64,000 bases of DNA from NCBI GenBank assembly GCA_902629285.1, contig CACOQN010000008.1, positions 1 through 64,000 on the forward strand, written 5' to 3'. Shown one piece after another: positions 1-64,000 of this stretch (the first letter of the stretch is position 1; every line of letters starts with the position of its first letter). The translations under genes were made by a program, and so were the position numbers. This DNA is from an uncultured Pelagibacteraceae bacterium. GTDB lineage: Bacteria; Pseudomonadota; Alphaproteobacteria; Pelagibacterales; Pelagibacteraceae. The notes under the pieces are model-generated. The model worked only from the letters and a program-made list of their open reading frames with translations. It had not been told where the DNA came from and ran no database searches.

Positions 1-1578
1 TACCCACGTTATGTTTTGTGAAGGTTCTTTTATATCGCAAGTTTTACAATGAATACAATTTTGCGAGTTAATAACGAATTTATTTATATCATTTTCTTTT
101 TGGACCTCATATACGCCAGCTGGGCAATACAATTGCGCAGGTTCGTTAAACTTTTCTAAAGTGTAATTAATTGGCAAATCTGGGTCTTTAAGTTTTAAAT
201 GAACTGGTTGATTTTCTGCATGATTTGTACCTGTTAAATATACAGAACTGGTCTTATCAAAAGTAATTACATTGTCATATTTTGGATAATCAATTTTAGG
301 CATTTCATTTGCAGGTTTTAATGTTTCATGATCTGCATGCTTATGTTTAAGTGTAAATGGTAGTTTTCCTCTAAATAGAATTTGATCAATTCCTGTAAAT
401 ATTATTCCTAAAATTAATCCCCAACTAAAACTCGGTTTAACGTTTCTAGCTTCATATAATTCTTTATATAACCAACTATTTTTAAATTTATCTTCATAAA
501 TTGATAAATCCTTATCTTGTTTTAAATGTTCATTAATAGTTTCTGCTGCAATTATTCCACTTTTCATAGCCGTATGTGAACCTTTTATTTTTGGCATATT
601 CAAAGTTCCAGCATCACAACCTATTAATAGAGCTCCTGGCATAAACATTTTTGGTAAACTTTGAAATCCACCTTCAATTAATGCTCTTGCTCCATAAGAA
701 ATTCTTTTTCCACCCTCAATAATTTTTTTTATAGCTGGATGAGTTTTAAATCTTTGAAATTCATCATATGGAGATAAATGAGGATTTTTATAATCCAAAC
801 CTATTACATATCCTAAAAATATTTGTTTATTCTCTGCGTGATACATAAAACTACCACCATATGTTCTACTATCTAAAGGCCACCCTGCTGTGTGCATAAC
901 TAAACCTTCTTCATGATTTTTATCTTCTATTTCCCAAATTTCCTTAAAACCAATCCCATACTGTTGAGGATCTTTATCTTTATTTAATTCAAATTTTTGT
1001 ATTAGTTGTTTTCCTAAATGGCCTCTACAACCTTCAGCAAAAACCGTAACTTTTCCTAAAAGTTCAATTCCTGGTTCAAAACTATCTTTTTTATTTCCTT
1101 GTTTGTCAATTCCCATATCTTGCGTCGCTACACCCTTAACAGATCCATCATCATTGTATAAAATCTCACTCGCAGGAAATCCTGGAAATATTTCAACACC
1201 TAAAGTCTCGGCTTGCTCTGCTAGCCATCTACATAGATTTGCTAAACTTATAATATAGTTTTTATGATTTTTTTGAACTTCAGGCAAAAGCCACGTCGGC
1301 CAACTTAATGATTTTGTTTTTCCCAAAAATAAAAATTTTTCTTTACTTACTTTTGTTTTTATTGGTGAATTTAATTCTTTCCAATTTGGTAATAACTCAT
1401 CTAATGCACGAGTTTCAAAAACATTACCACTTAAAATATGGGCGCCAATTTCTGATGCTTTTTCTAATAAACAAACATTTATATTTTGATCCAATTGTTT
1501 TAATTTAATAGCTGTTGATAATCCTGATGGTCCACCACCAACAATTACAACATCATATTCCATGGATTCTCTAGACAT
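1..1578 (-). CDS. Electron-transfer flavoprotein-ubiquinone oxidoreductase (ETF-QO), 3' end cut by window edge
   Basis: Membrane-associated FAD and 4Fe-4S enzyme that passes electrons from reduced ETF to ubiquinone. 526 residues are readable without a stop down to base 1; the family is about 540 long, so only some 15 residues are missing. The FAD-binding GGGPSG is at residues 14-19. The C-terminal cluster cysteines are C485, C508, C511 and C514 (a CPAG turn and a CIHCKTC motif). Start taken at 1578; a second in-frame ATG at 1563 is equally possible because neither has a clear ribosome binding site. It lies just upstream of etfA on the same strand (23 bases apart), so the whole route from flavoprotein dehydrogenases to the quinone pool is encoded together. 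Confidence 0.93.
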   Translation of the reverse strand, partial: MSRESMEYDVVIVGGGPSGLSTAIKLKQLDQNINVCLLEKASEIGAHILSGNVFETRALDELLPNWKELNSPIKTKVSKEKFLFLGKTKSLSWPTWLLPEVQKNHKNYIISLANLCRWLAEQAETLGVEIFPGFPASEILYNDDGSVKGVATQDMGIDKQGNKKDSFEPGIELLGKVTVFAEGCRGHLGKQLIQKFELNKDKDPQQYGIGFKEIWEIEDKNHEEGLVMHTAGWPLDSRTYGGSFMYHAENKQIFLGYVIGLDYKNPHLSPYDEFQRFKTHPAIKKIIEGGKRISYGARALIEGGFQSLPKMFMPGALLIGCDAGTLNMPKIKGSHTAMKSGIIAAETINEHLKQDKDLSIYEDKFKNSWLYKELYEARNVKPSFSWGLILGIIFTGIDQILFRGKLPFTLKHKHADHETLKPANEMPKIDYPKYDNVITFDKTSSVYLTGTNHAENQPVHLKLKDPDLPINYTLEKFNEPAQLYCPAGVYEVQKENDINKFVINSQNCIHCKTCDIKEPSQNITWV

Positions 1579-1601
1579 ATCCTAGTTTTTAACTGTAAGG
1601 A

Positions 1602-2555
1602 TTATTTTTGTATAGTGTTTAATTTGTTCAGCTCTTCCATGAATTGAGGTATTGCTTCAAATAAGTCTGCCTCAAGACCATAATCTGCTACACTAAAAAT
1701 TGGCGCTTCACCATCTTTATTAATTGCGACAATGACTTTACTTTCTTTCATTCCAGCTAAATGCTGAATTGCACCTGAAATCCCAATTGCTATATACAAA
1801 TCTGGAACAACGACTTTCCCTGTTTGACCTACTTGGTGATCGTTACTTATATAACCAGCGTCTACTGCTGCTCTCGATGCTCCAATGGCTGCTCCAAGCT
1901 TATCAGCCACTTCAGTAATTAATTTGAAATTATCCCCACTTTGCATTCCTCTTCCACCTGACACGACAATTCTTGCTGTTCCTAGTTCTGGTCGATCAGA
2001 TTTAATTTCTTCTCTTTTTACAAATTTTGTATTTGAAAATTCTTCACCTGCCTCTACTTTTTCAATTGGGGCTGATCCTCCAGAACCATCGCATGGATCA
2101 AAGGAAGTGGGTCTTATAGTTACACATTTTTTCACATCATTACTTTTAATTGTTGCAAAAGCGTTTCCAGCATAAATTGGTCTTAAAAAAGTATCTGGTG
2201 ATATTACTTTGATAATGTCACTTACCTGCGAAGTATCAAGATGAGCGGCAATTCTCGGCATTAAATTTTTTCCAAATGTATTTGCCGAGCAAACAATATG
2301 TGAATAATTTTCTGCAAGTTTTATAATTACTGGCGCAAAATTCTCTGCTGTAAAGTTTTCATAATGAGCTGCTTCTACACTTAGAACTTTTTTAACTACT
2401 GGAAGTTCAGATAATTGTTTTGTTGCCTCTGTACTATTCTGACCAATGATTACAGCATGAACATCTTCGTCTATTTGAGATGCTGCAGTAGCCGCATTTA
2501 GAGTGAATGGTCTTAATTCTTTATTGTTATGTTCTGCTATAAGTAAAACTGCCAT
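1602..2555 (-). CDS. etfA: Electron transfer flavoprotein alpha subunit
   Basis: FAD-binding subunit of the soluble ETF heterodimer that accepts electrons from DMGDH/sarcosine-dehydrogenase and acyl-CoA-dehydrogenase type enzymes. 317 residues, the normal length. The C-terminal FAD domain shows SGGRG (199-203), SRAAVD (227-232), QVGQTGK (241-247) and GISGAIQH (258-265), all standard for EtfA. Its start codon overlaps the stop of etfB (shared base 2555), so the two subunits are translationally coupled. Its position directly after a DMGDH-like gene and before ETF-QO suggests the DMGDH-like enzyme is a main electron donor (inference). Confidence 0.97.
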   Translation of the reverse strand: MAVLLIAEHNNKELRPFTLNAATAASQIDEDVHAVIIGQNSTEATKQLSELPVVKKVLSVEAAHYENFTAENFAPVIIKLAENYSHIVCSANTFGKNLMPRIAAHLDTSQVSDIIKVISPDTFLRPIYAGNAFATIKSNDVKKCVTIRPTSFDPCDGSGGSAPIEKVEAGEEFSNTKFVKREEIKSDRPELGTARIVVSGGRGMQSGDNFKLITEVADKLGAAIGASRAAVDAGYISNDHQVGQTGKVVVPDLYIAIGISGAIQHLAGMKESKVIVAINKDGEAPIFSVADYGLEADLFEAIPQFMEELNKLNTIQK

Positions 2556-3304
2556 TATATTACCTTCGCCTCATTTTTTAATTTTTGAACTAATTCTGCA
2601 ACATTTGCTACTTTTATGCCTGCTTTTCTTTTTGGAGGCTCTTCTACTTTTAATTGTTCTAATCTTGGTGATACATCTACACCTAAATCTGAGGCTGCTA
2701 TTTCTTCAATAGGTTTTTTCTTAGCCTTCATAATATTTGGTAATGATGCATATCTCGGTTCATTCAGTCTAAGATCACAAGTTACAATAGCTGGAATATT
2801 TATTTCAATTGTTTCAAGGCCCTCGTCTATCTCTCTTGTAACTTCTAATTTATTATCTTTAACTTCAATCTTTGATGCAAAAGTAGCTTGTGGCCAATTC
2901 AATAAAGCACTCAACATTTGACCTGTTTGATTACAATCATCATCAATTGCTTGTTTACCCATAAAAACTAAGTCTGGTTTTTCTTTATCAACTATTTTTT
3001 GCAAAATTTTTGAAACAGCTAAGGGTTCAAGTATTCCATCTACTTTAACATGAATACCTCTATCGGCACCAACAGCTAAAGCTTTTCGAACTGTTTCTTG
3101 AGCTTTTTCTTCACCTACAGTTATGGCAACTACCTCTGTTGCTTTACCTGCTTCTTTAATTTTTACAGCCTCTTCGATTGCATTATCATCTGGAGGATTG
3201 GTTGACATTTTAACATTATCAGTAACTACACCACTCCCATCTTCTTTAACTCTAATTTGAACGTTGTAATCAATTACTCTTTTTACAGCTACTAAAATTT
3301 TCAT
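2555..3304 (-). CDS. etfB: Electron transfer flavoprotein beta subunit
   Basis: Partner of EtfA; binds AMP and carries the recognition surface for client dehydrogenases. 249 residues, full length, beginning [14 protein letters not shown] as usual for EtfB. The ETF-beta signature region lies around residues 165-190 ([20 protein letters not shown]). The ATG overlaps the stop codon of the upstream DMGDH-like gene as TAATG, so the order is DMGDH-like, etfB, etfA, ETF-QO in one transcript. Confidence 0.97.
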
Positions 3305-5736
3305 TAAGCTCTCAATAAATTATTTTCTGAATCATATGGACTCTCATCCAGAACTGTAGCGTCGTACATTTCTCCCAATATATCAACTTGTAATTTGTCG
3401 CCCACATTTGAACAATCAGGCTTGACCATAGCTAGTGCTATTGATTTGTCTAATCTAAACCCAAATTCTCCTCCAGTTGCTCTTCCAACTACCTTTCCAT
3501 CTTTAAAAATTGGGTTATTTCCAAGCACATCAGCGTCCTTTGTATTGTGAACCTCTAAAGTTACTAATTTGTTGTCAAAACCTCTCTCTCTCCACTTATT
3601 TAATGCATCTAAGCCGATAAAGTTTCCTTTATTTGGGTGAACAAATCTATCTAGACCAGATTCGTAAGGTGAATATTCAATTGATAATTCCGTACCGACT
3701 AATTTATAAGATTTTTCAACCCTTAAACTATTCATAGCTCGTATTCCAAAAGGTTTTATTCCTAGATCTTTACCTGCTTCCATTAATTTATCAAAAATAT
3801 GGTTTTGATATTCAATTGGATGATGTAATTCCCAACCAAGTTCACCAACAAAGTTTACTCTCATTGCATTTACTGGAGCATATCCAACATTTACATTTTT
3901 AGCAGTTAACCATTTAAAATTCTCATTAGAAAAATCATCTGTTGAAACCTTTTGCATTAATTGTCTAGCTTTAGGACCTGCTACTACTAAAACCCCTGTG
4001 CTATTTGTTAGATCTTCAAATATTACTGATCCATCATTCGGCATCCATTTTTGTATCCAGTCATGATCCAATCTTAAATTCGCTCCAGCTGAGACTAAAT
4101 AATAACTATTCTCTGCTTCTTTCATTATCGTAAATTCAGAATGAACTCCTCCTTTAGTATTTAAAGCATGACATAGGTTTATCCTTCCAATTTTTTTTGG
4201 AAGCTTATTAGCAACTAAATAATCTAAAAATTCCTCTGCCTTTGGTCCTTTAATTCTGCATTTGGCAAACGCAGTCATATCTAAAAGACCCACATTTTCT
4301 TTTACATTTTGACATTCTTTTTTAATTGCATCGAACCATTTTGATCTTCTAAATGACCAATCATCTTTTTGTTCCATTCCATCAGTTGCGAAAAAATTAG
4401 GTCTTTCCCATCCAAATTTCTGACCAAATACTGCACCTAAGTTTTTCATTCGTTCGTAACAAGGAGCTGTTCTTAATGGTCTTGCTGCTGGCCTTTCTTC
4501 ATCTGGATAGTGCACAATAAATACATGACTGTATGCTTCCTCATTTTTTGCTTTCAAATAAGATTTGGTTGCATAATTTCCATAACGTCTTGGTTCAACG
4601 CCTAACATATCAATTGTAGGTTCGCCATCAACGATCCACTCTGCTAATTGCCAACCTGCACCGCCCGCAGCTGTTATTCCAAAACTATGTCCTTCATTAA
4701 TCCAAAAATTTTTAAGACCCCAAGCAGGTCCAACAATTGGATTGCCATCAGGTGTATAACAGATTGCTCCGTTATAAACTTTTTTTACTCCAACCTCTCC
4801 AAATGCAGGAACTCTATGAATTGCTCCTTCAATGTGTGGAGCTAATCTATCTAAGTCTTCTTGAAATAATTCATATTCAGAATTTTTGGATGGTCCCTCT
4901 ACATAACAAGCAGGTGCACCATCTTCATAAGGACCTAAAATTAATCCTCCAGCTTCTTCTCTCATATACCATCTGCTATCACTATCTCTTAAGACGCCCA
5001 TTTCTGGTAATCCATCTTTTTTTCTTTTTTGAATTTCAGGGTGGGGTTCTGTTACAATATATTGATGTTCAACAGGTATTACTGGAATATCTAATCCTAC
5101 CATTTCACCTGTCTGTCGTGCAAAATTTCCTGAACATGAAATAACATGTTCACACTCTATTGATCCTTTATCTGTTTCTACGACCCATCCTTCTGTAGAT
5201 TGTCTCATTGATAGGACATTTGTATTTCTATAAATTTCTGCTCCTCTGTTTCTTGCACCTGTTGCTAATGCTTGCGTTAAATCCGCTGGTTGAATATATC
5301 CATCTTCAGGGTGTTGTATTGCACCAACTAAATCATCTGTATGACATAATGGCCAAATTTCTTTAACTTGCTCTGGTTTTAAAAATTTTACATCTACTCC
5401 AATAGTTCTAGCAACACCTGCATATTGATGGTATTCGTCCATTCTATCTTTTGTGCTTGCTAAACGAATATTTGAAACAACACTAAAGCCAACATTTTTT
5501 CCAGTTTCCTCTTCCAAGGTTTTGTATAGATTAACTGCATACTTATGAAGTTGCCCTACTGAATAACTCATATTAAATAAAGGTAATAAACCAGCAGCAT
5601 GCCAAGTAGATCCTGAAGTTAATTCTTTTCTTTCAACTAAGACAACATCGGACCATCCCTTTTTTGCTAAATGATAAAGAGCGCTAACTCCTACAACTCC
5701 TCCACCAACTACTACAACTTTAGTTTTTGTTTTCAT
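3304..5736 (-). CDS. Dimethylglycine/sarcosine dehydrogenase-like FAD enzyme with C-terminal GcvT domain (copy 1)
   Basis: 810 residues. The N-terminal DAO/FAD half has GGGVVG at 11-16 and the STWHAAG motif with His46, the residue that carries covalent FAD in DMGDH/SARDH. The C-terminal half (about 430-810) is a GcvT-type tetrahydrofolate domain, which traps the formaldehyde from N-demethylation as methylene-THF. The N-terminal stretch reads closest to DMGDH ([24 protein letters not shown]), so dimethylglycine to sarcosine is the best guess; sarcosine or another N-methyl amino acid is possible. Coupled by TAATG to etfB. A second, diverged copy lies at 14343-16748. Confidence 0.88.
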
Positions 5737-5793
5737 TCTGCAATTCCTACTAAATTTTTAATTATAACGAAACAAAAATGTATCTTCAAATAA

Positions 5794-6267
5794 TCAAATT
5801 GAGCTTCCAAGGGGGATAGGGCTGGATACCATTGTAGTTAACCAACAGTCCTTTAAAATTCCGTCCAAGGTGTACTTTTCAACTTGCCAATTGAATTTAT
5901 GATAAATCTTATCTTTATCAAGAATGATAACTTCAAATTGAGCCCATTTGTCACTGCTTCCAAGTTCAGTTATTGTATGGCTTAGGTGGTTAATCATCAT
6001 TCCATAAGAATCACTTTTGATCATCATTTTAAAATTGCTTAATGGTCCTGTTACTCTTTTATTATTGGGGTGTGCAAAATTCCAAGTTTGCTCTATACCA
6101 CCATCTTTAAAATCTGAGTCATTATTCTGAAGACCTATAAGTTGAATTTTAACAACTTCAGAAGGCAAAATATCTTTATTAGGCTTTAGTAAATCAGCTT
6201 TTGAAATTGAAGTAAATATTAGTAAAATTAATATAATCTTAAATTTTGTTTGCAGTGTTTTCAACAT
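5794..6267 (-). CDS. Secreted DUF4864-type protein of unknown function
   Basis: 157 residues. An N-terminal signal peptide (hydrophobic stretch 9-22, cleavage near SKA-DL at about 24) is followed by a compact domain with LPSEVVKIQLIGLQNND and WNFAHPNNKRVTGP, which I recognise as the DUF4864 pattern. No catalytic motif is evident. The gene overlaps the end of the flavodoxin-fold gene upstream by 29 bases; the ATG at 6267 is kept because it gives a complete signal peptide. It precedes the next minus-strand gene by only 58 bases. Family assignment is from memory of the pattern. Confidence 0.65.
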   Translation of the reverse strand: MLKTLQTKFKIILILLIFTSISKADLLKPNKDILPSEVVKIQLIGLQNNDSDFKDGGIEQTWNFAHPNNKRVTGPLSNFKMMIKSDSYGMMINHLSHTITELGSSDKWAQFEVIILDKDKIYHKFNWQVEKYTLDGILKDCWLTTMVSSPIPLGSSI

Positions 6268-6808
6268 CTTTTAAAAATTTTATTCTTTTTTTATCCTCGA
6301 CAAATGGTACAGCAAAGTATCGCCTATATATAATATCCGTGATGCCGCATATGTTAAACACTCCTCTTCTTAATCTTTTTGTTGGCATATTAAGAAAAAA
6401 AGTTCTCACCGCAAATTGAGGTGATCCATATGTACAAAATACAACTGCTTTTTTTCCTTTTAGGTTTCCTATTGGATAACCATAATTTCCAAAAAGTTTT
6501 TTAAATTTAAATGCCCAAGGAGGTGCTAAAACTTTATCAATCCAACCTTCTACTATTGCAGGCATTCTAAAATTCCAAATTGGTGCAATAATAACTATTA
6601 CATCTGAGTCATCTATTCTTTTTCGATGATTTAATACTTTTTCATCTGGTTTTTCGCCTGAGAATACTGGATCAAATTTATCTTTATATAAATCAATTAA
6701 ATCTACAGAATGACCATTTTTCTCAACACATTTTATAAAAGTATCTCGAATTGCAGCATTAAAAGAATTTTCATCATAATGTCCATAAACAATAAATATT
6801 TTTTTCAT
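6239..6808 (-). CDS. NAD(P)H:quinone oxidoreductase-like flavodoxin-fold protein
   Basis: 189 residues. Flavodoxin_2 (MdaB/KefF-like) fold: begins KKIFIVYGHYDENSFNAAI, the beta-strand plus FMN/FAD phosphate-binding loop, has IVIIAPIWNFRMPAIVEGWIDKV (the conserved PxxW-type region) and GKKAVVFCTYGSP in the middle. Expected to bind FMN or FAD and reduce quinones with NAD(P)H in the cytoplasm. The C-terminal part is rich in Arg and Tyr and less typical. No regulatory clue; same strand as its neighbours. Confidence 0.8.
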   Translation of the reverse strand: MKKIFIVYGHYDENSFNAAIRDTFIKCVEKNGHSVDLIDLYKDKFDPVFSGEKPDEKVLNHRKRIDDSDVIVIIAPIWNFRMPAIVEGWIDKVLAPPWAFKFKKLFGNYGYPIGNLKGKKAVVFCTYGSPQFAVRTFFLNMPTKRLRRGVFNICGITDIIYRRYFAVPFVEDKKRIKFLKDVENTANKI

Positions 6809-6838
6809 AAATTTTTTTAGTAATTATATATATAGGTA

Positions 6839-8449
6839 CTATTCTGATGTTTTGTACTTACTATTATTAATAATAAACACAAAAAGAATTGGTAAAACTA
6901 AGGTTAATATCGTTACAACAATTAATAAAATTCCAAGTTCAGAATAATCTGCTGTAGTTTGAATTTCGCCAGAAACTTTATCTTTAACCTCTCTAGTCAC
7001 AGTAAATATTTCATTTAAATATTTAGTGCCTAATGCACTTGCAGATAAAGCAAGATTTGTAAAAGATGCGAAAACTGCAAAAAAAGTTGCTTTTAAATGT
7101 GCTGGAGCATTTTTAGCTATCCAAGCTAGTAAAGGTATCATTGATACTTGACCAAGAGGAGACTCTAACGCGGTATTAATTAATGCGATAAACTTAGCAT
7201 CAACCACTCCACCTGTTAAAGAAGCTGTCCAATTATGAAAACCATAATACATTCCAACACTTGGTAAAAATAAAATTGCACCAGCAATACTTAAAACAAC
7301 TATTATTTTAGCAATTGAATTTTTGGCCATAAATGGTCTTAACAAAACAATGCCAGCTAATGTTAAAATAGATGCAAGCAGAGATAAGATAGAAAAAAAT
7401 TGCTCATTAAATCCTAGTTCATCAATTTCAAACCATGTTAAACCAGGACCAGGACCTGGCATGGCTCTAAATATAAATATTATTACAGCTGTACCTACAA
7501 TTGTTAATCGTAATTCCTCGGGCAATTCCCTTATAAGTTTAAACATTAAAAACAAAATGATTATGACTGACCCTATAAATACAATTTCTTGTGCAAAAGG
7601 TACTTTGAACGAACCTACTGATAACGTAAAAATTACAAAAACTAAACTTCCACCTAAAATCCACCAATTAACTTTTGTTTTTTCGTCACCTCTTTCTTCT
7701 TTAAATTCTAAACCCTTAGATTGTAAGTTTTGTATCTTCTTAAGTCTTAAATAATTTGCTAAAATTACACCTAAAATTGAAACCAAAGGTATTACAAGAG
7801 CATAAATATAAATAGTTCCATATAAATTTATCTTATCAGCTTGCTCTAAGCTTTCTACATCTCTAAACAAAACTACGTTAACTAATGCAACAAGCACCGT
7901 ACCACCAATAATAGCAAACCTTCCAAGTGTCTGCATTGTTGTATGCATTATTTTTATTTGATCTTTAGTATAATCATTCCCAGTTTCATCAATTAAAGGA
8001 ACAGCTTCAACTGTCATGGCATCTGCAACAACATCTTGAACAACATAACCAACAGGGGCCAAAATAACACTAATTACAAACCATGTTTCTACTGAAAAAA
8101 TTTGAGCCATATCTTCAGTATGAATAATGAGCCCATACATAATTAATAAACTTAAAGCTATTAATGATGCTCCAAAGTAAACCATATAATTTTTTCTTTC
8201 CCAAATAAGATCAACTAAATGGCCTAATGGCATTTTTAACGCCCAAGGAATTCCTGCCCAAAAACCCAATCCCGCAAGAAAAGCAGCTGATAAATTTAAA
8301 TAATCTTTAACAAAAAATGTTCCGACTATTCCAGTTAATCCTGAAATTCCAGCAGCCATATAAACCATTAATGGAGGTAAATAAGTCCACTTAAACTGGC
8401 GACCTAAATCTAAAAATGTACTATCTAAAAATTTAAGAATATTATTCAT
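6839..8449 (-). CDS. Major-facilitator membrane transporter, possibly BT1/folate-biopterin type
   Basis: 536 residues with about 12 hydrophobic segments, longer than a standard 400-residue MFS protein. The region near residues 131-148 (APVGYVVQDVVADAMTVE) and the early KMPLGHLVDL motif resemble the BT1 (folate-biopterin transporter) branch, but I cannot verify this by alignment. The C-terminal part has a long loop (about 476-505) before the last helix. A folate-type substrate would fit a window full of tetrahydrofolate-dependent enzymes, but this is inference; a plain permease of unknown substrate is the safe reading. Follows the CoA-binding protein gene by 33 bases. Confidence 0.7.
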   Translation of the reverse strand: MNNILKFLDSTFLDLGRQFKWTYLPPLMVYMAAGISGLTGIVGTFFVKDYLNLSAAFLAGLGFWAGIPWALKMPLGHLVDLIWERKNYMVYFGASLIALSLLIMYGLIIHTEDMAQIFSVETWFVISVILAPVGYVVQDVVADAMTVEAVPLIDETGNDYTKDQIKIMHTTMQTLGRFAIIGGTVLVALVNVVLFRDVESLEQADKINLYGTIYIYALVIPLVSILGVILANYLRLKKIQNLQSKGLEFKEERGDEKTKVNWWILGGSLVFVIFTLSVGSFKVPFAQEIVFIGSVIIILFLMFKLIRELPEELRLTIVGTAVIIFIFRAMPGPGPGLTWFEIDELGFNEQFFSILSLLASILTLAGIVLLRPFMAKNSIAKIIVVLSIAGAILFLPSVGMYYGFHNWTASLTGGVVDAKFIALINTALESPLGQVSMIPLLAWIAKNAPAHLKATFFAVFASFTNLALSASALGTKYLNEIFTVTREVKDKVSGEIQTTADYSELGILLIVVTILTLVLPILFVFIINNSKYKTSE

Positions 8450-8482
8450 TTAGTTACAAATTAAAGGTAATATTTAATTTAC

Positions 8483-8884
8483 TTATAAAAAATATTTTTG
8501 ATGTTCGATTTTGGTACATCTGTTTTCAATATATTCCATATTATTTTCTTCAACTAATTTTTTTGCATTTTCGTCACTTATATCTAGTTGAAGCCACAAA
8601 ACTTTTGCGCCTATTTTGACAGAATCCTCTGCAATCCCATATGCCTCACTAGATGGTCTAAATACATCTACTATATCTATATTTTCATTAATATCTGTAA
8701 CTTTAGCATAAACTTTTTCACCTAATATTTTTTCTCCTTTTGCGCTTGGGTTTACCGGGTAAACTTTATAACCATAATCTTGCATATATTTCATAACAAT
8801 AGTTGATGTTTTTTTAAGATCCTTACTAACTCCTACCATTGCAATAGATTTATATTTAGAGAGAATATTTTTTATATCACTCAT
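8483..8884 (-). CDS. CoA-binding (YccU-like) Rossmann protein
   Basis: 133 residues, a single succinyl-CoA-synthetase-like CoA_binding domain. The nucleotide loop is at residues 17-24 (MVGVSKDL), followed by GYKVYPVNP near 38-46 and VDVFRPS near 72-78, the hallmark of the YccU/YdaO-type CoA-binding family. Proteins of this family bind CoA but their role is not established. Same strand and 5 bases from the upstream small membrane protein gene, so part of the same transcript. Confidence 0.85.
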   Translation of the reverse strand: MSDIKNILSKYKSIAMVGVSKDLKKTSTIVMKYMQDYGYKVYPVNPSAKGEKILGEKVYAKVTDINENIDIVDVFRPSSEAYGIAEDSVKIGAKVLWLQLDISDENAKKLVEENNMEYIENRCTKIEHQKYFL

Positions 8885-8889
8885 ATGAT

Positions 8890-9081
8890 TTATTTGTCTT
8901 TTAATAAAATTTTTTTCTTACAAAATTCTTTTGCTTCTTCAATGGTCATTGGTTTTTCTAATTTTTGACTACCTGCAACACATGCATCTATAGCTCTTTG
9001 AGAATTATGATCTCTAAAATCTAGAACAATATAAAGCCCTACAATAATAAAAATAATTATTAAAATATTTTTAATTTTCAT
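8890..9081 (-). CDS. Small single-pass membrane protein, unknown
   Basis: 63 residues. One N-terminal hydrophobic helix (about 5-22), then a short polar tail with two cysteines (in DACVAG and EFCKK) and Lys/Glu-rich ends. Could be an anchored periplasmic or cytoplasmic tail protein. Start codon overlaps the stop of the upstream ECHDC3-like gene as ATGA, which supports it being a real, translated gene. No family recognised. Confidence 0.6.
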   Translation of the reverse strand: MKIKNILIIIFIIVGLYIVLDFRDHNSQRAIDACVAGSQKLEKPMTIEEAKEFCKKKILLKDK

Positions 9082-9857
9082 TTATTTTTCCAATTAGGTT
9101 TTCTTTTTTCTAGGAAAGCAGAAATTCCTTCTTTTGCATCCATTGCCATCATATTAAGAGTCATCATTTTACTTGTATAAGCATAAGCTTTACTTAATGG
9201 CATTTCTAATTGTTTATAAAAAGCTTGCTTTCCGATTTTTATTGTTAAATTAGATTTAGAGGCAATTTTATTTGCTACTTTTAACACTTCAATGTTTAAT
9301 TTGGCTTTTGAAAAATTATCATTTATCAACCCTATTTCTTTCGCATAATTTGCAGTGATAGGTTCTCCAGTTAACAACATTTTCATCATTGGTTTTCGAT
9401 TTATCTTTCTACTCACTGCAACCATAGGTGTACTACAAAATAAACCTATGTTGACCCCTGGTGTAGCAAATAGTGCGTCTTTAGTACTGTATGCTAAATC
9501 ACAACTAGCAACCAATTGACAGCCAGCAGCAAATGCAGCACCATGAACTTTAGCTATTACAGGCTTTCTACCCTCAATGATCTGAAGCATTACTTTTGAA
9601 CAAAGATTAAATAATGTTAAATATTTATCTCTTTTTTTAAGACCTCTAACTTCTTTTAAATTATGTCCAGCACTAAATCCTTTACCAGCACCCTCTAATA
9701 TTATTACTTTAACTTTTTTATCATTATCTAGTTTTTTTAAAGTCTTTAATAAATCGGAGAGATTTTTGAATGATAAGGAGTTATAAGTTTTTGGTTCATC
9801 AATGACTATCGATGCAACTTCATTGTTAATTTTTTTAATTTTAATATTATTATTCAT
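9078..9857 (-). CDS. Enoyl-CoA hydratase/isomerase family protein, ECHDC3-like, lacking catalytic glutamates
   Basis: 259 residues, crotonase fold. Oxyanion-hole regions FSAGHNL (61-67) and GAAFAAGCQL are present. In true hydratases the second region carries a catalytic Glu (GCEL), here replaced by Gln, and the later Glu (PEI..GL) is replaced in TPGVNIGLFCSTP. These exact replacements are those of the ECHDC3 branch, so simple enoyl-CoA hydration is doubtful. Coupled to the oxygenase gene above it (adjacent) and to the small membrane protein below it (ATGA). Its substrate in this operon is unknown. Confidence 0.85.
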   Translation of the reverse strand: MNNNIKIKKINNEVASIVIDEPKTYNSLSFKNLSDLLKTLKKLDNDKKVKVIILEGAGKGFSAGHNLKEVRGLKKRDKYLTLFNLCSKVMLQIIEGRKPVIAKVHGAAFAAGCQLVASCDLAYSTKDALFATPGVNIGLFCSTPMVAVSRKINRKPMMKMLLTGEPITANYAKEIGLINDNFSKAKLNIEVLKVANKIASKSNLTIKIGKQAFYKQLEMPLSKAYAYTSKMMTLNMMAMDAKEGISAFLEKRKPNWKNK

Positions 9858-10709
9858 TTAATCAGTTAATCCATCGGATCTAGCCTGATTTCTTTCTATA
9901 TGAATTGGTAAAACTTTGCCATAAATAGCTTTTGAGTGTTCTGGGGTGTTTACTCTCCATGGATCTAAAACATAAGCTGGAATACACATATATCTTGATT
10001 TTAGGCCTTCAACTTTTGTTACCCTATGCAAAGTAAACCTGCCTTTAAATATTTGTAAATCTCCCGGCTCTAACTTCAATTGTCTTACTCTTGTTCTATC
10101 TCCTGATATAACTTTTTGAACTTCATCGAAATTTTCATTTCCAGGCTCTCTTATATTTGGACAGTACTCAAATACACCTCCCTTCTCAGGTTTTTGTATC
10201 ATTAAACTAAGTGTGAATTCACAACTATCAAAATGCCAAGGAAGTACTCCTTCTGGTTTCATAACATTATAAGCATGACATGCTAAAGGATCTGCCCATC
10301 TGTAAATAGGAGAAACGCCTAAACAAGCAGAAACAAATTTTAAAAGCTCTTCAGTTTCATAGAGATATTTCATCTCAGAATCTTTTGGGAAACAATCTGA
10401 ATTTAAATATCCATTATATCTATTCATAAAAGTCCTTTTTGGATGATCTTTTGGCAATGAAGGATCGTCCTTTGCATACAAGTAAGCATTAATACTTTCT
10501 TTAGACATATAAACTTCGTCTAATTGTTTTTCTAACTCAGAATTCATTACCTTAAGTGATTTGGGTAAAATAAAATTTGGAATTGTTGAGCAACTATACT
10601 GATCAAGCTCCTCTTTACATTGTTTAACTAGATTTTTAATTATTTGCGAATTTAAATCGTGTATTGGATATTTTTCTAAATCTACAATAGTCTTTAGTCT
10701 ATCGTTCAT
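9858..10709 (-). CDS. Fe(II)/2-oxoglutarate-dependent oxygenase
   Basis: 283 residues. Double-stranded beta-helix oxygenase: the metal triad reads as H159 and D161 (WHFD) and H228 (LHRVTKV), with R239 (SRY) placed to hold 2-oxoglutarate. GDLQIFKGR before the distal His is typical of the fold. It would hydroxylate or oxidatively demethylate a small molecule. Substrate unknown; its place between a nucleotidyltransferase and an ECHDC3-like gene in a betaine-type operon does not decide it. Directly abuts the next gene. Confidence 0.8.
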   Translation of the reverse strand: MNDRLKTIVDLEKYPIHDLNSQIIKNLVKQCKEELDQYSCSTIPNFILPKSLKVMNSELEKQLDEVYMSKESINAYLYAKDDPSLPKDHPKRTFMNRYNGYLNSDCFPKDSEMKYLYETEELLKFVSACLGVSPIYRWADPLACHAYNVMKPEGVLPWHFDSCEFTLSLMIQKPEKGGVFEYCPNIREPGNENFDEVQKVISGDRTRVRQLKLEPGDLQIFKGRFTLHRVTKVEGLKSRYMCIPAYVLDPWRVNTPEHSKAIYGKVLPIHIERNQARSDGLTD

Positions 10710-10715
10710 TTAAGT

Positions 10716-11090
10716 TTATTTTAACTTTCCCTCTTCTCTCATTTTTGCTCTTATCTTTGTAGCTGATATTTTTTGTGTTTCTTCATCTAAAACAATTTCT
10801 TCAATTTTATATCCAACACCTCTACCGTAACAAATATTTGTAATATTCGGTACCATCATTATTTTAAATTGACCTTCAAATTCTGGATTTAATCTCTCTT
10901 CTATATTTTTTTTTACTGTTTCAAAATCAAAAGGATTGTCGTCTACACCCTGTACATCTCTAATTTGGATACAAACTTGACCAGTTTTCTTTATTATTTC
11001 CTTAAATAACTTATAGTGCCCATCATGAAAGGGTTGCCATCTTCCAAGCATTTGAGCTGTTGGTTTTTTATTGTCCCATTGATAAGTCAC
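10716..11090 (-). CDS. Small nucleotidyltransferase (HxGH family)
   Basis: 124 residues if begun at the GTG at 11090. That start overlaps the kinase stop as GTGA and has AGAGGAG just upstream, so I prefer it to the longer ATG reading from 11123. Motifs: RWQPFHDGH (18-25), the HxGH nucleotide-binding motif, and ISATKIR (108-114), the second signature of NMN adenylyltransferase/cytidylyltransferase-type enzymes. It should transfer a nucleotidyl group from NTP to a phosphorylated small molecule. Substrate unknown; the coupling to a kinase suggests the kinase makes its acceptor (inference). Confidence 0.75.
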   Translation of the reverse strand: MTYQWDNKKPTAQMLGRWQPFHDGHYKLFKEIIKKTGQVCIQIRDVQGVDDNPFDFETVKKNIEERLNPEFEGQFKIMMVPNITNICYGRGVGYKIEEIVLDEETQKISATKIRAKMREEGKLK

Positions 11091-11497
11091 TTTTTTATCT
11101 CCTCTACTATTTTTGATGCCCATTTTTTTGCGTCTTGAGTTGTTACTTGAAAATCAAAATTTTCTGGATTTACAAACATTTGATTTGTATCTTCAAATCT
11201 TCCCTTTTTAATTGTATCTACCCATACTATAAAATCTGCAGGAAATAACTTTCTAGCTGCTGGTGTTGGTGCTACAAAATCTGCAATAACGTAATTGCCT
11301 TCGTTTTTTAATTTTATTGCAAAATCTGCCATTCGTTTTGCTTGTCTAACTCTGCCTTCTTCAGAAAAATCCCAATCATTGGCCGCTGTTCTAACTTCGT
11401 CGGCATTTAACCTTTTAGCTTTTAAAAGTGGAGCCATTTCATCTGCTAATGTAGTTTTGCCCGCACCTGGTAAACCCATTACTAATATTATTTTCAT
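11087..11497 (-). CDS. APS-kinase-like P-loop kinase
   Basis: 136 residues. Walker A GLPGAGKTT at 8-16; NADEVR (31-36) sits where APS kinases have GDNVR; FSEEGRVRQAKRMADFA and YVIADFVAP follow the order seen in adenylylsulfate kinases. It is shorter than genuine CysC (about 180-200) and lacks the GD of that motif. A small-molecule kinase of the CysC-like group is therefore safer than sulfate activation. Shares one base with the upstream DddP-like gene and overlaps the nucleotidyltransferase by 4 bases. Confidence 0.72.
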   Translation of the reverse strand: MKIILVMGLPGAGKTTLADEMAPLLKAKRLNADEVRTAANDWDFSEEGRVRQAKRMADFAIKLKNEGNYVIADFVAPTPAARKLFPADFIVWVDTIKKGRFEDTNQMFVNPENFDFQVTTQDAKKWASKIVEEIKK

Positions 11498-12732
11498 TAA
11501 ATATCTTCTAAAGGATGATGGGACATCAATTCAAGTCCATTTTCACCTATCAAATATTGTTGTTCAAGTTTAACACCCTCTTTTCCACCTACCTTGCCAA
11601 TATAACTTTCTACAGTAATTGTCATATTTTTTGAGAAAATTCCACTTCGTTCACCACCGTCAGTAGGATATCTTATTGCAGGCCATTCGTCACACATTCC
11701 AATCCCATGTATCATAACTGAATATCTATTTGGATAATAGTCCTCAGGTAATACCCAAGATTTTTCAGTAAATTCTTGAAATGACACACCATCTTTAATT
11801 AATCTAGAATTATGATTAATTTGCTCTTGAGCCATTAGATATAATTTTTTTTGCTTATCACTGAATTTGTTACCAACAACAAAAGCTCTAGAGATATCTG
11901 CACAATATCCATAAGGTCCAACCATATCAGTATCAAAAGCTACTAGTTCTCCATGTTGAATAACTTTATTACTACTTTCTTGCATCCATGGATTTGTTCT
12001 TTGTCCGGATGATAAAATTCTACAGTCAATCCACTCTCCACCATTTTCTATATTTGTCTTATGCAAAATTGACCATAGCTCATCTTCTGTCATGCCTGGT
12101 TTAAGTTCAGACCTCATTTTTGATACACCCATTTCAGCAACTTCAATTGCAGCTTTCATGCAAATTAATTCATCAGGTGATTTTATAACTCTGGCTTGTT
12201 CAAGAATTAGTTTTGCGTCTACTACCTCAATGCCCTCTTTGTTTAAAGCTGATACAGCAGGTCCATTTAAAACATCTATAGCAACTTTTTTTGATTTGAA
12301 ATACTTATTAGACAAATCTTTTATTTCATTTATCCATTTTTTTAATTCGTTAGATGCTTGATCACCATTACTAAAATAATCCCAAGTAATAGCTGGTCTG
12401 ATTTCATCAATTAAATTTAAATGTGAAGACAAATTTTCACAATTAAAATATTCATAAAGAATTATTGGTCCATTTACTGGAACAAAACAATATCTAGTCA
12501 AGTTATGCATATTATAAACACTCATATTTAGACTATCTAAAGCATAACGTACATTAACTGGATCAAATAAAATACAAGCTTCTAAATTATTTTTTTCTAA
12601 TTCTTTTCTTACTCTACTCAAGCGATATGATCTTAATTTTTCAAAATTAATTTGATCTTCTCTTAATCTTTTTTTAGTTATAAAATTTTGTCTAGTTTTT
12701 ATATTTGGTGCTATTTTTCTATTAAATCTCAT
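11497..12732 (-). CDS. DddP-like M24-family metalloenzyme (candidate DMSP lyase)
   Basis: 411 residues from the ATG at 12732, which overlaps the upstream stop as ATGA (a longer reading starts with TTG). It has the creatinase/aminopeptidase 'pita-bread' fold. Residues matching the DddP metal set as I remember it are D267 and D269 (FDTD), D279 (ADISR), H342 (IHGIG), E375 and E390. D348 in GMCDEWP matches the proposed catalytic Asp. Spacings agree with DddP to within three residues, and FDPVNVRYALDS, GGEWI and CDEWP are DddP-like blocks. DddP cleaves DMSP to DMS and acrylate. Prolidase or creatinase is the alternative; neither has FDTD plus CDEWP. Confidence 0.75.
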   Translation of the reverse strand: MRFNRKIAPNIKTRQNFITKKRLREDQINFEKLRSYRLSRVRKELEKNNLEACILFDPVNVRYALDSLNMSVYNMHNLTRYCFVPVNGPIILYEYFNCENLSSHLNLIDEIRPAITWDYFSNGDQASNELKKWINEIKDLSNKYFKSKKVAIDVLNGPAVSALNKEGIEVVDAKLILEQARVIKSPDELICMKAAIEVAEMGVSKMRSELKPGMTEDELWSILHKTNIENGGEWIDCRILSSGQRTNPWMQESSNKVIQHGELVAFDTDMVGPYGYCADISRAFVVGNKFSDKQKKLYLMAQEQINHNSRLIKDGVSFQEFTEKSWVLPEDYYPNRYSVMIHGIGMCDEWPAIRYPTDGGERSGIFSKNMTITVESYIGKVGGKEGVKLEQQYLIGENGLELMSHHPLEDI

Positions 12733-13352
12733 TTTACTCTGTACAATCCTAACCAAGCATTTACATCTTTACTCGCAATATAATCAGATTTATAAAATTC
12801 AATTTCTTGCCATTTCTTTATACTAAGCATTTTAATTTTTTTATCAAAACCATATTGTTCATATATTCCTTCATTAATTGTAAAACAAATTAAACCGCCT
12901 GGTTTTGTAACTCTAATAAATTCATCTAAAGCAGTTGGTTTTACATGTCCAAATGTAAACGTACCAACACACATAACAGCATCATAGTAATTATCTTCAC
13001 ATTCAATATTTTGATTAAGATCAACTTTCTGTAATTTTTGGTAAAGATTCTTTGGTACAGTATCTAGCAAAGTTTGAGATAAGTCTGCGCCATGAAAATT
13101 TTTAAATCTATGTTTTTTAAGCTCAAGACCAACTAAACCTGTTCCACAACCAGCATCAAAAATTAAAATATCTTTATTTTTTTCATATTTTACAAAAGTT
13201 TCTACAGTTTCCTTTGGTCCAGTGTAATTCCAATCGACCATGTCTTTATTATATTTGTTTTCATTACCCCACTCATCGTAATACTTCATAACTTCATCAG
13301 TGCTTTTAAGTTTATAAATCGGTATTTTGTTACCTACGTCTTTTTGTGCCAT
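12729..13352 (-). CDS. Class I SAM-dependent methyltransferase
   Basis: 207 residues, Methyltransf_11/25-like. Motif I is DAGCGTGLVG (about 75-84), followed by an acidic strand end (FHGADLSQ) and the middle motif YYDAVMCVGTF. Post-motif region VTKPGGLICF is typical. It methylates an unknown small molecule. It overlaps the DddP-like gene by 4 bases (ATGA) and follows the ureohydrolase by one base, so it belongs to the same operon. Confidence 0.82.
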   Translation of the reverse strand: MAQKDVGNKIPIYKLKSTDEVMKYYDEWGNENKYNKDMVDWNYTGPKETVETFVKYEKNKDILIFDAGCGTGLVGLELKKHRFKNFHGADLSQTLLDTVPKNLYQKLQKVDLNQNIECEDNYYDAVMCVGTFTFGHVKPTALDEFIRVTKPGGLICFTINEGIYEQYGFDKKIKMLSIKKWQEIEFYKSDYIASKDVNAWLGLYRVK

Positions 13353-13353
13353 T

Positions 13354-14343
13354 TTATTTTTTTTTTAAGTTAAGTGAAATTAAACAAATGATTTCGAACA
13401 TTATAGATGAAGCTATCATTGCTGTAATTTGATTTGGACTATCTTTTGTTGGCATTAAACAAACAACATCACCACCAATTACATTTTTTCCTTTTAAGGA
13501 TTGAATTAACTTTCTTGCTTCATCCATGTTAAATCCTCTATAAGCAGGCTCAATATTAGCAACTCCAGGTGCAACACTTGGATCTAAACAGTCAAGGTCG
13601 AACGTAATATAAATTGGATTGTCACCTAATCTTTCTACTATCATTTTCATACATTTTTCATGGCCCCATTCTCTATATTCATCCATTGTTATAACTTGAT
13701 AACCAATATCATAACTAGCTTGCAACCAATCAAGTGTTCTTGGGTTTCCTCTTATTCCTATTTGAGTGCTAGTATGAGGATCAACATTTTCTTGTTTAAC
13801 CAAATATGAAGCCCAATGTGCTGCTGATTTTTTTGCTCCTAAAAAATGATCTAATTTTTCAAAACAATCTGTATGCGCATCAAAATGAACAAGTGATATT
13901 TTTTTACCTTTGGTTAATTTAGAATTTTTTTTTGCTAAACTTTGTAAAATACCTCCAGTAATTGAATGATCACCACCTATTGATACCACTGGTTTTTCAG
14001 ATTGTTCTATATGATCATAAAAGGAAGAAATTCTTTCTATGCATTTTTCATTATTATTTGCCTCAGGAAAAGGAACATCGCCTAGATCATGAATTTTATT
14101 ATCTTTCCAAGGATCAATTTTGTAATCAAAATGAGAACGTTTAAACATTGCAGAAATATTTCTTACAGCTCTTGGACCCAAATGTTGATCTCTCTCTGTT
14201 GTTCCATTGCCAGTACTGTGAGGTACGCCGACTAATGCAATATCGCAATTCTTTGGATCTGCATCATTTTTACATCTAAATAAAGTAGGTATTCCCCACC
14301 AATATAGTGTCTCCATCATTATTTTATCTTCTTCTGAAATCAT
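13354..14343 (-). CDS. Ureohydrolase (agmatinase/arginase family)
   Basis: 329 residues. All three metal motifs are intact: SIGGDHSITGG (His ligand), HFDAHTDC (Asp, His, Asp) and TFDLDCLDPSVAPG (two Asp). Members remove urea from guanidino compounds. The strain-specific substrate (agmatine, guanidinobutyrate, guanidinopropionate, or a methylated guanidine) cannot be read from sequence. It sits between a DMGDH-like enzyme and a methyltransferase with TAATG coupling upstream, hinting at a methylated guanidino compound (speculative). Confidence 0.88.
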   Translation of the reverse strand: MISEEDKIMMETLYWWGIPTLFRCKNDADPKNCDIALVGVPHSTGNGTTERDQHLGPRAVRNISAMFKRSHFDYKIDPWKDNKIHDLGDVPFPEANNNEKCIERISSFYDHIEQSEKPVVSIGGDHSITGGILQSLAKKNSKLTKGKKISLVHFDAHTDCFEKLDHFLGAKKSAAHWASYLVKQENVDPHTSTQIGIRGNPRTLDWLQASYDIGYQVITMDEYREWGHEKCMKMIVERLGDNPIYITFDLDCLDPSVAPGVANIEPAYRGFNMDEARKLIQSLKGKNVIGGDVVCLMPTKDSPNQITAMIASSIMFEIICLISLNLKKK

Positions 14344-16748
14344 TAGCTTCTCATTTTAGCTCCACTTGGATCATAAAGTGGTTGTTTTATAATTGAACAA
14401 TTAAACAAATCTCCGTTTATTTCTATTTGAATTTTATTTTCAGAATTTATTTGATTTTGATCAATAAAAGTAAAGGCAACACTTTTGTTAACAAAATGTG
14501 CAAATCCACCTGATGTTACATAGCCAATACTTTGATTACCATTCATAACAGCCTCATTATTTGTTACATCTATGTCATTTGTCTCAACAATTAACGGAGT
14601 GAGTTTATTTGAACTACTATCTTTTTGTGCATTCGCTTTACCAATAAAATCTTTTTCCCAATTTATGAAAGAATCTAGCCCAGTTTCTTTTGCTGAAAAA
14701 TCTGGCCTATAATCTAAAGTCCAAGCGCCCCAATTTTTTTCTAATCTCATTGACATTAGGGCTCTACCACCAAAAGGTTTTATATTATGTTCTTCTCCTG
14801 CCTGGATTAATTCCTCATAAAGTTTTAATTGATAATGTGGAGCTACATAAATTTCATAACCCAATTCTCCTGTAAATGAAATTCTATTAATTATTGCAGG
14901 AACTCCTCCAACAAACATTCTTCTAGAGTCTCTAAATTTAAATTTATCATTTGAGACATCATCTCTAACAATTTTTTCAAGAACTTTTCTTGAATTAGGA
15001 CCTGCTATAGACAAACCATGAAATTCATCAGATCTATTTTTGTAAGAAACGTTAAATTTATTTAAATGGCTTTCAAACCAACGTCTGTGCATCTCTTGTG
15101 CTGCACCAGAACCATACACTATAAATTCATTTTCATCTAAACATGACACTGTTAAATCTCCACAGAGTTTTCCTCTATATGATAACATTGGAGTTAAAGA
15201 TATTCTTCCAGGTTTTGGCAGTTTTCCAGCCATTACATGGTCTAAAAACTTTCTGGCATCTGGACCTTTGAATTCATGTTTTGAAAAATTTGCAACTTCT
15301 ATAAGACCAACATTTTCTCTTACATTGATAACCTCTTTTGAGACATAATCATGAGATCTAGATCTCTTAATAGTAGGCTCTTCATAAGCATCATCTTTAT
15401 TATTCGCAAACCACAATACATTCTCGAGACCAAAACTATCTCCCATAACAGCACCTTGATTTATAAAACGATCATATAAAGCTGTAGTTTTTTGTTTTCT
15501 ACCTTTTGGCAAAGTCTCATTTGGAAAAGTCATAATAAATCTTCGCTCATAGTTTTCAGATGATTTTATTGTTCCGTATTGAGGTGATGCATAATCTCCA
15601 AATCTTGCAACATCCATAGCCCAAACATCAATTGAGGGCTCTCCATCAATAATCCACTCAGCAACACATTTTCCAACACCTCCACCTTGGCAAAATCCAG
15701 CCATTACACCTACAGCAACCCAGTAATTTTTCATCCCTGGAACAGGACCAATTAAAGGACTTCCATCTGGACCAAAAGTAAAAGGACCATTAACGATATT
15801 TTTGATACCTGCGCGTTCTAATGCAGGCATTCTCTCAAAGCCGATTGCTAATCTATCTTGAATATTGTCTAACTTTGGCTGAAGCAACTCGTGTCCAAAA
15901 TTCATTGGTGTCCCTTCAACTTTCCATGGAGTTGATTTTGGTTCATAAGTACCAAGCAACATTCCTTTTCCTTCTTGTCTAAAGTATATGTTACCCTCAA
16001 AATCTGTTCCGATTGGCAATCTTTGATCACCCATCTCCTCAATTTCTGGAATTGTTTCTGTGATCAAATAATGATGTTCCATTGGTTGAACTGGCAGATT
16101 TAACCCTGCTAACTGACCAACTTCTCTCGCCCAAAGTCCTCCTGCGTTAATTACTATCTCAGCGTTTATATTGCCTTTGTCTGTAAAAACATCCCATGAG
16201 CCATCTTTTTTTTGTTTGGTATCTTTAACAACTGTGTGAGTATAATATTTACCACCATAAACCTTTGCCGCTTTTGCGAAAGCGTAAGTAACACCAGAAG
16301 GGTCTACTTCACCATCAATAGGATCCCATAATGCGAGTAAATATCTAGATGGATCTATTAATGGATGTTTTTTTTTCACTTCATCGAGAGAAATAAATTC
16401 TTGATCAAGACCCATGTATCTAGCCTTAGACCTTTCTCTTTTAAGGTAATCAGCCCAAACTTCATTTGAAGCTAAATAAAAACCACCACTAGGTTTAAAA
16501 CCTACCGAATGTCCTGATTCTTTTTCAATATCTTTATAAAGACCTATTGTATACGCCATCATTCTTGAAATATTTGGATCTGAAGAAATTACATGTACAT
16601 TTCCTGCTGCATGCCAAGATGAGCCTGAAGTGAGTTCATTTCTCTCTAATAGTATACAATCCTTTAAACCAAACTTGGATAAATGGTAAAGAATTGAACA
16701 ACCAACAACCCCACCTCCTATAACTACTACTTTAGCATTTTTTTCCAT
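14343..16748 (-). CDS. Dimethylglycine/sarcosine dehydrogenase-like FAD enzyme with GcvT domain (copy 2)
   Basis: 801 residues with the same architecture as the copy at 3304-5736: GGGVVG at 11-16, SSWHAAG with the covalent-FAD His46, and a C-terminal tetrahydrofolate GcvT half (about 430-801). It differs clearly after the His motif (NVHVISSDPNISRMM instead of [13 protein letters not shown]), in the substrate side of the FAD domain, so its substrate probably differs from copy 1. TAATG overlaps at both ends link it to the BHMT-like gene upstream and the ureohydrolase downstream. Electrons would go to the ETF encoded at the left edge. Confidence 0.87.
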   Translation of the reverse strand: MEKNAKVVVIGGGVVGCSILYHLSKFGLKDCILLERNELTSGSSWHAAGNVHVISSDPNISRMMAYTIGLYKDIEKESGHSVGFKPSGGFYLASNEVWADYLKRERSKARYMGLDQEFISLDEVKKKHPLIDPSRYLLALWDPIDGEVDPSGVTYAFAKAAKVYGGKYYTHTVVKDTKQKKDGSWDVFTDKGNINAEIVINAGGLWAREVGQLAGLNLPVQPMEHHYLITETIPEIEEMGDQRLPIGTDFEGNIYFRQEGKGMLLGTYEPKSTPWKVEGTPMNFGHELLQPKLDNIQDRLAIGFERMPALERAGIKNIVNGPFTFGPDGSPLIGPVPGMKNYWVAVGVMAGFCQGGGVGKCVAEWIIDGEPSIDVWAMDVARFGDYASPQYGTIKSSENYERRFIMTFPNETLPKGRKQKTTALYDRFINQGAVMGDSFGLENVLWFANNKDDAYEEPTIKRSRSHDYVSKEVINVRENVGLIEVANFSKHEFKGPDARKFLDHVMAGKLPKPGRISLTPMLSYRGKLCGDLTVSCLDENEFIVYGSGAAQEMHRRWFESHLNKFNVSYKNRSDEFHGLSIAGPNSRKVLEKIVRDDVSNDKFKFRDSRRMFVGGVPAIINRISFTGELGYEIYVAPHYQLKLYEELIQAGEEHNIKPFGGRALMSMRLEKNWGAWTLDYRPDFSAKETGLDSFINWEKDFIGKANAQKDSSSNKLTPLIVETNDIDVTNNEAVMNGNQSIGYVTSGGFAHFVNKSVAFTFIDQNQINSENKIQIEINGDLFNCSIIKQPLYDPSGAKMRS

Positions 16749-17788
16749 TAATATTTAATTTCTTTATTTACTTTTTTTAAAGATTTATCTGTTCCGTGAT
16801 GAAAGTGTTTGCTCATATCTGGCATATATTTCATTGATATTGGTTTTTTTCCAATTGCAACAGACATTTCCCGAACATGATGAGCCTCAGCACCACAACA
16901 TATACCTATAAAATTTATTTTTTTTGAGACGCAATCTTTTGCAAATTCTGCCATTTCAAATCTATTACAAAACAAATTGTCTAAAGCTACCGGAAAAGCA
17001 TTTCCTCCTGGAATGCAATCGCATCCATTATCTGTTATGTTTAAGAAACCTGGCTCTTTTTCATTAGTTCTATAAGGGACAGGAAGACCTGCGACATGAC
17101 AAGAAACTTTATCTCTTACTTTTTTCAATAACTTCATCGTCATATCTGGACCCCTGTAACAATTTAAACCTACAACATCTGCACCTAAATCTTCCATCAT
17201 CTTACATGCATCTTCAGCACTATGACCCTCACGAGTTTTATCTCCTCTAGGTATCGCAAAATTACAAACTGCTATTAAGCCAGAATCTTTAATCGCTTTT
17301 AGAGCAATTTTCATTTCCTCTGTCCAATTAATTGTTTCGGCTATTACAAAATCTACTCCAGCTTCTTTTGCCCAACCAATTTGTTCTTCGTACATTTTTT
17401 GACACTCTTTATGAGTGCTTAAATCCCCAGGATCAAAAATGTTTGTATTTGCGACGTCTCCACAAACCATTAAATCTAAATCTTTAAATTCAGATGCAGC
17501 ATCTTTAGCGATTTTAAGTGCATTTTTTTGAAGAGGTTCCAACATATCTTCTTTACCAATTATTCTGAGCTTTTCTCTGTGCCCGTAATATGTAAATGCT
17601 TGAACAACATCTGAGCCTGCTCGTATAAACTCTCTATGTAATTGCGAAACCACTTCTGGATGTTCTAAAACAACTTCAGGCACGAAAGGTCCCGCTGAAA
17701 GATAGCCTCTTCTTTCCATTGCAAAAAGATATCCCTCGGCACACATAATGGGTCCCTCATTTAATCTTGTAATCAGGTCTTTTTTCAT
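16748..17788 (-). CDS. Betaine-homocysteine/homocysteine S-methyltransferase-like protein
   Basis: 346 residues, a zinc TIM-barrel of the homocysteine S-methyltransferase family. Zinc cysteines are C210 (GLNC) and C297-C298 (GICCG). The length and context (Rieske enzyme upstream, DMGDH-like enzyme downstream) fit transfer of a methyl group from betaine to homocysteine, giving methionine and dimethylglycine. S-methylmethionine or DMSP as donor cannot be excluded. Only 11 bases separate it from the Rieske gene, so there is no room for a riboswitch immediately upstream. Confidence 0.85.
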   Translation of the reverse strand: MKKDLITRLNEGPIMCAEGYLFAMERRGYLSAGPFVPEVVLEHPEVVSQLHREFIRAGSDVVQAFTYYGHREKLRIIGKEDMLEPLQKNALKIAKDAASEFKDLDLMVCGDVANTNIFDPGDLSTHKECQKMYEEQIGWAKEAGVDFVIAETINWTEEMKIALKAIKDSGLIAVCNFAIPRGDKTREGHSAEDACKMMEDLGADVVGLNCYRGPDMTMKLLKKVRDKVSCHVAGLPVPYRTNEKEPGFLNITDNGCDCIPGGNAFPVALDNLFCNRFEMAEFAKDCVSKKINFIGICCGAEAHHVREMSVAIGKKPISMKYMPDMSKHFHHGTDKSLKKVNKEIKY

Positions 17789-17799
17789 AATTTATCCTT

Positions 17800-18990
17800 T
17801 CATTTCATTAAGTTACTTGCAACCCATTTATGGAAATGGTGAGTAGGATTATCCATTTTAGGAGAAAAATTTCCTCCATTATATGATGGTGAGTTTCTAC
17901 CCTCTTGCATACCTTCAATAATATTTAAATCTTCACTTTGAACACCTTTCCAAAGCTCAAAATTTTGTCTTCTTAAAGATTTAAATTTTTTTGAATTAGC
18001 AGCCTCTTCGCCAACATAATAAATTTCCATATGCTCTTTAGTGTATTCATTGCTAACTGGTTCCAACCAATAAGCGTAAAAATGATCTTTGTGAATTCCA
18101 AGCATAACATTGGGGAATAGAGCTACATACTCAGCAATATTCTCTTTATCTTTAGGCCAACTTGGGAAGCAAGGAAATTTTAGCTTACTTTTAAATCTAG
18201 GATTATAAACTAGCGTTCCTTGACCTGCAAATCTATTGGGTAAACCTTGTATATGATAGTGATCATCAAGTTTTGAATAAGAGTTAAGACCTGGATGCAC
18301 CCAAGGAAGATGATAACTCTCACAATAATTTTCTATTGCAAACTTCCAATTACATTTAGCATTAAGATTGAAATAACCATAATCATTAGAATAAACCATT
18401 AAATCTCTATCTATCTCTGGCCAAAATTTAGCCCATCTATCACTTAAAGGTTTTATGTAATTTTCAAATTCAATTTCATTATTATTTAAATTAATAAATA
18501 TTAAATCTAACCATGTATAAGATCTTACTTCTTTTAATGAACTTTCAGATTTGTTAAAATTACTGCAACTATGTTTGTTCATTCCTCCAATATGAGGAGT
18601 CGCAACTAATTTTCCATCCATATCATAAGACCAAGAGTGATATGGACAACGAATAACATTTTTTAACTTACATTCTTCTTGTAAAATTTTATAACCTCTG
18701 TGACTACAAACGTTATGATAGACCCTAATATTTTTATTTTTATCTCTTAAAATAATTAAAGGTATACCTAAAAGATCAAAAGGTTTAGCATCACCTATGT
18801 TTGGAATAGAGCTTCCAACTCCAATCACTACCCACTTATTTTCAAAAATTTTTTTTCTTTCAAAAAATAAATAATCTTTATTTGTGTAACATTCGTTAGG
18901 TAAGCCATGAGCCTTAGCAATAGGTTTATTGACTACTTTAATTTTATTTAAGTCAATTATTTGTGATAACTTTCTAGTTTCAATCTCCAT
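17800..18990 (-). CDS. Rieske non-heme iron oxygenase, quaternary-amine type
   Basis: 396 residues from the ATG at 18990, which has a perfect GGAGG seven bases upstream; an upstream TTG reading (19005) contains that site and is rejected. Rieske ligands: C95, H97, C115, H118. Mononuclear iron: H227 and H232 in the NYCESYH motif. The residue bridging the two centres is E224, where most Rieske oxygenases have Asp. Glu there is known from CntA (carnitine) and relatives acting on quaternary amines, so oxidative demethylation of glycine betaine or a related onium compound is likely. No reductase gene lies next to it. First gene of the operon. Confidence 0.85.
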   Translation of the reverse strand: MEIETRKLSQIIDLNKIKVVNKPIAKAHGLPNECYTNKDYLFFERKKIFENKWVVIGVGSSIPNIGDAKPFDLLGIPLIILRDKNKNIRVYHNVCSHRGYKILQEECKLKNVIRCPYHSWSYDMDGKLVATPHIGGMNKHSCSNFNKSESSLKEVRSYTWLDLIFINLNNNEIEFENYIKPLSDRWAKFWPEIDRDLMVYSNDYGYFNLNAKCNWKFAIENYCESYHLPWVHPGLNSYSKLDDHYHIQGLPNRFAGQGTLVYNPRFKSKLKFPCFPSWPKDKENIAEYVALFPNVMLGIHKDHFYAYWLEPVSNEYTKEHMEIYYVGEEAANSKKFKSLRRQNFELWKGVQSEDLNIIEGMQEGRNSPSYNGGNFSPKMDNPTHHFHKWVASNLMK

Positions 18991-19257
18991 TAAACCTCCT
19001 TTCAATATTGAGATTAATTAAGAAAAGTTAAATTTTACGACTCTTTGATTATGATTTGTTGAAAAACAGTTTTACAATTTAATAAAAACACAAATTCTTT
19101 AAAAAAGAAATTTGAATAAAATTTCATTTTAAAACTCTAGCTCTAAAAAAGTGTGTTTTAAAGACAATTTGGCTTCAACTAGTGGTTGAAAGTAATTTGC
19201 AATATTCTGACTGATATGTTCTAGTTAAATATTAGAAATTAAACTTACGGAGATATA
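18991..19257. promoter_or_regulatory. Divergent intergenic region between Rieske operon and betaine-type ABC operon
   Basis: About 267 bases without a gene, the longest gap in the window. It must hold promoters for both directions. No sigma-70 boxes stand out; on the minus strand TAAAAT near 19031-19036 could be a -10. A perfect inverted repeat lies at 19174-19190 (listed separately). I looked for the known SAR11 glycine and SAM riboswitch folds and could not identify either by eye. A good GGAGG precedes the Rieske start, and GGAG precedes the ABC binding-protein start. Confidence 0.55.
19174..19190. repeat. Inverted repeat, 6-base arms with 5-base spacer (TTCAAC-GTTGAA)
   Basis: TTCAAC TAGTG GTTGAA, perfect arms, 67 bases upstream of the ABC binding-protein start. 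GC content is higher than the surrounding AT-rich DNA. It could be an operator for a regulator of either divergent operon, or a small RNA hairpin. No regulator gene lies beside it. Confidence 0.45.
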
Positions 19258-20277
19258 ATGAAAAAACTAAATACTGTATTACTTTCTGCAGTGCTAGCAT
19301 TAGGAATGTCAGCGTTTAACAGTGTTGCTAATGCATGTGGAAAATTAGTAATTGCCGAGCAAAACTGGGCTTCAGCCGAGTTAATGGCAAACGTTGATAA
19401 AATTATCCTTGAAGAGGGATATGGTTGTGAGGTGGAATTAGTGCCTGGTGCTACTATGCCTACTTTTACATCTATGAATGATAAAGGAACTCCTGACATG
19501 AACCCTGAACAATGGGCAAATGCAGTTTACACTCCTCTAAAAAAAGCAGTAAGCGAGAAAAGGTTAATTATTGCCAATAAAGCTCCAATTACAGGTCTAG
19601 GTGAAGGTTGGTGGTTAAATCCTGCAGCTATGAAAAAACATCCAGAGCTTAAAGGAATGACGGCAATGCAAATCCTAGAACGTCCTGACTTATTTCCAGA
19701 CAAAGAAGATCCATCAAAAGGAGCTTTCATGGGATGTCCAGCTGGTTGGGGATGTCAATTAGCTAATGCTAATCTTTACAGAGCTTTTGACATGGAAAAA
19801 AAAGGATGGAAGTTAATTGATCCAGGTTCTGCTGCAGGTTTAGATGGTTCTATCGCTAAAGCTTCAGATTCTGGTGAGCCATGGTTTGGTTATTATTGGA
19901 ATCCAACTTCAATGGTTGGTAAATATAATCTACAACCAGTAGACTTTGGTGTACCTTTTGCAGGAAGAGATAACTGGGATAATTGTATTACACTTGCAGA
20001 GCAAGATTGTGCAAATCCAAAACCAACTGCATGGACAAAATCTGAGGTTAACTCAATTGTAAGTGCTAACTTTGCAAAAACTGGTGGAAAAGATGTCCTT
20101 AGTTATGTTGAAAAAAGAACTTATCCAGGCACAGTAATGAACGGAATGTTAGTTTATATGGCTGATAACCAGGCAAAAGGTTCAGATGCTGCTGTTGAGT
20201 TTTTAATAAAGCATGAGGATATTTGGACTAAATGGGTGTCTTCAAGTGCTGCAAAAAAAATCAAAAAAAGTTTATAA
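19258..20277 (+). CDS. Glycine betaine/onium ABC transporter substrate-binding protein (OpuAC family)
   Basis: 339 residues. Signal peptide of about 25 residues (cleavage near VANA-CG), then an OpuAC domain beginning LVIAEQNWASAELMANV. The early Trp and further aromatic residues (WW near 117, W in GWGCQ) suit an aromatic cage for a quaternary ammonium or sulfonium group. Substrate could be betaine, DMSP, choline or similar. Followed by a strong stem-loop, then permease, MetF-like and DmdA-like genes. A second binding protein (TmoX) is at 49517-50461. Confidence 0.9.
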   Translation: MKKLNTVLLSAVLALGMSAFNSVANACGKLVIAEQNWASAELMANVDKIILEEGYGCEVELVPGATMPTFTSMNDKGTPDMNPEQWANAVYTPLKKAVSEKRLIIANKAPITGLGEGWWLNPAAMKKHPELKGMTAMQILERPDLFPDKEDPSKGAFMGCPAGWGCQLANANLYRAFDMEKKGWKLIDPGSAAGLDGSIAKASDSGEPWFGYYWNPTSMVGKYNLQPVDFGVPFAGRDNWDNCITLAEQDCANPKPTAWTKSEVNSIVSANFAKTGGKDVLSYVEKRTYPGTVMNGMLVYMADNQAKGSDAAVEFLIKHEDIWTKWVSSSAAKKIKKSL

Positions 20278-20288
20278 TTAATTTTAAA

Positions 20289-20317
20289 TTACGAGCCTAT
20301 TTAATATAGGCTCGTAA
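20289..20317 (+). other. Stem-loop between binding-protein and permease genes
   Basis: A perfect 12-base stem (TTACGAGCCTAT and its complement) with a 5-base loop. It is followed by A residues, not T, so it is not a standard terminator on the plus strand. Stem-loops in this position commonly protect the upstream mRNA so that the binding protein is made in excess over the permease (established for ABC operons; inferred here). Confidence 0.7.
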
Positions 20318-20330
20318 AAAAATTATACTT

Positions 20331-21215
20331 ATGGAATTTTTTACTGAATTTCCTGAAATGGGAAGACGATCCCAAATGGAGTTAAGAAAAGGTATAGACT
20401 TAGCTTTTAGAAATTTTTCAAGAGAATACGGGGACAATATAGAGGCATTTTTTGATCCATTATTATTTTTTTTAGTATCATTGGAAAAATTACTATTATC
20501 TACACCATGGATAATAATTATTTCAGTAATTTGCGGATTAGCCTGGTTGGGTTCAAAAAGTTGGAAATTAGTTACAGGTAGTGCAATTGCTTTTTTACTA
20601 ATTGGTTATTTTGGAATGTGGGAAGATTGTATGGCAACCGTTGCAATTATTACAGTTTGTACAATAATTTGTATCGTTATTGGTATCCCAATTGGTATTG
20701 TAATGGCAAGATCAACTAGAGCTGAAAAAGCAATTCTTCCTGTCTTAGATATGATGCAAACAATTCCAAGTTTTGTTTATTTAATTCCTATATTAATGTT
20801 ATTAGGAATTGGCAAAGTTCCTGGATTAATAGCTGTCTGTGTCTATGCAGTGCCACCAATTATACGGTTAACAAATCTTGGGATCAGAGAGGTAGACAAA
20901 GAAACTTTGGAAGCAAGTGAAGCTTTTGGAGCAACTACAACTCAAAAATTAAAATCCGTACAAATACCTCTTGCTTTACCTACTGTTTTTGCTGGCGTAA
21001 ATCAGACGATTATGATGGCTCTGGCCATGGTAGTTATTGCCTCTATGATAGGTGTTAAAGGTCTTGGTGTCCCGATATTGAGAGCTGTTTCTAACCAATA
21101 TTTGGCACTTGGTATGATGAACGGATTAGCAATAGTGGCTCTTGCAATTGTTTTTGATAGAGTAACTCAAGAGTATGGGAGAAGGATCCAAAAGCATAGA
21201 GGTCAAATAAAGTAG
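20331..21215 (+). CDS. Betaine-type ABC transporter permease (ProW-like)
   Basis: 294 residues. BPD_transp_1 domain with about six hydrophobic segments. The cytoplasmic EAA loop that docks the ATPase is visible (TLEASEAFGATTTQKLKSVQIP, split here around residues 202-223). The N-terminal about 50 residues are soluble, as in ProW. No ATPase gene follows; the nearest is tmoV at 47413-48444. Ribosome binding site is weak. Confidence 0.9.
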   Translation: MEFFTEFPEMGRRSQMELRKGIDLAFRNFSREYGDNIEAFFDPLLFFLVSLEKLLLSTPWIIIISVICGLAWLGSKSWKLVTGSAIAFLLIGYFGMWEDCMATVAIITVCTIICIVIGIPIGIVMARSTRAEKAILPVLDMMQTIPSFVYLIPILMLLGIGKVPGLIAVCVYAVPPIIRLTNLGIREVDKETLEASEAFGATTTQKLKSVQIPLALPTVFAGVNQTIMMALAMVVIASMIGVKGLGVPILRAVSNQYLALGMMNGLAIVALAIVFDRVTQEYGRRIQKHRGQIK

Positions 21216-21279
21216 TTGATACTTTGATGCATCGAATTTTCTAGACTCGTATTTTAAAATAAATAAAGATCCAGAAAAA

Positions 21280-22008
21280 ATGAATTTTTCTTTGGAAATA
21301 GGCCCTAAAACTGACATCGAAACAGTCCCTCCTGTAAATGACGTTTATATTACAATGCTGCCTGGCGGAGACTATAAAGAGACAGCTGAAAAAGCCATAG
21401 AGCTTGTAAAAAAGGGATTTAACCCTGTTCCTCACTTTCCAGCAAGATCAATGCAGGATGAAAACGAACTTAAAGATTATGTTTCCAGATGCAAAGATGG
21501 TGGAGTTAAGCAAGCTTTAATTATAGGTGGTGGAAGAGAGCCTGCAGGTAAATTTGACAGTTCGTTTCAACTTTTAGAAACAGGATATTTTGAGAAAATG
21601 AAAATAGGAATTGCTGGACATCCAGAGGGGAGTCCTGATATATCCGACTCAGAATTAGAAAAAGCTATGATAGATAAAAAGCCTTATGCTGATTATATTG
21701 TAACTCAATGGTTGCTTGATCCTCAGCCTATTATAGATTTTATTTCTAAGCAAAGCGTACCAGTGCATGTGGGAATTACTGGGCCATTAAAAATATCTAG
21801 CTTAATTAAATTTGCTAATATTGTTGGGGCAAAAAATTCCTTAAATTTTCTTAAATCTAATTTTACTAAGGCATTAGATTTATTGAAACCTAAAGACCCT
21901 AATGATTTAATTGGGAAAGTTAAATCGCATACTGATAACTTCCACATTTATACATTCGGCGGCTTGAAGGAAACTAACAAGTGGTTGAGGGAGAATAGTT
22001 ATGTCTAA
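21280..22008 (+). CDS. Methylenetetrahydrofolate reductase-like protein (MetF family)
   Basis: 242 residues, shorter than MetF (about 290). Early ITMLPGGDYKETAEKA and PVPHFPARSM match the MetF barrel start; IIGGGREPAG sits where MetF has the RGDPP FAD loop; GIAGHPEGSP is the conserved GYPE-like strand. In an operon with a methyltransferase it may run in the oxidative direction, turning methyl-THF into methylene-THF (inference). Overlaps the next gene by 8 bases. Confidence 0.82.
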   Translation: MNFSLEIGPKTDIETVPPVNDVYITMLPGGDYKETAEKAIELVKKGFNPVPHFPARSMQDENELKDYVSRCKDGGVKQALIIGGGREPAGKFDSSFQLLETGYFEKMKIGIAGHPEGSPDISDSELEKAMIDKKPYADYIVTQWLLDPQPIIDFISKQSVPVHVGITGPLKISSLIKFANIVGAKNSLNFLKSNFTKALDLLKPKDPNDLIGKVKSHTDNFHIYTFGGLKETNKWLRENSYV

Positions 22009-23359
22009 TGAATTTGACTATACTAAATTAAAACATGTTACTTCTGTTGATCAGTCAGATAGAGAAGTACCATACAACTTAAGACAAAGTGGACCAACAA
22101 AAGTTGAAATGTTAATTTCAACAAGGGTAAGAAAATCACCTTATTGGCATTTATCAATGCAAGCAGGTTGTTGGAGAGCAACAGTATACAATCGTATTTA
22201 TCACCCAAGAGGTTATGTAAAACCTGAAGATGGTGGAGCTATGGTTGAATATGATGCTATTGTAAACCACGTAACAATGTGGAACGTTGCTGTTGAAAGA
22301 CAAATAAGAGTTAAAGGTCCAGATGCAGAAAAATTTACTGACTATGTAATCACAAGAGATGCAACTAAAATTTCACCTATGAGAGCTAGATATGTAATTC
22401 TATGTAATGCATATGGTGGAGTTTTAAATGATCCAATTCTTTTAAGAATTTCTAAAGATGAATTTTGGTTTTCATTGTCCGACTCTGATATTGGCATGTA
22501 TTTGCAAGGTGTTAATGCAGACGGAAGATTTAATTGTACAATTGAAGAAATTGATGCATGTCCAGTTCAAATCCAAGGTCCTAAATCAAAAGCATTAATG
22601 AAAGATCTTTGTGGAGATCAAGTTGATTTTGATAATATGCCTTTCTACGGGTTAGCTGAAGCTAAGGTTGGAGGAAGAGATGTTGTAATATCACAATCAG
22701 GTTTCTCAGGAGAAGCTGGTTATGAAATATACTTAAGGAATGCAACTTTATATGCTGAAGACATGTGGAATGCTGTATTAGATGCAGGAAAAAAACATAA
22801 CTTAATGGTTATTGCACCTGCACACCATAGAAGAATACAAGCGGGTATTCTTTCTTGGGGACAGGACATGGATCAACAGCATAATCCATTTCAGTGTAAT
22901 TTGGGTTATCAGGTATCATTATCTGGTAAAGGTGAATGGAATAAAAAAGCTGACTATGTTGGTAAAGCTGCTTTGGAGAAAATGGGAGCAGATATAAAAG
23001 CCGGACAGAAACCTTATAAACTACAATTAGTTGGAATGGAATTAGGTGGTAAACCGATTGATGATTATGCTCCTGACTTTTGGTTAGTATCACCTGAAAA
23101 AGGTGGAGATCCTGTTGGATTTATTACCTCACCATGGTGGCATCCAGAAAAGAAAACAAACATTGCTATGGGATATGTTCCATTTGATGGAACTTTAAAC
23201 CCTAATGGATTTCCAAAAGGGAAAGTTGGAACTAAATTTAAAGTTCATCTTCCAGAAAAATACTCAGATACTGCAGGAACTCCTGTAGATGCTGTAGTAG
23301 TAGATATTCCATTTAAAGAGTCTTTTAACGCAAATACAAGAGAAGTTGTAAAAGGCTAG
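22001..23359 (+). CDS. DmdA-like tetrahydrofolate-dependent methyltransferase (GcvT fold)
   Basis: 452 residues, longer than DmdA (about 370). Blocks that resemble DmdA more than GcvT: VERQIRVKGPDAEKF (98-112), VLNDPILL (141-148), SLSDSDI (158-164), SQSGFSGEAGYEIYL (231-245). DmdA moves a methyl group from DMSP to tetrahydrofolate. An N-terminal extension of about 60 residues and a long C-terminal region differ from DmdA, so the substrate may be another sulfonium or ammonium compound. Co-transcribed with MetF-like and uptake genes; a terminator follows. Confidence 0.78.
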   Translation: MSNEFDYTKLKHVTSVDQSDREVPYNLRQSGPTKVEMLISTRVRKSPYWHLSMQAGCWRATVYNRIYHPRGYVKPEDGGAMVEYDAIVNHVTMWNVAVERQIRVKGPDAEKFTDYVITRDATKISPMRARYVILCNAYGGVLNDPILLRISKDEFWFSLSDSDIGMYLQGVNADGRFNCTIEEIDACPVQIQGPKSKALMKDLCGDQVDFDNMPFYGLAEAKVGGRDVVISQSGFSGEAGYEIYLRNATLYAEDMWNAVLDAGKKHNLMVIAPAHHRRIQAGILSWGQDMDQQHNPFQCNLGYQVSLSGKGEWNKKADYVGKAALEKMGADIKAGQKPYKLQLVGMELGGKPIDDYAPDFWLVSPEKGGDPVGFITSPWWHPEKKTNIAMGYVPFDGTLNPNGFPKGKVGTKFKVHLPEKYSDTAGTPVDAVVVDIPFKESFNANTREVVKG

Positions 23360-23367
23360 AATTTATT

Positions 23368-23394
23368 GGGGGAGCTTAGTTTAGCTCCCCTTTT
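23368..23394 (+). terminator. Rho-independent terminator of the ABC/MetF/DmdA-like operon
   Basis: GC-rich stem of 8 bases (GGGGAGCT with AGCTCCCC) and a 6-base loop, followed by TTTT. It lies 9 bases after the DmdA-like stop codon. Confidence 0.85.
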
Positions 23395-23401
23395 CAAACA
23401 A

Positions 23402-23512
23402 ATGACTAAGAGTTTTTTAATAGCAGTTTGCATTATCATTGCTATTGCTTTAATAATATTTCCATTAATTGTTTCATATAGGGCTCAAAAAAATAAAAAT
23501 AAAAAAAATTAA
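23402..23512 (+). CDS. Tiny membrane protein (36 aa)
   Basis: ATG at 23402 to TAA at 23510-23512. The product is one transmembrane helix (about 4-24, Ile/Ala/Leu-rich) with a Lys/Asn-rich tail. The stop overlaps the next start as TAATG, which argues for translation coupled to the Yip1-like gene. No ribosome binding site is clear, and it starts right after the terminator, so expression is uncertain. Confidence 0.45.
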   Translation: MTKSFLIAVCIIIAIALIIFPLIVSYRAQKNKNKKN

Positions 23513-24057
23513 TGTTTGGTGAATTTTTAAATATAATCTTTAAGTCAATAAAATTAGATAAGACACTTTATTCAGATAATAAAAATTTTGGAGAAGCATC
23601 TATATACTTTGCTGGAATTATAATGATACTAGATGGTATTGCTGGAGCTGTAGCAGCAAATACTATTATTAAAACTGCTATCGCAATGTCAGGTCTAACT
23701 GCAATAGTCACTTGGTTAGTATGGGCAATTTTTATTTTTGTAATTGGAGTTAAATTATTTCCTGATAAGCAAACTAAAGTTTCTTTCAAAAAAGTTTTAA
23801 CAGCTGTTGGTTATGCGCATGCTCCTGGTTTGTTAAGATTTTTTGCTGTTACTCCAGATTTAATGGTACCAATAATTTTTCTTACACAGTTCTGGATTTT
23901 TGCAGGTTTAATAATTTCAACCAAACAAATATTAAGTTTAAAATCTAATTTTAAATCTTTCGGTATCGTACTTTTATCTTTTTTAATCATTGCATTTTTA
24001 TCTATATCATTCGTGATGAGCAGAATGAATATGCTTCCAGTTAGTCAAATCAGTTAA
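23512..24057 (+). CDS. Yip1-family integral membrane protein
   Basis: 181 residues with about five hydrophobic segments and a hydrophilic N-terminus. The pattern, including GYAHAPGLLRFFA around 106-118, is that of the bacterial Yip1/DUF1282 membrane proteins. Function of bacterial members is not established. Convergent with the zinc-ribbon gene: the last 4 bases overlap its end. Confidence 0.7.
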   Translation: MFGEFLNIIFKSIKLDKTLYSDNKNFGEASIYFAGIIMILDGIAGAVAANTIIKTAIAMSGLTAIVTWLVWAIFIFVIGVKLFPDKQTKVSFKKVLTAVGYAHAPGLLRFFAVTPDLMVPIIFLTQFWIFAGLIISTKQILSLKSNFKSFGIVLLSFLIIAFLSISFVMSRMNMLPVSQIS

Positions 24058-24221
24058 AGTGGAAAAATAGTCTTAGATACTCTACAAGATTTACACAATT
24101 TAAACCCAGTAAGAATTAAATTTTGAGTAACACTCTCGTTCTCTTCTCTGCATTCGTCACAAATATTATTTAATTCTTCAGTATTTAAGTTTGGATTTTT
24201 TTTATCAATTTCATCAATCAT
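24054..24221 (-). CDS. Small zinc-ribbon protein (55 aa)
   Basis: ATG at 24221, TAA at 24054-24056. The product starts MIDEIDKKNPNLN and has two CxxC pairs: C21-C24 (CDEC) and C43-C46 (CKSC), spaced 18 residues apart, a likely four-cysteine zinc ribbon. The start overlaps the 3' end of the DUF3726 gene by 8 bases, and spacing and strand fit a three- or four-gene operon with the M19 protein. No known family recognised beyond the zinc-ribbon shape. Confidence 0.65.
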   Translation of the reverse strand: MIDEIDKKNPNLNTEELNNICDECREENESVTQNLILTGFKLCKSCRVSKTIFPL

Positions 24222-24825
24222 TATCTGTCAAACCAGCACCTGCCGCACCCTCTTTTAAACTGTCACTTTCTTCTACAAAAGTTTCTTCAGATAACTTGTA
24301 TAAATTATTCCATTCATTGTCTGTAAAGTTATCCTCATTTTCAAGTAAATTAACCTCAATTGAATTTGCTATCTTTGGAAATTCTTGATCAATAAAATTT
24401 GAACTGATATTTACATTTAAATTTAGTAAAATTTTTTTTTCATCTATTTTTACATAAATTTTTTTTCCAATAATTTCTGAAGAACGACTTATGAAGGAAA
24501 TAAAAATTATTGGATAAGCAACGTTTTTGAATTCAATTTTTTTTAAATTTTCTAAAACAGTTATTTGATCTAAAAAACTAACACCTAAAGTAATTGGACA
24601 GTAAGGATTGTTTAATAAGGAGTTATTTTCGCTAATTATATTTAAATTTTCAAATTTACTTTTATTTTTTTGATTAAAATATTCATTAAGGTGCTTAATA
24701 CCTGGTAAACTAAATAGCTCTAATAACCTTATACTTTTTCCTGTTTCCTCAGAAACTCCCCAAGAATATCCTGCTGCCTTTGAAGCTCTTTTTACGGTAG
24801 TTTCAATTTCACTCAATGATTTCAT
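24214..24825 (-). CDS. DUF3726 protein
   Basis: 203 residues. The opening SLSEIETTVKRASKAAGYSWGVSEETGKSI, seen across residues 3-32, matches what I remember of DUF3726 (an alpha-helical start with a GxxEE motif). The rest is a mixed alpha/beta region with no catalytic signature. Function unknown. Separated from the 553-residue gene by two bases. Confidence 0.65.
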   Translation of the reverse strand: MKSLSEIETTVKRASKAAGYSWGVSEETGKSIRLLELFSLPGIKHLNEYFNQKNKSKFENLNIISENNSLLNNPYCPITLGVSFLDQITVLENLKKIEFKNVAYPIIFISFISRSSEIIGKKIYVKIDEKKILLNLNVNISSNFIDQEFPKIANSIEVNLLENEDNFTDNEWNNLYKLSEETFVEESDSLKEGAAGAGLTDND

Positions 24826-24827
24826 TA

Positions 24828-26489
24828 TTAAATATTAGTTTTATATACCCACTGCTCGTCATAACTTTTTAGCTCATTTGGAAGTGGTGCTCCCTGAAAC
24901 ATACAAATTCTTAACCATTTGTCAGATCGTGGATCAAATTTTAATGCCCCAAAAAAAGACAATTTTAGTCTAAGCATATCAATTGGCATTAGATCTTTAC
25001 CAATTGTATTATCTTGTATTTCTGAATAAGGAAATTTTTCTACAATGAATGCCCTTCTCACAACATGTCTTAATTCGGAGTTTGAAGTTAAAAACTCAGC
25101 AATAGTTAAACTATTTTTTGAGACTAATAATTTCTCATAAAGTTTTTTTATATCTCTCGCTATTGCTAAAGGTTGTTCTAATTCTGATCCATGCTCTTCA
25201 AAACGATCTGCCAATCTAGGTTCTTCTTTATTTTTTGAAATAAACCAAAAGTTTTTATTGTTTTCTTTTTTTTCAAAATTAATATCTATAATATTAGGAT
25301 ACTTTGCTTCAATGATATTCCGCAATTCTTCAACTATTCTATATGTTGGTATATTAAAATATCTTTCTTCATCTGAACTCATTTCTTTCACCAAAGGATT
25401 CACTATATCGTTATAGGGTTCCATCATTATTGAAACAATATATTCAATACATTCCTCACAAGTATTGTCCTCTAACCATTGATATATTTTATTATAAGGA
25501 TATTCGCTCTCGAAATTAAATTTTTTATTAATAAAACTTAAGAATTTCTCAACATCATTTAATAATGAAGAAATTTTTTTTTGTTGATATTCACTATCAC
25601 TATTCCAGCTTGTAATGTTTCTTAATGATTTTTTAACACAATCTAAAAATAAATCTTTATCTCTACTTTTCACATCTTTGATTTCTCTAATTTTTTTAAG
25701 TGCTCTTTCTCTACTTAAAATCCAATTATTTAGTAGGGTTGGGTGATTAACTATAAAAGGAGCCATACCTAAGCCTGTAGAATTACCAATTCCTAAATTT
25801 TTACAAATATTATGATCTAATTGAACAGCAGTTTTTGGATTTTTATGATAAGCAACATGATTAACTTGATCAAAAGTAAATTGTCTTACTAAATAAACTA
25901 GCATCATTTCTAATCTGAATGGCCCATTAATTTCTTCACGGTTTTTTATTCTAAATCGATCTGCTAATCCAAATTTACCTGACCCGTATACTGCTGTTGT
26001 TCTATATAAATAGCCGACTTTTGACAATAAATTCAGATCTGGTTGTTTCCCTTTGCTTAGGTTTTCAACAACATGATTATAAATTCTTACTGATTTATTT
26101 GCTCTCGATAAAGTTAATTCTTTATAAGAAAGTCTTCCAACTTCTTGTTTTGGAACTTCGTTTTTTAATCTTTCAATGTCTTTTTTTGTTGGCACTCCAT
26201 CATGCAATGTAAAAGCAGCATCCCATTTTGTAGCAATAACTCTATCTGATCTTTCTTCATCTTTAATTTCGTTTGCAAAACAAACTAAAGAATAAACTCT
26301 TTTATTTTTTTTAAATGAGTAAACAGCTTCTCCAAAACCATTTTCATTTAACTCGAATAGATCTCTTTTATATTCCCATTCTTTAAATTCATTTAAAAAG
26401 CTTCTTAAAAAAGACAACTTAGATTGATGAAAAGATCCTAGCCTTGATAATTTCATTATCTTATTTGGATCTCTAAGTTCGACTTTCAT
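24828..26489 (-). CDS. Large conserved-looking protein of unknown function
   Basis: 553 residues, soluble, no signal peptide, no transmembrane segment. I do not recognise a family. Visible features: a basic N-terminus with KLSRLGSFHQSKLSF; GSGKFGLADRFR near 168-179 and NPKTAVQLDHNICKNLGIGNSTGLGM around 215-240, Gly-rich and likely functional; a CEEC pair near 343-346; an acidic/Lys-rich C-terminus. The length and the dense charged motifs suggest an enzyme. It sits 2 bases from the M19 gene stop and DUF3726 start, so the three act together (inference). Confidence 0.6.
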   Translation of the reverse strand: MKVELRDPNKIMKLSRLGSFHQSKLSFLRSFLNEFKEWEYKRDLFELNENGFGEAVYSFKKNKRVYSLVCFANEIKDEERSDRVIATKWDAAFTLHDGVPTKKDIERLKNEVPKQEVGRLSYKELTLSRANKSVRIYNHVVENLSKGKQPDLNLLSKVGYLYRTTAVYGSGKFGLADRFRIKNREEINGPFRLEMMLVYLVRQFTFDQVNHVAYHKNPKTAVQLDHNICKNLGIGNSTGLGMAPFIVNHPTLLNNWILSRERALKKIREIKDVKSRDKDLFLDCVKKSLRNITSWNSDSEYQQKKISSLLNDVEKFLSFINKKFNFESEYPYNKIYQWLEDNTCEECIEYIVSIMMEPYNDIVNPLVKEMSSDEERYFNIPTYRIVEELRNIIEAKYPNIIDINFEKKENNKNFWFISKNKEEPRLADRFEEHGSELEQPLAIARDIKKLYEKLLVSKNSLTIAEFLTSNSELRHVVRRAFIVEKFPYSEIQDNTIGKDLMPIDMLRLKLSFFGALKFDPRSDKWLRICMFQGAPLPNELKSYDEQWVYKTNI

Positions 26490-26491
26490 AG

Positions 26492-27457
26492 TTAAATATA
26501 TTTATAAAAATTGTACCAGTTATTGCCAAGTATTCCATGTGTCTCAGTATCTGAAAATCCCACTTTTTTAAGACCTTTCTCAATATTTGAAAACCCTCTT
26601 GCATCAAGAAACCAATCAGGCTGTTTTGGAAAACCTGGTTTATTTTTTGATCCTTCACCAAGATTTTTACTTTTTGACCATGAGCCATTTCTCATCCATT
26701 CAACAACAGTGTCTGGATGATCCAAACATAGATCAGAACCAATTCCAATTTTTGTCACATCCATTATTTCAGCAGTTTTAGCAACCATTTCACAAAAACT
26801 TTCAAGAGTGCAATTTGTGTTATCTTTCAAATGATGAGGATACAATGACAATCCTAAAATACCACCGCTATCACTTAAAATTTTTAATAAATCTGAGGAT
26901 TTATTTCTTTTGGCTGCATGCCAAAAGGATGGGTTTGCATGAGTTATTGCAATTGGTTTTTCACTTAACTCGATAGCATCTAGAGTGCTTTTTTCTGCAG
27001 AATGGGACATGTCAATCACAAGACCAACTCTGTTCATTTCTCTTATTACCTCACGCCCAAAATTTGTTATTCCACCATCTACTTTTTCATAACAACCTGT
27101 AGCAAGTAAAGATTGGTTATTATAAGTGAGTTGCATAAAACGACATCCTAATTTATAAACCTTTTCAACAAGCATGATGTCGTCTTCAATCGGCGAACAA
27201 TTTTGAAAACCGAAAAATATCGCAGTTTTGTTTTCTTTTTTAGCTTTATCAATGTCATGAAAATTCTTACCAGGAAAAATTAGATCAGAATTTTCTTTAA
27301 ATAATATATCCCATTTTTTAATTTCAAGTTGCAGTTCATCAAAATCTTCATGATAAACAATCGTAACATGAACAGCATCTAGGCCAGCAGCTCTATTTAT
27401 CTCAAAAATTTTTCTAGACCATTTACAATATTGGAGATTGTCGATTTTATAATTCAT
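26492..27457 (-). CDS. M19-type membrane-dipeptidase-like metalloprotein with altered first metal site
   Basis: 321 residues from the ATG at 27457 (a TTG reading adds seven residues). M19 fold landmarks present: LVIDMSHS and ITHANP with the second-metal histidines, and GIGSDLC with the catalytic-site Asp. The usual HxD at the N-terminus reads HVT here (DAVHVTI), and the bridging Glu of the next strand seems to be Gln (FFGFQNC). The first metal site is probably changed, so ordinary dipeptidase activity is doubtful. No signal peptide, unlike membrane dipeptidases. Operon with the 553-residue unknown and DUF3726. Confidence 0.75.
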   Translation of the reverse strand: MNYKIDNLQYCKWSRKIFEINRAAGLDAVHVTIVYHEDFDELQLEIKKWDILFKENSDLIFPGKNFHDIDKAKKENKTAIFFGFQNCSPIEDDIMLVEKVYKLGCRFMQLTYNNQSLLATGCYEKVDGGITNFGREVIREMNRVGLVIDMSHSAEKSTLDAIELSEKPIAITHANPSFWHAAKRNKSSDLLKILSDSGGILGLSLYPHHLKDNTNCTLESFCEMVAKTAEIMDVTKIGIGSDLCLDHPDTVVEWMRNGSWSKSKNLGEGSKNKPGFPKQPDWFLDARGFSNIEKGLKKVGFSDTETHGILGNNWYNFYKYI

Positions 27458-27551
27458 AGAATGCTTAACTTTAATCAATATGTATTTTAAATACTATTAA
27501 TTTTATTGAAATTTTAAATTAATTTTGAAATAAACAGATTGTTCTATTTTC

Positions 27552-28043
27552 ATGAAAAAAAATACTGAATTAAAAATTTCAATTGTTATGGGAAGTCAAT
27601 CCGACTATAAAATAATGAAACTAGCAGAAAAAACCCTAAAAAAAATTGGAGTTTCATATGAAACAAAAATCATATCTGCACACAGAACACCACAAAGAAT
27701 GTATAAATATGCTTTAAAAACTGAACAAAATCATATTGGTGTAATAATTGCAGGTGCCGGAGGTTCTGCTCATCTTCCAGGAATGATATCAGCACTAACA
27801 CATGTGCCGGTTCTTGGCGTTCCAATTGAAAGTAAAAAACTCAAGGGTTTAGATAGCTTACTATCAATTTCACAAATGCCAAAAGGAATACCTGTGGGAA
27901 CTCTTGCTATAGGAGAAGATGGTGCAATTAATGCCGCTTTATTAGCTGCAGCTATAATCGCTAATCAAAATCCAAGTATTCGAAAAAAACTAAAAAATTT
28001 TAGAATAAGACAAACTAAATCCATAAAGAAAAATCCAAAATAA
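27552..28043 (+). CDS. purE: N5-carboxyaminoimidazole ribonucleotide mutase
   Basis: 163 residues. Purine biosynthesis step 6b (N5-CAIR to CAIR). PurE signatures: VMGSQSDYKIM (12-22), ISAHRTPQRM (active-site His) and AGAGGSAHLPGM. Ends TAA two bases before the purK start, the usual order. Confidence 0.96.
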   Translation: MKKNTELKISIVMGSQSDYKIMKLAEKTLKKIGVSYETKIISAHRTPQRMYKYALKTEQNHIGVIIAGAGGSAHLPGMISALTHVPVLGVPIESKKLKGLDSLLSISQMPKGIPVGTLAIGEDGAINAALLAAAIIANQNPSIRKKLKNFRIRQTKSIKKNPK

Positions 28044-28044
28044 C

Positions 28045-29091
28045 ATGTCAGAAATTACTCTTGGTATCATTGGGGGTGGTCAACTTGGAAGCATGCTTGC
28101 AATAGCCGCTAAAAAATTAAATGTTAAAATTGTAGTATTTTGTGACGATTTAGATGCCCCAGCACAAAATTTTTGTAATCATTTTATTGTTGGAAGTTAT
28201 AATAATTCAGAAAAAATATTAGAGTTTATAAATCAAGTTGATCTAGTTACATATGAATTTGAAAATATTCCATTTGAGACATTAAATGAAATTAATAAAC
28301 TAAAAACAGTTTTACCAAAACCTTCAATTAATAGATTAATACAACATAGATTAGCTGAAAAAGATTTCGTTAACAAATTAAATATAAGAACAACAAGATA
28401 TGTTTCTATTGAAAAAAAATCGGATATAGATGCATTAGAGGATTTTTTACCAGGTATATTAAAAACTACAACACTTGGATATGATGGCAAAGGTCAATTT
28501 CCAATAAATTCAATTAATGAACTTGATAAATTAAATTTAGATTTTTCCAAAGGGTATATTCTTGAAAAACTTGTAAAATTAAAAAAAGAAATTTCAATTA
28601 TCCTTACAAGATTTGGCAATAATAAATATGAAATTTATGAACCAATTGAAAACACTCACGAAGATCAAATATTAAAATATTCAAAAATACCTGCTGAAAT
28701 TAATGAAAAGGTTTTAAGTCAATCTAAAGAGTGGGGAATGCTAATTGCTGAAGAGCTAAAATACATTGGAACTTTATGTGTGGAATTTTTTATCGATAGA
28801 AACGATAACTTATATGTTAATGAAATAGCTCCGAGAGTTCATAACTCTGGACACCTTACAATAAATGCATTCAATATTAGTCAATTTGAAAATCATATAC
28901 GAGCTGTTTGTGGTTTGGAGCAAATACCATTGAAAAAAATATCAAATGCTAAAATGATCAATCTGATTGGGGATCAAATTACTCATTATAGAAATATTAA
29001 ACAGTTTAATGATAATGAATTTTTCTTTGATTATTTAAAAAAAGAGATAAAAGAAAAAAGAAAAATGGGACATATTACAACTTTAGTATAA
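28045..29091 (+). CDS. purK: N5-carboxyaminoimidazole ribonucleotide synthase
   Basis: 348 residues, ATP-grasp. LGIIGGGQLGSMLAIAAK opens the pre-ATP-grasp domain; LKTTTLGYDGKGQF marks the Gly-rich ATP loop; NEIAPRVHNSGH is the metal-binding ATP-grasp motif with the PurK-specific HNSGH. Converts AIR, ATP and bicarbonate to N5-CAIR. Operon with purE and, one base downstream, a GNAT gene. Confidence 0.96.
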   Translation: MSEITLGIIGGGQLGSMLAIAAKKLNVKIVVFCDDLDAPAQNFCNHFIVGSYNNSEKILEFINQVDLVTYEFENIPFETLNEINKLKTVLPKPSINRLIQHRLAEKDFVNKLNIRTTRYVSIEKKSDIDALEDFLPGILKTTTLGYDGKGQFPINSINELDKLNLDFSKGYILEKLVKLKKEISIILTRFGNNKYEIYEPIENTHEDQILKYSKIPAEINEKVLSQSKEWGMLIAEELKYIGTLCVEFFIDRNDNLYVNEIAPRVHNSGHLTINAFNISQFENHIRAVCGLEQIPLKKISNAKMINLIGDQITHYRNIKQFNDNEFFFDYLKKEIKEKRKMGHITTLV

Positions 29092-29559
29092 ATGTTAAAA
29101 TCAATAGAAGGGAATTTTGATAACCATAAAGTAAATGAGCTTCTTATAAAGCATTTTATCGAACTAAGGGCTGCATCACCAGAGGGAAGTGCTCATGTTC
29201 TGGATATTCCTGGTTTAAAAATACCATCAATAAAGTTTTGGAGTTTGTGGAATAAAGAAAAATTAATTGGATGTGGTGCATTAAAATTTTTAGACAAAGA
29301 ACATGGGGAATTTAAATCTATAAGAATTCATGATGATTTTAGAAAGCAAGGCAAGGGAATTAATGTAATAAATCATTTAATAAACGAGGCTAAAAAACTA
29401 AAAATAAAAAGATTAAGTATTGAAACGGGTGCCAGTGATTTTTTTATTCCAGCTAGAAAACTTTTTAAAAAAACTGGATTTATAGAGTGCGAACCTTTTG
29501 CACACTACAAAGAAGACATTAATTCAGTCTATTTCACGATGTTAATTGACAAATTTTAA
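29092..29559 (+). CDS. GNAT-family N-acetyltransferase
   Basis: 155 residues. GNAT core: strand WNKEKLIGCGALKFL, then IRIHDDFRKQGKGINVINHLI with the acetyl-CoA pyrophosphate loop (RKQGKG near 84-89), and ARKLFKKTGFIECEPF at the end. The order is like ElaA/YhdJ-type small acetyltransferases. Substrate unknown. Starts immediately after purK, so read with purEK. Confidence 0.85.
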   Translation: MLKSIEGNFDNHKVNELLIKHFIELRAASPEGSAHVLDIPGLKIPSIKFWSLWNKEKLIGCGALKFLDKEHGEFKSIRIHDDFRKQGKGINVINHLINEAKKLKIKRLSIETGASDFFIPARKLFKKTGFIECEPFAHYKEDINSVYFTMLIDKF

Positions 29560-29588
29560 AAATATTTTTTTATATTTGATCTATTTTG

Positions 29589-29675
29589 TTGACAAAACCT
29601 AATAAAATCTAAAGAAATCCAATATTACTTAATTATAAGTAATAATTTTAAATAACAAAAAGTAAGAAGAAAAAT
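29589..29675 (+). promoter_or_regulatory. Promoter and 5' leader of cspA
   Basis: TTGACA at 29589-29594 is a perfect -35 box. The -10 is less clear (TAAAGA near 29610 is a candidate, with a short 15-base spacer). The leader contains a perfect inverted repeat, ATTACTTA-ATTA-TAAGTAAT at 29624-29643, about 32 bases before the start codon. Cold-shock genes often carry structured leaders that change with temperature; a role for this hairpin is inference. AGAAG near 29666 may act as the ribosome binding site. Confidence 0.55.
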
Positions 29676-29882
29676 ATGAGTCTACAAGGAAAAGTAAAGT
29701 GGTTCAATCCAACCAAAGGTTTTGGTTTTATTGAAAGAGAAGATAAAGAAAAAGATGTGTTTGTACATGTTTCAGCAGTAAGAGATGCTGGTATGAACGG
29801 TTTAGATGAGGGTCAAGCTTTGACTTTCGATGTTGAAGATGGTCCTAAAGGTCCTTCAGCAGTTAACTTAAAAACTGCATAA
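29676..29882 (+). CDS. cspA: Cold-shock protein, CspA family
   Basis: 68 residues, a single cold-shock domain. RNP1 is KGFGFI (about 14-19), RNP2 is VFVHV (28-32). Binds single-stranded RNA/DNA and melts RNA structure. Has its own promoter and a terminator-like hairpin, so it is a separate transcription unit. Confidence 0.95.
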
Positions 29883-29894
29883 TTTCACACTTCC

Positions 29895-29955
29895 TATTGG
29901 CTGAAATAAAATTTATTAAATATAAATTAATTGTTTATTCAGCCAATACCTTTTT
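29895..29955 (+). terminator. Terminator-like hairpin after cspA
   Basis: Arms TATTGGCTGA (29895-29904) and TCAGCCAATA (29939-29948), extended by ATAAA/TTTAT with one bulge, enclosing an AT-rich loop. It is followed by CCTTTTTC. Loop is longer than usual. Confidence 0.6.
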
Positions 29956-30017
29956 CTAAAACAATCTTTAAACACAATTTTAAATTATAAAAATTAATTA
30001 GTTATTTTAGTTAAAAT

Positions 30018-30764
30018 ATGATTGGAATTTTAGGTGGAATGGGAACACAAGCTGGTCTTGATTTTTGCAATAAGCTTGCAATACTTAATCGTGGAAAAAT
30101 TGACCAAGAATATCCATTATTTTTGCTGTTTAATAAATCAAATATTCCTGGGAGACCCGAATCCATAGGATCTCATACTAAAAATCTCTCAAAAAAATCT
30201 TCTAGTAAAAAAAGTAAAGAAAAATATGACAGAGTTTTAAAAAGCTTACTAAAAGGTTGCAAGCTATTAGAAAAAAATAAATGTAAATTCATTGTTATAC
30301 CGTGTAATACTGCTCATTATTGGTTTAATGATTTACAAAAAAAAATAAAAATTCCAATCATCAATATGCCAAAAGAAGTTTTCAATTTTACAAAAAAAAA
30401 ATGTAAAAAAAAATCAAAAATTGGACTTCTGGCAACTGAGGGGACACTAAAAACTGGTGTTTATAAAAAATTTTTTGAAAAAGATTTTCAATTAATTGAG
30501 CCTTCTCAAAGTCTTCAAAGTTCATCTGTTAATAGAGCAATTAAGTATGTAAAAATGGGTAATGTTAAATCAGCTGCAAGAGCAATTAAACCAGCAATTA
30601 ACTCTCTATTAAAAATGAAATGTAAAAAAATTATTTTAGGGTGTACCGAGCTTCCAATTGCAATTTTTGCTTTTAAATCCTTTAAAAATATTAAATCCTC
30701 AAAGGTATTTTTAGATCCCAATTTAATTTTAGCTCACTCAGCTATGGTTAAGCATAATAAATAA
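30018..30764 (+). CDS. Aspartate/glutamate racemase family protein
   Basis: 248 residues. The two catalytic cysteines of cofactor-free amino acid racemases are visible in VIPCNTAHYW (about 93-102) and ILGCTELP (near 211-218). The opening IGILGGMGTQAGLDF is typical of aspartate racemase. Very Lys-rich loops, normal in SAR11. Aspartate racemase is the likely activity. Three bases from the next gene. Confidence 0.85.
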   Translation: MIGILGGMGTQAGLDFCNKLAILNRGKIDQEYPLFLLFNKSNIPGRPESIGSHTKNLSKKSSSKKSKEKYDRVLKSLLKGCKLLEKNKCKFIVIPCNTAHYWFNDLQKKIKIPIINMPKEVFNFTKKKCKKKSKIGLLATEGTLKTGVYKKFFEKDFQLIEPSQSLQSSSVNRAIKYVKMGNVKSAARAIKPAINSLLKMKCKKIILGCTELPIAIFAFKSFKNIKSSKVFLDPNLILAHSAMVKHNK

Positions 30765-30767
30765 TTT

Positions 30768-31208
30768 ATGCCTAAAAAGATTGAAAAACCATATGTATTA
30801 AGAGCAGCCGAATTTATTTACTTAAAAGTAATTGAAATTAAAAAACAAAACCCAGAGGTCAATAATATACAGGCATTTGAGATTTTTATGACCACTAAAG
30901 AATATGATTTATTAAGTTCAGGAGAATTTCACGATAAATGGTTTTTAGAATTAAAGAATAATAAATTTATCGATAAAATTTCTAAAAATAAAATAAATGA
31001 GGAAACTTTAAGGCTTTTAGAACTCCAAAAAAGCTCTATGATAAAATTTTTAATGAAAATACCCAAGCTGTACTATACTAAAAGCCACTTTCCTTTAGAA
31101 ATTTCTCAAAGAGCTTTTGATCATTTATGGAGAGTTTGTGAAAGCTACGAAATGTGGTGTAAAGAGACTGATCAAGAAAATTTAATTTATCTAGATATTA
31201 TTGAGTAG
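30768..31208 (+). CDS. Hypothetical protein, helical
   Basis: 146 residues, mostly helical by composition, no signal peptide or membrane segment. Not recognised. One Trp-Cys-rich stretch (HLWRVCESYEMWCKE) near 123-137. Follows the racemase by 3 bases, so probably cotranscribed. Overlaps the convergent membrane protein gene by 11 bases at the 3' end. Confidence 0.5.
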   Translation: MPKKIEKPYVLRAAEFIYLKVIEIKKQNPEVNNIQAFEIFMTTKEYDLLSSGEFHDKWFLELKNNKFIDKISKNKINEETLRLLELQKSSMIKFLMKIPKLYYTKSHFPLEISQRAFDHLWRVCESYEMWCKETDQENLIYLDIIE

Positions 31209-31572
31209 TTTTATTTAACTTAATTATTGATCTTGTTACATTTATTCTTTTTTTAATTAATTTTTGTAAATTTTGATTTTCGATTGTTTTTCGAGTTATA
31301 TTTATTCTTTTTTCAACTAACTTTCTTAAATCGTCATTAACTGATTTTTTTTGAATTTTTTTATTTATTTCATCTTTAACCAAGGTTAAAGAAGTTTTTC
31401 CTGTCTGTTTTTCTATACTTTGATTAATAAAGAATTGTGCACCTGCTTTGTATACATTTCCTGAAGTAAGAGCTGTCATGCTCGGACCGACAATTGAAAA
31501 AAGGGGCATAAAACCCGTTAAAAAGAAAAAAGATGTAGTAATCACTAAAATTCTTAATAATCTAAAAATCAT
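31198..31572 (-). CDS. Small membrane-anchored protein with internal repeat
   Basis: 124 residues. A hydrophobic N-terminus (about 5-32) is followed by a basic, helical tail. The tail contains two similar copies: LRKLVEKRINITRKTI and LQKLIKKRINVTRSII, 20-some residues apart. Not recognised. Convergent with the 146-residue gene. Confidence 0.55.
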   Translation of the reverse strand: MIFRLLRILVITTSFFFLTGFMPLFSIVGPSMTALTSGNVYKAGAQFFINQSIEKQTGKTSLTLVKDEINKKIQKKSVNDDLRKLVEKRINITRKTIENQNLQKLIKKRINVTRSIIKLNKTTQ

Positions 31573-31672
31573 CCGAGAACCTTAAGTGATTTGTTCTTTT
31601 ATTTCCATGGCAAATTTGTTCATTATAGGTGCTGATTTGTTTGATTTTAGTTAATTTATTTGATTATAAAAT

Positions 31673-32524
31673 ATGATGATAAGAATATTGCCGTTCATAT
31701 TTGTAATTCTATGGTCTTCTGCCTTTATTACAACCAAGCCTATCATAGATAACAGCGATCCATTTGCTGCTCTAGCTTTTAGATTTGCTTTAGTAGCATT
31801 AGGTTTTTTTTTATTTTCTATTTATTCAAAACAAAAAGTTTTGACTTCTAAAAAAAATTTTTTGGAATCATTTTTTAGTGGCATACTTTTTCATGGTTTT
31901 TATCTTGGAGGTGTCTTTTACTCAATTTCAATAGGTATGCCCACAGCCATTGCAGCATTGATTGTAACTCTACAACCAGTTCTTACAAATGCATTAAGTG
32001 GTCCAATCCTAAATGAAACAGTTTCTGCAAAACAATGGGTAGGTGTATTATTGGGATTTACTGGTGCAGGTCTTGTTTTAGGTTTAGATATTGGCACTAA
32101 AATACCTCCAACAGGTTTAATAGCAACAATCATAGCATTAATTGCGATTACATTTTCTACTTTATGGCAAAAAAAATTAAGTAAAAATTTACCTCTACCA
32201 GTAAGTAACATATATCAAGCTTTGGGTGGATGTGTATTTCATTTAGTAATAATAATTTTATTTGTTGAACCTTACATTGATTTTTCTAAAACTTTTATAA
32301 TTGCGATGAGTCACCAAATATTTTTAGTTTCGTTTGGTGCATTCACAATACTTATGTATTTAATTAAAAATAATTCTGCAAGTAGGACTGTTTCAATTTT
32401 TTTTCTGATACCAGCAACTTCAGCTATTATGGCTTGGCTTTTCTTAAATGAAAATTTGACTAATTTAGATTTAATTGGTTTCTTGGTCACCTCTATAGGT
32501 GTATACATCGCTACAAGAGACTAA
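31673..32524 (+). CDS. EamA/DMT-family transporter
   Basis: 283 residues, ten hydrophobic segments arranged as two EamA repeats of five. The first repeat includes SSAFITTKPIID and FRFALVALGFFLF; the second ends with FLNENLTNLDLIGFLVTSIGVYIA, the usual EamA C-terminus. Exports or imports a metabolite; substrate unknown. Convergent with soxG. Confidence 0.9.
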   Translation: MMIRILPFIFVILWSSAFITTKPIIDNSDPFAALAFRFALVALGFFLFSIYSKQKVLTSKKNFLESFFSGILFHGFYLGGVFYSISIGMPTAIAALIVTLQPVLTNALSGPILNETVSAKQWVGVLLGFTGAGLVLGLDIGTKIPPTGLIATIIALIAITFSTLWQKKLSKNLPLPVSNIYQALGGCVFHLVIIILFVEPYIDFSKTFIIAMSHQIFLVSFGAFTILMYLIKNNSASRTVSIFFLIPATSAIMAWLFLNENLTNLDLIGFLVTSIGVYIATRD

Positions 32525-32533
32525 ATTGAAAAC

Positions 32534-33121
32534 TTAAATAGATTTAAAGCCAAATTCTAGCGAAGCATCCGTGATAGCATGATACAAAGATTCTCCAAAA
32601 CTTCTTAAGGTAAATAATCTTACTTTATTTGGATTATCATTTAGTTTATCAACAGTGAAAGCTATTCCATTATAAGTTGAGTTTATGGAATTATTTATTT
32701 CTAAGGTATTGAAATTAAATGGGCACCCTTTTTTTAAAACTTCTATTGTCTCTTTACCCTCAATCTCAATGATTGCTCTTGAATGTGATAAATCTGTTAT
32801 TGCAAAGTCTGTATCTTTAAATTCGTTTAGAATATTTTTAATTAAATCTTTTTTTGTTGATACTAACATCCAGTTCTTCGGCCCATTCCACATAATTCTT
32901 GTAGTGTCATTAAATACGACGGTTAAAGATTCGTTTTTTAGTTTTAATCCATCAACATTAATACCTTCAAATGAAACTGAGGAGTTTTTATACTGAAATA
33001 TTTGAACAATTAGTAAATTTTTATTTTCAGATATTTTGAGGAGATCATTTTCATTTTTTTCCTCATAATCTCCAAACTGACCTGTTGTATGAACATTTGC
33101 TAAAGCTGAAATTAAAGTCAT
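32534..33121 (-). CDS. Sarcosine oxidase gamma-type subunit (SoxG; or N-methylglutamate dehydrogenase D)
   Basis: 195 residues. The short GcvT-fold gamma chain of the four-subunit enzyme: [17 protein letters not shown] is the diagnostic middle stretch, and [17 protein letters not shown] precedes CPFN. Overlaps SoxA by 4 bases (ATGA). Subunit order B-D-A-G is identical in soxBDAG and mgdABCD, so the substrate (sarcosine or N-methylglutamate) is open. Confidence 0.85.
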
Positions 33122-36114
33122 GATCTAACCCTTTCACCTTTTGGATCTACATAATGTGATGAAACTATTTCTACTGGTATTACTTTATTTTTAAGAGGTG
33201 ACATTACAAATAATTTTTTACCGATCATATTTTTTCCATCTTTCAATATTGCTAAAGAAAAAGGATTGTCATATTCAACACTCCAACATGATGCTGAAAT
33301 ATGTCCCAACTTTGGATTTGGTAAAGGTGCATTAGCATCTTTAACTAAGTGAGACCCCTCTGGAATACTTGTTTTTTTATCTAGCGGAACAACTCCTACC
33401 ACTCTTTGTCTATCGTCTGCTGTAAAAGCTACTCTTTGAAGTGATCTTTTTCCAATAAAGTCTTTCTTTTTGCTCACAAGACCCTCTAAAGCGTTGTCAT
33501 AAGGTATTGTTCTTCCATCAAGTTCAGAACCAGCAACATGTCCCATTTCAATTCTCAAAGTTGATAATGCCTCTGTACCGTATGGTTGTATTTTAAACTC
33601 CTCACCAACTTCCATAATTTTTTCCCACATAAAGTTTCCATTATCTGACTCGACATTAACTTCATATGCAAGCTCACCTGAAAAAGATATTCTAAATATT
33701 CTAGCTTTAACTCCAAATAAATCTCCTTCCATATAGCCCATAAAGGGAAGACCTTCATTAGATACATCTAAATTTGGGAATAATTTTTGTAGAACATTTC
33801 TAGATTTTGGACCTGCAATAGCTGCTCCTGCCCATTGTTCAGTTGTTGAAACAACATTAACATTTAATTCAGGCCATACTAATTGTAAATAATATTCTAA
33901 ATGTGAAAGAACATTTGCTGCCTGTGCAGTTGTAGTAGTCATATGATAGTGATTTTCAGAAATTCTTGTAGTTGTTCCATCATCCATCACAATTCCATCT
34001 TCTCTTAGCATTACTCCATATCTAGCTTTACCGACTGGCAATTTTAACCAAGCATTCGTATAAACTCTATTTAATAACTCAGCTGCATCTGGCCCTTTAA
34101 TATCAATTTTACCAAGTGTAGTCACATCACAAACACCAACATTTGTTCTCACATTTTTTGCCTCTCTCTTAGATCCTTCAAATAGATTTTCATTACCTCT
34201 CTTATAATATCTAGGTCTCAACCAAACACCTGCGTCGACAAAAACTGCATTATTTTTTTCATGCCAAGCATGTATTGGAGATTTCCTTGTTGGTTTCGAG
34301 TGTTTTCCAACCTCTCTTCCAACAATTGCACCAATTGAAATAGGTGTATATGGAGGTCTAAAAGTAGTATGGCCTACTGCCGGAACAACTTTATTTTCAA
34401 TTTCTGAAACTAACTGTAAGCCATTCAAATTACTTGTTTTACCTTGATCAGTTGCCATACCAAGTGTAGTATATCTTTTAACATGCTCTATTGATCTATA
34501 TCCTTCCCTAAGAGCTATTTCGATATCTGATACAGCTACATCGTTTTGAAAATCTAAAAATCTTTTATAATGTTTTCCTGCTGGTAATGGAACACACCAA
34601 AACTTATCATGCTGAGAAGATTTTTTTTCAACTACATTTGGAATACTTACCTCATTATCATTTTTAGTTATTTTTTTTGAAATTTCACTTCCTTTTGCAA
34701 ATGAAGTTTGTAAAGTTTCCTCCAAAGAGAACACTCCATTAGCAGCTCCTAAAGTTGTTTCTTGTTGTTTTGAGACTCCAGGAACAAATGCATCAATTTC
34801 TTCTTTAAACTTAGTTTTATTTCCTGATTGAGAAGCTAAATGAATAGACGGTGTCCAAAAACCTGAAACACATATGCAATCACATTTAATATTTTCTATT
34901 TTTCCAAGTTGTTTTTTATCATCAGAAATACTCGCTATATCTGCAGATTTTACTTTTTTATAACCTTGCGCTGCAACAACAACATAAGAATTTTTAATAT
35001 TTATTCCTAAACTTTTTGCCTCATCAATAATTTCTGATTCAGGATTTTTTCTTGAATCTAATATTACTGGTTTTACTCCATGCTTTTGAAATTCTATAGC
35101 TGTTTCATATCCACTGTCATTATTTGTAAATATCAATGGGTTTTTTCCAACTAAAACTCCATAAACTTTTAAATATTCTTTGGCAGCAGATGAAAGCATT
35201 ACACCTGGCGTATCATTATTTCCAAAAACTATTGGTCTCTCAATAGATCCTGATGAAATTAAAACTTCTTTTGCACGGATGTACCATAATCTTTTATTTG
35301 GATGATATTTTTTTGTTTTTGGTAAATGATCACTTACCTTTTCAGACATTACAAGCATGTTGTGATCATAATAGCCAAAGATTTGAGATCTATTTTTTAC
35401 AACAACATTTGGCATTGTTTTAAGTTCGGTAATTATTCCTTCAGCCCAATCTTTTCCTGATTGGTTTCCAATATTCACATCATCTGTTAATAAAGACCCA
35501 CCAAATCTAGGCTTGTCTTCTGCTAAAATAACTTTTGCACCATTTTTTGCGGCTGCATATGCGCTAGACAAACCTGATGGTCCTGATCCAGCTATCAATA
35601 AATCACAATATTCATATTTATGCTCATATCTCTCTTTATCATGTTTAGTAGATGCTACACCTAATCCAGCCGCTTTTCTTATAAAGGGCTCATAAATTCT
35701 ATACCAAAAGCTTTTTGGCCACATAAAAGTTTTATAGTAAAATCCTGCAGGTAGAAAAATTTTTAAAAAATTATTAATTGCGCCAATATCAAAATTAACA
35801 CTTGGCCAACAATTTACACTTTTTGCCTCTAAACCCTCAAAAAGTTCTTGCTCAGTTGCTTTTATATTCGGCTCAGTCTCATTATTTCTATAAAGCTGAA
35901 CTATTGCATAAGGTTCATCTACTCCTGCTCCAAAAAAACCTCTTGGCCTATGATATTTAAAACTTCTACCAACTAAATGAACTCCATTTGCAAGTAATGC
36001 AGATGCTAAAGTATCACCTTCATATCCAAAATATTTTTTCCCATTGAATTTAAATGATAGTTTTTTATCTCTATTAATTAATCCAACACTTTCTAGTCTG
36101 AAATCTTGAGACAT
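33118..36114 (-). CDS. Sarcosine oxidase alpha-type subunit (SoxA; or N-methylglutamate dehydrogenase C)
   Basis: 998 residues. N-terminal ferredoxin-like fold without cysteine ligands (about 15-80), a FAD/NAD-binding domain starting AGSGPSG (175-181), and a C-terminal GcvT-type THF domain (about 620-998). It receives the imine from the beta subunit and passes the C1 unit to tetrahydrofolate as methylene-THF. In the methylamine pathway the same architecture is MgdC. The GmaS-MgsABC genes 18 kb away make the second reading attractive, whereas the DMGDH-like enzymes at left favour sarcosine. Confidence 0.9.
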
Positions 36115-36383
36115 TAGACAACTCCCTCGTCAGCTTTAAAAGTATTAAATATTTCATGAGTTGCAGTATCTCTCTCTACTTTTATCCATTGTCTACATCC
36201 TGATATATGTTGCCATAACTCTAAATGTTTTCCTCTTAAACTTTTTCTATTGTAAACAAAGTCATCCCATTCTTGATCAGAAATTTCTTTGTTCAACTCT
36301 GGCCTTTTTACACTTGCATCTCCGCCATAAGAAAATTCAATTTGTGGTCTCATTCCACAATGTGGGCATTTAATATAGAGCAT
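36114..36383 (-). CDS. Sarcosine oxidase delta-type subunit (SoxD; or N-methylglutamate dehydrogenase B)
   Basis: 89 residues. Zinc ligands are visible: CPHC (C6, C9) and the HISGC pair near 59-63. Structural subunit of the heterotetramer. Shares one base with SoxA and is one base from SoxB, so all are coupled. Confidence 0.92.
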   Translation of the reverse strand: MLYIKCPHCGMRPQIEFSYGGDASVKRPELNKEISDQEWDDFVYNRKSLRGKHLELWQHISGCRQWIKVERDTATHEIFNTFKADEGVV

Positions 36384-37640
36384 CTATGATATCCAGGTTT
36401 TAGTTCCGAGTCCTTTTTCGTCAATTAGATGACCAGTATTAAACCTATTCAAACTATATCCTGCATTTAATTCGTGAACTCTATCTTGAGCGATTGTGTG
36501 TGCAAATGTCCAACCAGATGCTGGTGTTGCTTTAAAACCTCCATAACACCAACCACAATTTAAATACAAACCATCTATATGAGTTTTATCAATTATGGGA
36601 GATCCATCCATTGACATATCCATAATACCGCCCCAAGTTCTAAGCATTTTTAACTTACTTAAAAAAGGCATCATCGCTATACCTTCGGTCAAAACATGTT
36701 GCAAAGTAGGTAAATTTCCTCTTTGTGCGTAACTATTATAACCATCTAAGTCACCGCCCATTACCATTTCGCCTTTATCTGATTGACTAATATAAAAATG
36801 TCCAGCACCAAATGTTACAACGCTATCCAAAACAGGTTTAACTGGCTCCGAAACACATGCTTGAAGAAGATGAGTTTCTATTGGTAGGGTCATGTTTAAT
36901 TTTTCAGCCAAAATATTTGTACTGCCTGCAACACATAAACCAACTTTTTTAGCTCTAATATTTCCACGAGATGTTCGAATGCCATTTATTTTTCCAGCAG
37001 AAACATCAAAACCAATTACCTCACAATTTTGTATAATATCTACCCCCATGTCATCTGCTTGACGAGCATAACCCCAAGCTACGGCATCATGTCTTGCAGT
37101 TCCTGCGCTTGGTTGCATCAAGCCACCAAAAATTGGAAATCTAACATTTTCAGAAAAATCAGCCATTGGAATAATTTCTTTGACCTGTTCTCTATTCAAA
37201 AGAACAGCATCTATTCCATTTAACCTCATTGAGTTGCCCCTTCTCGCATAAGCATTCATTTGCGCATCTGAGTGAGCTAGATTAATAATTCCTCGAGGAG
37301 AAAACATTACATTGTAATTTAGGTCTTGACTCATCTTTCTCCATAAATCCATTCCAAATTCACTAAATAATCCGTTTTCATCATGCATGTAATTAGATCT
37401 GATGATTGTAGTGTTTCGTCCTACGTTTCCACCTCCAATCCATCCTTTTTCGATGATTGCAACTTTTGTAATATTATGTTCTTTTGCAAGATAATACGCT
37501 GTAGCAAGACCATGGCCACCTCCTCCAATAATTACTACATCATATTCCTCTTTTGGTTCTGGGTCCTTCCATGCTAAATCCCAATTTTGATGATTAGAAA
37601 AAGCATTTTTGACTAAATTAAATATAGAATATTTCTGCAT
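36384..37640 (-). CDS. Sarcosine oxidase beta-type subunit (SoxB; or N-methylglutamate dehydrogenase A)
   Basis: 418 residues. FAD site GGGGHG at 39-44. H184 in TARHDAVAWG matches the residue that carries covalent FMN in heterotetrameric sarcosine oxidase. This subunit performs the amine oxidation. First gene of the four-gene operon, divergent from formate-THF ligase, which would use the C1 units released. Confidence 0.93.
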   Translation of the reverse strand: MQKYSIFNLVKNAFSNHQNWDLAWKDPEPKEEYDVVIIGGGGHGLATAYYLAKEHNITKVAIIEKGWIGGGNVGRNTTIIRSNYMHDENGLFSEFGMDLWRKMSQDLNYNVMFSPRGIINLAHSDAQMNAYARRGNSMRLNGIDAVLLNREQVKEIIPMADFSENVRFPIFGGLMQPSAGTARHDAVAWGYARQADDMGVDIIQNCEVIGFDVSAGKINGIRTSRGNIRAKKVGLCVAGSTNILAEKLNMTLPIETHLLQACVSEPVKPVLDSVVTFGAGHFYISQSDKGEMVMGGDLDGYNSYAQRGNLPTLQHVLTEGIAMMPFLSKLKMLRTWGGIMDMSMDGSPIIDKTHIDGLYLNCGWCYGGFKATPASGWTFAHTIAQDRVHELNAGYSLNRFNTGHLIDEKGLGTKTWIS

Positions 37641-37768
37641 CAGTTAATTTTATAGTAAAGAATCTAAATAGTGCTTATTTTTTTTATATATATTTTTTAG
37701 AAGTTTCCAAAGAACTTAAAAAAGGATATGAAGTCTGCAGGTAAACGTTTTAATTTAAAGGATTTTAA

Positions 37769-39454
37769 ATGAGTGATGTCAAATCAGATATTCAAATAGC
37801 TAGAGAGGCTAAAATGCAACCAATAAATGATGTTTTAGCAAAAATAAATGTGCCAGATGAAAGTGCAGCGTTTAGTCCGATGGGGCGACATATTGCTAAG
37901 ATAAATTTAGAATATCTAGATACACTTAAAAATAAGCCTGATGGTAAATTGATTTTAGTTACAGCTATTACACCAACACCTGCTGGTGAGGGAAAAACAA
38001 CAACCTCTGTTGGACTTCATGACGGATTGAATAAAATAGGAAAAAAATCAATTGTTTGTTTAAGAGAGCCAAGTTTAGGTCCCTCTTTTGGAATGAAAGG
38101 TGGGGCTGCTGGAGGGGGATATGCTCAGGTAGTTCCAATGGAACAAATTAATCTTCATTTTACAGGAGACTTCCACGCAATAACATCTGCTCATAATTTA
38201 TTATCAGCACTAATTGATAACCATATTTATTGGGGGAATAAATTAGACATCGATGTCAGAAGAGTTGTTTGGAAAAGAGTTATGGATATGAACGATCGAT
38301 CGTTAAGATCAATAAATATTAATTTAGGTGGTGTAGCTAATGGTTTCCCAAGAGAAGATGGTTTTGATATTACTGTCGCTTCAGAAATCATGGCTATTTT
38401 TTGTTTATCAAATGATTTAGAAGATTTAGAAAAAAGAATAGGTAACATTACAATTGCTTACAATAGATCTAAGAAACCAATTTACGCAAAAGATTTAAAA
38501 GCCCAAGGACCTATGACTGTGTTGTTGAAAGATGCAATAAGACCTAATGTAACCCAAACGTTAGAAAATAATCCTGCAATAATACATGGAGGACCATTTG
38601 CAAACATTGCACATGGATGTAATTCGGTAATTGCAACAAAAACTGGTCTAAAACTTGCTGATTATGTTGTCACTGAAGCTGGCTTTGGTGCTGATTTAGG
38701 AGCTGAAAAATTCTTAGATATTAAATGTAGAAAATCAAATTTAAAACCAAGTTGTGTTGTAATAGTTGCAACAATTAGAGCATTAAAAATGCATGGTGGT
38801 GTTGCAAAAGATGATCTAAAAAATGAAAATGTAGATGCTCTTAAAAAAGGGTTGGTTAATTTAGAGAGACATATTGAAAATGTTAAAAAATTTGGTTTAC
38901 CAGTAGCAGTTGCTGTTAATCATTTTATTAAAGATACTGATAATGAAGTAAAAGCTTTAATTGAATTTTGTGACAGCTTAGGTGTGAAAGCAAGTCTTTG
39001 TACTCACTGGTCAAATGGTGGTGAGGGAACTAAAGAACTAGCAGCACACGTTGTAGATCTATGTGAAAAAAATCAGGCTAAATTTAATTTTTTATATGAG
39101 AGTAATACTCCTTTATTTAAAAAAATAGAGACTATTGCAAAAGAAATTTATAGAGCAGATGAGGTAATTGCTGATACAAAAATAAGAGATCAACTGAAAA
39201 CATTTGAGGATGCTGGTTACGGTGAATTACCTATTTGTGTTGCAAAAACACAATATAGTTTTTCAACAGATCCTAATCTAAAAGGAGCACCAACTGGTCA
39301 CGCTTTACCAATTAGAGAAATAAGACTTTCTTCTGGTGCTGAATTTATTGTAGTCGTTTGTGGAGCTATAATGACAATGCCTGGATTACCACGAGTTCCA
39401 GCAGCTGACTCTATTAAATTAAATGATAAGGGTGAAATTGAAGGACTATTCTAA
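37769..39454 (+). CDS. fhs: Formate-tetrahydrofolate ligase
   Basis: 561 residues, full length. ATP loop [13 protein letters not shown] (67-79) and [11 protein letters not shown] follow the family; [10 protein letters not shown] closes it. Interconverts 10-formyl-THF plus ADP with formate, THF and ATP. Next to a demethylating enzyme it probably runs in the oxidative direction and yields ATP from C1 oxidation, as proposed for SAR11. Overlaps the convergent amidotransferase gene by 9 bases. Confidence 0.97.
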
Positions 39455-40234
39455 ATTAAGATAATTTAACCAATTCTCTAATTCTCTCATTCTAGACTTT
39501 TTATCTAACTTTTTATTTTCTTTCTCTATTTTTTTAATATGAATATTTATTTCATCCTCGTCTGTAAATGCACCTTTATCTAAAAGTCTTTTTTTTCTGA
39601 AAATAATTAAATTTATCATTTTATTATAAGTTATTTCAGGATGATATTGCAGACCCCATATATCACATTCACCTAATTTAAAATTAAGTGCTTGAACTTT
39701 GTTAATTGAATTTGAAGCTAATAAAATTGAATTTTTAGGCATTGTTACAACCTCATCAAAATTAAAAGCAGGTGTATTAAATCTTAAACTTTTGTTTTTG
39801 TATAACGGATGTTTTAAACCATTTTCATTAATTTCTATATCAAACGCAATTCCTTTCTGGGAACCATTTGTACATTTTTTTACTTCACCTCCTGCAGCAG
39901 TCACAGCTACTTGCATTCCCCAACAGATTGCTAAAATTTTTTTAATTTTTTTTTGGCACTCCTTCATAAATTCAATTTGCCTTTTTATCTCTGGAGTTGC
40001 ATTGTAAATATTTAAACTACTTCCACCCCATATTAGGCCATCATAACTGCCAAGATTATTGATTATTTTCTGAATATTTTTGTCTGATGAGGGATTTGCA
40101 ACATCAATTATTAAATTATCTGTAAAATAGCTAAGACTGTGTTTTAAACTTTCTGTATGTGTTTGAATGCCTGCAACAGTGAACTGTTTATTTTCCTCGT
40201 TTGGATTACCTTCAACAATTAAAATTTTTTTCAT
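39446..40234 (-). CDS. Class I glutamine amidotransferase-like protein
   Basis: 262 residues. Catalytic Cys in [11 protein letters not shown] (about 99-109) and the HxE pair in LQYHPEIT (around 192-199) are present. The usual GxCxG elbow is CWG here, as in GMP-synthase-like GATases of unknown function. May hydrolyse a gamma-glutamyl amide. Adjacent to the Fe-alcohol dehydrogenase (shared base) and in a window with gamma-glutamyl-methylamide chemistry, a gamma-glutamyl compound is a reasonable idea, not a call. Confidence 0.75.
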
Positions 40235-41391
40235 TAAAATAATTCTCCAGAAATACTTTTTTTATACATTTCTTTTAAATCTTGCTTACTTATTTCTTTT
40301 GGGTTTCCTCCTGTTGATGGGTCTTCGTATGCCATCAAGGATAGTTCTTCTAAATCAATATTACTACAATCCATAACTTCTGATAATTTATGTGGAATAT
40401 TCAAATTATTTCTTAATTTTAAAATCCAATCTAAAAAACTATCAAAACTTTTATCTAAGTTAAGATAATCACAAATAGAAATTATCTTATTTTCAATTGA
40501 AGATTTATTAAATGTTAACACATAGGGCATAAATATTGCATTAGACAATCCATGGTGTACATTAAATTTACCATTTACTGGATGGCTCAATGAGTGAATT
40601 GCTCCAAGTCCTTTCTGAAATGCGGCTGAACCCATTGATGCTGCAGCAAGTAAATCCATTCTAGCATTAACGTCATTTCCATTTTTAAAAGCTTTTAGTA
40701 AAGAATTTTTTATTAATTTAATTCCCTCTATTGCTATTCCGTCAGCCATTGGATGATATCCACGTGCACAGAAGGCCTCTAAATTATGAGCTAATGCATC
40801 CATTCCGGTTGCAGCAGTTAATCTCGGAGACAAATCAATAGTGAGTAAAGGATCTAAAATTACGATTGATGGTAACATTTTTGGGTGAAAAATAATTTTT
40901 TTTGCACCAGTATCTTTGTTAATTATTAAAGATGCTCGTCCTGTCTCAGATCCTGTGCCAGCTGTAGTTGGTACTGCAATTATTTTCGAAATTTTAGAAC
41001 CATCGGCTCTTTTCCATTGATCACCAATATCTTCAAAGTCCCATAAAGGTCTTGATTGATTGCACATAAATGCTATTGCTTTTCCAACATCTAAACCACT
41101 TCCTCCTCCTAAAGCTATTACACCGTCGCAACCCAGAGTATTGTAAACTTTAACTCCTTCTTCAACATTTTCGCCAATTGGATTTCCCGTAAAATTAGAA
41201 AAAGTAGACAGATTTTTAAAATTTTTTTTTAAACTTATTATTATTTTTTTTATAATTTCTAAATTTATTAAATCTTTATCGGTTACAAATAGTGGGTTTG
41301 AAATGTTTAGCTCTTTACAAGCTAAGAATAAATCCTCTATTCTATTCTCACCTATCCACATCGTGGTGGGATAATTCCAATTAATGCCCAT
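40234..41391 (-). CDS. Iron-containing alcohol dehydrogenase
   Basis: 385 residues. NAD loop GGGSGLDVGKAIAF (about 97-110); Fe ligands lie in GMDALAHNLEAF (Asp, His) and in SLSHPVNGKFNVHHG (two His). A SAR11 Fe-alcohol dehydrogenase has been proposed to oxidise methanol; substrate here is not shown by sequence. Shares its stop with the amidotransferase start; divergent from tmm across 77 bases. Confidence 0.9.
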   Translation of the reverse strand: MGINWNYPTTMWIGENRIEDLFLACKELNISNPLFVTDKDLINLEIIKKIIISLKKNFKNLSTFSNFTGNPIGENVEEGVKVYNTLGCDGVIALGGGSGLDVGKAIAFMCNQSRPLWDFEDIGDQWKRADGSKISKIIAVPTTAGTGSETGRASLIINKDTGAKKIIFHPKMLPSIVILDPLLTIDLSPRLTAATGMDALAHNLEAFCARGYHPMADGIAIEGIKLIKNSLLKAFKNGNDVNARMDLLAAASMGSAAFQKGLGAIHSLSHPVNGKFNVHHGLSNAIFMPYVLTFNKSSIENKIISICDYLNLDKSFDSFLDWILKLRNNLNIPHKLSEVMDCSNIDLEELSLMAYEDPSTGGNPKEISKQDLKEMYKKSISGELF

Positions 41392-41468
41392 TAAAAAATA
41401 TAATTTTATTTTTTTTAAAATTCTTAGTAAGATATATTTATAAATTTATTAATGATAGGAAAAATTCT

Positions 41469-42800
41469 ATGTCAAAAGTAGCAATCATAGGTGCTGGTCC
41501 CTGTGGACTTTCAATTTTAAGAGCATTTGAACATTTAGAAAAAAAAGGAGAAAAAATTCCTGAAATAGTTTGTTTTGAAAAACAAGAAAGTTGGGGTGGA
41601 CTATGGAACTACAACTGGAGAACTGGCTCTGATCAATATGGAGATCCTGTTCCTAATAGTATGTATAGATACTTGTGGTCTAATGGACCAAAAGAGTGTT
41701 TGGAATTTGCTGATTACTCTTTTGATGAACATTTTGGAAAACCAATTCCTTCCTTTCCTCCGCGTGAAGTCTTGCAAGATTATATTTTAGGAAGAGTAAG
41801 TAAAGGAAATATAAAAAGTAAGATTAAATTTAATACTCGAGTTACTAACACTATTTATAAAAATGATAAGTTTGAAATTAGCTATCAGGATAAAGTTAAT
41901 AATAAAATTTTAAATGATACATTTGATTATCTTGTGGTTTCTACGGGTCATTTTTCTGTTCCTTTTATACCTGAATATGAAGGTATGAATTCTTTCCCGG
42001 GAAGAATAATGCACTCACATGATTTTAGAGATGCTGAAGAATTCAGAGGTAAAAATGTTATTGTTCTTGGAAGCAGTTATTCAGCTGAAGATGTGGCTCT
42101 ACAATGCAATAAGTATGGTGCTAAAAGTGTAACTATTGGATATAGGCATAACGCAATGGGATTTAAATGGCCAAAAGGTATGAAAGAGGTTCATTACTTA
42201 GATAAGTTAGAAGGAAAAAAAGCTATATTTAAAGATGGAACAGAGCAAGATGCCGATGTAATTATTTTGTGTACAGGCTATCTTCATCATTTCCCATTTT
42301 TAGATGAAAGTTTAAAATTAAAAACACATAATAGATTATATCCGCCAAAACTTTACAAAGGTGTTGTGTGGCAAGATAATCATAAACTTCTATATTTAGG
42401 CATGCAGGACCAGTTTCACACATTTAATATGTTTGATTGTCAAGGATGGTATGCAAGAGATGTGATCATGGGAAAAATCAAAATGCCTACTGATGAAGAA
42501 ATAGATGAAGACATAAATAAATGGGTTTCAATGGAAGAAAAATTAGAAAATCCTGATCAAATGATTGATTTTCAAACAGAATATACCAAAGAGCTTCATG
42601 ATATGTCTGATTATCCTAAAATAGATTTTGAATTAATCAGAAAACATTTTAAAGAATGGGAACATCATAAAGTAGAAGACATTCTAACTTATAGAAATAA
42701 ATCGTTTTCGTCTCCTGTAACTGGATCTGTTGCACCAATCCATCACACGCCTTGGGAAAAAGCGATGGATGACTCAATGAAAACTTTTTTAAATAAATAA
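41469..42800 (+). CDS. tmm: Trimethylamine monooxygenase
   Basis: 443 residues, flavin monooxygenase. FAD motif GAGPCG (8-13); FMO signature FPGRIMHSHDF (176-186); NADPH motif GSSYSA (201-206). The late QDQFHTFNMFD block and the overall length (about 445) are those of bacterial Tmm rather than Baeyer-Villiger enzymes. Oxidises TMA to TMAO, and is known to act on DMS as well. It stands alone on the plus strand with AGGA as ribosome site, convergent with gpsA; the TMAO transporter and demethylase lie 3-8 kb to the right. Confidence 0.93.
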   Translation: MSKVAIIGAGPCGLSILRAFEHLEKKGEKIPEIVCFEKQESWGGLWNYNWRTGSDQYGDPVPNSMYRYLWSNGPKECLEFADYSFDEHFGKPIPSFPPREVLQDYILGRVSKGNIKSKIKFNTRVTNTIYKNDKFEISYQDKVNNKILNDTFDYLVVSTGHFSVPFIPEYEGMNSFPGRIMHSHDFRDAEEFRGKNVIVLGSSYSAEDVALQCNKYGAKSVTIGYRHNAMGFKWPKGMKEVHYLDKLEGKKAIFKDGTEQDADVIILCTGYLHHFPFLDESLKLKTHNRLYPPKLYKGVVWQDNHKLLYLGMQDQFHTFNMFDCQGWYARDVIMGKIKMPTDEEIDEDINKWVSMEEKLENPDQMIDFQTEYTKELHDMSDYPKIDFELIRKHFKEWEHHKVEDILTYRNKSFSSPVTGSVAPIHHTPWEKAMDDSMKTFLNK

Positions 42801-42804
42801 AAAA

Positions 42805-43767
42805 TTAATAATTTATTTTTAATTTCTTATTTTTAGTAATTGCACTTAATAATGCAATCATTAATGGAATTTTTTTCTTATTAATTTTTCTTAAAACATA
42901 GGGTGCAATTTCATTGGCTAAATCAGCGCCCTCAATGGTGTCATTTCTCATAAATTTCTTTTTAGCACTTTTAAAAGGGAATCCTTTACCTAGGTATTCT
43001 CCCATTTTGCTGTTTCTGCCTCCTACAGCGCTCACATAAAGGTCTCCAATACCAGCTAAACCGTTAACAGTTTCTTCTTTTCCTCCAAAAAATTTAATTA
43101 AATATTTCATTTCATCTATAGACTTTCTGAATAAAGCAGAGGATGTGTTATTTCCTTGACCTGATCCAATTATCATTGAATAAATATTCTTGATAGCAGA
43201 GGAAAACTCAACACCTTTTACATCTGAAGAATATTCTGTTTTATAATAATTAGTTGAAATCATTTTTCCAATTTTTTTAGCAATAGTTATATTTTTATTT
43301 GCTAATACAGTATAACTTTTTACCTTCCTGGCTAATTCTTTTGCTAAACAAGGTCCTTTTAATATTGAAATATTTAAATTGTTTTTGTTTAAATTTAATT
43401 GCTCAGACATACTAATTAATTTTTTACTTTTTTTTTGAAATTTCAAACCTTTTGTTAAAACAAGTATTAAAGTTTTTTGTTTAAGATCTTTTAGATAATT
43501 TTTTATCATATCTATACCTAATGAGCTTACAGCAACTACTATTAAGTCCCATTTTTCACTAAGAAGTTCAGGATTAAATTTCTTAATATTAAGTTTATTT
43601 GATAAGTTAATTTTTAATGCTGGATGAAATTTTTTTTTATTTTTTAATTTTCTTAGTAAATTTAAATTATATGGTTCAGTCAAAGTTACTTTTTGATTAT
43701 TGTCTATTAAAGGAACAGAAAAAGCTGCACCCATTGCCCCTGCTCCAATTATTAAAACTTTTTTCAT
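42805..43767 (-). CDS. gpsA: NAD(P)-dependent glycerol-3-phosphate dehydrogenase
   Basis: 320 residues. GAGAMGAAFS (8-17) is the NAD-binding loop; SSAIKNIYSMIIG and GLAGIGDLYVS are the GpsA substrate-side signatures. Interconverts glycerol-3-phosphate and dihydroxyacetone phosphate. Unusually placed as the last gene after glpK behind the TMAO transporter. Confidence 0.9.
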   Translation of the reverse strand: MKKVLIIGAGAMGAAFSVPLIDNNQKVTLTEPYNLNLLRKLKNKKKFHPALKINLSNKLNIKKFNPELLSEKWDLIVVAVSSLGIDMIKNYLKDLKQKTLILVLTKGLKFQKKSKKLISMSEQLNLNKNNLNISILKGPCLAKELARKVKSYTVLANKNITIAKKIGKMISTNYYKTEYSSDVKGVEFSSAIKNIYSMIIGSGQGNNTSSALFRKSIDEMKYLIKFFGGKEETVNGLAGIGDLYVSAVGGRNSKMGEYLGKGFPFKSAKKKFMRNDTIEGADLANEIAPYVLRKINKKKIPLMIALLSAITKNKKLKINY

Positions 43768-43772
43768 AAATA

Positions 43773-45251
43773 TTATGCTAAAGTTTTTTTAATTGCTTGC
43801 TGCCAACCTTGCAATAAGTGATTTCTTAATTTTTTATCAATTTTTGGCACAAATTCCTTATCTTTTCTCCATGTATTTTTTATATGACTTAATGATTTAA
43901 ATTCTCCTATTTGGTAACCTGCTAACAGAGCGGCTCCAAAAGCAGTTGTTTCTAAAATCTTAGGTCGAAGTACTTTTAAATTAATTATATTTGCCAAAAA
44001 TTGTGAAAACCAATTATTAGTTATCATACCACCATCAATTTTAACTATTCTGGGTTTTAAACCGTCTTTATTCATTGAATAAAATAAGTCATTACTTTGA
44101 TAAGCAACTGACTCTAGTGTTGCTCTAACTAAGGTTTTCCAATCACTATCTCTTGTAAGCCCTGTTATCAACCCTCTTGCATCAGGTCTCCAGTAAGGAG
44201 CCCCTATTCCACTAAAAGCTGGGACAACATAAACTTCATCATTACTTTTTGTTGATTTAGCTATTTTTTCAGTTTCGAAAGCATTGTTTATTAGTTTAAT
44301 TTTATCTCTTAACCATTGCACACCTGCTCCAGCTATAAAAATAGATCCTTCAAGAGCGTACGTGGTCTTATTATTCAATCGATAACAAATTGTGGTTAAT
44401 AACTTATTTTTTGAATTAATTTTTTTTGATCCAGTATTCATTATTATAAAAGCGCCTGTGCCATAAGTAATTTTAGTTGATCCTTTTTCAAAACAAGCTT
44501 GTCCTACAGCTGCAGCTTGTTGATCTCCTAACACAGCAGAAATGGTTATTTCTTTTCCTGTAACTCTCTTATCTGTTTTTCCAAAATTATCTGCAGAATT
44601 TTTTACCTCTGGCAAAATATTCTTTGGAATTTTTAATTTCTGTAAAATTTCATTATCCCATTTATTATTATTAATATTAAATAACATGGTTCTGCTTGCG
44701 TTAGTGGCATCGGTTAAATGCTGTTTACCTTTAGTTAGTTTCCAGATTAAAAAGGTGTCTACTGTACCAAACAATAAATTATTTGTTTTTAATAACTTTT
44801 TTGAAACTTTTACATTATCTAAAATCCATTTTATTTTAGTAGCAGAAAAATAAGGATCTATAAATAACCCTGTTTTTTTTCTAAAAATATTTTCATAATT
44901 TTTATTCTTTAGAGATTTACAATATTCATGGGTTCTTCTATCTTGCCAAACAATTGCATTATAAATAGGTTTTCCAGTTTTTTTATTCCACAAAATTGTA
45001 GTTTCTCGTTGATTTGTAATTCCAATTGTAAGTATATGACCTTTTAAACTTTTAGCTTTTTTGATTACCTGTTTTAACGCTTTAAATGTTGTCGACCAAA
45101 TTTCATCTGGATTGTGTTCTACCCAACCATTTCTTGGAAAGTATTGTTTAAATTCGTATTGAGATATAAATTGAATATTGCCTTTGATATCAAAAAGCAC
45201 TACCCTCGAAGAAGTTGTACCCTGGTCTATCGAGATAATAAATTTTTTCAA
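43773..45251 (-). CDS. glpK: Glycerol kinase
   Basis: 492 residues. ISIDQGTTSSRVVLFD opens the FGGY fold; RDSDWKTLVRATLESVAYQS and DGGMITNNW are the FGGY-family C-terminal motifs. Phosphorylates glycerol. Five bases from gpsA and 4 from tmoW, so all are read together from the transporter operon. Confidence 0.93.
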   Translation of the reverse strand: MKKFIISIDQGTTSSRVVLFDIKGNIQFISQYEFKQYFPRNGWVEHNPDEIWSTTFKALKQVIKKAKSLKGHILTIGITNQRETTILWNKKTGKPIYNAIVWQDRRTHEYCKSLKNKNYENIFRKKTGLFIDPYFSATKIKWILDNVKVSKKLLKTNNLLFGTVDTFLIWKLTKGKQHLTDATNASRTMLFNINNNKWDNEILQKLKIPKNILPEVKNSADNFGKTDKRVTGKEITISAVLGDQQAAAVGQACFEKGSTKITYGTGAFIIMNTGSKKINSKNKLLTTICYRLNNKTTYALEGSIFIAGAGVQWLRDKIKLINNAFETEKIAKSTKSNDEVYVVPAFSGIGAPYWRPDARGLITGLTRDSDWKTLVRATLESVAYQSNDLFYSMNKDGLKPRIVKIDGGMITNNWFSQFLANIINLKVLRPKILETTAFGAALLAGYQIGEFKSLSHIKNTWRKDKEFVPKIDKKLRNHLLQGWQQAIKKTLA

Positions 45252-45255
45252 ATTA

Positions 45256-47409
45256 CTAATCTATGCCAAGATGTTTTTTTCTTTTTCCAACCCAAGTTCT
45301 TATTAAGTTATCAAAAATTAAACCTATAAATGCAACACAGATACCTAAAGTTAAACCGATTCCTGCTCCATTTTTATCTGAAAGTGCTTTTAAGATATAC
45401 TGACCCAGATCCTCTGTTCCAATAAATGCTCCTATTATCACCATGAATAAAGCAAAAACGATTGTTTGATTTAGACCAAGCATCATGTGTGGAAATGCTA
45501 ATGGAAACTCAATTTTTGTTAATCTTTGAAATTTATTTACACCAGACATTGTTGCGGCTTCATGTAAGCCCACAGGAACACTTCTTAAACCCTCAATAGT
45601 GTATCTTGTTGCAGGAATTGTAGCATAAACAATTACTGCAATTAGCACAGAAGTATCTGTAATTCCAAAAAGCATCATTACAGGAATTAAATATACAAAT
45701 GATGGGAATGTTTGAAATATATCACAAACACCCAGCATAAACGCTGCAGATTTCTTATTTTGAAAACATAATGTTCCAACTGTAAATCCTATCAAACATG
45801 AAACTATGACTCCAAAAGTTGCCATATACAAAGTTACCAACGCTCTATCCCACCATGGACTCAATGCAATAAACAAAGTCAAAGCAGCAACAACTAGTGC
45901 AGAGCGAATTCCTCCAATTAAATATCCAGCTCCAACAGCTAATACTAATGTGGCTACTGCTGGCATTCTTAAATATAGGGCTCTCATTGGCTGAAGTACA
46001 TCTACGATTAACCACGTATTGAATGCTTTTATATAAACAAAGAAAGTATCAAAAATCCAATCTACCCCTTTGTTCCAAAAATCTGCTGTTGATATCCCTT
46101 TATTATGTGGAACTTCAAACAAGTAATTAAAGCTTCCTTTAAAAATAAAAGTGCCAATATAGGCTAAAACAATTCCTATTAATACTGATGCAGCAAAAAA
46201 TATTGTATTTTTATTTCTTTGAAAGAATGTGAGATTGCCAAAATAATCAGTTTGTTTATTTGCCCAAGCTAAGGACATCTTATCTAAAAGTATTGCAATT
46301 AAACTAATACACAGCCCTGCTTCTAGTGCTAATCCAATATTAAGTTGGTTCAATGCTAACAATAAATTAAATCCTAAACCTTTTGCACCAATAAATGCGG
46401 ATATTACTGCCATAGAAAAACAGACCATGATAACTTGGTTAACACCAATTAAAATATCTCTTCTAGCAGTAGGAATTAATACTTTTAACATCAATTGCCA
46501 ATTAGTACATCCACTCATTCTACCTGCCTCAATAACTTCTGGTGGTATTGCTCTTAAACCCAATATTGTTAATAATATCATTGGAGGAACAGCAACGACC
46601 ATAGTAATGATCACAGCTGCATGATCACCAACACCAAAAAGAACTAGAGCAGGAACTAATACAGCATATTGCGGCATAGTTTGCATTACTAAGAGAATTG
46701 GGTACAAAGCTTTTTCAACACGTTTGCTTTTATATGCGGCAATACCTAAACCTAAACCAAAAATAAATGATAGAGGTGCAGCAACTAATATAAAGGAAAG
46801 TGTCTGCATTGAAGGTTTCCATTGACCAAATATAGAAATATAAATCATTGTTAAACCAGCAAACAATGCTAGTCCTTTCCCACTTAATTTATAAGATAGT
46901 ATAGCGGCTCCAGCTGCAACAATAGTCCAGGGTAAACCTGGTAACTCTAACCAGGGGTAGGCATCTATAAAATCCCAACTTGTGAATGCAACAATTGTTT
47001 CTAAGCCTCCTAATAAAATCTCCCTAATTAATTCAATTAAAAAGGTCATGAATGCAGTTAAATTTCTGCTTATCTGCAAAAGTAGTGGTCGAGTTTTAAA
47101 TTCTTGAGTGTCTTCATTCCAAAACTCCATTGGCATCCACTCATTCATTAAGAAAAATAAAGAGTCATTTATCCAAATAGGCAACCAACCAAGTAGAGGA
47201 GGTAATCTCCAAAATACATCAAAAGCGTAATACCTAACTTCTTTACCTAGAAAAAAGTAAACACTTTGATTAGGATCTTTAACAAATTCTGCCTGACCTC
47301 TAATAAATTTATAAGTTTCAGGAACTTCAATCGCAAAACACAAAGCAAAAAATACAATTAACAAAAATAGCCATTGAAATAATTTAGGGTATTTTTTTAA
47401 ATACTGCAT
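45256..47409 (-). CDS. tmoW: TMAO ABC transporter permease, two permease domains fused (TmoW-like)
   Basis: 717 residues with two BPD_transp_1 halves, each with an EAA loop: EVIEAGRMSGCTNWQL in the first and GLHEAATMSGVNKFQR in the second. A duplicated permease of this size fits the betaine-type TMAO importer TmoXWV. It would need only the TmoV ATPase. A periplasmic loop between TM segments near the N-terminus (about 70-95) is additional. Choline or betaine uptake is the alternative; the tdm and tmm neighbours favour TMAO. Confidence 0.82.
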   Translation of the reverse strand: MQYLKKYPKLFQWLFLLIVFFALCFAIEVPETYKFIRGQAEFVKDPNQSVYFFLGKEVRYYAFDVFWRLPPLLGWLPIWINDSLFFLMNEWMPMEFWNEDTQEFKTRPLLLQISRNLTAFMTFLIELIREILLGGLETIVAFTSWDFIDAYPWLELPGLPWTIVAAGAAILSYKLSGKGLALFAGLTMIYISIFGQWKPSMQTLSFILVAAPLSFIFGLGLGIAAYKSKRVEKALYPILLVMQTMPQYAVLVPALVLFGVGDHAAVIITMVVAVPPMILLTILGLRAIPPEVIEAGRMSGCTNWQLMLKVLIPTARRDILIGVNQVIMVCFSMAVISAFIGAKGLGFNLLLALNQLNIGLALEAGLCISLIAILLDKMSLAWANKQTDYFGNLTFFQRNKNTIFFAASVLIGIVLAYIGTFIFKGSFNYLFEVPHNKGISTADFWNKGVDWIFDTFFVYIKAFNTWLIVDVLQPMRALYLRMPAVATLVLAVGAGYLIGGIRSALVVAALTLFIALSPWWDRALVTLYMATFGVIVSCLIGFTVGTLCFQNKKSAAFMLGVCDIFQTFPSFVYLIPVMMLFGITDTSVLIAVIVYATIPATRYTIEGLRSVPVGLHEAATMSGVNKFQRLTKIEFPLAFPHMMLGLNQTIVFALFMVIIGAFIGTEDLGQYILKALSDKNGAGIGLTLGICVAFIGLIFDNLIRTWVGKRKKHLGID

Positions 47410-47412
47410 ATT

Positions 47413-48444
47413 TTAACTACCATTTTTTCTTCCTCCAAAAACTGTGTCTATTATTTTTGAAGGTTTAATTGATCCTACAATATTGTTATTTGAGTCAACT
47501 ACTCCTACTAATTTTTCTTGAGTAAGTATTTTTTCGGCAACATTTTCTATAATTTCATCTTTTGATACTTTTAAATCTCCTAAGTTATCTTTGCTTGAGG
47601 CATCCATGACATCCTCAATAATTAAAACCTTCTCTCTCGGTACTTCTTCAGTAAATTTTCGCACATATTCAGTTGCTGGATTTAATACTATGTTGGCTGG
47701 TGTATCTAATTGCTCAATTATACCATCTTTCATAATTGCTATTCGATCAGCTAACTTTAATGCCTCATCAAAATCATGAGTAATGAACATAATAGTTTTT
47801 TGTAATTTTTCTTGAAGTCTTAAAAATTCATCTTGCATTTCTTTTCTGATTAATGGATCTAGTGCAGAAAAAGGTTCGTCCAAAAACCATATATCAGGTT
47901 CTACTGCTAGTGATCTTGCAATACCTACTCTTTGTTGTTGTCCACCTGAAAGCTCTCTTGGAAAATAATTTTCTCTTCCATCAAGTCCAACTAATTTTAC
48001 CATTTCCATTGCTCTATTAATACTATCCTCAGTGTTAGTTCCTTTGATCTGTAATGGAAATGCAATATTTTCAACAACGGTTTTGTGAGGTAGTAAAGCA
48101 AAACTTTGAAACACCATTCCCATTTTGCTTCTCCTAAGTTCTATAAGTTCTTTATTGTTTAATTCTAATAAATCTTGACCCTCAATAAAAATTTTACCAC
48201 CTGTAGCATCCGTTAATCTTGATATACACCTAAGCAATGTTGATTTACCTGAACCAGATAAGCCCATCACTACCAACATTTCACCTTTCGCAACCTCAAA
48301 GGAAGCATTGTTAACTCCTACAATACACCCCTTTTCTTGAAAAGTTTTTGCGTCTACATTGCCGTTAGCTTCTTCAAGCATCTTTTTGGCATTTTGCCCA
48401 AAAATTTTATAAACTGATTCACATTTGATAACTGTTTCAGACAT
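47413..48444 (-). CDS. tmoV: TMAO ABC transporter ATP-binding protein (TmoV-like)
   Basis: 343 residues. Walker A GLSGSGKST (61-69), signature LSGGQQQRVGIA, Walker B IWFLDEPFSALD. A C-terminal CBS-like tail (about 270-340) is like ProV. Only ABC ATPase of the betaine type in the window; it may also serve the orphan permease at 20331-21215 (inference). Three bases from tmoW. Confidence 0.88.
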   Translation of the reverse strand: MSETVIKCESVYKIFGQNAKKMLEEANGNVDAKTFQEKGCIVGVNNASFEVAKGEMLVVMGLSGSGKSTLLRCISRLTDATGGKIFIEGQDLLELNNKELIELRRSKMGMVFQSFALLPHKTVVENIAFPLQIKGTNTEDSINRAMEMVKLVGLDGRENYFPRELSGGQQQRVGIARSLAVEPDIWFLDEPFSALDPLIRKEMQDEFLRLQEKLQKTIMFITHDFDEALKLADRIAIMKDGIIEQLDTPANIVLNPATEYVRKFTEEVPREKVLIIEDVMDASSKDNLGDLKVSKDEIIENVAEKILTQEKLVGVVDSNNNIVGSIKPSKIIDTVFGGRKNGS

Positions 48445-48506
48445 AATTTTTAAAGTTATATTAAATTTAATAAAATTAAAATGTTAATAATTACTCCATT
48501 TCATTG

Positions 48507-49058
48507 TTAAAAATTTTTAATAAAATAAACTCTTGTATCAATTCCTGTGCTTAAAAAACTTAAGGCTTCTCCACTTATAGTGATGCTTTCATTTACTCCT
48601 ACATTATTTCCACTCACTGTAAACCCTGCAAAACATTTACCTTTTTCTTTATCCCACTTTACAAAAGTTTCATCAATTTTGTTTCCATTAATTGTATAAA
48701 GCTCATGTGCTCTAAAATTTAAAAAATTAGCACCCATTATTGCTCTTTGAGGAATTAATTTTGTCGCTTTACATACCTGCTCATATATTTCATCTGTTAA
48801 TTTGTATTGATCAGTTCCATCAAATGCTACTAGTATCCCTGAAGGTAATTTAGATATTAACTCACTAAGTTTTTTTTCTTCAGCTATTCTCTCTTCCTCT
48901 AGCTTCATTCTTTTTACTAAGTCATCACCTTGTCCAAAAATTCCATTTAAAATGCTAAACGATATAATTACGATTAGAGTAATAAATATAAGACCAATAA
49001 ATTGTCTTAAAGAGTCAGGTAAATTTTTTATTTTATTAATATAATTTTCTTTAGACAT
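48507..49058 (-). CDS. Single-pass membrane protein, unknown
   Basis: 183 residues from the ATG at 49058, which overlaps the MORN-gene stop as TAATG; a longer reading from 49085 is rejected. One transmembrane helix (about 17-38), then a charged coiled-coil-like stretch (MKLEEERIAEEKKLSELI) and a beta-rich domain with single cysteines (VCKATK, GKCFAG). Unknown function; topology suggests a periplasmic domain. Confidence 0.65.
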   Translation of the reverse strand: MSKENYINKIKNLPDSLRQFIGLIFITLIVIISFSILNGIFGQGDDLVKRMKLEEERIAEEKKLSELISKLPSGILVAFDGTDQYKLTDEIYEQVCKATKLIPQRAIMGANFLNFRAHELYTINGNKIDETFVKWDKEKGKCFAGFTVSGNNVGVNESITISGEALSFLSTGIDTRVYFIKNF

Positions 49059-49435
49059 TATTCTTGCAACTGACCGTTTTTCCAAATACCCACTTTTTGT
49101 TTTCCATCAGCCCAGGTAAATGTTCCCTGACCATTCATAAAACCGTTCGCCCACTCTCCTTCATAAGTAGAGCCATCAGGAAAAGTTAATGTTCCTATTC
49201 CACTCCAGACACTATTTTTAAATTCCCCTTGATAAATATATCCATTGGGCCAAGTCTCTATACCCTGCCCTTGTTTTTTTGTTGAAACCCATTCTCCTTC
49301 GTAAGTTGTTTTATCCGTATAAACCCACTTGCCATAACCATTGTCACAATTACCTTCTTTGCAACCTGTACTTCTTGCAAATACTGATGAGCAAATTAGA
49401 AAACTTAAAAGAAAAACAAGAATAGATTTTTTCAT
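49058..49435 (-). CDS. Secreted MORN-repeat protein
   Basis: 125 residues. Signal peptide (cleavage near FAR-ST at about 21), then four MORN repeats such as YEGEWVSTKKQGQG, YQGEFKNSVWSGIG and YEGEWANGFMNGQG. MORN repeats form a beta ribbon and often bind lipid or act as spacers. Coupled to the membrane protein gene downstream. Sits between tmoX and tmoV but a terminator separates it from tmoX. Confidence 0.85.
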   Translation of the reverse strand: MKKSILVFLLSFLICSSVFARSTGCKEGNCDNGYGKWVYTDKTTYEGEWVSTKKQGQGIETWPNGYIYQGEFKNSVWSGIGTLTFPDGSTYEGEWANGFMNGQGTFTWADGKQKVGIWKNGQLQE

Positions 49436-49460
49436 AAATATATTTTACACAAAATTACTT

Positions 49461-49491
49461 AAAAAAAAATCCCCCCCAACAATGTTGGGGG
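49461..49491 (-). terminator. Terminator after tmoX (minus strand)
   Basis: Read on the minus strand: stem CCCCCAAC / GTTGGGGG with a 3-base loop, followed by a run of nine T. It lies 26 bases beyond the tmoX stop and should strongly lower expression of the downstream MORN and transporter genes relative to the binding protein. Confidence 0.88.
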
Positions 49492-49516
49492 AGATTTAAA
49501 ATTTTAACTTTTATCC

Positions 49517-50461
49517 TTATTTAGTAAAAGCTTGCCAAACTGACTTGTTGTCAGCTAACCATTTTTTAGCTGCATCTTCGTGAGTCATTTTGTCAACATC
49601 AACTAAGGCTGCCATTGCACCAATTTGACTTGTAGAGAATGACAATTTTTTAAACATAGCCGCTGCATCAGGATGAGTTTTTGGGAAATCCTCATGGACT
49701 GCTTTTTTCAAGTATCCATCAGGAGAGCCACATTTACCATCTCCACCATCTTCTGGTCTGCAACCAGCTGTGTATGGAGGAAAGTCAATAAATGTAAACC
49801 CAGCACCATCAGTAAAGTTAGGTGTCCAGTTAAATATAATTGTTCCTCTTCCCTCTTTTTCAGCTGCTGCTAACTCTGCCCAAAGTGCATCTGCACTTCC
49901 AGCAAATTTAACCCACCAAAGATCGCCTAAACCTAAAGCGTCAACTCTTTGTGGAATTAAGTCTCCATGCCAAGTTTGTGGACCTTCCAACATTCTTCCT
50001 TTTCCATCTGGTGAGTCAGGTGTTGTAAAGTTTTTTGCACAATCTGGATTTTTTAAAGCTGTCCAGTCTGGTAGACCTGGGCATAATCCTTTTTCAGCAA
50101 CCCAGTTTGGATATCCCATATCCTCAAGAGTTCTTGCTTCATGATCTCCGTAATCTAACAAACCACCTTTATCAAGTGCTGTTGTAAACGATTTTCCAAA
50201 AGCAGATTCCCATACCTCGTGAGATATAGTCACATCTCCAATTCTAATTGACTCGTATACTGCTTGTGAGTCAGCATTAACGTATTTTACGTTATTTCCC
50301 ATACTTTCGAAAATACCACCAATTACATAGGCCATTACTATTTGGCTTGACCAGTTGTGAGTTGGTATCACGATGGGCTTTTTGCTATCAGCATTAGAAA
50401 TTCCTGCAAAACTAACAACAGAAATAACTAGAGCAGATAGTAATGATATTATTTTTTTCAT
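49517..50461 (-). CDS. tmoX: TMAO-binding periplasmic protein (TmoX-like)
   Basis: 314 residues. Signal peptide (cleavage near SNA-DS, about 24), then an OpuAC domain starting PIVIPTHNWSSQIVMAYVIG, with many Trp and Tyr for a cation-pi box. Divergent from tdm with a shared 104-base promoter region. Good ribosome site (AGAGGGG) eight bases before ATG. Betaine or choline binding is the alternative to TMAO. Confidence 0.85.
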   Translation of the reverse strand: MKKIISLLSALVISVVSFAGISNADSKKPIVIPTHNWSSQIVMAYVIGGIFESMGNNVKYVNADSQAVYESIRIGDVTISHEVWESAFGKSFTTALDKGGLLDYGDHEARTLEDMGYPNWVAEKGLCPGLPDWTALKNPDCAKNFTTPDSPDGKGRMLEGPQTWHGDLIPQRVDALGLGDLWWVKFAGSADALWAELAAAEKEGRGTIIFNWTPNFTDGAGFTFIDFPPYTAGCRPEDGGDGKCGSPDGYLKKAVHEDFPKTHPDAAAMFKKLSFSTSQIGAMAALVDVDKMTHEDAAKKWLADNKSVWQAFTK

Positions 50462-50478
50462 ATATACCCCTCTATATT

Positions 50479-50492
50479 ATTAATATATTAAT
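50479..50492. promoter_or_regulatory. 14-base perfect palindrome between tmoX and tdm (candidate operator)
   Basis: ATTAATATATTAAT, 17 bases upstream of tmoX ATG and within the tdm promoter region. It is a perfect dyad. Because the region is AT-rich, chance cannot be excluded. A MarR-like gene (52910-53260) nearby could be its ligand (inference). Confidence 0.35.
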
Positions 50493-50565
50493 GATTAAGT
50501 ATGTGCTTATTTAAAGTTATAGTCAACTCGTTTTGATTATATTAAAGTCTCAAAAAATTTAAAAA

Positions 50566-52905
50566 ATGTTGGGCACAAGTAAAGATATCAAATATCCTGG
50601 TTTAAATATTTTACCACCTGGAGTTGAAAGACATGTTGTTAATGGCGGTGGACTAACTGGTTTTCAAGTTTTTCCAGATGATGAAATAGAAATTGTTAAT
50701 AATGAAGGTAATCAAATTTGTGAAATTATTTGTTTTGACAAAAGTGGAAAGTCAGAACTTGGAATTTTTAATCTCAAAGAAAATAGTAAAAAAAATTATA
50801 TTAAAAATATTTTACTTGGAAAAGACGAGTCTATACTTGCAACAAACTATCAATTAAAAAAAAGAAACTTAAATATTTCAGACTCACATGCTGCTATAAT
50901 ATTTGATCCAGATACAAATGCAGGTGAAGTCATTAAATTAAAATCAAAAGATAAATGCTATGCAATATTTGCTTCACCTGGAGATGATATGGATGTTACT
51001 AATCAAAATCCTCCTGGTGAATTAACAATATTTATAAAAAGATCAAAAATTACAAATGATAAAGAGTTAAATGTAATTCCAGATCCTGTATTTGAACCTG
51101 CGCACGAAGAAAATATTTTAAGGCAATCTTGTACATCTTATGAAGTAAAAGAAGGTGACTACATTCAAATCATAAGTCCTACAGGAAGACAATGCTCTGA
51201 CTTTGTAGCATTTGACACAAGAAAATTAGAAAAAGGAATTGAAAAAGGATTAGACTGGCAAACTACAAGAACTTTTATGGGTAATACTTTTCCTGGACCA
51301 GGCCTGTTTTCAAAATTTTATGATACTGATCATGAGCCACTAGTAGAGGTTGTAAGGGATACAGTTGGAAAACATGATACATTCAACCTAGCATGTACCT
51401 CAAAATATTATGAAGATGCGGGTTATTTCGGACATCCAAATTGCTCAGACAACTTAACTGAAAGTATGTCTAAATTTGGAGTGCAAAAACAAAAAGGTTG
51501 GCATGCAATCAATTTATTTTTTAATACCTCTGCAGCAGGTTTAAATTCTGTTATTTCCGATGAGTCTTATTCACGACCAGGGGATTATGTAATGTTTAGA
51601 GCTTTAAAAGATTTAACTATTGGAACAACTGCGTGTCCAAGCGATATTGATCCCTGTAATTCGTGGAATCCTACTGATATTTTTGTTAGAACTTATGACA
51701 AAAAGAAAGAATTTAGTAAATCATTTGCATTTAGAATGAAAGCAGATTCAGAAAAAAAACTTACAAGGAATTCTGGTTTTTATGAAAGAACTTCTAAATT
51801 AACTAGAAATTTTGTTGATGCTAGAGGTTTTTGGCTTCCAAATGATTATACCAAACACGGTTTAGTTAACGAATATAATGCTTGTAGAAATGATGCTGTA
51901 CTTATTGATTTATCGTCATTAAGAAAATTTGAAATTATTGGTCCGGATGCAGAGGAACTTTTAAATTATACTCTTACAAGAAATATTAAAAAACTTTCTG
52001 TTGGACAAGTAGTGTACTCAGCAATGTGTTACGAAAATGGAATGATGTTTGATGATGGAACTCTTTTAAGATTAAGTGAAACAGGTTTTAGATGGATATG
52101 TGGAGACGAATACGGAGGGGAATGGTTAAAGGAAATTGCTAAGAAAAAAAAATTTAATGCTTTTATTAAAAACTCAACAGATCAAATAAGTAATGTCTCT
52201 TTACAAGGTCCTAAAAGTAGAGAAATATTAAAAAAAATTATTTTTACACCACCAACACAGCCTTCAATAGATGAACTGGGTTGGTTTAGATTCACAATTT
52301 GCAGAATTGAAGAGCTTCAAGGCATACCATTAATTGTTTCAAGAACAGGTTATACCGGCGAGTTAGGTTTTGAGATATGGTGTCATCCAAAACATGCACC
52401 AGAGGTTTGGGATAAATTGATGGAAGCAGGTAAAGATGATGGTTTAATACCAGCTGGGTTTGCTGCATTAGATAAGCTTAGAATAGAAGCGGGTTTAATT
52501 CTCTTTGGTGCTGAATTTGATGGGGAACAAGATCCCTTTGAAGCAGGTATAGGTTTTGCAGTTCCATTAAAAACAAAAGAGGAGGATTTTATTGGAAAAG
52601 AGGAATTAATTAAAAGAAAAGCCAATCCCCAAAAGAAATTAGTGGGTCTAGAGCTTGTTGGCAAAGAAATAGCTGGACATGGCGATTGTGTTCATATTGG
52701 AAGATCTCAAATTGGTGTGGTTACGAGTGGATGTCTATCTTCTACTTTAAACAAGAATGTTGCTCTTTGTAGAATAGATGCTCAGTACTCTGAAATTGGT
52801 ACCGAAGTTGAAATTGGCAAAATAGACGGTCATCAAAAAAGAATTAGTGCAAAAGTGGTCGGTTTTCCTTTTTATGATCCAACTAAATCTAGAGTAAGAG
52901 CTTAA
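50566..52905 (+). CDS. tdm: TMAO demethylase, DUF1989-GcvT fusion
   Basis: 779 residues. N-terminal DUF1989 zinc domain (about 1-380), with candidate zinc ligands C277, H290, C293, C357 and C364; C-terminal GcvT domain (about 400-779), including SRTGYTGELGFEIW, that accepts formaldehyde on tetrahydrofolate. This two-domain form is what is known for Tdm, which converts TMAO to dimethylamine and formaldehyde. Divergent from tmoX. The start is followed by GTSKD and lacks a strong ribosome site. Followed after 4 bases by the MarR-like gene. Confidence 0.9.
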   Translation: MLGTSKDIKYPGLNILPPGVERHVVNGGGLTGFQVFPDDEIEIVNNEGNQICEIICFDKSGKSELGIFNLKENSKKNYIKNILLGKDESILATNYQLKKRNLNISDSHAAIIFDPDTNAGEVIKLKSKDKCYAIFASPGDDMDVTNQNPPGELTIFIKRSKITNDKELNVIPDPVFEPAHEENILRQSCTSYEVKEGDYIQIISPTGRQCSDFVAFDTRKLEKGIEKGLDWQTTRTFMGNTFPGPGLFSKFYDTDHEPLVEVVRDTVGKHDTFNLACTSKYYEDAGYFGHPNCSDNLTESMSKFGVQKQKGWHAINLFFNTSAAGLNSVISDESYSRPGDYVMFRALKDLTIGTTACPSDIDPCNSWNPTDIFVRTYDKKKEFSKSFAFRMKADSEKKLTRNSGFYERTSKLTRNFVDARGFWLPNDYTKHGLVNEYNACRNDAVLIDLSSLRKFEIIGPDAEELLNYTLTRNIKKLSVGQVVYSAMCYENGMMFDDGTLLRLSETGFRWICGDEYGGEWLKEIAKKKKFNAFIKNSTDQISNVSLQGPKSREILKKIIFTPPTQPSIDELGWFRFTICRIEELQGIPLIVSRTGYTGELGFEIWCHPKHAPEVWDKLMEAGKDDGLIPAGFAALDKLRIEAGLILFGAEFDGEQDPFEAGIGFAVPLKTKEEDFIGKEELIKRKANPQKKLVGLELVGKEIAGHGDCVHIGRSQIGVVTSGCLSSTLNKNVALCRIDAQYSEIGTEVEIGKIDGHQKRISAKVVGFPFYDPTKSRVRA

Positions 52906-52909
52906 AGAA

Positions 52910-53260
52910 ATGCCAAAAGAAAAGAAAACACTTTTAGATTTTTGGGAGGAACAAATGAGACAATCCCATACAGCAAGTAATTATTTTTTTCGAAAGTCCC
53001 CTTCACATTATCATATGATGCTACTTGTTATGTCAGCTCATAAAGAAAATAAAAAATTATCTGTTGAAGAACTTAAAACAAAATTATTTAAAACTTCTAG
53101 ACCAAAGTCTGCTTTAATAATCACAGAGGCTTGTGAGAAAGGATTCTTTCGCCTAGAAAAAACATCAACAGATCAAAGGATAAAAAATATAATTCCTAGC
53201 GAATCTTTTATTGAAGAATTTAACGAGTATTTAAACACTCTTAAAAACATAAGTTATTAG
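52910..53260 (+). CDS. MarR-like winged-helix regulator
   Basis: 116 residues. The middle reads as a winged helix: SVEELKTKLFKTSRPKSALI (recognition helix region), then EACEKGFFRLEKTSTDQRIKNI, the wing with the TDQR pattern of MarR proteins, then a helical C-terminus. Shorter than typical MarR (140) because the N-terminal dimerisation helix is short. Likely senses a methylamine and controls tdm/tmo genes (inference). Confidence 0.65.
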   Translation: MPKEKKTLLDFWEEQMRQSHTASNYFFRKSPSHYHMMLLVMSAHKENKKLSVEELKTKLFKTSRPKSALIITEACEKGFFRLEKTSTDQRIKNIIPSESFIEEFNEYLNTLKNISY

Positions 53261-53361
53261 CGGTTAATTTAATTAAAATCAAAATATCTAAATAATATAT
53301 ATAAATTTTAGTTCTATAAAAAATTATATTAATTACTAATACCAAAAAATAATGTTTTGTT

Positions 53362-54690
53362 ATGACGACATTACCTTCTAAAGCCAAAGTAGTTATCATT
53401 GGTGGTGGAATACACGGATTAAGCACAGCATGGAAACTTTCTGAAACATATACAAATCCTGGTGATGTTATCGTTCTAGAAAAAAAAGATACAGCTGCAG
53501 GAGCAAGTGGAATTGCTTGTGGAGTTGTTAGAAATAATTATTTTCAACCAGCTATGAGAGAGCTTATGGCTCATTCGGTTTCAATTTGGGAAAGTGATCC
53601 TAAAGCATTTAAGTATAATCCTGTCGGTTACATGCAAATATCACCTGAAGTAATGCATGAGGATGTAGCTAGTATTTATAAACAGCAAAAAGCAATTGGA
53701 TATGAGTCAGTTTTTATTGAAGGCGAAAAAGATTGTTCAAATTACATGAGAGGTATTTTTGATGACTGGCAAGCTAAAGGTATTACGTCTGTACTGCATG
53801 AGAAAAAAGGTGGTTATGCTTTTAATAAAGATTCAATTAAAGCTCTTGAGAGTAAAGCAAATTCAAATGGTGTAAATGTTCATAAAGGTGTAACCGTAAC
53901 AGGTTTCAAAAGAGGTAGTAATAGTAATGCAGTAACTGGAGTAGTAACAAATTTAGGGACTATAGAATGTGATCAGGTAGTTGTTGGAGCTGGTCCATGG
54001 GTAAGAGATTTTTGGAATATGCTTGAGCTACCTAAATCTACAGAGATCAAAGGCAAAGATGGAAAAATGCATGAAGTTGAAATGTGGAAATATTGGTTTT
54101 TACAAGAGGGTGTTCTGGGTGTTGATGCAGATTATTTAAAAACTAATGATGGTAAACAGCCTCCAGTAATACACGTAGATACAGATGCACCTTTATATTC
54201 AGATAAAGATAAAAAATTAATAACAGATGAGCTTTGGGGTATTTATTATAAACCTGATATAGAAGGCTTAGGAGTTCAAGGAGGAACTTCTCCATATATT
54301 GTTCAAAAACATTTTGATAAAGTAAATGTTGATCCATATGGAATAGAATCCCCTGAATATCAAACAACTGACAAATTTGCTGACATGTGGACATCAGCAC
54401 TTGCACATATTCAAAAAAGATTTGAGGGAAAATCTGATTTGTACAGAAAAGGTCCATCTGGTGGTCTCGGTTGTTTGACCCCAGACTCTTTCCCTATATT
54501 TGATAGATTTTTTGAAAATGTTTATATGATTGCTGACGCTAACCATGGTTATAAAATGATTGGTGTTGGGCATTTGGTTGCTCAAGAAATTTTAGGTCAA
54601 GAAAGTGACTTATTAAAACCGTTTAGATACGATCGTTACGCTAAGGGGGAACTTCACCCCACTTCGAACAGTCCGTTTCCTTGGAGTTAA
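53362..54690 (+). CDS. FAD-dependent amine/amino acid oxidoreductase (DAO family)
   Basis: 442 residues, single-chain. GGGIHG at 14-19 and VVVGAGPWVRDF near 206-217. Related to sarcosine oxidase beta but without subunit partners nearby. In a methylamine operon it may act on an N-methyl amino acid; N-methylglutamate is possible, but a soxBDAG-type enzyme is also present. C-terminus FRYDRYAKGELHPTSNSPFPWS is Pro-rich. Confidence 0.8.
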   Translation: MTTLPSKAKVVIIGGGIHGLSTAWKLSETYTNPGDVIVLEKKDTAAGASGIACGVVRNNYFQPAMRELMAHSVSIWESDPKAFKYNPVGYMQISPEVMHEDVASIYKQQKAIGYESVFIEGEKDCSNYMRGIFDDWQAKGITSVLHEKKGGYAFNKDSIKALESKANSNGVNVHKGVTVTGFKRGSNSNAVTGVVTNLGTIECDQVVVGAGPWVRDFWNMLELPKSTEIKGKDGKMHEVEMWKYWFLQEGVLGVDADYLKTNDGKQPPVIHVDTDAPLYSDKDKKLITDELWGIYYKPDIEGLGVQGGTSPYIVQKHFDKVNVDPYGIESPEYQTTDKFADMWTSALAHIQKRFEGKSDLYRKGPSGGLGCLTPDSFPIFDRFFENVYMIADANHGYKMIGVGHLVAQEILGQESDLLKPFRYDRYAKGELHPTSNSPFPWS

Positions 54691-54757
54691 TTTATCTAAG
54701 TAGACAAACGTTTTTTTTTCAGTTACCTTTTTGGTCTAGAAATTCAAAAGGGGGAAA

Positions 54758-56227
54758 ATGACTGATTTAGAAAAACATGTAAATCAACCAGGTAGAGCAA
54801 AACTGGTTAAAAAAGTTAGAGAAAAAATCAAAGAATTAGGAATAACTTACATTTATTTTCAATTTATATCTGTTACAGGCAGAGTTGTTGGTAAAGGAAT
54901 ACCAGCAGATCATTGGGAAAGAACAGCTGAAAAAGGTTTTCAATTAGTTTATGGATCAACTGCAAATTTATTTTTAGATCGTCATAATAATTATATTGGC
55001 TATGGACCAGAAGCAATGGAGTTGGTTGGAATTCCAGATCCAGAAACTTTTGTACAATTACCATGGGATAAAAGAGTTGGAAGAGTATTTTGTACATGTT
55101 TTAGAAACCGAGAAGAAAGAGAAAATCCAGGGGGTCACCTTACATCTGATTGTAGAGGAAATTTAAGAATTTTCATGGATGAATTTCAAAAAAAACATGG
55201 ACTAGAATTAAGAGTTGGAACTGAACCTGAAATGATGTGGTTAACTAAGAATGATGATGGAACGCCGACTGGTAAAGGTTTTTCAAAACCATTCTGTTAT
55301 CATATTGACCAATTTGAATCATTAAGACCTGTTTTTATGAAAGTGATTGAATACTCAAATGCTATGGGCTTAGATATGATACAAGGAGATCATGAGGATG
55401 CTCCTGGACAACTAGAGCTTAACTGGACTTTCGACAATGTCTTAAGAAATGCAGATAGATTATCAACTTACAGACAAATTTGCGCGCAAGTTGCTAGAGA
55501 ACATGGTTTAATAGCTTGTTTTATGACAAAACCATTCATGGGTGTATCTGCAAGTGGTTGTCATACAAACATGTCATTATGGAAAGGTGGAAAGATTTCT
55601 GTAAACAAATTAGGTCATAAATCTTTGCCAGGTGTTGATGAGGTATTTAGCTATGTTTCAGGTGGAACAAACACTTTCATGCCTGATACTAAAGATCCAC
55701 AATTGCCTGGAAAAATTGGATTACAATCAATAGCAGGAATTATGCAACATTTACCAGCATTAACTGCTCTTGGATCTTCAACTGTAAACTCATACAGAAG
55801 ATTATGGGACCAAGGATTTTGGGCTCCTGTTTATGCTGACTGGGGATATCAAAACAGAACTTGTGGATTAAGAGTATCTGCTCCAGGAAGATTTGAATAT
55901 AGATCGGTGGACTCTATGCATAATCCTTACTTGTTAGGTGCCGCTTTATTAAAAGCATGCGATGAAGGTATTAGTAAAAAAATGAAACCAGCAGCTCCAG
56001 AGTCTAGAAATATTTATGAAGCTCAAAAAGCTGGAAAAGATGTTAAAAAACTTCCATTAAGTCTGGGTGAAGCTTTAGATAGACTTGCAGAGGATGAGGT
56101 AATCAAATCTGCAATGCCAGATGAAATGTACAAAGTTTTTCATTGGTATAAAAATGACGAGTGGGAAAGATTCTTGGGTGCAACCACACAGTGGGATCTG
56201 GATACTTATCTTGATTGTCTACCGTAG
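54758..56227 (+). CDS. gmaS: Gamma-glutamylmethylamide synthetase (glutamine synthetase-like)
   Basis: 489 residues, glutamine-synthetase fold. Catalytic motif GTEPEMMWL, later DHEDAPGQLELNW, and SGCHTNMSLW (the HxN substrate/ATP loop) are present. Opens YIYFQFISVTGRVVGKG, a GmaS/GS-III-like start. Joins methylamine to glutamate with ATP. Ribosome site AAGGGGG is strong. Mgs genes follow directly. Confidence 0.9.
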   Translation: MTDLEKHVNQPGRAKLVKKVREKIKELGITYIYFQFISVTGRVVGKGIPADHWERTAEKGFQLVYGSTANLFLDRHNNYIGYGPEAMELVGIPDPETFVQLPWDKRVGRVFCTCFRNREERENPGGHLTSDCRGNLRIFMDEFQKKHGLELRVGTEPEMMWLTKNDDGTPTGKGFSKPFCYHIDQFESLRPVFMKVIEYSNAMGLDMIQGDHEDAPGQLELNWTFDNVLRNADRLSTYRQICAQVAREHGLIACFMTKPFMGVSASGCHTNMSLWKGGKISVNKLGHKSLPGVDEVFSYVSGGTNTFMPDTKDPQLPGKIGLQSIAGIMQHLPALTALGSSTVNSYRRLWDQGFWAPVYADWGYQNRTCGLRVSAPGRFEYRSVDSMHNPYLLGAALLKACDEGISKKMKPAAPESRNIYEAQKAGKDVKKLPLSLGEALDRLAEDEVIKSAMPDEMYKVFHWYKNDEWERFLGATTQWDLDTYLDCLP

Positions 56228-56257
56228 GTCGTTAAATAGAAAGGGTATAAATATAAT

Positions 56258-57202
56258 ATGTGTGGAATAGCAGGTTTAATTCATAGAGGTAAATCTTCTA
56301 ATGTTGGTAGTGAATTACAAGGAATGCTCCAAGCATTAAAACATAGAGGTGAAGACTCAACAGGATATGCCTTATACGGTGATACGGATGGCAAGCATTT
56401 TATTATGCGTTTTAAAGTTGGTGAAAACGTTGGCGAAGGTTCATCTTCTGTAATGGAGGATGTTTCTGTTTATGATGAAAGAAAAAAGATAGTAGATCAA
56501 ACTTTAGCTGAATTAGGGGCTAAAGTAGTTAAAGAAGAAAGAACTTTACCCTACTCTTTAAGATATGAAATAGATTATGATGTAAAAGACCTTCTTAATT
56601 TTTCTCAAACTATTGAAAGTATTCCAGGTGTTGAAATTCTATCTATGGGTAAATCATTAGAGGTCATTAAGGATCTTGGAAATGCAAAAGCGGTTTGTGA
56701 TAGGTACTCTTTAGATAAACTTATAGGAACCCATGCGATAGGTCATGCTAGAATGGCAACTGAGTCTGGTGTAGATATTAAATCTGCTCACCCATTCTGG
56801 GGTTACCCTTTTAGTGATGTTTCAGTGGTTCATAATGGGCAATTAACAAATTATTGGAATAATAGAAGAGCATTGGAAAATAAAGGAATGAGATTTATGT
56901 CTGAGTGTGACTCAGAACTTATAGCAGTTTACATTGCACAAAAAATGAGAGAAGGAGCCTCGCTTGAAGAGGGAATGAAAGATTCTTTAACTGGTCTTGA
57001 TGGTGTATTTACTTATTTTGTTGCAACTAAAGATTCTCTAGGAATGGCAAAAGATACTATGGCAGCAAAACCTTTAGTTTTGTATGAGTCAGATGATTTG
57101 GTAGCAATGGGATCAGAGGAAATCGCTATAAGATCGGTACTACCACAAGAAATTGATACTTACGATCCATTTGATGGGGAGGTTAAAGTATGGCGAATTT
57201 AA
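56258..57202 (+). CDS. mgsA: N-methylglutamate synthase subunit A (class II glutamine amidotransferase)
   Basis: 314 residues. Begins MCGIAGLIHRG: C2 becomes the N-terminal nucleophile. Further class II features: GTHAIGHARMATES (about 159-172), VVHNGQLTNY. Takes gamma-glutamylmethylamide apart and channels methylamine to subunit C. Overlaps mgsB by 13 bases. Confidence 0.9.
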   Translation: MCGIAGLIHRGKSSNVGSELQGMLQALKHRGEDSTGYALYGDTDGKHFIMRFKVGENVGEGSSSVMEDVSVYDERKKIVDQTLAELGAKVVKEERTLPYSLRYEIDYDVKDLLNFSQTIESIPGVEILSMGKSLEVIKDLGNAKAVCDRYSLDKLIGTHAIGHARMATESGVDIKSAHPFWGYPFSDVSVVHNGQLTNYWNNRRALENKGMRFMSECDSELIAVYIAQKMREGASLEEGMKDSLTGLDGVFTYFVATKDSLGMAKDTMAAKPLVLYESDDLVAMGSEEIAIRSVLPQEIDTYDPFDGEVKVWRI

Positions 57203-58044
57203 AAAACGTTACTAAAAAAACTAAAGCCCAAGAGATGGGTATGCACACTGAGGTGCTTACAGGTAGAACCCAACAGAAATTTTTTAATCCAGACGAAGCT
57301 GAGAACTTTTATTATTTTGGAACTTATGATGTTGATTTTAATAAAAGAACTGATTTGGATGTAAAAGATATGACTGCTCCTGAAGCAAACAAAGAAATAG
57401 ATAATTTAATGAGCCAAGGATATGGGACTATTGTAATAAAAAATCCTCAAGGAAAGCATAGTCTTGGTGTTGGTATTCTAAATAAATTGAACCTAATTTT
57501 TGAAGGAAGCTTAGGATATTTTGGAATGGGATCATGTGATGGTCCAATAGTTAGAATTAATGGTAGAGTTGGATGGTCTTGTGCAGAAAACTTAATGGCT
57601 GGAAAAGTTGTGATTGAAAAGAATGCGGGATCATGCTTTGGAGCTGCTATAAGGGGTGGAGACCTAATTTGCAAAGGAAGCGTTGGAGCGAGAACTGGTA
57701 TCGATATGAAAGGTGGTACCATTATAATTGGTGGGGATGCTGGCGCCTTTACAGGTTTTATGATGCAAAGAGGAAGAATAATTATTCTTGGAGATGTCGG
57801 AATTAATCTTGGTGACTCAATGTATGATGGGACAATTTTCGTAGGTGGCGAAATAGGATCTTATGGTAGTGATGCAGTAGATTCAGAATTAACATCTAGC
57901 GACCAAGATTGGTTAAAAAGAAAATTAAAAGTTGCTGAAATTGGTGAAAATTTTGATGTAAGTAAAATGAAAAAAATTGTAGCAGGTAAAAAACTTTGGA
58001 ATTATGATAACTTGGAACCTACAGAGAAGAAGGGAGCAATTTAA
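57190..58044 (+). CDS. mgsB: N-methylglutamate synthase subunit B (GXGXG domain)
   Basis: 284 residues. Right-handed beta-helix of the glutamate-synthase alpha-subunit type; repeated G-x-G steps such as GSCFGAAIRGGDLI, GSVGARTGIDMKGG and GDAGAFTGFMMQ. Structural subunit. The second copy (62761-63444) is shorter by about 57 residues at the N-terminus. Confidence 0.9.
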   Translation: MANLKNVTKKTKAQEMGMHTEVLTGRTQQKFFNPDEAENFYYFGTYDVDFNKRTDLDVKDMTAPEANKEIDNLMSQGYGTIVIKNPQGKHSLGVGILNKLNLIFEGSLGYFGMGSCDGPIVRINGRVGWSCAENLMAGKVVIEKNAGSCFGAAIRGGDLICKGSVGARTGIDMKGGTIIIGGDAGAFTGFMMQRGRIIILGDVGINLGDSMYDGTIFVGGEIGSYGSDAVDSELTSSDQDWLKRKLKVAEIGENFDVSKMKKIVAGKKLWNYDNLEPTEKKGAI

Positions 58045-59456
58045 TGCCTAAGAAAAAGTCAAAAAAAATTAAAAAAAATGGAAAAGGCGTTGGTGGAAAA
58101 GCTGACGTTCATGTTCATGAAGAGGGTAAAAGAAATAAAAGTTTATTAGGGCATAATGCAATTTTTACTCCAGAAGTAATTGACGATATTCATATTAAAT
58201 CTCAATTAGGAAGATACAGAATGCGTGGTATGGCGCTAATGAAAAAAATTCCTACATTCGATGATTTAGTTTTTTTACCAGGAACACTGACAAGATTTGT
58301 AATCGAAGGTTACAGAGAAAAATGTGAAACTAAAACTGTAATTGGTCCAAGATGTGAAAATCCAATCGAACTAGAAATCCCTGTTTACATAACTGGGATG
58401 AGCTTTGGAGCACTTTCTTACGAAGCAAAAACTGCTTTAGCAAGAGGAGCAACAATGGCTGGTAGTGCAACATGTTCTGGAGAAGGTGGAATGATACCAG
58501 ACGAAAGAAGATATTCTGAGAAGTGGTATTATCAGTGTATTCAATCAAGATATGGTTTTAATCCTCATCACGCACAATTAGCTGATGGAATTGAAGTATT
58601 TATTGGACAGGGACAAAAAGTTGGAATGGGTGGTCACTTAATGGGTCAAAAAGTAACTGACCAAGTTGCTGAAATGAGATCTTTACCATCTGGTATAGAT
58701 CAACGATCTCCTGCTAGGCACCCAGACTGGTTAGGTCCAGACGATTTAGCTTTAAAAGTAGAAGAGCTAAGACAATTAACAAAAAATAAAGTACCAATTC
58801 AATTAAAGCTTGGAGCATCAAAAGTTTATGATGATGTGCGTATGGCTGCTAAATGTGATCCTGACTCAATTTATCTTGATGGAATGGAAGGTTCCACTGG
58901 TGCAGGTCCCCACATAGCCGCTGCCAACACTGGTATTCCAGGTATAGCAGCAATTAGAGAGGCAAGAAGAGCAATCGACGATGTTGGTAAAACTGGAAAA
59001 GTAACATTGATTTATGCTGGTGGTGTAAGAGACGGTGCAGATATGGCAAAAGCCTTAGCTCTAGGAGCTGATGCAATTGCAATTGGTACTGGCTCGATGA
59101 TCGCATTAAATTGTAATAAAGATATTCCTGAAGCTAATTTTGAAAAAGAAATGGGAGTAAAAGCAGGTGAGTGTTATCACTGCCACACTGGAAGATGTCC
59201 AGTGGGTGTTGCAACTCAAGATCCAAAATTGAGAGCAAGGTTAAATCCAGATGACGCTGCACTGAGAGTTTACAACTATCTTCATTCAATGACTTTAGAA
59301 GCTCAACTTCTAGCTAGAGCTTGTGGTAAAACAAATATCCACTCGCTAGAGCCTGAAGATTTAGCTGCACTAACATCTGAGGCTTCAGCATTAGCAAAAG
59401 TTCCACTTGCAGGAACTAACTATACAGTTGGAGTTGATAACTATCATAAAATATAA
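58044..59456 (+). CDS. mgsC: N-methylglutamate synthase subunit C (FMN/Fe-S glutamate-synthase domain)
   Basis: 470 residues. FMN barrel with ITGMSFGALSYEAKTALARG (113-132) and the iron-sulfur cysteines around residues 377, 380 and 385 (CYHCHTGRCPVG). Condenses methylamine with 2-oxoglutarate to N-methylglutamate. Lys-rich N-terminus. TAATG couples it to mgsB. Confidence 0.92.
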   Translation: MPKKKSKKIKKNGKGVGGKADVHVHEEGKRNKSLLGHNAIFTPEVIDDIHIKSQLGRYRMRGMALMKKIPTFDDLVFLPGTLTRFVIEGYREKCETKTVIGPRCENPIELEIPVYITGMSFGALSYEAKTALARGATMAGSATCSGEGGMIPDERRYSEKWYYQCIQSRYGFNPHHAQLADGIEVFIGQGQKVGMGGHLMGQKVTDQVAEMRSLPSGIDQRSPARHPDWLGPDDLALKVEELRQLTKNKVPIQLKLGASKVYDDVRMAAKCDPDSIYLDGMEGSTGAGPHIAAANTGIPGIAAIREARRAIDDVGKTGKVTLIYAGGVRDGADMAKALALGADAIAIGTGSMIALNCNKDIPEANFEKEMGVKAGECYHCHTGRCPVGVATQDPKLRARLNPDDAALRVYNYLHSMTLEAQLLARACGKTNIHSLEPEDLAALTSEASALAKVPLAGTNYTVGVDNYHKI

Positions 59457-59467
59457 GGTTAATAACT

Positions 59468-59884
59468 ATGGCTAAAAAAAAGGGTAAAAAGTTAGTTAAA
59501 GCAAAAGAAAAAGAGATTAAAGGTCAATTAGGAAAAAAAGCAGAAACAGCTAGAGAAAAAATGATCGGTCAATCAATTGGTTACCGATATGATGTAAATC
59601 TTTTACCTGATTATAGTAAAATTACTCCATTTCTAAAAAAATATATAGAAGCTATGGGTTGGGATGATTTGAATTGGCTAGAAGATGTTCACATGGGGTA
59701 TGAGGAAGATAGACCTGCTGTATTCTGCAGAAATGCGAATGGATGGGTTACTATTCCAAAATCAATCAAACTACCAAATAACCAGCAAGACAGAGATATG
59801 ATTGCAAGAGAACTTTTAGTTAAGTTTCAAATGTCTCCAAAGCACCCTCTTGTTGATTTGAAAAAAGCTTATTTAAAATTTTAA
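59468..59884 (+). CDS. Hypothetical basic protein behind mgsC
   Basis: 138 residues. Lys/Ala/Glu-rich N-terminal helix (1-30) like a histone tail, then a compact domain with WDDLNWLEDVHMG (65-77) and FCRNANGWVTIP. Not recognised. Read with mgsABC (11-base gap), so probably a pathway accessory. Confidence 0.55.
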   Translation: MAKKKGKKLVKAKEKEIKGQLGKKAETAREKMIGQSIGYRYDVNLLPDYSKITPFLKKYIEAMGWDDLNWLEDVHMGYEEDRPAVFCRNANGWVTIPKSIKLPNNQQDRDMIARELLVKFQMSPKHPLVDLKKAYLKF

Positions 59885-59890
59885 GTTTTC

Positions 59891-59912
59891 AATTATCAGT
59901 TGATAATTTTTA
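59891..59912 (+). terminator. Weak hairpin after the mgsABC operon
   Basis: AATTATCA / TGATAATT with a 2-base spacer followed by TTTT. AT-only stem; a second hairpin (59924-59944, TTCTTAA/TTAAGAA) follows before amt. Either could end or slow transcription. Confidence 0.4.
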
Positions 59913-60008
59913 AAAAGTTAGTGTTCTTAATAGTTTTTTAAGAATTTTATGTTTGTATCGAATCATAAAATTTAATAGGGTTTTAAAAAACTAATATGGA
60001 GAGAGAAT

Positions 60009-61409
60009 ATGACTGATCAGTTGGCTGCTCTTACAACCATATTTACAGAATTTTACTACTGGGTAACTGTAGTACTGATGTTTTTAATTCACGTCGGTTT
60101 CTGTATGTATGAAGTTGGAGCTTCTCGATACAAACACCATCAACATACTCTTATGAAAAATACTATGCTGATACCATTGGTAACAGTAACGTGGTTTTTG
60201 TTTGGTTGGTGGATATACTGGGCTTTTCCTACAGGACCGGGTTTAGCACCATCAATAATGAATGAAAGCACCGCTCTCATTACAGACGAGTCCGCATTTA
60301 GTGCAACATGGTATACGGCAACAAGTGATTTAATGGCTGTTAATCTAGGAGACCATATTTCTGGTGTCTTCTGGGCTGCATTCTTATTATTTTCATGGAC
60401 TGCTGCTTCTATCGTGTCAGGAGCAATTATTGAAAGAATAACAACTTTTGCATTTGGAATTTTAGCAATTGCAATTGGATCTGTATTCTGGGTAATAGAT
60501 GCAGCCTGGGGATGGCACTTTGATGGCTGGATGTTAAAACTTTTAGGATATCATGATGCTTATGCATCAGGTGTAATTCATGCAATTGCAGGTGGATTTG
60601 CGTTAGGTGTTCTGATGGTTTTAGGACCACGAATTGGAAAATTTTCATCAAGTGGTGAACCAAGAAACATTGGGCCGAGAAATCCTTGGCTAGTAACAAT
60701 TGGATTATTTCTAATTTATACTGGCTTCTGGGGTTTTTACGCAGCATGTAATATACCAATCTTTGACCTTGGACCTGAATACGGTATGGAAGGAATAAGT
60801 TATTGGACAGCTACAAACATATACGTAACCCCTACTACACTTAGTGGTATAACTTTTAACTTCTTGATGTCATTATCAGGAGGATTATTAGCTGGTTATT
60901 GGATTGCTAAAGGTGATCCTTTCTGGACATACTCTAGTGGACTAGCAGGTATCATATGTGCTTCAGCTGGAAATGATTTATATCATCCAATTCAAGCAAT
61001 GATCATCGGTATGATCGGTGTTGTAATTTCATATAAACTACATTACTGGGTTGAGCGTAAGTTCAAAATTGATGATGCAGTTGGTGCAGTTGCAGTACAT
61101 GGTTATGCTGGATTTATTGGTCTTGTAATTTGTGGATTTGTCTTAAATGGTTACCCAGCTTCTGGTTACAGTGTTGGCGCTATGTGGGACGGAACTACTT
61201 ACGCATCAATAAACCCATTAGGTCAATTCATCGGTGCATTAATAATGTTCGTTGTTCTTGGACTAATACCGGGCTATGTCATAGCTAGAGTTCTTCATGG
61301 TATGGGTAAATTAAGAATCCCTCGTGAAGTTGAGATAGCTGGACTAGATTATGAAATAATGGAGACTGCTAAAGAAGACGAAAAAGCAGTTGCGTCCTCA
61401 ACCAGGTAA
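60009..61409 (+). CDS. Ammonium transporter (Amt family)
   Basis: 466 residues, about 11 transmembrane segments. Conserved Amt features: AIAGGFALG near 196-204 and AVAVHGYAGFIGLV near 360-373 with the pore histidines. Imports ammonium, or methylammonium, for which these channels are known analogue carriers. In this operon methylamine as substrate is attractive but unproved. Cytoplasmic tail of about 30 residues. Confidence 0.95.
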   Translation: MTDQLAALTTIFTEFYYWVTVVLMFLIHVGFCMYEVGASRYKHHQHTLMKNTMLIPLVTVTWFLFGWWIYWAFPTGPGLAPSIMNESTALITDESAFSATWYTATSDLMAVNLGDHISGVFWAAFLLFSWTAASIVSGAIIERITTFAFGILAIAIGSVFWVIDAAWGWHFDGWMLKLLGYHDAYASGVIHAIAGGFALGVLMVLGPRIGKFSSSGEPRNIGPRNPWLVTIGLFLIYTGFWGFYAACNIPIFDLGPEYGMEGISYWTATNIYVTPTTLSGITFNFLMSLSGGLLAGYWIAKGDPFWTYSSGLAGIICASAGNDLYHPIQAMIIGMIGVVISYKLHYWVERKFKIDDAVGAVAVHGYAGFIGLVICGFVLNGYPASGYSVGAMWDGTTYASINPLGQFIGALIMFVVLGLIPGYVIARVLHGMGKLRIPREVEIAGLDYEIMETAKEDEKAVASSTR

Positions 61410-61422
61410 AGGAGAGTAATAT

Positions 61423-61653
61423 ATGGCTACAGTTACAAACTGGATAGATCACCTGAACAAACCAGCTGAAGAGGTTGCTGGTGCTGTTTATCCTGGTGCT
61501 GGATCTAGTGAAGGTATACTTGTTATACTGGCTATAATTTTATGGGTAGGTTGGCATGTTTTAACAGCTAAATCTGAAAGTGAAGAACTTGATAGACTAG
61601 CTAGAAAAAGACATGGTGCTAACGACCATAAAAGCAATATTACCGATTGGTAA
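61423..61653 (+). CDS. Small membrane protein (76 aa) behind amt
   Basis: One transmembrane helix (about 29-47) with GSSEGILVILAIILWVGW, then a charged tail. Starts 13 bases after amt with a good AGGAGAG ribosome site. Not recognised; perhaps an Amt partner. Confidence 0.6.
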   Translation: MATVTNWIDHLNKPAEEVAGAVYPGAGSSEGILVILAIILWVGWHVLTAKSESEELDRLARKRHGANDHKSNITDW

Positions 61654-61668
61654 TTAAAAAATAAATTT

Positions 61669-61700
61669 GGGCGCTACTAAATTGTGGCGCCCTTTTTTTT
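61669..61700 (+). terminator. Rho-independent terminator after amt operon
   Basis: Nine-base stem GGGCGCTAC / GTGGCGCCC (one T-G wobble), 6-base loop, then eight T. Strongest terminator in the window; it insulates the second mgs set. Confidence 0.9.
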
Positions 61701-61710
61701 TAGAAAAAAT

Positions 61711-61863
61711 ATGGATGACAAAGATAACGAAGAACTAAGGCCTTCTAAAATGAGAGGGGTAGCTTTTCCAAAAGCTAAGTACGGAGTGATAGCGGCTATT
61801 ATCATCATTGTAGTTGTAAATCTTATCTATTATAAAGAATTCTTTTTGTCGTTAATTAATTAA
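61711..61863 (+). CDS. Small single-pass membrane protein (50 aa)
   Basis: ATG at 61711, TAA at 61861-61863. Charged N-terminus (MDDKDNEELRPSK) then a transmembrane helix (about 26-40, IAAIIIIVVVNLIYY). It ends 13 bases before the second mgsA-like start, so likely cotranscribed. It follows the terminator by 10 bases, so a promoter must lie in or across the terminator. Confidence 0.5.
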   Translation: MDDKDNEELRPSKMRGVAFPKAKYGVIAAIIIIVVVNLIYYKEFFLSLIN

Positions 61864-61876
61864 AACTCTAGAATCT

Positions 61877-62761
61877 ATGTGTGGAATTGTTGGAATATAT
61901 TTGAAAACAAAAAAATTTGAGAAAAAATTAGGTAAAATGTTATCAGGTATGCTTAATAACATGGAGTCTAGAGGACCAGATAGTGCAGGATTTGCTGTAT
62001 ATACAAATTCAGACAAAAAAGAATATAAATACTCTTTGTGTATTAATAACTTAGATTTTACTAAATTTAAAAAAGATATTTCAAAAAAAATTAGAAATTT
62101 AAAATTAAACCAATACTCTGATCATATAATTGTAAAAACACCAGAAATACCAAAAAAATTTATTAAACTTATTAATAAAGAATTCCCTGAAGTTTCAATT
62201 GTTGGATATGGACGTTCTATTGAAATTTTTAAACAAGTTGGTAATCCAAAAGATGTTGTTAAAAAATTTAATTTAGAAAGTTTTAGTGGTACACATGGTA
62301 TTGGTCATACTAGAATGGCAACAGAGAGTGCAATTACCACTGATGGTTCTCATCCTTATTCAACTGGAGAAGATGAATGTTTAGTTCATAATGGTTCTTT
62401 ATCTAATCATAATAATTTAAGAAGAGAGCTTAAGAAAAAAGGAAATACTTTTACCTCTGAAAATGATACTGAAGTTGCTGCCGGTTATGTTTCTAATAGT
62501 CTTGCAAACAATAATTCCTTAAAAAATACTCTTGTTTCTGGTCTAAAAGACCTAGATGGTTTTTATACATTTATAGCAGGCACAAGAAAGGGATTTGCAG
62601 TAGTAAGAGATGAAATTGCATGTAAGCCTGCAGTTATAGCTGAAACAAAAAATTATGTTGCTATCGCGTCTGAATTTCAGGCGATGGCTCATCTTCCTGA
62701 TGTTAACAATGCAAAAATTTTTGAGCCAGAACCTGGTATTGTGTATTCTTGGGGAAATTAA
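61877..62761 (+). CDS. Class II glutamine amidotransferase, second MgsA/GlxB-like copy
   Basis: 294 residues. MCGIVGIYLKTK start with nucleophile C2; GTHGIGHTRMATES and LVHNGSLSNHNN follow as in the first copy. 20 residues shorter and more Lys/Asn-rich than the first copy, so not a recent duplicate. May belong to a glutamate-synthase-like enzyme for another amide or to the same pathway. TAATG to the next gene. Confidence 0.85.
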   Translation: MCGIVGIYLKTKKFEKKLGKMLSGMLNNMESRGPDSAGFAVYTNSDKKEYKYSLCINNLDFTKFKKDISKKIRNLKLNQYSDHIIVKTPEIPKKFIKLINKEFPEVSIVGYGRSIEIFKQVGNPKDVVKKFNLESFSGTHGIGHTRMATESAITTDGSHPYSTGEDECLVHNGSLSNHNNLRRELKKKGNTFTSENDTEVAAGYVSNSLANNNSLKNTLVSGLKDLDGFYTFIAGTRKGFAVVRDEIACKPAVIAETKNYVAIASEFQAMAHLPDVNNAKIFEPEPGIVYSWGN

Positions 62762-63444
62762 TGAAATTAGATTTAAAAAAATTGAAGTTAAGAAAAGTAA
62801 ACGAACAACTTCAAAATATAGATAGAAAAATAAATGATAGGAATTTTACAATAATTAATCCTGAGGGCAATCATGCTGTATGCGCTGGGCTCACTGAAGA
62901 ATTAAATATAAATATTAAAGGTCATGTTGGATATTATTGCGCTGGAATGAATCAAAAAGCAAATATTACAATTGAAGGTAACGTAGGAACTGGTGTGGCT
63001 GAAAATATGATGTCCGGTAAAGTTCACGTTAAAGGTAATGCATCACAATCAGCAGGTGCAACGGCTCATGGAGGGCTTTTAGTTATTGATGGCGATGCAA
63101 GTTCTAGATGTGGAATTTCAATGAAAGGTATTGATATAGTTGTAAAAGGTTCAGTAGGTCACATGTCAGGTTTCATGTCTCAAGCAGGAAACCTAGTAGT
63201 ATGTGGTGATGCTGGTGAGGCATTAGGTGATAGTTTATATGAAACAAACATATATATAAGAGGCAGAGTCAGATCACTTGGTGCAGATTGTGTCGAAAAA
63301 AAAATGGATATAAAACATATTAAAAAACTTAATTTACTTTTAAAGAAAGCAAATATCAAAAACCATAAAGCTGAAAATTTTAAAAGATACGGTTCAGCAA
63401 AAAAATTATACAACTTTAAAATAGATAATATTTCTAATTATTAA
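62761..63444 (+). CDS. GXGXG-domain protein, second MgsB/GlxC-like copy
   Basis: 227 residues from the ATG at 62761, which overlaps the upstream stop as TAATG; a TTG reading from 62749 is rejected. Beta-helix repeats (KGHVGYYCAGMN, EGNVGTGVAENMM, GDASSRCGISMKG). It lacks the about 57 N-terminal residues of the first copy. Confidence 0.85.
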   Translation: MKLDLKKLKLRKVNEQLQNIDRKINDRNFTIINPEGNHAVCAGLTEELNINIKGHVGYYCAGMNQKANITIEGNVGTGVAENMMSGKVHVKGNASQSAGATAHGGLLVIDGDASSRCGISMKGIDIVVKGSVGHMSGFMSQAGNLVVCGDAGEALGDSLYETNIYIRGRVRSLGADCVEKKMDIKHIKKLNLLLKKANIKNHKAENFKRYGSAKKLYNFKIDNISNY

Positions 63445-63446
63445 TT

Positions 63447-64000
63447 ATGAAAAAAAATAATAGAACTCTTCCTCGTCAATCATGGACTTTTGATGAATAC
63501 ACAAATTCAGAAATTAGGAGAGCTGCAGCAACAGGTATATATGATATTAGAGGTGGAGGATCAAAAAGAAAACTTCCCCACTTTGACGATTTGTTATTTT
63601 TAGGGGCATCAATGTCTAGATATCCATTGGAGGGGTATAGAGAAAAATGTACTACAAATGTAACTCTTGGAACTAAATTTGCAAAAAAACCACTTGAGTT
63701 AGATATACCAATTACAATTGCAGGGATGAGCTTTGGTGCATTATCAGGCCCAGCAAAAGAGGCTTTGGGAAGAGGAGCAAGTGCTGCTGGTACATCTACG
63801 ACTACTGGTGACGGAGGAATGACACCTGAAGAAAGAGGACAATCTAAATATTTAGTCTACCAATTATTACCATCTAGATATGGAATGAACCCAGACGATT
63901 TAAGAAAAGCAGATGCGATTGAAGTTGTTATAGGTCAAGGTGCAAAACCTGGTGGTGGTGGAATGTTATTAGGTCAAAAAATAAATGATAGAGTTGCAAA
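63447..64000 (+). CDS. Glutamate-synthase-domain protein, second MgsC/GlxD-like copy, cut by right edge
   Basis: 184 codons visible, ATG two bases after the MgsB-like stop. IAGMSFGALSGPAKEALGRG and GDGGMTPEER align with ITGMSFGALSYEAKTALARG and GEGGMIPDER of the first copy. The N-terminus is shorter by about 26 residues and lacks the basic extension. FMN-binding catalytic half; the iron-sulfur part is beyond the window. Confidence 0.9.
   Translation, partial: MKKNNRTLPRQSWTFDEYTNSEIRRAAATGIYDIRGGGSKRKLPHFDDLLFLGASMSRYPLEGYREKCTTNVTLGTKFAKKPLELDIPITIAGMSFGALSGPAKEALGRGASAAGTSTTTGDGGMTPEERGQSKYLVYQLLPSRYGMNPDDLRKADAIEVVIGQGAKPGGGGMLLGQKINDRVA

Follow-up and report, generated by a model that had tools for sequence, protein, structure and literature searches.

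A conserved SAR11 gene module as a candidate form of an N-methylated-betaine catabolic pathway

Described systems and the locus

SAR11 bacteria are among the most abundant cell groups in the ocean. The described system closest to the module considered here is the catabolism of homarine (N-methylpicolinate), for which a pathway has reportedly been published (Ferrer-Gonzalez et al. 2026, Nat Microbiol 11:1531). The homarine operon goes by the name homABCDER. Mgd is reported to participate in homarine catabolism, and in R. pomeroyi the AraC-type gene tmaR adjoins mgdABCD (PMC13390433). Dimethylglycine/sarcosine and mgd operons are neighbours of our module in several loci; they encode different enzymes, however, and the module itself includes no FAD or folate demethylase.

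The window (the whole stretch of DNA analysed, 64,000 nucleotides) carries four minus-strand genes that run from 27457 to 24054. In the ORF listing they are separated, in order, by 2 bases, 2 bases and then an 8-base overlap, which bears out the tight packing described in an earlier sequence-only reading. These genes and their context are:

26492..27457, minus strand: M19-like amidohydrolase, first metal site lost, 321 aa (ORF, PF01244, motif table, dN/dS)
24828..26489, minus strand: U553, orphan 553-residue protein, module core (no family, no fold match)
24214..24825, minus strand: DUF3726 protein, 203 aa, Ldh_2-like fold without SHG motif, conserved C-terminal tail (PF12525, model, profile match)
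24054..24221, minus strand: 55-residue protein with two CxxC pairs (zinc-ribbon-like), Pelagibacter add-on (ORF, synteny, dN/dS)
19258..20277, plus strand: betaine/proline-type ABC substrate-binding protein, context (ProX-like, 1.6e-07, below cut-off)
20331..21215, plus strand: choline/betaine-type ABC permease, context (TIGR03416, 1.6e-79, below cut-off)
21280..23359, plus strand: MTHFR-like and GcvT/DmdA-like pair, context (profile matches; arrangement as SAR11_1264/SAR11_1265)
32534..37640, minus strand: soxB/soxA/soxG-like genes, candidate N-methylglutamate dehydrogenase or sarcosine oxidase, context (TIGR01372, TIGR01373)

The M19 ORF spans 26492-27478 if read from a TTG; counted from the in-frame ATG at 27457 the protein has 321 residues, and the TTG is also a possible start. 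Among the sox-like genes, in which the soxG label was assigned from gene position only, TIGR01372 matches at 33124-36105 (1310 bits) and TIGR01373 matches with 670 bits. The arrangement of metF (SAR11_1264) and an aminomethyltransferase gene (SAR11_1265) is that of the MTHFR-like/GcvT-like pair in the window, and one of two such sox-type operons has been proposed to be NMGD (PMC3160333). Besides its sox/NMGD-type genes the window carries genes that are NMGS-like and GMAS-like, and a TMAO demethylase gene set.

Conservation and spread of the module

Selection on the four genes was estimated by comparing the window with 16 loci that we chose out of 80 named SAR11 loci. Median dN/dS was 0.067 for M19, 0.114 for U553 and 0.237 for DUF3726 (n=16 each), and 0.205 for the 55-residue gene (n=14, after two of the 16 with saturated dS were dropped). 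M19 lies next to U553 in all 80 named loci, DUF3726 is kept in 79 (the single miss is a contig end) and the 55-residue gene in 74. Because purifying selection acts on all four genes and their synteny is kept in SAR11, the grouping is more than chance. Within the order, U553 is present in 138 of 197 genomes and M19 in 135, every one of them among the 138, so that none of the 197 has M19 without U553; two of the three genomes with U553 and no M19 are contig ends.

Marine, soil and plant-associated bacteria share the U553 family, which a profile search detected in 29 of 398 genomes of the phylum sample. A U553 homologue adjoins DUF3726 in all 30 class-level loci that were read; these come from 32 genomes found by the Pfam model among 289, they include the window and its genus, and one of the homologues is a 61-aa fragment. 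In the reverse direction, a DUF3726 model matches the gene next to U553 in 27 of 28 phylum loci at E < 0.001, the weakest four matches lying between 1e-6 and 6.3e-4. These 28 loci were fetched after the U553 profile search of the 398 genomes, and the model was built without them. M19 lies at most 2.5 kb away on the same strand in 26/30, 25/28 and 8/9 loci of three sets. The three genes co-occur in Alpha-, Beta- and Gammaproteobacteria, and M19, U553 and DUF3726 are shown, as far as gene neighbourhoods tell, to form the core of the module. The sequence-only reading had expected the genes to act as a unit, to be given up if they did not co-occur in other genomes; the neighbourhood survey found the three linked across these classes.

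The same reading had counted a mini zinc ribbon among the members. Its gene is real, being under purifying selection and kept in most named SAR11 loci, and the zinc-ribbon label amounts to two CxxC pairs only: the protein has no Pfam match above cut-off, and its ZZ and DksA/TraR matches are insignificant (0.023 and 0.019). Membership of the core did not hold. With the window protein as query, none of 67 loci from outside the order and none of 5 from a second SAR11 family gave a homologue, while all 5 loci from the genus did; by this distribution the gene is a Pelagibacter add-on that stands outside the module core.

Neighbouring genes and the probable function

A wider gene set is frequent in other Pseudomonadota: LysR, aldehyde dehydrogenase (ALDH), M19, BCCT, U553, DUF3726 and Ldh_2. 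The row from LysR to DUF3726 occurs in Phaeobacter and Ruegeria TM1040, and matching genes were seen in Vibrio, Caballeronia and the phylum-sample loci. In Aminobacter NyZ550 and Shinella the module has betaine ABC genes close by, and in two loci (L072 and L073) the module stands in one gene row with betaine ABC genes that include a homologue of the window gene at 19258..20277. Directly upstream of the module in Phaeobacter and TM1040 is a soxA/soxG-type operon with an AraC-type regulator; the Phaeobacter operon is only 44-45% identical to that of the window, and the sox-type operon beside the module could encode a sarcosine oxidase instead of Mgd. For the Ldh_2 of the TM1040 cluster the nearest match is 1wtj, a delta1-piperideine-2-carboxylate reductase (4.8e-53 vs 2.2e-38 for the next), and the TM1040 ALDH scores best, below cut-offs, with 2,5-dioxovalerate/alpha-ketoglutaric semialdehyde dehydrogenases. 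Linkage is partial: in the three sets and the SAR11 order, respectively, the cluster-type ALDH is found in only 11/30, 16/28, 6/9 and 0/10 loci, LysR in 5/30, 16/28, 6/9 and 0/10, and BCCT in 5/30, 14/28, 5/9 and 0/10.

Since these neighbours comprise transporters of the BCCT and betaine ABC types, an alpha-ketoglutarate-semialdehyde-type ALDH, a piperideine-carboxylate-reductase-type Ldh_2 and an mgd/sox-type operon, they point to the catabolism of N-methylated betaines, and the proposal of an undescribed system does not stand as it was put. That the module is catabolic and serves betaine-type compounds is highly probable. The account as a whole, in which the window would carry the SAR11 version of an N-methylated-betaine catabolic module that is conserved widely, we give a probability of about 0.5. 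Homarine is our best guess at the substrate, for and against which the odds appear even. The gene count of the homarine operon, five enzymes and a LysR regulator, would fit the wider set of the module, in which a ring-type imine reductase is present; the module may be the homarine operon of the 2026 Nature Microbiology paper, and thus perhaps already published. Mgd is reported to take part in the homarine pathway (PMC13390433), and a sarcosine-oxidase-like operon, possibly of mgd type, is adjacent to the module in two named Rhodobacterales loci. The SAR11 form differs from that pathway in lacking a linked ALDH, LysR and BCCT (in the window also Ldh_2) and in having the extra 55-residue gene.

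A homarine route can be fitted to the gene set by carbon count. The betaine, once imported, would be attacked by U553. DUF3726 would act as the non-catalytic partner of U553, a scaffold derived from Ldh_2 and docked into that enzyme by a conserved C-terminal tail, and the M19-like amidohydrolase would cut a C-N bond of the product. U553 and DUF3726 would open the ring between C5 and C6, a cleavage that is our own chemistry; the ALDH would oxidise the resulting C5 semialdehyde, the M19 protein would take off the N-formyl remnant, the Ldh_2 enzyme would reduce N-methyl-iminoglutarate to N-methylglutamate, and Mgd would demethylate the latter to glutamate. Pelagibacter would leave the aldehyde and imine steps to unlinked enzymes of its genome. 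The genome of the window has no cluster-type ALDH, its six relatives being 31-34% identical to that of TM1040; its two Ldh_2 proteins belong to other subfamilies (at most 37% identity to the cluster type of L093), and one of them is 57% identical to the Ldh_2 that adjoins the module in L081. This division of labour is tentative. Should the module break down homarine or a betaine like it, it would provide a gene marker for a flow of carbon and nitrogen that is measured chemically and is hard to assign to organisms, and the larger operon is carried by the cultivable hosts Phaeobacter and Ruegeria.

A possible, less favoured reading keeps the kind of module and changes the betaine to proline betaine, hydroxyproline betaine, trigonelline, carnitine or a dimethylglycine-type compound, the ALDH yielding 2-oxoglutarate or glutamate from a C5 semialdehyde. 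ALDHs of this type also work in hydroxyproline and sugar-acid routes. A dihydrodipicolinate-synthase-family gene is present in the Natrinema locus, in Shinella a pyrroline-5-carboxylate-reductase-type gene and proline/betaine ABC genes are close to the module, and Rieske-type oxygenase and DMGDH-like genes lie near it in Phaeobacter and in the window. The piperideine-carboxylate-reductase-type Ldh_2 and the mgd/AraC neighbourhood, however, speak for a six-membered ring and for N-methylglutamate. There is probably more than one substrate, because the wider U553 family has a Sinorhizobium/Aminobacter aminovorans branch (24-28% identity) with other neighbours and no cluster-type ALDH.

An accessory or repair role in one-carbon metabolism, in which the module would guard or recycle a folate or N-methyl intermediate and degrade no imported compound, is improbable. 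The Pelagibacter module does adjoin MTHFR-like and GcvT-like genes and has no linked ALDH, BCCT or LysR, but outside SAR11 transporters and LysR are often linked, as in catabolic operons, and the patchy presence in the order (138/197) is that expected of an optional nutrient pathway.

The proteins of the module

The M19 protein matches PF01244 with an E-value of 3.2e-67 (227.4 bits against a cut-off of 26). Its motifs were read by eye from alignment blocks of 39 proteins from such loci, the window included. The HxD pair, which we take, in numbering and role, to be the first metal site of M19 peptidases, is replaced in 39/39, mostly by LQY, and the position that is presumably the bridging Glu is QN in 39/39. 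Among what we assume to be the later ligand residues, the first of two His is kept in 38/39 (Asp in L189) and the second His and a late Asp in 39/39; the window has all three. The loss of the pair and the Glu, noticed in the sequence-only reading, is real and, from the alignment, a trait of the subfamily. True dipeptidase activity of M19, with U553 and DUF3726 as helpers in peptide or amide hydrolysis, is accordingly very unlikely despite the strong profile match, and a haloarchaeal locus, covered over 17.6 kb, pairs U553 with a DUF3726-like protein and gave no M19 match.

The altered M19 is not peculiar to this locus. Its nearest solved relative, 2i5g_A (2.9e-57; molecule name 'amidohydrolase'), likewise has no HxD, and its Glu motif is replaced by GFQN. 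We take 2i5g to be PA5396 of P. aeruginosa, from a dimethylglycine-catabolism region whose gene neighbourhood presumably differs from the module in having neither U553 nor DUF3726.

U553 was said to belong to no known family, and this stands: no match was found in Pfam, NCBIfam or PDB sequence searches. The structure prediction that had been proposed as a check gave a model (pLDDT 72, pTM 0.74) with no fold match among PDB structures, and so with no known enzyme; its low-confidence stretches are highly conserved. The orphan status of U553 might suggest a system of quite another kind, such as defence or signalling, but this is the least likely reading of all, given 0 PADLOC-DB matches for the four proteins at E up to 0.01, no U553 relative in a pattern scan of viral contigs, and conserved catabolic neighbours.

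The DUF3726 protein matches PF12525 (2e-22, 79.3 bits against a gathering score of 22.1). With its structure model (pLDDT 87.7), 15 Ldh_2 entries rank on top at Z 8.6-10.3, the next row being at Z 4.3, and all 15 are also matched by the cluster Ldh_2 by sequence. In Foldseek the top ten ranks are Ldh_2, but with a best E of 0.058 and TM-scores of 0.38-0.49. Local hhalign of DUF3726 against Ldh_2 gave 70-80% (P 1.4e-5 to 4.3e-5), whereas 34 other neighbour profiles gave at most 2.7%; the result was weaker in global mode (32.5%) and for the gammaproteobacterial partners alone (49%). The DUF3726 HMM also matches one genuine Ldh_2 (L238, 2e-4). The Natrinema protein at the DUF3726 position matches PF02615 at 4.8e-9 (36.2 bits, under the cut-off of 38.8) but the Ldh_2 profile at only 6.9%, and a PDB profile search with DUF3726 gave no Ldh_2 match. 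DUF3726 thus looks like a shrunken Ldh_2 dehydrogenase, a relation new here.

The account would give a first functional frame to DUF3726 and to the orphan 553-residue family, and a likely case of a dehydrogenase turned non-catalytic subunit. More speculatively, U553 might found a new family of ring-opening enzymes for an N-methylated betaine, its active-site loops completed by DUF3726 as a pseudoenzyme that became an essential subunit by losing its catalytic motif and cofactor domain and gaining a docking tail; SAR11 would then hold a minimal three-gene version with a zinc-ribbon helper. DUF3726 shares with the Ldh_2 family (1wtj, 3uoe, YiaK, ureidoglycolate dehydrogenase) the overall fold of the non-nucleotide part. 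The SHG motif, which we take to be catalytic in Ldh_2, is absent, with a gap or other residues in its place in the alignments, and no NAD(P) domain was found in DUF3726. Its 155-180 aligned residues span about 270-310 template residues, and the protein is 203 residues long against about 333, lacking SHG and a long stretch of the middle and carrying an added, conserved C-terminal tail.

Gene layout and conservation within SAR11

The sequence-only reading described four tightly packed genes, and the coordinates of the ORF listing agree with it. In transcription order, followed by the convergent neighbor (ORF listing; Pfam), they are:

27457-26492, minus strand: M19-like protein, first gene
26489-24828, minus strand: U553, the 553-residue orphan, second gene
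24825-24214, minus strand: DUF3726 protein, third gene
24221-24054, minus strand: 55-residue CxxC/CxxC protein, last gene
23512-24057, convergent with the module: membrane protein of 181 residues

Successive gaps between the four genes are 2, 2, and -8 bases, and dN/dS indicates purifying selection in all of them. The 55-residue and membrane-protein genes meet tail to tail with a 4-base overlap; the sole Pfam match of the membrane protein is a weak one to DUF1295 (0.017). The genome containing the window is 1.31 Mb. A large share of positions 1602-63444 is a methylated-amine and one-carbon island with genes for DMGDH-like proteins, a GbcA-like Rieske protein, betaine ABC, sox, fhs, GMAS-like and NMGS-like genes, an ammonium transporter, and a TMAO demethylase scoring 1082.9 bits against a cut-off of 1100. 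The island resembles a region of HTCC1062 that is treated in PMC3160333.

Of 197 genomes of the order, 138 contain U553 and 135 the module M19; when the two lists are compared by eye, every M19 genome also carries U553. The U553 genomes without M19 are G085, G096, and G100, and in the latter two the contig ends at U553. A scan of named genomes used the best 80 of 584 confirmed loci, all labeled Pelagibacteraceae, Pelagibacterales or Candidatus Pelagibacter. Among these 80, M19 adjoins U553 in every locus, DUF3726 is adjacent in 79 (the remaining one is cut by a contig end), and the 55-residue gene is adjacent in 74. The co-occurrence and adjacency together indicate that the module is gained and lost as a block.

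Some SAR11 loci depart from this layout: four (L127, L128, L155, L157) keep M19-U553-DUF3726 and lack both the 55-residue and membrane-protein genes, and one (L159) has the former gene and lacks the latter. Nine U553 matches of the order contain one in-frame stop (genomes G004, G011, G024, G074, G088, G121, G143, G168, G173), which in some may be the gene's end, and the match in G191 is in two pieces with several stops; decay or assembly error may otherwise account for the stops.

Linkage outside SAR11 and the larger operon

DUF3726 occurs in 32 of 289 genomes of the class, and a U553 homologue adjoins it in all 30 loci obtained, counting one homologue that is a 61-residue fragment and two loci that are those of the window and its genus. 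In the phylum, U553 is found in 29 of 398 genomes (33 matches, 28 of them new loci and five already in the set). The gene after U553 matches a DUF3726 model built without these loci (E < 0.001) in 27 of the 28; this is the clean count, a figure of 28/28 being partly circular because its model contained those same sequences. A same-strand M19 is found no more than 2.5 kb away in 26/30 class, 25/28 phylum, 8/9 named plasmid, and 9/10 SAR11-order loci. Such neighbor counts were taken from a separate distance count, because greedy gene calling hides genes of GC-rich loci under antisense ORFs. Linkage inside and outside the order thus supports the earlier proposal that the genes act together. The 55-residue protein is found in none of 67 loci outside the order.

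U553 is also carried by 168 of 72,556 plasmid records, with hosts including Phaeobacter, Sinorhizobium, Aminobacter, Shinella, Vibrio, Caballeronia, and the haloarchaeon Natrinema; organism names outside SAR11 are those of plasmid records, and other sampled genomes are placed by kinship. A pattern scan found no viral relatives of U553.

The module of Phaeobacter inhibens DSM 17395 and that of Ruegeria sp. TM1040 belong to a larger operon, with locus tags PGA1_RS18825-RS18850 in the former and TM1040_RS02315-RS02345 in the latter. It is annotated in the order sox/mgd-type genes, AraC-type regulator (so assigned by Pfam), LysR, aldehyde dehydrogenase (ALDH), M19, BCCT transporter, U553 (a 'hypothetical protein' in both), and DUF3726. 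Only TM1040, compared with DSM 17395, has an Ldh-family oxidoreductase annotated after DUF3726. The corresponding Ldh_2 of the DSM 17395 locus (L181) occupies two unannotated frames, 12318-12914 and 12950-13390, and is a single frame in another locus (L234) and in TM1040. The unannotated Vibrio and Caballeronia loci give matches to LysR, ALDH, M19, BCCT, U553, and a DUF3726-type protein. Aminobacter NyZ550 and Shinella are without BCCT at the module and have glycine betaine ABC genes near by. Two further loci, L072 and L073, have genes for a substrate-binding protein (SBP), permease, ATPase, ALDH, M19, U553, and DUF3726 all in the same direction; their SBP and permease are homologous to two genes of the window whose ends lie 3.8 and 2.8 kb away from the module, and the L072 U553 is 59% identical to that of the window, the highest value outside the order in a 20-sequence alignment.

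The cluster ALDH is not a constant member. A relative of the TM1040 ALDH with 50% identity or more is found no farther than 6 kb away in 11/30 class, 16/28 phylum, 6/9 plasmid, and 0/10 SAR11-order loci. M19, an ABC transporter, and a small partner occur in the divergent Sinorhizobium/Aminobacter aminovorans branch, but an ALDH of the cluster type does not; the U553 family is therefore probably not tied to one substrate. The divergent partner of the Sinorhizobium/Aminobacter type matches neither the DUF3726 model (E 8.9, locus L257) nor the DUF3726 profile (5.6%). Elsewhere in the window's genome there is no close cluster ALDH (relatives 31-34% identical), and its Ldh_2 proteins are of other subfamilies only, a cluster-type copy there being ambiguous. 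Other enzymes would then take over, or else the module of SAR11 ends at an earlier product.

In a second SAR11 family (L091-L094, L100) an aspartyl/asparaginyl-hydroxylase-type gene (PF05118; 2.5e-07 for the L093 copy) adjoins the module, and most members also have a further ABC transporter beside it. The ALDH neighboring the module in this family was rejected as the cluster ALDH, to which it is 32-36% identical; that of L093 is closer (47%) to another Phaeobacter ALDH.

The module proteins

The M19-like protein had been noted to be without the HxD pair and the bridging Glu. This loss proves common to all 39 aligned relatives and to the closest solved chain, 2i5g, an 'amidohydrolase' (2.9e-57); dipeptidases are far behind (7.2e-21 and weaker).

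U553 belongs to no family recognized by Pfam, NCBIfam, PDB sequence or fold, in keeping with the sequence-only reading. Twenty aligned members gave only chance matches in Pfam (0.046, 0.088), and an NCBIfam search found no family. A relationship to V-ATPase, the best PDB sequence match of the 20-member profile, was rejected at an E of only 0.17, and comparison with the other neighbor-family profiles gave nothing (best 3.5%). Structure prediction, proposed earlier as a check, used AlphaFold2 with 61 sequences, one from the window and 60 from SAR11 loci of the scan of named genomes, and yielded no fold match, the top scores being E 0.096 in Foldseek and Z 3.7 in VIA-align. Model quality is middling, with a pLDDT of 72 and values below 50 in conserved loops, so that an overlooked fold is quite possible. 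Among the residues that stay invariant across 20 sequences, Arg, Asp, Glu, Asn, and Trp are frequent; they include a single His and no Cys. The conserved stretches (about 80-88, 165-183, 233-244, 415-438, and 492-525) coincide with low-confidence regions of the model, and may be loops that become ordered upon contact with a partner or ligand.

Several comparisons suggest that DUF3726 derives from the Ldh_2 family. Its model is confident (pLDDT 87.7); Ldh_2 proteins fill Foldseek ranks 1-10, at E values of 0.058 and weaker that are not significant alone, and also the first 15 rows of VIA-align, where Z is 8.6-10.3 against 4.3 for the next row. Against an Ldh_2 sequence profile DUF3726 reaches a probability of 80% (P 1.4e-5), compared with at most 2.7% for 34 unrelated neighbor profiles, and the DUF3726 HMM itself matches one Ldh_2 protein, a non-adjacent ORF, at 2e-4. 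The Natrinema protein in the DUF3726 position has a Pfam Ldh_2 match of 4.8e-9, below the cut-off, and scores 79% with the DUF3726 profile and only 6.9% with that of Ldh_2; by sequence it may be an intermediate between the two. Against such an ancestry, however, global hhalign of DUF3726 with Ldh_2 gives 32.5%, gammaproteobacterial DUF3726-type partners alone give 49%, and a PDB profile search with DUF3726 returns no Ldh_2, only an enoyl-reductase at 0.093. DUF3726 lacks the SHG motif, which 11 of 12 printed Ldh_2 rows contain. DUF3726 has a tail that starts where four aligned Ldh_2 rows end; of 68 rows, 61 have GAG among the final 30 residues and 47 end in D-x-D; the 68 include two wrong-frame ORFs (L184, L189), and loci without an ORF meeting the length rule gave no row. 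A literature search found no paper on DUF3726.

Proposed function

The common thread of the module and its neighbors is probably (at about 0.8) the uptake and breakdown of N-methylated zwitterions. A defense role finds no PADLOC match. The undescribed system proposed earlier is narrowed to a betaine catabolic module, which may already be in print. Some features appear new as far as our searches show: the apparent Ldh_2 ancestry of DUF3726, which would have lost the catalytic motif and has a conserved tail; the almost constant association of DUF3726 with the orphan U553; and the reduced SAR11 form with the extra CxxC/CxxC protein.

Homarine is the best guess for the substrate; the literature searches listed no paper on the homarine genes. 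Enzymes of the 2-oxoglutarate-semialdehyde type are the closest matches of the cluster ALDH, with scores below their cut-offs. The cluster Ldh_2 is nearest to delta1-piperideine-2-carboxylate reductase, which has a side activity on N-methyl imino acids; this would fit N-methylglutamate formation. The sox/mgd-type genes and AraC-type regulator that precede the module in Phaeobacter and TM1040 have a tmaR/mgd-like layout, and comparison of the adjoining Phaeobacter sox operon does not establish its identity as N-methylglutamate dehydrogenase (Mgd). PMC13390433 reports a role of Mgd in homarine catabolism and synteny of tmaR with mgd. Conversion of homarine to N-methylglutamate would lose one carbon; opening of the ring between C5 and C6, with release of formate, would account for it.
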